DNA from: a virus
IMG/VR virus record: IMGVR_UViG_3300021963_000731
Span: 1 to 21,992 of that record
Strand: one strand, 5' to 3'
Length of the DNA: 21,992 nt
The first letter of the stretch is position 1. Each line of letters begins with the position of its first letter. Positions 1-21,992 of the stretch are shown in pieces. Under the pieces are notes generated by a model that saw nothing but the letters and a program-made list of their open reading frames with translations, was not told the DNA's origin and searched no databases. Position numbers and translations under genes: made by a program.

Positions 1-971
1 TGCCACTTAACTTTACTGCTATCCATGAATGAATCTAACCAGCCGCCGATAGGATTGGACTTGATATCGAATATCTTAGAATATCCCAAGGCCTGCAGGC
101 GATTATTACAGAGCCATTCAGCGTAGCCGCTTAGTACATCTTTATTCAACCCAATCAGACTACCTCGTGAAAAAAGGTAGTCTGCCCATTTCTTTTCATT
201 TTCAACAGCGAGACCAAACATATCAATTATTTTGTGCTTATTAGCTTTAACTAGATCTGAGAAACCTTCCTTAGGATTCTCAGTAAGATATTTTATAATA
301 TTCTGAGTAATTGAAACATGTAGGTTTTCGTCTCGATGAATAAGCTTAATAATTTTAGCATTACCTTCCATCTTACCACGATAGCCGAAGTAAAAGCTAC
401 AAGCAAAAGACGTATAGAAGGCGATACCTTCAGTTATATTCGTCGATATAATAGCATCGAGTATCTGCTGCTTAATATCGGTAGGATTACCGATTAGTTT
501 ATCGTAATTATCAGATATCGTCTTAGCTCGACTTACTATCTCATTATCTTCTAAAATCGAATCAAAAAATTTCGATGGGTCGCTACATACATTCTTAAGA
601 ATATAGGTGTAGCTATACGAGTGTATCGCTTCAAAGCGAGCCCACGTATTCATACAGATTTCAAGCTCAGGGTTAGTAACGTACCGCGCTATCTCATGAA
701 TACTTCTCGATAGCATCGAATCAGTCATCGTTTGAAACTTAAGATTAGAGTCAAATACGAATCGTTCCTCTGGAGATAGAACCTTGTAATCATTTCTATC
801 CTTTATAAGAGATACCTCTTCAGGCATCCAGTGATATTCCTCCTGCTGTCTGAAGAGATCGAAGAGCTTAGGATACTTAAAATAATCATATCGTTGTAGT
901 CCTAGATCTTCGCCGAGAAAGAGAGGCTGCTTAAGCCTGTCTACGTTGTGTTTATTAAGAACAGTTTTCAT
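1..971 (-). CDS. nrdB: Ribonucleotide reductase class Ia, beta (radical) subunit, partial at left edge
   Basis: This is the small subunit of aerobic ribonucleotide reductase, which holds the di-iron/tyrosyl radical used by NrdA to reduce ribonucleotides. I translated the minus strand from the ATG at 969-971; the frame stays open for 323 residues to the window edge, so the C-terminus is missing (E. coli NrdB has 376). All metal ligands are visible: D84, E114, H117 (in FEAIH), E181, E215 and H218 (in RDENLH). The radical tyrosine is Y121, four residues after H117, as in E. coli. The core matches E. coli NrdB closely (ACSF, MEGNAKII, WADYLF, GSLIGLNKD). The start codon follows the nrdA stop with no gap, so the two genes are surely co-transcribed and perhaps translationally coupled. 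Confidence 0.97.
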   Translation of the reverse strand, partial: MKTVLNKHNVDRLKQPLFLGEDLGLQRYDYFKYPKLFDLFRQQEEYHWMPEEVSLIKDRNDYKVLSPEERFVFDSNLKFQTMTDSMLSRSIHEIARYVTNPELEICMNTWARFEAIHSYSYTYILKNVCSDPSKFFDSILEDNEIVSRAKTISDNYDKLIGNPTDIKQQILDAIISTNITEGIAFYTSFACSFYFGYRGKMEGNAKIIKLIHRDENLHVSITQNIIKYLTENPKEGFSDLVKANKHKIIDMFGLAVENEKKWADYLFSRGSLIGLNKDVLSGYAEWLCNNRLQALGYSKIFDIKSNPIGGWLDSFMDSSKVKW

Positions 972-3242
972 TTAGAGTTTACATGCACCGCTACTGCAAT
1001 CGTGGGAGTCATCCTTGGCGACTGGTTTGTTGGTAGTAAGATCTTTATCTTCGTCTTCTGAGTAACAATAATACATATTTTTGATTCCCATACTATATGC
1101 ATATAATATTTCCTTTAAGATAACAGTATCGGGTATTAGCTTGTTTTCGTAGTGGCTGTAGTTGTAAAATGTATTTGCTGAAATACTCATATCGACATAT
1201 TTCTGAAAGGCTGCGACTACGTTAAGGTAGCCGATGTTATCTGTCATCTCGAACGCGAGAGTATAACGATTTTTCCAGTTAATATGAGGAACTAGGACCG
1301 GTAGAGTACTGGTTTTAGATTTCTTGTATGTGATAACACTACGTACAGGATCGATGCCATTAGTAGATGATTGAATAACGGAACTAGACTCAACCGGCAT
1401 TAAAGCAGTTACCGTAGAGTGACGAAGACCGTATTGCTTAATATCCTTACGCAATTCCTCCCAGTCACAACTCAATTTACGATCAACAATTCTATCGACA
1501 GTCTTCTTGTATGTATCAATTGGTAAAATACCATTGGAGTATTTAGTACGATTAAACATCTCGCACTGACCCTTCTCCTTTGCAAGGTTACATGAAGCTT
1601 TAAGCAAATAATACTGTAGTTTCTCAGCCTGTTTATCTATAAAGTTAGGTGTTTCTTTATCAGAGTATTTTAAATTCTGTGCAGCGAGTAGAGCTGCTAC
1701 GTTTGTTACGCCTACTCCCAAGCTGCGACGCTTTTTTGCAAAATTCTCTGCAGCTTTATTAAAGTACTCTTGATAGTCAATAATATTATCAAGAAATCTA
1801 ATAATAATATCGCATACCTTTTCATACTCCGCATCCGACTGAATTTCGAGTAAATTAATTGCTGCAAGTATACACACACCGATTTGTGCATTAGGGTCAT
1901 CATAGCTCTTCATAGGTATGAGTGGCTGATTTACTTCAAGACACAAGTTACTCATTTTAACATCATCTAGCCATGCGCCGTGCTCATTTACATGATCAAC
2001 GTTCATGATGTAAATACGCCCAGTCTCGACGCGTTCCTTAACTAACAACGAAAATAACTCTCTTGCAGAGACAGACTTCTTAAATTTAATTTTATTACTA
2101 CTTTCATACTTTATATACAAAGCATCAAATTCAGGGTGACCGAAAGCCTCATACAAATCTCTAACTTCGTGCGTCGAGAATAGAGTAATATTTTCATTCT
2201 TTTGAAGACGTTCATAAAATATACGAGAAAGACCGATACAGTAATCTAACTTCTTTACTCGATTATCTTCAGTTCCTGCGTTATTCTTAAGTACTAGAAT
2301 ATCCTGAATTTCGTGATGCCAGATAGGGAAGTTTACGGTAGCGCCGCCGCCTCTAATAGAGTTCTGATGACAGGACTTAACCGTCGATTCGAGCACCTTT
2401 AAGAACGGTATTACCCCGGTATGAATAACTTCGCCATTACGAATAGGCGCATTAATCGCTCTCATTCTGCCGAGATTGACACCGATACCGTATCTCTTAG
2501 AAGTAGCGTGGCCAACAGCAGCCACGCTTGCAAAAATAGAATCCATGCTATCCTCGATATCAATTAGACAGCACGATGCAAATGATCGTAAAGTGCTCCG
2601 AGCACCAGCCATAATAGGAGTAGGTAGGTTAATTTTATGCTTAGAAAAGAAGTTATATGCTTTTTTTACATAACTGGCCCGATTAGAGATACAGTAGGAA
2701 CTGAAGCCTACCATAGCAATTAACATATATGCAAATTGCGGCGTCTCGTATACCTCTTGGGTCTGACGATTTTGAATGAGGTATTTATCGCACAGCTGCT
2801 TTATACCTGAATAGGTAAAAATAAAGTCTCTATCATGATCAATTGTCTCATCTAGCTTATCGATATCTTCCTTAGAATACATCTTAAGAATCTGCTCATC
2901 ATAAACTTTCAATTTTACATTGCGAGTGATTATATCATAAAGCTTAGGTGGGTTTTTACCTCCCCAGACATCCTTACGCAAGGCATAGTTGAGTAATCGC
3001 GACGCGACAAATTGGTAGCTCGGTCTTTCAACGCTGATAAGATTTGCAGCCGCTTCAATTAAGATGTTATGTATTTCACGAGTAGTAATACCGTCAAAGA
3101 TATTTAGTCTCGCATTCATTTCAATATCTGACATATTGACGTCAGGTATGCCTTCTATAGCCCAGCAAATAATTTTGTGTATCTTCTCGACATTATACTC
3201 AACTTTATCACCGTTCCGCTTTTTAACAAAGATTTTATCCAT
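972..3242 (-). CDS. nrdA: Ribonucleotide reductase class Ia, alpha (catalytic) subunit
   Basis: This is the large subunit that reduces ribonucleoside diphosphates to deoxy forms. At 756 residues it is full length (E. coli 761). Residues 4 to about 92 form an ATP-cone, the allosteric activity switch. Catalytic residues are all present: C224 and C457 (the redox pair), N432, C434 (the thiyl radical cysteine) and E436 in SNLCLE, and Y724-Y725 for radical transfer. The tail carries C749 and C754, the shuttle cysteines that accept electrons from thioredoxin or glutaredoxin. An in-frame stop lies just upstream of the ATG at 3242, so this start is fixed. There is no good Shine-Dalgarno; an AGGA lies too far away, about 18 bases upstream. 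The gene is intact, with no intein or intron. It is followed immediately by nrdB. Confidence 0.98.
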   Translation of the reverse strand: MDKIFVKKRNGDKVEYNVEKIHKIICWAIEGIPDVNMSDIEMNARLNIFDGITTREIHNILIEAAANLISVERPSYQFVASRLLNYALRKDVWGGKNPPKLYDIITRNVKLKVYDEQILKMYSKEDIDKLDETIDHDRDFIFTYSGIKQLCDKYLIQNRQTQEVYETPQFAYMLIAMVGFSSYCISNRASYVKKAYNFFSKHKINLPTPIMAGARSTLRSFASCCLIDIEDSMDSIFASVAAVGHATSKRYGIGVNLGRMRAINAPIRNGEVIHTGVIPFLKVLESTVKSCHQNSIRGGGATVNFPIWHHEIQDILVLKNNAGTEDNRVKKLDYCIGLSRIFYERLQKNENITLFSTHEVRDLYEAFGHPEFDALYIKYESSNKIKFKKSVSARELFSLLVKERVETGRIYIMNVDHVNEHGAWLDDVKMSNLCLEVNQPLIPMKSYDDPNAQIGVCILAAINLLEIQSDAEYEKVCDIIIRFLDNIIDYQEYFNKAAENFAKKRRSLGVGVTNVAALLAAQNLKYSDKETPNFIDKQAEKLQYYLLKASCNLAKEKGQCEMFNRTKYSNGILPIDTYKKTVDRIVDRKLSCDWEELRKDIKQYGLRHSTVTALMPVESSSVIQSSTNGIDPVRSVITYKKSKTSTLPVLVPHINWKNRYTLAFEMTDNIGYLNVVAAFQKYVDMSISANTFYNYSHYENKLIPDTVILKEILYAYSMGIKNMYYCYSEDEDKDLTTNKPVAKDDSHDCSSGACKL

Positions 3243-3352
3243 GGTGTACGATTATTTTAATCCTACCGTCTGCCTGCTACAATACATTTTTTTAATAATA
3301 AAAACAAATGTATTAACAGAATATCTTACGGTCAAATATAAGTATTTTAATA
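3243..3352. promoter_or_regulatory. Divergent control region between nrdA and a small membrane-protein gene
   Basis: This 110-base AT-rich gap separates two outward-facing genes, so it should hold promoters for both. On the minus strand TTGACC (3335 to 3330), a 17-base spacer and TACATT (3312 to 3307) form a plausible sigma-70-like promoter for nrdA, giving a leader of about 58 bases. Within that leader lies a 9-base inverted repeat, AATACATTT (3281-3289) and AAATGTATT (3306-3314), with a 16-base gap. It could be an operator or a weak hairpin. I see no convincing plus-strand promoter. Confidence 0.4.
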
Positions 3353-3595
3353 ATGAGTAAAAACTCTCAGGAGTCAGAACATAACCCTCAGGCATACGAT
3401 GCGGTCTTTGCTAGACTCGAAGCAAAAATTGATAATATTGCATTGCATATCGTGGAGTTAAAGACAGCGAGCACCAAGCTAAACGAAAGAGTCATAGCGC
3501 TCGAAGGGTTCAAGTCATATGCTCTGGGTGTTACCGCAGTTGTAGCTGCAAGTGTCACTTATTATATCAGTAGAATATTTAATTCGGATAAATAA
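3353..3595 (+). CDS. Small coiled-coil protein with C-terminal membrane segment (XhlA/holin-accessory-like)
   Basis: This 80-residue protein has a polar N-terminus and a heptad-like stretch at residues 16-50 (AVFARLEAKIDNI, LNERVIALEG) that should form a coiled coil. One hydrophobic segment follows at about 55-75 (YALGVTAVVAASVTYYI), then a short basic/polar tail. That layout is the one seen in XhlA-type hemolysin/holin-accessory proteins and in other small phage membrane proteins. The lysozyme gene is about 1.4 kb downstream, which would fit a lysis role, but other small genes lie between and the link is an inference. The start ATG lacks a clear ribosome-binding site. The stop codon overlaps the base of a strong hairpin terminator. 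Confidence 0.65.
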   Translation: MSKNSQESEHNPQAYDAVFARLEAKIDNIALHIVELKTASTKLNERVIALEGFKSYALGVTAVVAASVTYYISRIFNSDK

Positions 3596-3627
3596 AAACC
3601 CGACAATATAATATATTGTCGGGTTTT
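3595..3627. terminator. Bidirectional hairpin terminator
   Basis: The arms at 3595-3610 and 3612-3627 are perfect reverse complements (16 pairs around one central base, so in practice about 14 pairs and a small loop). The stem carries a CCCGAC/GTCGGG core. It has A-tracts on the left and T-tracts on the right, so it reads as an intrinsic terminator in both directions. It would serve the plus-strand gene ending at 3595 and the minus-strand gene ending at 3642. The minus-strand T-tract (TTTTTATTTAT) is the better one. Confidence 0.85.
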
Positions 3628-3641
3628 ATGATAAACCTAGT

Positions 3642-3959
3642 TTAGGCAATTTCCAAGGAATTGCTCATAAACCGACCAACGTAACAGTTCATAGCTACGT
3701 AATAGTGAGTAGCATGACTCGTCTTACTAGTCATACAACCTTCACCAGTAGTTGAAACTCCGACTACAACACCACGCGACCCGTTGAGTTTACGATTTCT
3801 AATCGATTCCCAATTGTTCTTCTTGCTCTTAATAAGCACCTCGTCACCTGGCACGAACTTGCAGTTAGGGTTCTTATCACGATTCCACCGCGTCATCACT
3901 GTAGCAGTGATTTTGTTATTTTGGAGTAGTTTGTGTGTTTTGTTTAATGATATCATCAT
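3642..3959 (-). CDS. Hypothetical basic protein with SH3/KOW-like segment
   Basis: This 105-residue protein has no assigned function. Residues 1-30 are basic and polar. From about residue 36 the pattern looks like a small beta-barrel of the SH3/KOW kind: FVPGDEVLIKSK, then a basic turn, GSRGVVVGVST, a variable loop, HYYVAMNCYVG and a closing SNSLEIA strand. The first motif (PGDxVxI) and the GxVxGV pattern are common in KOW and related nucleic-acid or protein-binding barrels, so a binding role is possible. Translation could begin at either of two adjacent Met codons (MM). The gene sits alone between a bidirectional terminator and a divergent promoter region, so it is probably a monocistronic accessory gene. 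Confidence 0.6.
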   Translation of the reverse strand: MMISLNKTHKLLQNNKITATVMTRWNRDKNPNCKFVPGDEVLIKSKKNNWESIRNRKLNGSRGVVVGVSTTGEGCMTSKTSHATHYYVAMNCYVGRFMSNSLEIA

Positions 3960-4032
3960 ATACTAATATAATATAGTTAAACTCTATAGAATACAACTAA
4001 AATAGTAAATGTAATAAAGATCCTAAAAAAAG

Positions 4033-4060
4033 TTGACAATAGTATATTGTAGTTTATATT
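4033..4060 (+). promoter_or_regulatory. Strong sigma-70-type promoter with overlapping inverted repeat
   Basis: A perfect -35 box TTGACA (4033-4038) is followed by a 16-base spacer and TATATT (4055-4060), placing the start of transcription near 4067, about 18 bases before the ATG at 4085. An inverted repeat, ACAATA (4036-4041) and TATTGT (4045-4050), overlaps the -35 box and spacer, where a repressor or activator could bind. This is the best host-type promoter in the window and suggests early expression by the unmodified host polymerase. Confidence 0.65.
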
Positions 4061-4084
4061 GACTTAGTTAGGCAAATTAAACTT

Positions 4085-4411
4085 ATGAAACAAACAGAAA
4101 CACAAACAGAGGGACAGCAATCTGCTGTCATCACCACCATCAACTCGGACAACACCCCCAAGCTCCGGTGTATTATCACCGGCAAGGAACGTCTTACGAA
4201 CAAAGCGTATCTCGTTACTAAGGCGGTTGCTACTGGCGGAGACGTTCAGAAGTTCTTGTCTCTATATATCAGCCGCCCTGCACTTAAGCACTTGCGTAAG
4301 GGTAAGACTATTGAGGAGACACGCTTCGCTCTAACGTCTCATTGCGATGATAACATCACAAATGAGCTCCTTGACGAGGCGCTCAAGTTGAACGGCAAAT
4401 GGTCTAAGTAA
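4085..4411 (+). CDS. Hypothetical small protein, probably highly expressed early
   Basis: I do not recognise this 108-residue protein. The first 25 residues are polar and likely disordered (many Q, T, S). A folded core follows, with a CIITGKER motif at about 29-36, then KAYLVTKAVATGG, a helical FLSLYIS segment and a basic stretch (ALKHLRKGKTIEETR). The C-terminal part is helical. There is no membrane segment and no metal-site pattern. The gene stands out in its signals: a consensus promoter just upstream, a strong terminator just downstream, and codon choice richer in C- and G-ending codons (ATC, ACC, AAC, AAG, CTC) than its neighbours. Together these suggest a short, abundant, independently transcribed mRNA. 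It could be a nucleic-acid-binding or host-takeover protein; that is a guess. Confidence 0.7.
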   Translation: MKQTETQTEGQQSAVITTINSDNTPKLRCIITGKERLTNKAYLVTKAVATGGDVQKFLSLYISRPALKHLRKGKTIEETRFALTSHCDDNITNELLDEALKLNGKWSK

Positions 4412-4430
4412 GTCGTTCGGTATATACAAT

Positions 4431-4469
4431 CGAAGAGGGTGCATAATGCACCCTCTTCGCCTGTTCTTA
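4431..4469 (+). terminator. Intrinsic terminator after the small early gene
   Basis: CGAAGAGGGTGCA (4431-4443) pairs perfectly with TGCACCCTCTTCG (4447-4459) around a three-base loop. The 13-pair GC-rich stem is followed by a moderately T-rich tail (CCTGTTCTT). It lies 19 bases past the stop codon at 4411 and should end that transcript. Confidence 0.85.
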
Positions 4470-4477
4470 TATAAATA
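4470..4477 (+). promoter_or_regulatory. T4-type late promoter octamer, near-leaderless
   Basis: An exact TATAAATA lies seven bases before the ATG of the 58-residue ORF at 4485. In T4 the late octamer is the -10 element and transcription begins about six bases after it. The mRNA would therefore start almost at the ATG. The octamer directly follows a terminator, as expected for a separate unit. The local AT-richness makes a chance match possible. Confidence 0.45.
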
Positions 4478-4484
4478 AAATAAA

Positions 4485-4661
4485 ATGACTATAATTAACT
4501 CTGATCAAGCGGAACACATTATAACGATGATTCTAGAAAATATCGCTGCTAACGATAAAATACGACTTAAAATTCTCAGTGATATAGATCTAGATGAGGT
4601 AATGTTCACGAAATTTATAGAGAACGTCTCTATATCATGTGACGACGTCTATCTCGATTGA
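4485..4661 (+). CDS. Small hypothetical acidic protein (58 aa)
   Basis: This short ORF begins MTIINSDQAEHI and ends DDVYLD before a TGA. It is acidic, with two likely helices (residues 8-22 and 36-48), and no cysteine pair, membrane segment or known motif that I can recognise. It follows a terminator and a late-type TATAAATA octamer, and an A-rich stretch precedes the ATG, which supports its being real. Its last 13 bases overlap the end of the minus-strand gene at 4649-4843. Function unknown. Confidence 0.5.
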   Translation: MTIINSDQAEHIITMILENIAANDKIRLKILSDIDLDEVMFTKFIENVSISCDDVYLD

Positions 4662-4843
4662 TCAATAGTCTTAAAGGCTTCATCACCAATTAGATTATAG
4701 AACGGTTCGTATATCTCACAGCCTAGGAAGTAAAGCGGAGGCCGATTGCGAAATAGCTTGTTATTCGTCTTCAACCATCGATCAGTACCAGTGCCAAATT
4801 GAGTTTGAAGTATCGAGTATAACTGTTGCTGCTTTTTATTCAT
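4649..4843 (-). CDS. Small protein resembling the MbcA/ParS/Xre toxin-binding (DUF2384) fold
   Basis: This 64-residue protein has the pattern WLKTNNKLFRNRPPLYFL followed by a helical tail (YEPFYNLIGDEAF). The WL-x-T-x-N...P-L-x-x-L spacing resembles the C-terminal domain of MbcA/ParS/Xre antitoxins (DUF2384), in which a WL.tpn.al.g..Pl..L signature precedes a short helix pair. The N-terminal DNA-binding half of those antitoxins is absent; residues 1-20 are just a basic, Gln-rich helix. No toxin of the RES or COOH family is next to it, so it is not a recognisable toxin-antitoxin pair. It overlaps the tail of the facing ORF by 13 bases. The family call rests on pattern memory only. Confidence 0.5.
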   Translation of the reverse strand: MNKKQQQLYSILQTQFGTGTDRWLKTNNKLFRNRPPLYFLGCEIYEPFYNLIGDEAFKTIDQSR

Positions 4844-4893
4844 TTAGACGTAAGTAATTATACTCAAACTCCCCTAACAGCAACCTTATGAGC

Positions 4894-4901
4894 TATAAAT
4901 A
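4894..4901 (+). promoter_or_regulatory. T4-type late promoter octamer upstream of lysozyme
   Basis: An exact TATAAATA lies 76 bases before the lysozyme ATG. It would start transcription near 4907 and give a leader of about 70 bases. Late expression is what a lysis gene needs, so context supports the call. Confidence 0.55.
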
Positions 4902-4905
4902 TAAT

Positions 4906-4928
4906 ATATATCTTGATGTCAGATATAT
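4906..4928. repeat. Inverted repeat in the lysozyme leader
   Basis: ATATATCT (4906-4913) and AGATATAT (4921-4928) flank a seven-base TGATGTC loop. If transcription starts near 4907 this hairpin would sit at the very 5' end of the lysozyme mRNA, where T4 early lysozyme transcripts also have structure. AT-rich sequence makes short repeats frequent, so the role is uncertain. Confidence 0.35.
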
Positions 4929-4977
4929 TTTTGCATATATTCTAATTACTGACAACAAATTAATATAGGCAGGCTAA

Positions 4978-5655
4978 ATGTATCTAAATCAATATAAGAC
5001 GGAAATATTCGAAGAGAGTTGGAAGGGCGCACTCGCCGGGTTAGCTTTAGGAGCTTCATCGCTATTAAGCCATGGCGCTACAAATCAACCAACCGTATCA
5101 AATACTATTACCAGACCTGCGGCAGTATCGAATAATGTACCGCAAAATCTTAATCTAGCATCTCAGTTCATACGAAGCCAGGAAAATAGCAAAAATAATA
5201 AAGAAGGTGGTTGGAATAACAAACTACAAAAATGGTTTCCTCACCCTAGTAAAGAAGGAGGAAGGGATACTATTGGATATGGTCATAAGCTTTCCTCTAA
5301 CAAAGAGGCTATCAGTTATAAGAGTGGTATAACTGATAAAGAGAGCGAAGAACTTCTTCAGTCTGACATAAATAGATCTTATAGAAATATAAACAGAAAG
5401 CTACACAAGGCTGGCTATACGCTGCCTAACAACAAGTACGCCGTCGCGATGTTACTTGATATTGAATTTAACGTTAGCGGCGGTATAACTACCTTTCCAA
5501 AGTTTGTCGGCGGTTTAATGACTAATAATGTTGCAGTCATGACCAATGAGTACCGTCGATATGGTGAAATTAAAGGGGTAAAGCAAGAGCTAGGTAGGAA
5601 CAAAGCCTTTAAGTCCAATCTCCTAGATCCTTATCTCAGCACTCTTAAGAAGTAG
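4978..5655 (+). CDS. Phage lysozyme/endolysin, GH24-like, with N-terminal hydrophobic segment
   Basis: This 225-residue protein should cleave peptidoglycan. The hydrolase domain starts near residue 62. FIRSQEN (64-70) places E69 where T4 lysozyme has its catalytic glutamate, and TIGYGHKL (98-105) matches TIGIGH of T4, with T98 as the catalytic threonine. The stretch between is longer than in T4 and holds FPHPSKEGGRD, so D97 or a nearby residue would replace T4 D20. DIEFNVSGG (about 160) is the usual family helix start. Residues 14-31 (SWKGALAGLALGASSLLS) are hydrophobic and could be a signal-anchor, followed by a Ser/Thr/Pro/Asn-rich linker to about 60. AGGCAGG before the ATG is a good ribosome-binding site. 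The gene faces the sugar-transfer cassette tail to tail with a four-base gap. A virion-associated lysozyme is the alternative. Confidence 0.85.
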   Translation: MYLNQYKTEIFEESWKGALAGLALGASSLLSHGATNQPTVSNTITRPAAVSNNVPQNLNLASQFIRSQENSKNNKEGGWNNKLQKWFPHPSKEGGRDTIGYGHKLSSNKEAISYKSGITDKESEELLQSDINRSYRNINRKLHKAGYTLPNNKYAVAMLLDIEFNVSGGITTFPKFVGGLMTNNVAVMTNEYRRYGEIKGVKQELGRNKAFKSNLLDPYLSTLKK

Positions 5656-5659
5656 TGTT

Positions 5660-7330
5660 TTAACTTTCTTTTCTTAGGTTGCTTTCGTAGTATTCAAATC
5701 GATCGTGTGTGATTGGAGTTGCAAGAAGTAGAGCACTTGTAAGATTTCCCGATTTAGTTAACTGAAAGCAATGCGACATCCAAGTTTGCTCGAACGGTCT
5801 GGCCCACTTGGTATTTAAAAACATTTTTTTATTTCCTTCTCGGGATACCATCTGCGGCCAATTACAATAGTAGATCTCACCGTCTGCGTAAGCTATACCC
5901 TCTAACGATCTGATAGTATTAAATTCGGTTCTCGGTGCGTTTGGATCTAACCCCTGTTCAGGCAGTCTGTTATAATCTGGAAAATATGTAGCTCTAACAG
6001 GCTGTGGCACATTGTACCAGGCCCATTGAGTAGAGTTATTACCATAAACCTCGGTAAAGCACATCTTAAGAAAATCGTATCTACCTTTTAGCATTATCTT
6101 AAGTGAATTAGTAATAAGATCAGGTACATGCTGTCTGAAACCGTTAGAGCATATCTGATTATTAGGAGGATTTAAGAACATATCATCCTCTAAAAAGATA
6201 TAAAAATCAGAATCCGATGTATCAAAATGTTCTGCAGCAAATTGCCTACCGCCGCATATGCCAATATTATTCGCCATCTCTATTTGTATAAAGTCATACT
6301 TCGTACAAAGTTCGGTGTACGCTGGTATCTTTGATTTGTCGGTTGAATTATTTATTAGTATTTTTCTGCACTTGTCAAAGTCTTGTTGCCGTGACCATGT
6401 AATACAGGACCGTTCAAACTGATCTGGGCTATTAAAGGTTAGAGTGTATACTGAAATCTTATTATCCTCCACCTGCTTCACAGGTGGTATTGAGTACTCA
6501 GGTATTAACTTAATGTCGTTGTTTTTCATATCTTCGAAAAACTTATTAAGTACGCCGTCACCGTTTATTGTGCTTCTCCTGAAGATATCAGGCTTCAGGT
6601 AAGCCATTACCGTGAAGATAGATTCTTCTGTTCCCATATACCCGGTCGTTAACGTAGATTTTAGCAGACCATGATAGTATGAATTATATTCTCGTATAGT
6701 GGACTTATGACCGCCAAATATTCCGCCTCTGCACACATATTCTACATTTTCGGTATTGCATAGTTCGTTCATTTTTGGTCGTGAGAATCCATGTATCTCC
6801 GGACCGGTTGCATAAGGAAATGATACAAACAAGAACGGATCCAGATATTTTGTAATTTTATCTAGTACCTTATCATGCGAGAAGTATCCCGGGTGAACCG
6901 TGTTAGTTATACCTCCATCAACCCACACAAAGTAATCAGTATTAAATGGGTTGAATATGGTGGCATCGTTCAGTAAGAAATACTTTGACATCACTAGAGG
7001 GTTATACATCTCTAGTGATGCTTGAGCTGAGTCTTTTAACCAGCTAGCCTGAGCTAGCCATTTTTCATCTGTACGGATCTGCTGTACATCTGAGTAAAAG
7101 TCGAATTTTCTGAACCAGTCAACTTCCCGGGTAATTACCCGGTGATTAGATAACGGTGTAATTTCATCTCTGTATTGATCCTCCACGTATACCAGTACGT
7201 TACTGTCTTTTAAGCTGGCAAGAAGCTTGTTAAAGTTAGTAAGATAGTGCTCAAATGGTCGCTTAAACCCTTCGCCTGCATTATCGCGACCAATATTCCA
7301 TATACCGGTTACTATAGTAAGATTTGACAT
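5660..7330 (-). CDS. Two-domain glycosyltransferase: HtrL/YibB (WlaTC)-like plus GT-A
   Basis: This 556-residue protein appears to join two sugar-transfer domains. Residues 4-270 resemble the HtrL/YibB/WlaTC family: the opening TIVTGIWNIGR, a YL..F..L segment near 29, NVLVYVED at 44, FVWVDGG at 134-140 with an acidic metal-type motif, and RGGIFGG at 201-207. Residues 292-540 resemble a GT-A (family 2-like) transferase: ISVYTLTFNSPDQFERS, KILINNSTD, NIGICGGRQFAAE and FLEDDMFL at 379-386, where EDD replaces the usual DxD nucleotide-sugar site. There is no membrane segment, so both halves would act in the cytoplasm on a soluble or peripheral acceptor. It is the last gene of the seven-gene cassette, two bases after the methyltransferase stop. 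The N-terminal family call is moderate and the GT-A call stronger. Donor and acceptor are unknown. Confidence 0.8.
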   Translation of the reverse strand: MSNLTIVTGIWNIGRDNAGEGFKRPFEHYLTNFNKLLASLKDSNVLVYVEDQYRDEITPLSNHRVITREVDWFRKFDFYSDVQQIRTDEKWLAQASWLKDSAQASLEMYNPLVMSKYFLLNDATIFNPFNTDYFVWVDGGITNTVHPGYFSHDKVLDKITKYLDPFLFVSFPYATGPEIHGFSRPKMNELCNTENVEYVCRGGIFGGHKSTIREYNSYYHGLLKSTLTTGYMGTEESIFTVMAYLKPDIFRRSTINGDGVLNKFFEDMKNNDIKLIPEYSIPPVKQVEDNKISVYTLTFNSPDQFERSCITWSRQQDFDKCRKILINNSTDKSKIPAYTELCTKYDFIQIEMANNIGICGGRQFAAEHFDTSDSDFYIFLEDDMFLNPPNNQICSNGFRQHVPDLITNSLKIMLKGRYDFLKMCFTEVYGNNSTQWAWYNVPQPVRATYFPDYNRLPEQGLDPNAPRTEFNTIRSLEGIAYADGEIYYCNWPQMVSREGNKKMFLNTKWARPFEQTWMSHCFQLTKSGNLTSALLLATPITHDRFEYYESNLRKES

Positions 7331-7332
7331 AT

Positions 7333-7959
7333 TTATTTCTGCTTACAAACCCAAGCGACATTCTCGAAAACCTCCTGCTTATACGATGACAGACAATTAT
7401 CCAGGCAAGCCTGATTAATATCATCATCCGTGATCTCGCACCAATTCCATACCTTGTGATCGATATACTCCTTAAAAAATGTTCTATCTCGAGCATAGTC
7501 ATGAGCTAATATAAAATCGCCAGATTTTATATATTTAGCTAGTGTACGAAATTCGCCAATCTTGTATCCTCCGTCACAAAGCACTATAGTAACGCCGTCG
7601 CCCTTAATGTAATCAGTAATGGAATGATCTGCGTGATACCAATCAGCAGAAAAGACGTTCTCGACTCTAATATCTATGCCGCGATTTCTTATATCATCGT
7701 ACCAAGGGTGTGAGTGAATATCATATGATAGTATTTTCGTCTGTAATTGTAGCTCATCACAGCATATCTTTAAAAATGTCGTAAATCCACCTAGTGCAGT
7801 TCCGATCTCCAGAATCCGAGCTGGCTTAACTTCAGCTAAAAATCTATAAAATACTTCATATGCGCCGTGAAACTGTTGTGCAGCATGCTGCTGAAATGCA
7901 GATATGCTATCGCTTGTCTCTAAATTAGACCGTCTAGTTATATGCTCGTCAATATTCAT
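7333..7959 (-). CDS. SAM-dependent methyltransferase, Methyltransf_24/CmcI-like
   Basis: This class I methyltransferase has a SAM-binding loop ARILEIGTALGGFTTFL, an acidic residue after strand 2 (LSYDIHSH), a strand-4 motif IVLCDGGYK and a following GDFILAHDY. Those last motifs are typical of the cephalosporin-hydroxylase/CmcI-like and Methyltransf_24 proteins found in surface-glycan clusters. I chose the ATG at 7959 (208 residues): a TTAGG lies about nine bases before it. The frame is open to a TTG at 8013, which would add 18 basic residues and shrink the gap to the upstream gene to 14 bases, so that start is possible. It probably methylates a sugar made or displayed by the neighbouring transferases; the substrate cannot be read from the sequence. 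Confidence 0.85.
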   Translation of the reverse strand: MNIDEHITRRSNLETSDSISAFQQHAAQQFHGAYEVFYRFLAEVKPARILEIGTALGGFTTFLKICCDELQLQTKILSYDIHSHPWYDDIRNRGIDIRVENVFSADWYHADHSITDYIKGDGVTIVLCDGGYKIGEFRTLAKYIKSGDFILAHDYARDRTFFKEYIDHKVWNWCEITDDDINQACLDNCLSSYKQEVFENVAWVCKQK

Positions 7960-8027
7960 ACGCTTTAACCTAATATCTCTCTGTAATAGGCACCGATTAG
8001 ATTGTACTTCCAACTTGTTATCATAAA

Positions 8028-8588
8028 TTAAATATCTACTACGCCGGTACCTGTGCAGTGACCAATACTGGTTATATTAAACTTAGTATCGGTAATATCA
8101 TCCCAGAAACTCATCATTTTATTATTTAGGTGAATGTCATCTAAAATTAGAATACCTTTAAATCCTACTGCTTTGATGTGATCTAGAAATGTACGCTCAA
8201 ATGTACCTGTATGCATTGTATCGAGTAAAATTACTGACGATTTTTTAATCAGCTCTTGATATTTATCAGCTAAAATATTATCAACATTAAAGGTAATATT
8301 ACTAGGTGGATCTTCGATATCTAGCTGATTATAAAGATTAAATGAATAAACTCGGTTTGTGTGGTTCGCTGCAAGAGCTAACGCAGAGCATCCTTTAAGT
8401 GTCCCTATATCCAAAATATCTGCATTGTTGATGCACTTAGATATATACGTAAGGAGCCTGTAATGCTCCGCACCTGCAGCTGCAGTATAGTAAGATCTAT
8501 ACTCTAAGCTATGAATTTTTTTACTATAATTCATCTCCAAAGCATTAAGCTCTTCTGCAGTGATTTTACCTATATCGCTATATTGCAT
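8028..8588 (-). CDS. SAM-dependent methyltransferase, Methyltransf_24-like (second copy)
   Basis: This 186-residue class I methyltransferase shows ILDIGTLKGCSALALA (SAM loop), a YSFNLYN strand-2 end and VILLDTMHTGTFERTFLDHI, followed by GFKGILILDDIHLN, the family's strand-5 pattern with an acidic pair. A conserved-looking HCTGTGVVD closes the protein. It shares its general plan with the methyltransferase just downstream but is too divergent to be a recent copy. The YN in place of the usual YD at the end of strand 2 is unusual, because an acidic residue normally binds the SAM ribose there. Its start follows the upstream transferase stop by two bases, so the two are translated together. Substrate unknown; sugar O-methylation fits the context. 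Confidence 0.82.
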   Translation of the reverse strand: MQYSDIGKITAEELNALEMNYSKKIHSLEYRSYYTAAAGAEHYRLLTYISKCINNADILDIGTLKGCSALALAANHTNRVYSFNLYNQLDIEDPPSNITFNVDNILADKYQELIKKSSVILLDTMHTGTFERTFLDHIKAVGFKGILILDDIHLNNKMMSFWDDITDTKFNITSIGHCTGTGVVDI

Positions 8589-8590
8589 AA

Positions 8591-9304
8591 TTAAAATTGC
8601 GTAAATAATTTACCGCTTTTGTCGTAAAACTCAAACATTTGCGGTAAATGCCGCCTAAATGCATCATATTCATACTTCATATCCGATAGCAGTGCAGATA
8701 CACCTATTTCAAATCCATCGGGGTAATTTCTTATATCGTTATGAACAGAGTACCACAGAAATTTTTCCCATTCGTGAACAAAAAGTCTAAACTTCCAGTT
8801 ATTTTTAAATATAAGAAACTGCTCATTCACAACGTGAGCTTCATCCCATTTAGTATGATCGAATACATTATAGTCCTTCAACTTTGTCTCAAAGAAGCAA
8901 TTATGTAGATCTTGCTTGTGATCACCGATTTTAGCAGGTCGCTCAAACAGCATATCTAAACCGCTGCAATCCATATAATCAAATAATTTCAGCACATTCT
9001 CTTCCTTAAAATTTTGTGTCATGCGCCAATCACCGTCATTGTATATAATATAATCGTATCCCTTATCCAGACAGTACTTTAAAGACAGTACCTTTAAATT
9101 TAAAAGAAAGGTGAACCCACTACCACTACCGTGGTACTGCTCGAGTTCTAATACGTCAATATTTATTCTTGGAGCTACTACACAACTACGATCGGTGGTT
9201 ATATTAAAGTCGGCTGAACATCTCTCACTATAGAGTGTGTAGTTATCTATAGAATTACTGAGATACGACTCACCTACTGCGAGTGTTGTAAAGCAATATT
9301 TCAC
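8591..9304 (-). CDS. Putative GT-A glycosyltransferase
   Basis: This 237-residue protein starts with YCFTTLAVGESY, the usual first strand of GT-A transferases of the glycogenin/GT8 or capsule-synthesis kind. YDYIIYNDGDWRM at 83-95 contains DGD (90-92), a DxD-type metal and nucleotide-sugar site. Later features include an ADFNITTD segment near 31, WDEAHVVNEQFLIFKN and an HEWEKFLWY helix. There is no membrane segment. The start codon is GTG at 9304. It is the only start in frame, because a TAA lies eight codons upstream, and it has no ribosome-binding site. A 69-base gap separates it from the GT10-type gene upstream. Donor sugar unknown. Confidence 0.72.
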   Translation of the reverse strand: MKYCFTTLAVGESYLSNSIDNYTLYSERCSADFNITTDRSCVVAPRINIDVLELEQYHGSGSGFTFLLNLKVLSLKYCLDKGYDYIIYNDGDWRMTQNFKEENVLKLFDYMDCSGLDMLFERPAKIGDHKQDLHNCFFETKLKDYNVFDHTKWDEAHVVNEQFLIFKNNWKFRLFVHEWEKFLWYSVHNDIRNYPDGFEIGVSALLSDMKYEYDAFRRHLPQMFEFYDKSGKLFTQF

Positions 9305-9373
9305 GGGACAACGTTTATGTACAAATTAATGTAGGGGTTAAGGTATTCGTCGACAATTCGAAGTTTATTCATA

Positions 9374-10354
9374 CTATGAATCTACGATCTTGTCTAAGAA
9401 GTTTAGGGTATGTTCGTATGACATATACTCAGGTAGTTTATTATCTACATAGATTGGTTCTGTAATATATTTTCTATATAATGTCTCGTCAGTATCAATC
9501 TTCTTTACGAGATCCAGAAAATCATTAAGATCATCGAACTCGTGTAAGTTTATAAACGAGTTAGGATTAAAGTTGTATTCTAGTATATGTTTATTGCCGT
9601 AGAATATAGGGATAGCACCACTTATATACGCATGGAAAATCTTCTCCTGTAAGATATAGGGAGTATTACTATAGTGAATTGCTATGTTAAATTTGAACTT
9701 ACTAAAAAACTGTATCTTCTCCCTATATGTCAACCCATCCATCCTGCCAGAGTAAATTGAATTTAACCATTGATGTCTATCTAGCGTATCTGCTCCAAAT
9801 AAATTTTGGCGCCATGGACCTGAGGAAGATACTGTTTTATACTCGCAAAGCTTATCGAATACTTTACCTCTAAATTCATTATTTGAATTTTGTGTAATAG
9901 AGCAAAATCCAGTATTTCGATTAGAAATCGTATTAAAATCTCTCTGTTGAGTCAACCAGTTGTGCGGTGAGTCTACAATTCGGCATTCATTAAAAAGGGT
10001 CCACACATCGATAGCTCCTGACGGTTGATGTAGATATTTTGGATTAGAGATCTTTTGGTATCCAATAGCCCAATGATTGTCGAGGTGTAGGTTTGAATTA
10101 AAATCGGCTACCTCACCTGATACATACACAAACTTTATATTCTTGTCATTGTGATCGTATAGAAGAGCCTTGCAATTTAAGAACGTATCCATTACATTAC
10201 CGTCATAATGCAGGTTACTAGAGATTACAATATCCGGATTAACTGCATCGATAATTACATTATACTTTTTAGATAGTATAAAAATAAAATACGTCAACCA
10301 GCTGTGCATACCGTGGCCAGAGAAGCTTTCTCTTGATATACGGATAGTCTTCAT
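9374..10354 (-). CDS. GT10-family (alpha-1,3-fucosyltransferase-like) glycosyltransferase
   Basis: This 326-residue protein carries the GT10 C-terminal signature in order: FKFNIAIHYSN (220-230), YILQEKIF (233-240), GAIPIFYG (246-253) and NPNSFINL (263-270). Known GT10 enzymes use GDP-fucose and have a TEK triplet in the second motif; here it is QEK, with the basic residue kept. The N-terminal half is variable, as is normal for the acceptor side of the family. There is no signal peptide or membrane anchor, so it would be cytoplasmic like the bacterial members. Its ATG overlaps the upstream gene's stop (ATGA). The fold and family are well supported. That the donor is GDP-fucose rather than another sugar is likely but not certain. 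Confidence 0.88.
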   Translation of the reverse strand: MKTIRISRESFSGHGMHSWLTYFIFILSKKYNVIIDAVNPDIVISSNLHYDGNVMDTFLNCKALLYDHNDKNIKFVYVSGEVADFNSNLHLDNHWAIGYQKISNPKYLHQPSGAIDVWTLFNECRIVDSPHNWLTQQRDFNTISNRNTGFCSITQNSNNEFRGKVFDKLCEYKTVSSSGPWRQNLFGADTLDRHQWLNSIYSGRMDGLTYREKIQFFSKFKFNIAIHYSNTPYILQEKIFHAYISGAIPIFYGNKHILEYNFNPNSFINLHEFDDLNDFLDLVKKIDTDETLYRKYITEPIYVDNKLPEYMSYEHTLNFLDKIVDS

Positions 10355-11049
10355 AGGGTTAGCAAATGCGCGATCTTTACCGTTGCATCACCAAAGGGAC
10401 CGTTGTCGTGTACAATGTACGGCGATATACCCTTCAGCTTAGTGTTGTCTATACCATCAACAAAATTCCTAGCCTCGAAGGTACTAAAAAAGAACTGTCT
10501 CTTATAATCGAGTATAATATCATCGTGTAGGAGGTATTCTATGGTCCATTTGCCCTGATCATCTATACCCTCCTGATATCGTTCCGTTTTAATTCGAGTT
10601 AAATGGGTGATTATCTGATCTGTATATCCGAAGTAAGTGCCAGAGTTTAGATACTTAGCATCATCAGCTCCTACTTTTTTATCGTATAAATGAGTATAGT
10701 CGGTATTAGGCCAGAGTCCCTTCTCGGCACCAAATATAATCGATCGATCTAGTGCTGTAAATTTTTCTACTATATCAATAGGTGACTTGTAAAAGTTTGT
10801 ATCCTTTGCATCTAAAAATAATATATACCTGTACTTGCCGTAGATATTGTCCGTAATATATTCTAGTAGTTTCTCCACCTTGTAGAAGTACAGTTTATCG
10901 TAGTATGACCCTTCTTGTAGTAAGTTGTTGAATCTTGCTATATGAATATCCTTCTGATCGAAGAACTTTGATGCATTATTATAGCAAAGTGGATAGGCGT
11001 GAACTGGGTAATCAAAAAGAATAGTCAATAAGGCGACGTCTTGTACCAT
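10351..11049 (-). CDS. PLOD/procollagen-galactosyltransferase-like glycosyltransferase
   Basis: This 232-residue protein resembles the glycosyltransferase domain of PLOD (lysyl hydroxylase)/procollagen galactosyltransferase-type proteins. YILFLDAKDTNF (75-86) gives the DxxD metal site, IIFGAEKGLWPN (104-115) matches their vvfsAE..cWP block, YLNSGTYFGY (133-142) matches fLNSGgfiG, and DDQGKWTIEYL (163-173) followed by IILDYKRQFFFS matches the DDQ...lD...iFQ ending. These eukaryotic relatives glucosylate or galactosylate hydroxylysine on proteins, but many bacterial and viral members act on other acceptors. The gene starts 13 bases after the upstream stop and overlaps the next gene by four bases, so it sits firmly in the operon. 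Confidence 0.82.
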   Translation of the reverse strand: MVQDVALLTILFDYPVHAYPLCYNNASKFFDQKDIHIARFNNLLQEGSYYDKLYFYKVEKLLEYITDNIYGKYRYILFLDAKDTNFYKSPIDIVEKFTALDRSIIFGAEKGLWPNTDYTHLYDKKVGADDAKYLNSGTYFGYTDQIITHLTRIKTERYQEGIDDQGKWTIEYLLHDDIILDYKRQFFFSTFEARNFVDGIDNTKLKGISPYIVHDNGPFGDATVKIAHLLTL

Positions 11050-11063
11050 ATATATCGATATAT
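11050..11063. repeat. Perfect 14-base palindrome at a gene junction
   Basis: ATATATCGATATAT exactly fills the space between the ATG at 11049 and the stop codon beginning at 11065. It places a small hairpin or dyad directly before the start codon of the PLOD-like gene, where a ribosome-binding site would be expected. It could be chance in AT-rich DNA. Confidence 0.4.
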
Positions 11064-12316
11064 TAACTTACACCATTACCAATATTGCCGGTGATTCTAT
11101 CACACCATCCCTTACTCACACTATGAGGCCACACCAGCCAGCTGACAGGCAGCACATCCGTTTTAAACTCTCGCCACAACTTACAGTACTTGTCAGGATC
11201 CATCATCATTTGCATAATCTCGCTTTTAGTTGCATCTTCACGATATATATCATTGCCGCTCTTATCTTTAAGTGTTACACACCAAAAATCGTAATCAGTT
11301 TCAGGTACTTGTTCGTATCTAATATCTATACAATGCTTGAAAATTGGGCACAGGTTCTTTTCAAACTCCTCATGAGTCGCATACACCGGGACAGGCAGAG
11401 GCAGCTTATCTAAGGTATGCTTGAGAGCAGCTCGTCTTCCGAAGCATATGCCGGCGTATTCCTCGTACTGAGCTAATGTCCGGGCTGTACCGAAATCATA
11501 TTTACCGAAATCTATATCCTTCTTCTCATTATCCATCTTGAATAACTTACGATTTCTTAAATGTGAATTTGTGTTTCTTATGCCCCAGGTATTATCATCG
11601 TCCCAATGCTTAGTTCTACCTTTACGAGTATATTCATGCCATGCAACTACTCTATGAGGGTGAAACAAGTCGTAGCCGTGGGTATATGCGCGAGCTGCAA
11701 GATTAATCTCTTCGCCGTGAAAGTAATAGTGAGGGTCGTACGGTACTTCGGTTACAAACGATCCTAGAGTAAATGCAAAATGAGCGGAAAAGAATCGTGC
11801 AGGAAGAGGGAGAGTTAACGATTCCCAGTCAGGAATTGCACCCGGTAAAAAGAACACTGCACCTTCAGGTATGAACCTATCGAAGTCCATCTTCCATGGA
11901 ATATTAATTCTACCTGCCGGATCGTTCTCAGGGTCATATGAAGGAATGTATCCTGTAATTAGCGGTTTAGGGTGACCGGCAGCCTGTAAGTCCTTAATCA
12001 TCTTAATGCATGTTTCATCCCATCTATCAGTAAATCGATGGTGCGAATCGAGCATTAATACGTACTCTTCATTTGCATAGTAATTGTTTAGTATCGAACG
12101 AGCCCAACACGTACCATCAGTTAGCGTGTGCGGTATATCGATGATAGTAACCCTAGCATATGACCTTATCTCATCAATTGTATCACTAGAAGCATGCTGC
12201 CAAGCGATACATACGTTAATTTCATCAGGCGAAGCAGCCTTTGCATATAGATCCTTAACCGTATTAACTAATTCAGGATCGCGGTACGCTGCGATTTGTA
12301 CGTATATCGTGCTCAT
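11063..12316 (-). CDS. GlcNAc-transferase-family glycosyltransferase (Skp1-GnT-like)
   Basis: This 417-residue protein matches the family of cytoplasmic GlcNAc transferases typified by Dictyostelium Skp1 hydroxyproline GlcNAc-transferase, which occurs widely in bacteria and phages. It opens IYVQIAAYRDPEL, the family's first strand. YVLMLDSHHRF (85-95) carries the DSH metal site. YYFHGEEINLAARAYTHGY (197-215) is the acceptor and donor block, and HPHRVVAWHEYTR (219-231) follows. Residues 300-417 form a variable C-terminal part not needed for the fold. No membrane segment. It is the first gene of the sugar-transfer cassette. The 36-base gap upstream has a TATAAT (12330 to 12325 on the minus strand) but no convincing -35 box, so a local promoter is only possible. 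Confidence 0.85.
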   Translation of the reverse strand: MSTIYVQIAAYRDPELVNTVKDLYAKAASPDEINVCIAWQHASSDTIDEIRSYARVTIIDIPHTLTDGTCWARSILNNYYANEEYVLMLDSHHRFTDRWDETCIKMIKDLQAAGHPKPLITGYIPSYDPENDPAGRINIPWKMDFDRFIPEGAVFFLPGAIPDWESLTLPLPARFFSAHFAFTLGSFVTEVPYDPHYYFHGEEINLAARAYTHGYDLFHPHRVVAWHEYTRKGRTKHWDDDNTWGIRNTNSHLRNRKLFKMDNEKKDIDFGKYDFGTARTLAQYEEYAGICFGRRAALKHTLDKLPLPVPVYATHEEFEKNLCPIFKHCIDIRYEQVPETDYDFWCVTLKDKSGNDIYREDATKSEIMQMMMDPDKYCKLWREFKTDVLPVSWLVWPHSVSKGWCDRITGNIGNGVS

Positions 12317-12352
12317 TATAGTGAATTATATATCTTATTTTATAAATCAACT

Positions 12353-12829
12353 CTACCCATTTATACCAAAAAGTCTGCATAGAGTTGATACATCATCGGT
12401 ATCAATCTGAACTGATGCTATCTCTGTTACAGTTTCGGTATCGTAGTCACCGTAAGGGTTTTCATCGGAATTATTGACAGCAGGTACATAAGTAGAGGGC
12501 TCAAATTTAACAATATTCCTGCCTCGATCAATGATATGTCTCATTAACTGAAATGTATGAATCTCAGTTTGCGCTCTGCTTACAAATTCCTTAATAACGT
12601 TAAGATTAACCTTACCCGCTAAGTCCTGGAACGGGTTTGCGTAGGTACCGAATACATACAAAGGTATATACTTTGACGCTATAACTGCGCAATCCTTAAT
12701 AACATGGTACGCAGCAGGCTTTTGCACTGTTATTCCATTGTCGGGCTTATCGGCGCATTTTTTACTTGGTCCAAGTAGTTTACCCTCCTTAGCCTTACTA
12801 TTAATACAAACTATCTCTTCAAATGTCAT
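12353..12829 (-). CDS. Hypothetical protein (158 aa)
   Basis: I do not recognise this protein. It is soluble. The first 40 residues are polar and basic, and the middle (YHVIKDCAVIASKYIPLYVFG) is moderately hydrophobic but interrupted by charges. A helical stretch follows (FVSRAQTEIHTFQLMRHIIDRG), then an acidic, probably flexible segment (NNSDENPYGDYDTET) and a closing DDVSTLCRLFG. No catalytic motif stands out. It lies four bases after the dCMP deaminase stop and before the sugar-transfer genes, so it belongs to the same transcript. The ATG has no Shine-Dalgarno; the octamer GATAAATA just upstream (12842 to 12835) overlaps the deaminase's last codons and may be chance. Confidence 0.6.
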   Translation of the reverse strand: MTFEEIVCINSKAKEGKLLGPSKKCADKPDNGITVQKPAAYHVIKDCAVIASKYIPLYVFGTYANPFQDLAGKVNLNVIKEFVSRAQTEIHTFQLMRHIIDRGRNIVKFEPSTYVPAVNNSDENPYGDYDTETVTEIASVQIDTDDVSTLCRLFGING

Positions 12830-12833
12830 ATAA

Positions 12834-13256
12834 TTATTTATCTTTGAGTACTTTAAGTTCTATGCCGAATTCTTGAGCAAGCTGCTTTGTAAGATTATTG
12901 TCGTAGTTAGGCAGCTCGTTAGTATAATATACTTTCTTGATACCCTTCTGAGCAATAAGTTTTATACACTCACAGCATGGCATATGAGTAACAGCCAGGT
13001 AATCAACTTCACCAGGCTTACAGTAATTAAGAACATTAGCCTCCGCGTGTATTACTCGCTTACGTCTACTATCTCGGTCAGACCAATCGATATTGACTCC
13101 AGATGGTGCGCCGTTATAGCCTAAGATAACACTCTTATCTTTTTTTATAGCTACTGCACCCACTTGAACGTACGGATCTTCACTCCTCGCTGAAGCAATA
13201 GTCTTCGCGAGGGTCATTGCCGTAGTCGGCCAATCAAAGCGTTTTCTTCCGGTCAT
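12834..13256 (-). CDS. dCMP deaminase
   Basis: This enzyme converts dCMP to dUMP, the substrate for thymidylate synthase, and so works with the reductase encoded at the left end of the window. The 140-residue length is typical for the family. The zinc site is complete: HAE at 70-72, with E72 as proton shuttle, and PCCEC at 93-97, giving C94 and C97. The usual family context is present (YVQVGAVAIKKD, GYNGAPSG, HMPCCECIKLIAQKG). The start overlaps the end of the nuclease gene by 23 bases. There is no strong ribosome-binding site, so translation is probably coupled to the upstream gene. It is separated from nrdA/nrdB by about 10 kb of other genes. Confidence 0.95.
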   Translation of the reverse strand: MTGRKRFDWPTTAMTLAKTIASARSEDPYVQVGAVAIKKDKSVILGYNGAPSGVNIDWSDRDSRRKRVIHAEANVLNYCKPGEVDYLAVTHMPCCECIKLIAQKGIKKVYYTNELPNYDNNLTKQLAQEFGIELKVLKDK

Positions 13257-13929
13257 GATTTAATATATTAATAACATCTGTCTTTAGATATGCAATAGGA
13301 TAAAGGGAGAAGGTACCGGTTATACGATCGTAGTATAGGATTGCTAACTTACGTACCTTTCGACCGGTCAATAAGCTGTAGAGATACGCGTATGCCGAGA
13401 GCTGCAGTGAATATGTAGTAAACTCACACTCCATAAGATGCTCTACGGGCGAGTGCAGAAACTTATTGTAAGATGAATAGACATTAAACTTCTTATTTGT
13501 CTTTATATCAAAAACATCGAAGTACGGTCCTTCAGTATGAATAATATCTGCAGTACCAGCTACCCTATACTCATGACTCCATACCCTGTGTTCGCTGAGA
13601 ACTTCAGCAGGTAAGCTACATACTTCGTCGAACGAACTAATTATCAATTTTTCTTCAGGTGTAGCTCCGTTAAAGAAGCTTCTGTCTTTAAGAAAGTTCT
13701 CAATAATTTTATGGATATGCGTACCAAAGACTAAAGACTCCTCGTTAGTACGCTGCCATTCATCTAACACCTCCTTTTGAGATACTCCTCTTTTATTAGC
13801 AACCGCCTTACTAATTTTTTCCTTTTCAAAAGGCTCCTTATACTTGCCGAGTAAGGTAGTTACTGACGTATACTGCTCACGAGTGAACTCGTTTATATAC
13901 GTATGAGAGGCTTCATTAAATATAACCAT
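13234..13929 (-). CDS. PD-(D/E)XK superfamily nuclease (Cas4/RecB-type exonuclease fold)
   Basis: This 231-residue protein shows the motif order of the RecB/Cas4-like nucleases: GTHIHKIIENFL (69-80), a WSHEYRVAGTADII segment (117-130) with the metal-binding aspartate D128, FDIKTNKK (140-147) with the D141-x-K143 pair, and LQLSAYAYLY (175-184), the QxxxY helix. All catalytic positions seem intact, so it should be an active nuclease, most likely an exonuclease for host-DNA breakdown or recombination. No helicase domain or iron-sulphur cysteine cluster is present, which argues against a true Cas4. It overlaps the dCMP deaminase by 23 bases, a link between DNA breakdown and nucleotide supply. The short start-site region has GGGG too close to the ATG to be an ideal binding site. 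Confidence 0.88.
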   Translation of the reverse strand: MVIFNEASHTYINEFTREQYTSVTTLLGKYKEPFEKEKISKAVANKRGVSQKEVLDEWQRTNEESLVFGTHIHKIIENFLKDRSFFNGATPEEKLIISSFDEVCSLPAEVLSEHRVWSHEYRVAGTADIIHTEGPYFDVFDIKTNKKFNVYSSYNKFLHSPVEHLMECEFTTYSLQLSAYAYLYSLLTGRKVRKLAILYYDRITGTFSLYPIAYLKTDVINILNHDRKKTL

Positions 13930-13939
13930 TCCCCATAAA

Positions 13940-14161
13940 TTACTCGGTAAACAGAATAAAACAAGCAGTTATAGTGGTTTCAAAAACAGTTATGTGACAG
14001 CAATAAAATCCTTGTGTAATAAGACGATTACCTATTACTGAGAAGTATTCCGTATTGACATTTAAGATGAGACTACACCTATTCTCGTCAACGATAACGT
14101 CAGCAAAGAATTCAGCACAAAAGGCTTGTGCACAGTATAGCTTGTTTACTTCGGTGCTCAC
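13940..14161 (-). CDS. Small hypothetical protein, GTG start (73 aa)
   Basis: This protein is not recognised. It has no methionine after the start; the GTG at 14161 is the only usable start and is preceded at good spacing by GAAGAG, which supports it. Five cysteines and many aromatic and beta-branched residues (HITVFETTITACFILF at the C-terminus) suggest a small beta-rich or membrane-associated protein. It sits between the putative fibre-tip gene and the nuclease with gaps of nine and ten bases, so it is in the same transcript. Because it immediately follows a possible adhesin gene, a chaperone role is conceivable but unsupported. Confidence 0.5.
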   Translation of the reverse strand: MSTEVNKLYCAQAFCAEFFADVIVDENRCSLILNVNTEYFSVIGNRLITQGFYCCHITVFETTITACFILFTE

Positions 14162-14170
14162 TTATACTCT

Positions 14171-15232
14171 TCATTGGTAGATAAGTCTCGGGGTATTTAC
14201 AACATTTAGCGTTAGTGTCATACCACCGGGGTTTGTCCCCCACTTTGCCCCGTCACCTGATGTACCAGGCCCTGGGCCTATATAGAATTTGATTACAGAT
14301 CCGGGAGATATCGGATACTTACTCAACAAAATAGTAGCGGTCGCTGTTGCCTGACCGACTCCACCTGCGTGATGTGATGCAGTACCTACTGCATAGCATA
14401 GGGGAGCGAATGACATGCTATAAGACGATACTTTTAATGATACCATAGCCTTCGTCGACTGACCGATAGATATTTCATACCCTACACCAGTATATGCATT
14501 AAATATCAGAGCGAGTCTACGTAATAACGTGCTATTGTTTTGCGTAAAGATATTAGTATTGCTTACTTGAGTTAGGGGATTTAATTTCAGTTCTCCGAGA
14601 GTATTACTTAGTATCTCAGGAGCTATTGTTATATCTCGGCTTGCAGCAAGTGAGGTAATTATATCTATAAGTTTCGTTTTTCTCTCAAATAGCGATTCAC
14701 TTATAGATGGAGGTAAAGCCTTGCTAATTATAGGATGAGTATCGTTATTAATCTGCATCCACAAAGTTACATCGTGGCCTATTTTACCAAACCACGATGC
14801 ATTTATGGCCCCGGTAGTTAATGCGAAAGTATCAGCAGAGTTAGTTGACGATCCCTTTATTTTGATATCAAGAACACTACTAATACTACCCAGGCTCTTT
14901 GCCCCATACGGGGCTCTAAGTATACCGGTCGGCGATCGGTAGTATAGGTCCGGGATGTCTTGACTCTTGGTAACTAGTCTGGAGTTCCCCCCTATAAAAA
15001 GTATGTAGTTACGTTTATAATTAATCGCACCTCGAAGACTACTAAACTTAATAGGATCATTACCGGTAGGTATATCAAAGTCCTGACCTCTAAAATCCCG
15101 TAACCTATATGGCGCGGTATCAGGGCCAATTGTAGGCGATATTTTTATACCCGATAGAGTCCCTATTGTTGACAACGACAAACTCCCAGTAACCGGTAAT
15201 ATACCTGTAGTTGTTGCTATTGGGTATGACAT
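14171..15232 (-). CDS. Virion protein, possible tail-fibre tip/adhesin with glycine-rich C-terminus
   Basis: This 353-residue protein begins with SLSLSTIGTLSGI and YRLRDFRG, similar to the PISLSDI...L.EYRG opening shared by many phage structural proteins, then SSLRGAINY. The middle is Ser/Thr/Asn-rich and beta-prone. The C-terminal third has GTASHHAGGVGQATATAT and FYIGPGPGTSGDGAKWG, clustered glycine turns like those that form receptor-binding loops in phage adhesins. No enzymatic motif is visible. It starts exactly after the S74 fibre gene's stop, with no gap, the position taken by the separate adhesin (gp38) in many T4-like phages. I infer an adhesin, but homology to gp38 is not shown and its length is greater than some. 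A minor virion protein is the alternative. Confidence 0.6.
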   Translation of the reverse strand: MSYPIATTTGILPVTGSLSLSTIGTLSGIKISPTIGPDTAPYRLRDFRGQDFDIPTGNDPIKFSSLRGAINYKRNYILFIGGNSRLVTKSQDIPDLYYRSPTGILRAPYGAKSLGSISSVLDIKIKGSSTNSADTFALTTGAINASWFGKIGHDVTLWMQINNDTHPIISKALPPSISESLFERKTKLIDIITSLAASRDITIAPEILSNTLGELKLNPLTQVSNTNIFTQNNSTLLRRLALIFNAYTGVGYEISIGQSTKAMVSLKVSSYSMSFAPLCYAVGTASHHAGGVGQATATATILLSKYPISPGSVIKFYIGPGPGTSGDGAKWGTNPGGMTLTLNVVNTPRLIYQ

Positions 15233-16663
15233 TTATTTTAGCTTACTATTTAGTTCGCGTATTGCCTCAACTAGCAAGGGTATTATCTTTTCGTAGTGCA
15301 CACCTAAGTAACCATCGTAACGAGTGCCTACCGCTTCTGGCACTTGTTGCTGTACCTCCTGCGCTATTAGTCCTATATCGTGACCGGTATGGTGGGTTGG
15401 ACCAATCCAGTCAAACTCTACCCCGCGAAGTTTTAAAATCTTTTCGAGGGCACCTGGGATTGTTACAATATTCTGCTTTAGTCTTTGATCTGAGGTATAG
15501 AAAGCAGTAATATCGCCAGTAGCACTTAAATCGCCCTTAAGAGTTACGTTACCCGTTAGAGCTATAGTTGTAGCATTAACTGTGAAATTGGCAGAAGGTA
15601 AAGAAAAAGTAATAGGACCATCTTTAAAATAAGTATTACCACTTATAGACACATTACTATTATCGTATCTCTGAGATGTATTAATACCTAGGAAGTTTAC
15701 ATCAGTATTGCGTACATTTAAAATAGAGTTATCATGTGAACCTACTGTGAGTAGAACTTGACCGGTAACTGGTGAATCGTTATAAACTTGAAGGGCTGAT
15801 AGACCAGGTGCATTGTCATTAGTTATATCAATTATGAATGATGACGTCGCACTGATGACTGTTTGCCGACTAGAAAAAATCTCCTGCGAAAAGGTGCTCC
15901 CAGTGATATATAAGCTACTGTTAATCTTGACCAACCCACCAGTAAACTCAAATACTGGACTGGCTGTTAGCTGAGTGAAAGTACCGCTTGCTAATCCGTT
16001 TTTAATTGCAAAATTACGGGTACCATCATCGATCTTAAACGTTAAAGCGTTGGAGCTCGATAATAGACCTGAACCACCTAAAGTAATCGTGGATGCATTG
16101 TTAGTTGCTGAAAGTAGGATCCTACTGGTAGAACTGGCATCTAAAATAGAAATGGGGCCCTGGGAGGTAATTTTCGAGTCAGACTGGTAATTCTCAACAG
16201 TTGATCCTACGTATATTGCACTCGTTAGAGCAACATTAGACTTAACTGTTAATAAATTAGTATCAAATTGCAGTTTACCGTCGCCGTATGCAACAGTAAA
16301 CCCAGTACCGGCGAAGGAAGTGGTAATTCTGAGACCGCCATTATTGTATTCTATATTAGAACCAGAAGCAGGTGCAACAGAATACCAGGCTGAGTCTGTT
16401 CTCGCATATAGTATACCTAAGCTCGTATTAAAATAGAGGTCGCCTTCTTGAACATCAGCTGTAGGCACTGTAGCCCGGACACCGTGAAATTTATTACCTA
16501 TCGGGGCTTCGTTTCCTTGGATCCCGTTACCGACGAATAAACGATGGGTGTCAGTCGTGTAGCCTAATTCGCCTGTAGCGAGAGTTGAGTTTAGCCTATC
16601 AGAATCAGGCCCCTTTCTGACTACTAACCTAATTATTGAATTATTATTAATTTCTATTGACAT
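15233..16663 (-). CDS. Tail fibre protein with C-terminal S74 self-cleaving chaperone
   Basis: This 476-residue fibre has three parts. Residues 8-60 hold a head module (VVRKGPDSDRL, GELGYTTD, RLFVGNG) shared by phage fibre and appendage proteins. Residues 60-385 are a repetitive Ser/Thr/Asn/Gly-rich stalk expected to form a trimeric beta-structure. Residues 391-476 are an S74 intramolecular chaperone: S391 and K396 in SDQRLK form the cleavage dyad, followed by GHDIGLIAQEVQ, and by HYEKIIPLLVEAIREL, the closing helix. The chaperone trims itself off after the fibre trimer folds, so the mature fibre should end near residue 390. The head module is duplicated in the upstream gene. AGG eight bases before the ATG may be the ribosome-binding site. 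Confidence 0.92.
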   Translation of the reverse strand: MSIEINNNSIIRLVVRKGPDSDRLNSTLATGELGYTTDTHRLFVGNGIQGNEAPIGNKFHGVRATVPTADVQEGDLYFNTSLGILYARTDSAWYSVAPASGSNIEYNNGGLRITTSFAGTGFTVAYGDGKLQFDTNLLTVKSNVALTSAIYVGSTVENYQSDSKITSQGPISILDASSTSRILLSATNNASTITLGGSGLLSSSNALTFKIDDGTRNFAIKNGLASGTFTQLTASPVFEFTGGLVKINSSLYITGSTFSQEIFSSRQTVISATSSFIIDITNDNAPGLSALQVYNDSPVTGQVLLTVGSHDNSILNVRNTDVNFLGINTSQRYDNSNVSISGNTYFKDGPITFSLPSANFTVNATTIALTGNVTLKGDLSATGDITAFYTSDQRLKQNIVTIPGALEKILKLRGVEFDWIGPTHHTGHDIGLIAQEVQQQVPEAVGTRYDGYLGVHYEKIIPLLVEAIRELNSKLK

Positions 16664-16664
16664 A

Positions 16665-16976
16665 TTAACGGCCTATAAAGACGTAGTGAGCAGACAGTGT
16701 GCTATTTGTACCTGTTAATGCATACAGGTGATTATCAGATGTGTTGAATACTGTATCGCCCTGCACTACGTAGTTAGTATAAGGTTGGTTAAAGTTCGAT
16801 ACAATATGCAGTTTACTCGCGACCGGGTTACCACCAGTGGTTACCCCGTCTCCTACGAATAGTCTAGGGGCATTTGTAGTATAGCCGAGCTCACCTTCTG
16901 CGAGTTTAATAGATAATCTATCTTCATTAGATCCTCGTCTCACTAAAAATTTTACAATATTTGTTGGTGTTGCCAT
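16665..16976 (-). CDS. Short fibre-head protein, paralogous to the N-terminus of the S74 fibre
   Basis: This 103-residue protein consists almost entirely of the fibre-head module: FLVRRGSNEDRL, GELGYTT, RLFVGDG, then VQGDTVFNTSDNHLYAL. Aligned without gaps over 50 residues to the next gene's N-terminus it is identical at 25 positions by my count, and the FNTS...LYA block that follows also matches. The pattern is common in phage fibre and hyaluronate-lyase-type appendage proteins. With no stalk or tip it may be a connector or adaptor subunit, or a remnant of a longer fibre that lost its distal part. AGG close to the ATG provides a ribosome-binding site. The S74 fibre gene begins one base after its stop codon. 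Confidence 0.8.
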   Translation of the reverse strand: MATPTNIVKFLVRRGSNEDRLSIKLAEGELGYTTNAPRLFVGDGVTTGGNPVASKLHIVSNFNQPYTNYVVQGDTVFNTSDNHLYALTGTNSTLSAHYVFIGR

Positions 16977-16986
16977 AATACCTAAA

Positions 16987-16994
16987 TATTTATC
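16987..16994 (-). promoter_or_regulatory. Possible variant late promoter octamer (GATAAATA)
   Basis: GATAAATA on the minus strand differs by one base from the T4-type late octamer and sits in the 21-base gap before the short fibre-head gene, ten bases from its ATG. It could boost late expression of the fibre genes. One-mismatch matches are common in AT-rich DNA, so this is weak. Confidence 0.3.
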
Positions 16995-16997
16995 ACT

Positions 16998-18617
16998 TTA
17001 ACCGATTAATACAGCCTCGTTCTCAGAAAAACTAGAATCCTTAATTATAGTGTTGCTCTTGCCTATCATAAGCTCCTGCAGGTTATATATCTTCTCCAAC
17101 CCTCTGTTAATGACAGTATTTAGATATGCCTCGTTATTACCGGCAAAATGATCTAAAGTTATACTATAGCCGGTGAGATCTAGATCGGCCAACAGAAAGT
17201 ATAAATACCCGCTTACCAGCAAATTATTATTGCTGTCGAAGGTACCGAAGAATCTACCTATTATCTTATCCTTTAGTCTGATGTGGTTTATTAATAGTTT
17301 CTGTATTGCTTTATTAATAACCCAGGTTTGAGAATACTCGCTAGCTAATAGCTTAATATCATCTAGTGAGTATACTTCAAAATCATTAACTGTTAGTACG
17401 TCAATAAAACTTCCTGCATCGATAGCATTAATAAATTTGCGAACATTGGTACTAGTCGAAGAGCTGAGTATATACACATCGTCTGACCCCGGCTGAGCTC
17501 CGGCTATACTAGAGCCGTGGTGAAATGTCTCGGTTGTCGGTATACTGAACCTATAGAGAGAGTATTTACCGATCGGATTACCTGGTTTGCTGGCGTAGAA
17601 CTTCCATATATTTTTATTAGTAACGATACTGTATGCATTATTAAAGCTCTTACTAGTAAAGATGTTTAATATACTCTCCCCGCTCGAGGTAAACTTCGAG
17701 AAGTTTACAATTTCATAATTCTTTATATCTTCGTCAAATACCACGATATTATTACCCTCGGTACCTACGTATATTTTATTTGTTGCACTCTCGCCTGCTA
17801 TTACCTTTGCTTTATCATCTCTGAATATATCAACTCGTTGAATAGATTTTATAAAGTTAAGATCAGTATCGTATATTTTTATTGCAAAATTATCTACATC
17901 TAGAACGTACAACCTATCTTTGAATATAGTGATTCCCCCGATATTATTAAATTTATACCTCTTTTCTGCATTACCCGTGCCACCAATTGCTCTAGCAACT
18001 ACCAGAGTGTCGGGATATATTCTATCCGTCAATAAACCGGTTAAATCGTACTTGTATATATTATTATAAAATGAATCGGCGATATATAAATTATCGTTGT
18101 AAAGCGTTGCAGCTACTATATTTCGAAAAGCGAGATTTTGATCTACATCGACCTTATCCGTAGAGAGTATTACAGTAATTGTATTACTGACCTGATCTGA
18201 TCTAGATAGGATAACCGCACTAAGTGAGCATGTTACAAATAAGTTCTGCTCCAGAGCGGAGCTATACTGTACCTCATTTATAATTGCATCATTAAACGCC
18301 GATAGTCCAATAGTACTGAAATTACGAAACGATGCCGGGTTAGTACCGGATGGTGCCCACCCGAATGTACCGCTAAGAACTCCTGCTGTGCCTCTAAGAT
18401 CACTCGGTAGCACGTTACTACCGAGCTTTGTTAGGCTATATATATATAAAAAGTTTTTATATAGTCGCTCGAACGAGCTATTTAACGCTCTATAAGTACT
18501 AAGTTCATTCGGCTGTATCTTAATAGAATCAATCTTATACGGCAGCTCAAATGACTCATTAAAAAATCTATCGTGCTTAAATTCGGAACTGTTTAATATT
18601 GCAGATATGAGTTCCAT
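16998..18617 (-). CDS. Virion-type protein with NHL/beta-propeller-like repeats
   Basis: No exact family is recognised for this 539-residue protein. Residues 1-70 are mixed and aromatic-rich (RALNSSFERLYKNFLYIY). From about 165 to 420 there are repeated blade-like blocks: NDNLYIADSFYNNIYKYDL (174-192), then KFNNIGGITIFKDRLYVLD (222-240) leading into NFAIKIYDTDLNFIKSI, and TNKIYVGTEGNNIVVFDED (279-297). The G-I-T-x(6)-LYV-D-x(3)-I-x-IYD pattern is that of NHL-type beta-propellers, which usually bind proteins, RNA or glycans. The C-terminal 110 residues look helical (VINKAIQKLLINHIRLKDKII). No enzyme site is visible. The start codon overlaps the previous gene's stop by one base (TAATG), and both neighbours are structural, so a tail or fibre-network role is likely. 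Confidence 0.65.
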   Translation of the reverse strand: MELISAILNSSEFKHDRFFNESFELPYKIDSIKIQPNELSTYRALNSSFERLYKNFLYIYSLTKLGSNVLPSDLRGTAGVLSGTFGWAPSGTNPASFRNFSTIGLSAFNDAIINEVQYSSALEQNLFVTCSLSAVILSRSDQVSNTITVILSTDKVDVDQNLAFRNIVAATLYNDNLYIADSFYNNIYKYDLTGLLTDRIYPDTLVVARAIGGTGNAEKRYKFNNIGGITIFKDRLYVLDVDNFAIKIYDTDLNFIKSIQRVDIFRDDKAKVIAGESATNKIYVGTEGNNIVVFDEDIKNYEIVNFSKFTSSGESILNIFTSKSFNNAYSIVTNKNIWKFYASKPGNPIGKYSLYRFSIPTTETFHHGSSIAGAQPGSDDVYILSSSTSTNVRKFINAIDAGSFIDVLTVNDFEVYSLDDIKLLASEYSQTWVINKAIQKLLINHIRLKDKIIGRFFGTFDSNNNLLVSGYLYFLLADLDLTGYSITLDHFAGNNEAYLNTVINRGLEKIYNLQELMIGKSNTIIKDSSFSENEAVLIG

Positions 18618-21600
18618 TAATTAATCCAGTTTATATTGTTTACTGCTACGTTAGCCGGTAGTGTACTCTGTAGTCTATCAAGGATTCTTGCTACTAGTAA
18701 GGTCTTGAGTTCGTCGCTCTCAATATTAGTATTGACTAGAGAAATATCTAGAGTGGATGATTTGATCGCAGGCACATCGAGCTTAAAGAATCGCTCGATC
18801 TCATCATTGAGATTTCTCTTACCGGCTGGCAAGTTTACTAGCATAGTCTCTCCTTCGTGTCTGCTATTTGCAATAGCAGCTATATCGCTATCATTCAGAG
18901 GCTTACTGTAGATACGTAGATCAGATAGCTTAGTGGCGGTCGCATAAAAGTACAGCCCCCTTAGGTATTGCGATAATATTGCGTTATTGAAGTATGGGGT
19001 AGATCCTATAATAAATGGCGTAGTTAAGCCCGGGCTCCGGGCATACTTGCCCGGTTCGAAGGTAATAGCCTGCATTTTAATGCCATTAATAAATATTGCA
19101 AGTTCACCTTGAATATTATCAAATCTGACACTGATATTATGTATCCCACTATCTACATTCGATAGAGATTGAACTAATGATAAAGTCGAATCATCGCGGT
19201 ATATTAAACTTGGTAAGGTCACTCTAACTGTTAGTGAATTATCTGTTAGGTGAGGCACTACTTCCCGTCGGAGATAATCGCCATTAGCTATATTAATAGC
19301 ACCTACTGGGGCATCAAAATCAGGTAAATCAAGAGTAGATATAATTAATCCGCTACTACTGATCTTATATATACGAGTACCCGCAGCACCGGCTACTGCG
19401 GCTTGCTGAGTTATAATAGTATTATACTCATAGCCTTGCGGAGTAAACTCACCTGCGAAATCAATATCTACATTTCTAAAATCAGGGTCGTAGGTTAATG
19501 CTGTAAGAACTAGCTGCCGAGTGCTAGTATACTTCGATAAGCGAGCATCTTGTAAAATATAGAAAAACCCGTCCTTATCTATATTAAATGCATCTATAGG
19601 ATTCGTAGCACTAAGAAACGGGTAATCAATATTTAACGATAAATTCCACTTCCTCATCTCTGAATTATCCTGTATATAATATAGTACATCATCTACTAAT
19701 TTTACAGAATAGGAGCTTGTGCAGTAAAATTTATTGTCGTAAATAACACTGCTTCTCGCCGCAGATAGAGGCATAGAGTTGAGTCCAATTATTGCACTCG
19801 AACTCGGTTCAAATATTGTTTCGCTAATAAAATCAAAGCCGATAACTTTATTAGCAGATATGGAATTTACTACAAAGCAAGCTGAGTTACTATTATAGAA
19901 AGAGCTAGTTACATACTCGAAGGGAATAATATCAGTCTGTGCTTCAGATATAATATTATGATTAGCAGTTAATTTATATATCTTATTATTAGCGAGCACT
20001 ACATAATACCCTTCAAATTCCTTTAATCTTAGTATACTGAGTACGTTGGCTTCGAATTTAACCTCATCTAGCACCTTACCCTGACCGTTGAGAATGTTGA
20101 TAACATTATCCTGAGGCAGCATCAAATAAGGGGTAATGTTAGTTTGATTAAAAATACCAAAACCGGTATTAGTATAGTTACCTATAAATTGATAGGCAAA
20201 ATCAGATCGCCAATTACCTACATCAATATCAAATGCAATAGTAAAGCAATTATCGTTGGCATAGATGCTAGTAAGTGGGACAGTTTGTGAGTATTGCTGA
20301 CCATCGAATGCATACTGTCGAAGTTCGCTTACTTCGCTGAGTAGCTGTGTATTGTTTGTATAGTAATTTACTAGATCTTTTTGAATAAGGTCGCTGCTTA
20401 GCAGATCTACGTAATTGGAAAGATCTTGACCGCCTATATGGTGGTAAGCATAATATACCCCCTTTTCAATGTATAAATTGCTCTTTGTATCAAATATAAT
20501 TCGACTAGAGGGCGCTGTACCACAGAGTATATCAAATTCTGTGGTATAGGTATCGTCGATTTCATTTAATACTGCCAGAGCACTAAAGTAGGAAATTTTC
20601 TGTGGGTTATAATACCTATCTACCCACACTACATCAGACGACTGAGAGGAGCCTGATAACCAAGCGCATAAAAACTCTCCATTATTTTCATCGGTACTAT
20701 TACCGGTATATGAAAAGTCAGCATAATTAGCGCGCTTCTTAAAAATTTTGTCAGCTTTCAGTGGGTGATCGCTAGCTGCGGCTCCCTTACTGGCAATGTT
20801 ACTATCGTTAATATTAAGGCGGTCGAACGGAAAAGTATTAGTAGGTACGTGAAAATAAGTAATAGCATTCGGTTTAAATTCTATTTTTGAGGTAAATCCG
20901 GTATATGCAAGTATTATACTCTCAGATCCATGAACTTGCTGGGTACCAGTAAATAACTTTTTGTAATCTCTGTAAGTAAAGTCGTCTGTTAATACGTACG
21001 GGTCATTATCTGCGTTATTATTCTGAGGAGATAACTCGTTTTTAAGTGTGAGTATATTCACCGTAACATCCTCACCGGTAACATTACTATACTCAGTATT
21101 AATTATATAGTTATTTTTAATATCACGGCGTGAGGTAGTATCACTAGTATCTAGGGTATTAGATTGAGTTGATCTATCATATTTTGCACTAAACTCATTT
21201 AGTTCGTATGAATCCGTCGGATCTACGCGTGCTCTTAATTTTAAGATAGAATCTACTGGAAATGTATCCTCTGAACCTAGAGGCGGTTGCTTTAAGCCGA
21301 GAATATTTTCTGCAGGATTGAACGTTAGATAATATGGGAAATCTAGAACCTTTTTATAAAAAACTATATAATCATTATCTTCGTCATATACATAGAAAAA
21401 CACCTGCGGGTGAATTGGTCTACCGTCAAGGTAAAGTAAGTCAAACCGCGGAGCAAATCTTAAATTAAAACTATAGTCGAGCGATAGCAGATAGTCAGTA
21501 TTATTGTCATTATGATGAATTTCACATAGGATCTCACTTAAGAATACTATCTCAAAAAAGTTTTCATTTATAGGCAGTTTTGATATAGTAGTCGCTTTAC

Positions 21601-21943
21601 ATGTTCGTCCTCTCTCACCTATAGGAGTCTCCTCAAATTCCCAATATACCGAGTCACCATCAGTACCGCCAACTGAATTAAACGCCAGAAACGACGTAAA
21701 AACCCGCTGTACCTTTGCAAGAGGCTTAACCGACAAAATATCGCTAAGTTTTTTTCTATCGGTTAAGTATAAATTTGAAAAATTATTTATTTTGACGTCG
21801 TTTGTAGCTGAGAGTATGTTTGGAAATGACATGTTCATCTCTTGCTCTGTATAGAAAGGTCTACTCTTCAGGTTTACCGTAGTATCTGCATACCGAGCGG
21901 TTACCTTCTTAAAGGTACTTGTACTATATAAGCTACTTTCCAT
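18617..21943 (-). CDS. Large virion protein with lectin-like (LamG/ConA) and propeller-like segments
   Basis: At 1108 residues this is the largest gene in the window. Residues 1-560 are mostly beta, with a VVWVDRYYNP motif at 438-447 and no known enzyme site. At 566-600 (CFTIAFDIDVGNW, FIGNYTNTGFGIF) a jelly-roll lectin fold seems to begin. Residues about 605-885 are propeller-like: INILNGQGKVLDEV, NNKIYKLTANHNII, DNKFYCTSSYSVKLV and DGFFYILQDARLSKY read as successive blades. The lectin pattern resumes at 895-1015 (HNISVRFDNIQGELAIFINGI, FIIGS, LSDLRIYSKPLN), whose last part is the usual LamG ending. The C-terminal 70 residues are helical. It probably forms a tail or baseplate appendage that binds host glycans. 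The TATAAATA octamer just before its ATG suggests late expression of the whole block. Confidence 0.7.
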   Translation of the reverse strand: MESSLYSTSTFKKVTARYADTTVNLKSRPFYTEQEMNMSFPNILSATNDVKINNFSNLYLTDRKKLSDILSVKPLAKVQRVFTSFLAFNSVGGTDGDSVYWEFEETPIGERGRTCKATTISKLPINENFFEIVFLSEILCEIHHNDNNTDYLLSLDYSFNLRFAPRFDLLYLDGRPIHPQVFFYVYDEDNDYIVFYKKVLDFPYYLTFNPAENILGLKQPPLGSEDTFPVDSILKLRARVDPTDSYELNEFSAKYDRSTQSNTLDTSDTTSRRDIKNNYIINTEYSNVTGEDVTVNILTLKNELSPQNNNADNDPYVLTDDFTYRDYKKLFTGTQQVHGSESIILAYTGFTSKIEFKPNAITYFHVPTNTFPFDRLNINDSNIASKGAAASDHPLKADKIFKKRANYADFSYTGNSTDENNGEFLCAWLSGSSQSSDVVWVDRYYNPQKISYFSALAVLNEIDDTYTTEFDILCGTAPSSRIIFDTKSNLYIEKGVYYAYHHIGGQDLSNYVDLLSSDLIQKDLVNYYTNNTQLLSEVSELRQYAFDGQQYSQTVPLTSIYANDNCFTIAFDIDVGNWRSDFAYQFIGNYTNTGFGIFNQTNITPYLMLPQDNVINILNGQGKVLDEVKFEANVLSILRLKEFEGYYVVLANNKIYKLTANHNIISEAQTDIIPFEYVTSSFYNSNSACFVVNSISANKVIGFDFISETIFEPSSSAIIGLNSMPLSAARSSVIYDNKFYCTSSYSVKLVDDVLYYIQDNSEMRKWNLSLNIDYPFLSATNPIDAFNIDKDGFFYILQDARLSKYTSTRQLVLTALTYDPDFRNVDIDFAGEFTPQGYEYNTIITQQAAVAGAAGTRIYKISSSGLIISTLDLPDFDAPVGAINIANGDYLRREVVPHLTDNSLTVRVTLPSLIYRDDSTLSLVQSLSNVDSGIHNISVRFDNIQGELAIFINGIKMQAITFEPGKYARSPGLTTPFIIGSTPYFNNAILSQYLRGLYFYATATKLSDLRIYSKPLNDSDIAAIANSRHEGETMLVNLPAGKRNLNDEIERFFKLDVPAIKSSTLDISLVNTNIESDELKTLLVARILDRLQSTLPANVAVNNINWIN

Positions 21944-21949
21944 TATTAG

Positions 21950-21957
21950 TATTTATA
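21950..21957 (-). promoter_or_regulatory. T4-type late promoter octamer for the structural block
   Basis: On the minus strand an exact TATAAATA lies six bases before the ATG at 21943. Transcription would begin at or next to the start codon, as for the octamer at 4470-4477. It heads a co-directional run of genes reaching 5660. One reading frame through 21946-21992 is open to a TAA, so an upstream gene could end here and the octamer would then overlap its last codons. Confidence 0.5.
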
Positions 21958-21992
21958 GCAATTAATGCGCTGATAGAGCAAAGCTAAAATAC

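Follow-up and report, generated by a model that had tools for sequence, protein, structure and literature searches.

A bookended, exchangeable glycan locus of large aquatic phages that probably decorates the phage's own virion proteins

What a phage would build with seven consecutive glycan genes, and on which acceptor, is the question raised by the 21,992-nucleotide stretch of viral DNA analysed here (the window; IMG/VR record IMGVR_UViG_3300021963_000731). An earlier note, made from the letters of the window, had described such a run on the minus strand, and our ORF check confirmed it: all seven genes, g7 to g1, were present between 5660 and 12316 (Table 1). They are separated by 13, -4, 69, 2, 14 and 2 bp, an operon-like spacing. 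A lysozyme-like gene on the plus strand (4978-5655) is convergent with g1 and lies 4 bp from its end. When a terminator-like site was looked for on the minus strand from 14115 to 5660, none was found, in agreement with the same note. Homologues of the upstream genes o16998 and o18617 lie directly downstream of the corresponding locus in a relative (G016); o18617 had no match in isolated phages by tblastn.

Table 1. Genes of the window cassette and its same-strand surroundings
Feature	Position	Strand	Place	Basis or members
g7, PF11397 (GlcNAc/GT60-type) polypeptide-GlcNAc-transferase-like enzyme	11063..12316	-	first gene, conserved 5' bookend	
g6, PLOD-type GT-A glycosyltransferase	10351..11049	-	variable middle	PF25342
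g5, GT10 (fucosyltransferase-family) transferase	9374..10354	-	variable middle	PF00852
g4, GT-A glycosyltransferase, GT6-like fold, DGD motif	8591..9304	-	variable middle	AlphaFold2 + Foldseek
g3, Rossmann methyltransferase	8028..8588	-	variable middle	Methyltransf_24 0.03 (sub-threshold), motif I
g2, CmcI/rhamnosyl-O-methyltransferase-like	7333..7959	-	variable middle	RMNT_CmcI 1.3e-4 (sub-threshold), motif I
g1, HtrL/YibB domain fused to second GT-A domain	5660..7330	-	last gene, conserved 3' bookend	
Upstream same-strand genes	12353..21943	-	context, outside locus	o12353, dCMP deaminase, exonuclease, S74/Mtd_N fibre, o16998, o18617
S74/Mtd_N fibre	15233-16663	-	upstream of cassette	

Profile searches, AlphaFold2 models compared by Foldseek, and motifs revealed that all seven products fit glycan enzymes. 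The family calls of the earlier note held up, the products matching transferase or methyltransferase families and g4 and g1 being settled by fold. The first gene, g7, matched the Pfam GlcNAc profile PF11397 (2e-70, 238 bits, curated cutoff 21) and phrog_24687 in PHROGs (525 bits, 1e-157), and its DSH (DSHH) and HGEE motifs were invariant across 12 relatives, so that an above-cutoff match is joined by a conserved GT-A metal motif. We take PF11397 to be of the polypeptide GlcNAc-transferase type, CAZy GT60. The Skp1 GlcNAc-transferase of Dictyostelium and the polypeptide GlcNAc-transferase of T. cruzi belong to it; g7 resembles them in its profile match and in keeping a DxH-type motif, its acceptor being putative. 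Polypeptide-GlcNAc transfer by g7 is thus predicted from its family, and we propose g7 as the initiator of the glycan.

Among the middle genes, g6 matched GT_PLOD (1e-16, 61 bits, cutoff 27) and carries DAKD at residues 80-83, the DxxD motif of PLOD glycosyltransferase domains. Its best PDB match was R699, a mimivirus protein (2.5e-10), followed by LH3; the PLOD tag is meant here for the fold and not for an acceptor. The match of g5 to GT10 also lay above the Pfam cutoff (6.5e-10, 39.4 bits, cutoff 23.9). A Pfam search with g4 gave no match; its model (pLDDT 91) has a GT-A fold related to the GT6 alpha-1,3-galactosyltransferase/BoGT6a (TM about 0.57). The Pfam methyltransferase matches of g2 and g3 were all sub-threshold, and methyltransferase motif I was found in both. 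In another locus (L007) relatives of the two map to a single 405-aa ORF that exceeds the RMNT_CmcI cutoff. The g2 ORF opens at TTG 8013; Met19 at 7959 is the more likely start, because relatives align from residue 19. Searches of NCBIfam and PHROGs yielded little for the middle genes.

The last gene, g1, matched PF09612 HtrL_YibB over residues 3-258 (5e-15, Pfam) and was modelled as two consecutive GT-A domains (pLDDT 91, from an alignment leaving out two rows from annotated records), with an EDD motif and full-length Foldseek matches to LH3, COLGALT1, LARGE1 and K4CP. Scanning with the single g1 sequence found no relatives; an alignment-based scan found at least 488 viral ones. Cyanophage matches to the HtrL half were set aside, as they have a different arrangement, being clustered with genes for the synthesis of heptose and other sugars.

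Comparison across contigs identified the window cassette as one version of a widespread glycan locus of large aquatic (jumbo) phages. In 69 of 80 viral contigs recovered with g1 alone, g7 opened and g1 closed the locus, enclosing 0-10 genes, and in most of the 11 exceptions the locus was cut off at a contig end. By contrast with these conserved ends, the middles showed at least 50 different arrangements among 80 distinct loci, and their 284 proteins fell into about 59 families. The transferases include GT10, GT25, GT34 and PLOD types, with a GT8-like family also seen, and the tailoring enzymes include carbamoyl-, pyruvyl-, FkbM- and CmcI-type ones. Three pairs of loci (L116/L121, L111/L119 and L034/L112) had ends 89-98% identical at the protein level and no middle gene in common, and their DNA identity ended no more than about 4 bp from the g7 stop and the g1 start. 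Near-identical ends, the lack of a common middle and the sharp breaks together reveal block exchange between fixed bookends. GC was also lower in middles than in ends in 66 of 71 loci (0.307 vs 0.342, p=2e-12). The earlier note stands in its families and in its preference for a protein acceptor, while the place of the cassette as one of at least 50 bookended arrangements, and the Thr/Pro-rich mucin-like proteins beside it in relatives, lay beyond the window sequence.

Bacterial O-antigen and capsule loci likewise have conserved flanks, a low-GC interchangeable middle and tailoring enzymes differing among close relatives, and the phage loci share these marks of exchange, with non-homologous middles in close relatives. 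However, the bacterial loci make lipid-linked polymers with a flippase and a polymerase, whereas the phage locus encodes soluble enzymes and its bookends are themselves transferases; the window cassette, which lacks flippase, polymerase and lipid-linked assembly genes, is not an O-antigen locus. A virus-built glycan of the proposed sort has a parallel in Chlorella virus PBCV-1, whose soluble transferases and methyltransferases make a branched, methylated glycan on Vp54 without host secretory machinery. The window resembles PBCV-1 in these soluble enzymes, but there the glycan is N-linked on the capsid of a eukaryotic virus and the genes are scattered without a bookended locus. For mycobacteriophage virion glycosylation, a system of phages different from those here, we know of no exchanged middle between conserved bookends. 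There too the enzymes are phage-encoded, and capsid and tail proteins are glycosylated (Freeman et al. 2023, as cited in PMC12619734).

Among isolates, the Xanthomonas phage XacN1 carries the same bookends around a different middle: its ORF334 corresponds to g7 (45% identity) and ORF330 to g1 (41%), and a carbamoyltransferase and two other genes lie between them. In its description, which also cites the Vp54 glycosylation, only ORF334 of this block is counted as a glycosyltransferase and no bookend structure appears; at least two virion glycoproteins are reported (PMC5852040), which may be tied to the bookend locus.

The neighbours of the loci point to a class of acceptors. Thr/Pro-rich ORFs occupied 42 of the 140 slots adjacent to the locus, whereas their share was 3.1% among the ORFs of seven whole contigs and 2.4% among distant ones, an enrichment of about 13x over other genes of the same phages when related loci are treated as independent. 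TPTxTPT sites occurred in 27 of 28 cassette contigs, with tens to hundreds in most (51 in XacN1, 22 in RAS14) and 0-2 of the reversed control pattern, and there were none in ten large phages without the locus, three XacN1 relatives included. In XacN1, ORF350, ORF369-372 and ORF384 are examples of products with Thr/Pro stretches. Conversely, g7 was present in 12 of 50 contigs picked for Thr/Pro repeats vs 0 of 41 controls (p=4e-4); many of the 38 without it were fragments or single-site matches. Bacteria too have g7-g1 pairs, which adjoin Thr/Pro-rich proteins whose starts are RR signal-like; one of these proteins has a Por secretion tail.

The glycan might instead sit on fibre or baseplate proteins, the Thr/Pro-rich genes being mere neighbours in the tail module. 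No Thr/Pro-rich ORF was found in the window fragment, where the nearest structural genes are the S74/Mtd_N fibre and o18617/o16998; in a close relative (G012) the nearest such ORF lies about 27 kb from the cassette, and the locus of L013 has a baseplate wedge gene upstream on the same strand. Nevertheless, the association holds genome-wide against relatives without the locus, as well as in two bacterial contigs where no tail module is visible, and we consider this placement unlikely.

A protein acceptor probably need not be hydroxylated. The earlier note had linked its preferred protein acceptor to hydroxylated residues, and this link fell: no PF13640 2OG-Fe(II) oxygenase was found in the window fragment, XacN1 or RAS14, so a requirement for hydroxylysine or hydroxyproline was rejected. 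In the L007 contig there was only a weak match (E 0.001). In this, XacN1 and RAS14 differ from the Skp1 system with its prolyl-hydroxylase; PF11397-type (GT60) enzymes can use Thr directly.

Alteration of the host cell surface during infection, as serotype conversion or superinfection exclusion, is a known role of phage glycosyltransferases, and GT25, GT8-like and FkbM families often occur in loci for LPS and capsule. However, known systems need lipid-linked sugars, a flippase and membrane transferases, and the gtr-type flippase and membrane-bound transferases were absent among the seven window proteins. The absence of membrane and donor-synthesis genes noticed earlier was borne out; none of the seven has a membrane segment (maximum Kyte-Doolittle 19-mer 1.40), and only 4 of 444 proteins across loci have a membrane-like one, as expected of soluble enzymes for phage-encoded virion glycosylation. 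The masking of host receptors suggested before finds no support, since serotype conversion needs membrane proteins that these cassettes almost never encode, and the host-surface role, which also leaves the Thr/Pro-rich neighbours unexplained, appears very improbable.

Glucosylated DNA is known in T4, and an oligosaccharide shielding phage DNA from host nucleases would suit the RNR and dCMP deaminase genes of the window, but DNA modification does not predict the Thr/Pro-rich association, and the initiator family is of the polypeptide type. Thymidine in the DNA of YerA41 bears a substitution of oligosaccharide character, about 1 kDa in size (PMC9023294); for XacN1, however, the DNA is reported to have been digested by BssHII, NaeI and SpeI and its ends determined by direct sequencing using PCR (PMC5852040), and nrdAB is distant from the locus in both XacN1 and G016, so that DNA is disfavoured and a most unlikely acceptor.

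The conserved ends, the exchanged middle and the frequent Thr/Pro "mucin-like" neighbours suggest that many large aquatic phages probably cover the proteins of their own particles with sugars that vary, much as O-antigens do in bacteria. We consider it probable that the locus carries out a g7-started cytoplasmic O-glycosylation of virion proteins, varied by exchange of the middle. The order of action that we infer is as follows. In the host cytoplasm, soluble g7 would attach the first sugar to a Ser or Thr residue of a phage protein. Extension, branching and capping of the glycan would fall to the PLOD-type, GT10 and GT6-like transferases and the two O-methyltransferases, drawing on host sugar nucleotides and S-adenosylmethionine, and the two-domain g1 may contribute one or two more sugars. 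Virion proteins with Thr/Pro-rich mucin-like stretches, often encoded beside the locus, are the likely acceptors in most of these phages. With conserved genes at both ends, g7 and g1, the entire middle could be replaced by homologous recombination within them, and a new surface glycan would be the putative benefit. We lean, by a little over even chances, towards the fuller picture of a mucin-type O-glycosylation system with Thr/Pro virion acceptors and a cassette-switched glycan, in effect a viral 'O-antigen locus', of which a smaller form would act on Thr/Pro-rich exported proteins of some bacteria.

Literature searches on the locus, on mucin-like proteins of phages and on O-glycosylation by phages yielded no description, which is weak evidence of novelty with subscription papers mostly outside the search. 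The isolates relevant to the prediction are XacN1, RAS14 and CM1, and Jiulongibacter sediminis for the bacterial form. If the proposal is correct, phages represented by hundreds of environmental contigs would vary their surface chemistry by the locus-exchange logic of bacterial surface antigens. The interchangeable virion glycans would affect adsorption and grazing as well as how lectins or antibodies recognize the virion, and the loci would constitute a collection of soluble enzymes for O-glycan synthesis on Thr/Pro peptides.

The earlier note's proposal of a seven-gene, minus-strand glycan cassette at 5660-12316 of the window held: all seven ORFs (g7 to g1 in transcription order) were verified, the family matches and AlphaFold2 folds fitted, and the catalytic motifs were intact. 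The structures of g4 and g1 were modelled by AlphaFold2 using alignments of relatives, and both models were confident. The g4 product is predicted to adopt a GT-A fold, as that note had suggested, nearest to GT6 alpha-1,3-galactosyltransferases and BoGT6a. The g1 model indicates a tandem GT-A protein, similar over its length to LH3, COLGALT1, LARGE1 and chondroitin polymerase. The predicted lack of membrane segments was also borne out for all seven proteins. Outside the cassette, the S74 fibre and its small neighbouring ORF possibly constitute a fibre-tip exchange arrangement.

Coordinates of the cassette genes and other features (window positions unless a related locus, L number, is named)
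Feature	Position	Strand	Description
g7	11063-12316	minus	PF11397 GlcNAc-transferase family
g6	10351-11049	minus	PLOD-type GT
g5	9374-10354	minus	GT10
g4	8591-9304	minus	no match in family search; GT-A fold by AlphaFold2
g3	8028-8588	minus	methyltransferase, weak match
g2	7333-8013 (likely start 7959)	minus	methyltransferase, weak match
g1	5660-7330	minus	HtrL/YibB domain, C-terminal half without family assignment; tandem GT-A by AlphaFold2
Fibre	15233-16663		S74 fibre with Mtd_N-type N-terminus
Small ORF	16665-16976		beside the fibre; resembles a copy of its Mtd_N-type N-terminus
405-aa protein	L007:11745-12962		relatives of both g2 and g3 map to it
ORF232-237	XacN1 (L187) 122000-134000		six ORFs in a row, each with Thr/Pro-rich stretches
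Thr/Pro-rich protein	L136:6947-7735	minus	Jiulongibacter sediminis; RR signal-like N-terminus; divergent from g7-g1
Thr/Pro-rich protein	L133:6510-7655	minus	Saprospiraceae bin; RR signal-like N-terminus; divergent from g7-g1
PF11397 gene	L136:5948-6868		a second gene of this family, close by in Jiulongibacter

The cassette belongs to a phage glycan locus that is widespread and exchangeable, and of which the window shows one version. A tblastn search of 50,697 phage records found full-length g7 in just three jumbo phages, XacN1, RAS14 and CM1, each with full-length g1 a few kb away; the genes between them in XacN1 and RAS14 (a carbamoyltransferase and others) differ from those of the window. 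Profile scanning of IMG/VR revealed at least 488 g1 relatives, and in 69 of the best 80 of these loci g7 came first and g1 last, with 0-10 genes between, while most of the other 11 ran off the contig end. With the loci reached via g7, g4, g6 and bacterial genomes added, the set comprises 80 distinct loci. Their middles are of 50 different kinds, and the middle proteins fall into about 59 families, including carbamoyltransferase, pyruvyltransferase, FkbM and CmcI-type methyltransferases, GT10, GT25, GT34 and PLOD. Nearly the same gene set as in the window was present in L007 (a 315-kb contig) and L039-L043.

Some loci departed from this layout. More than one g7 copy was present in L035, L059, L060, L061, L068, L073, L085 and L103 (in tandem in L059 and L060), which suggests a second initiator or an altered acceptor preference. 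In L008-L011, two or three unassigned genes came after g7 and, on contigs long enough to show it, a short HtrL-only protein took the place of the fused g1. Only in L131, on a contig binned as Alphaproteobacteria, did g1 precede g7 in transcription order.

The middle genes are swapped as one block. Pairs of loci such as L116/L121 (g1 97% and g7 98% identical), L111/L119 (91% and 98%) and L034/L112 (89% and 97%) had no middle gene in common. In such pairs, DNA identity of 86-95% extended to about 4 bp from the g7 stop codon, was then lost, and returned no more than about 4 bp from the start of g1. In 66 of 71 loci the middle genes had a lower GC content than the end genes (0.307 vs 0.342). This pattern is the signature of O-antigen-type loci, in which the conserved ends recombine and the cargo between them is foreign.

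The commonest neighbours of the locus, whose products are the likely acceptors of the glycan, share long Thr/Pro/Ser repeats (TPTPTNTPTPSVTPS...), a mucin-like sequence, on some proteins accompanied by a GDPD domain, a P-domain or a PKD-like domain. An ORF was scored as Thr/Pro-rich if 60 residues in a row contained at least 25% T, at least 10% P and at least 65% T, S and P together. By this rule Thr/Pro-rich ORFs occupied 42 of 140 slots adjoining the locus (73 viral loci); when seven contigs were scored in full they made up 44 of 1,419 ORFs, and among ORFs farther from the locus 7 of 296. The TPTxTPT pattern occurred in 27 of 28 cassette contigs, with 51 sites in XacN1, 22 in RAS14 and none in ten hand-picked comparison phages (RaK2, Atu_ph07, SCTP-2, G, phiKZ, PAU, P-SSM2, KVP40 and two Synechococcus phages). 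Conversely, of 50 IMG/VR contigs selected solely by the repeat 12 contained g7, as did none of 41 controls (Fisher p=4e-4, optimistic, like all our p-values, since related loci are not independent). Three Thr/Pro-rich genes of XacN1 come after the tail sheath and sheath-completion genes. The window itself, which comprises an entire IMG/VR fragment of 21,992 bases, contains no Thr/Pro-rich ORF. Among its relatives, G016 carries homologues of nrdAB and of the window genes o18617 and o16998, and there Thr/Pro-rich ORFs immediately adjoin the locus on either side; in G012 the nearest lies about 27 kb away.

Some bacterial contigs also contain the g7-g1 pair, with 0 or 1 gene between; they are classified under Saprospiraceae, a further Bacteroidia bin or Gemmatimonadota, or belong to the isolate Jiulongibacter sediminis. 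One of the two RR-type Thr/Pro-rich proteins beside it carries a Por secretion C-terminal sorting domain. Tat-like export following cytoplasmic modification, inferred by eye from the N-termini, would fit soluble transferases.

As to function, DNA stays a formal rival acceptor for the cassette glycan because YerA41 has thymidine substituted with an oligosaccharide (PMC9023294). For XacN1, at least two glycoproteins have been described and phage transferases proposed as their makers; in that paper, ORF334 is the sole gene of this block named as a transferase and the conserved end genes are not described (PMC5852040). The best explanation of the locus, and a likely one, is that virion proteins are glycosylated in the cytoplasm, for most of these phages probably on mucin-like stretches.
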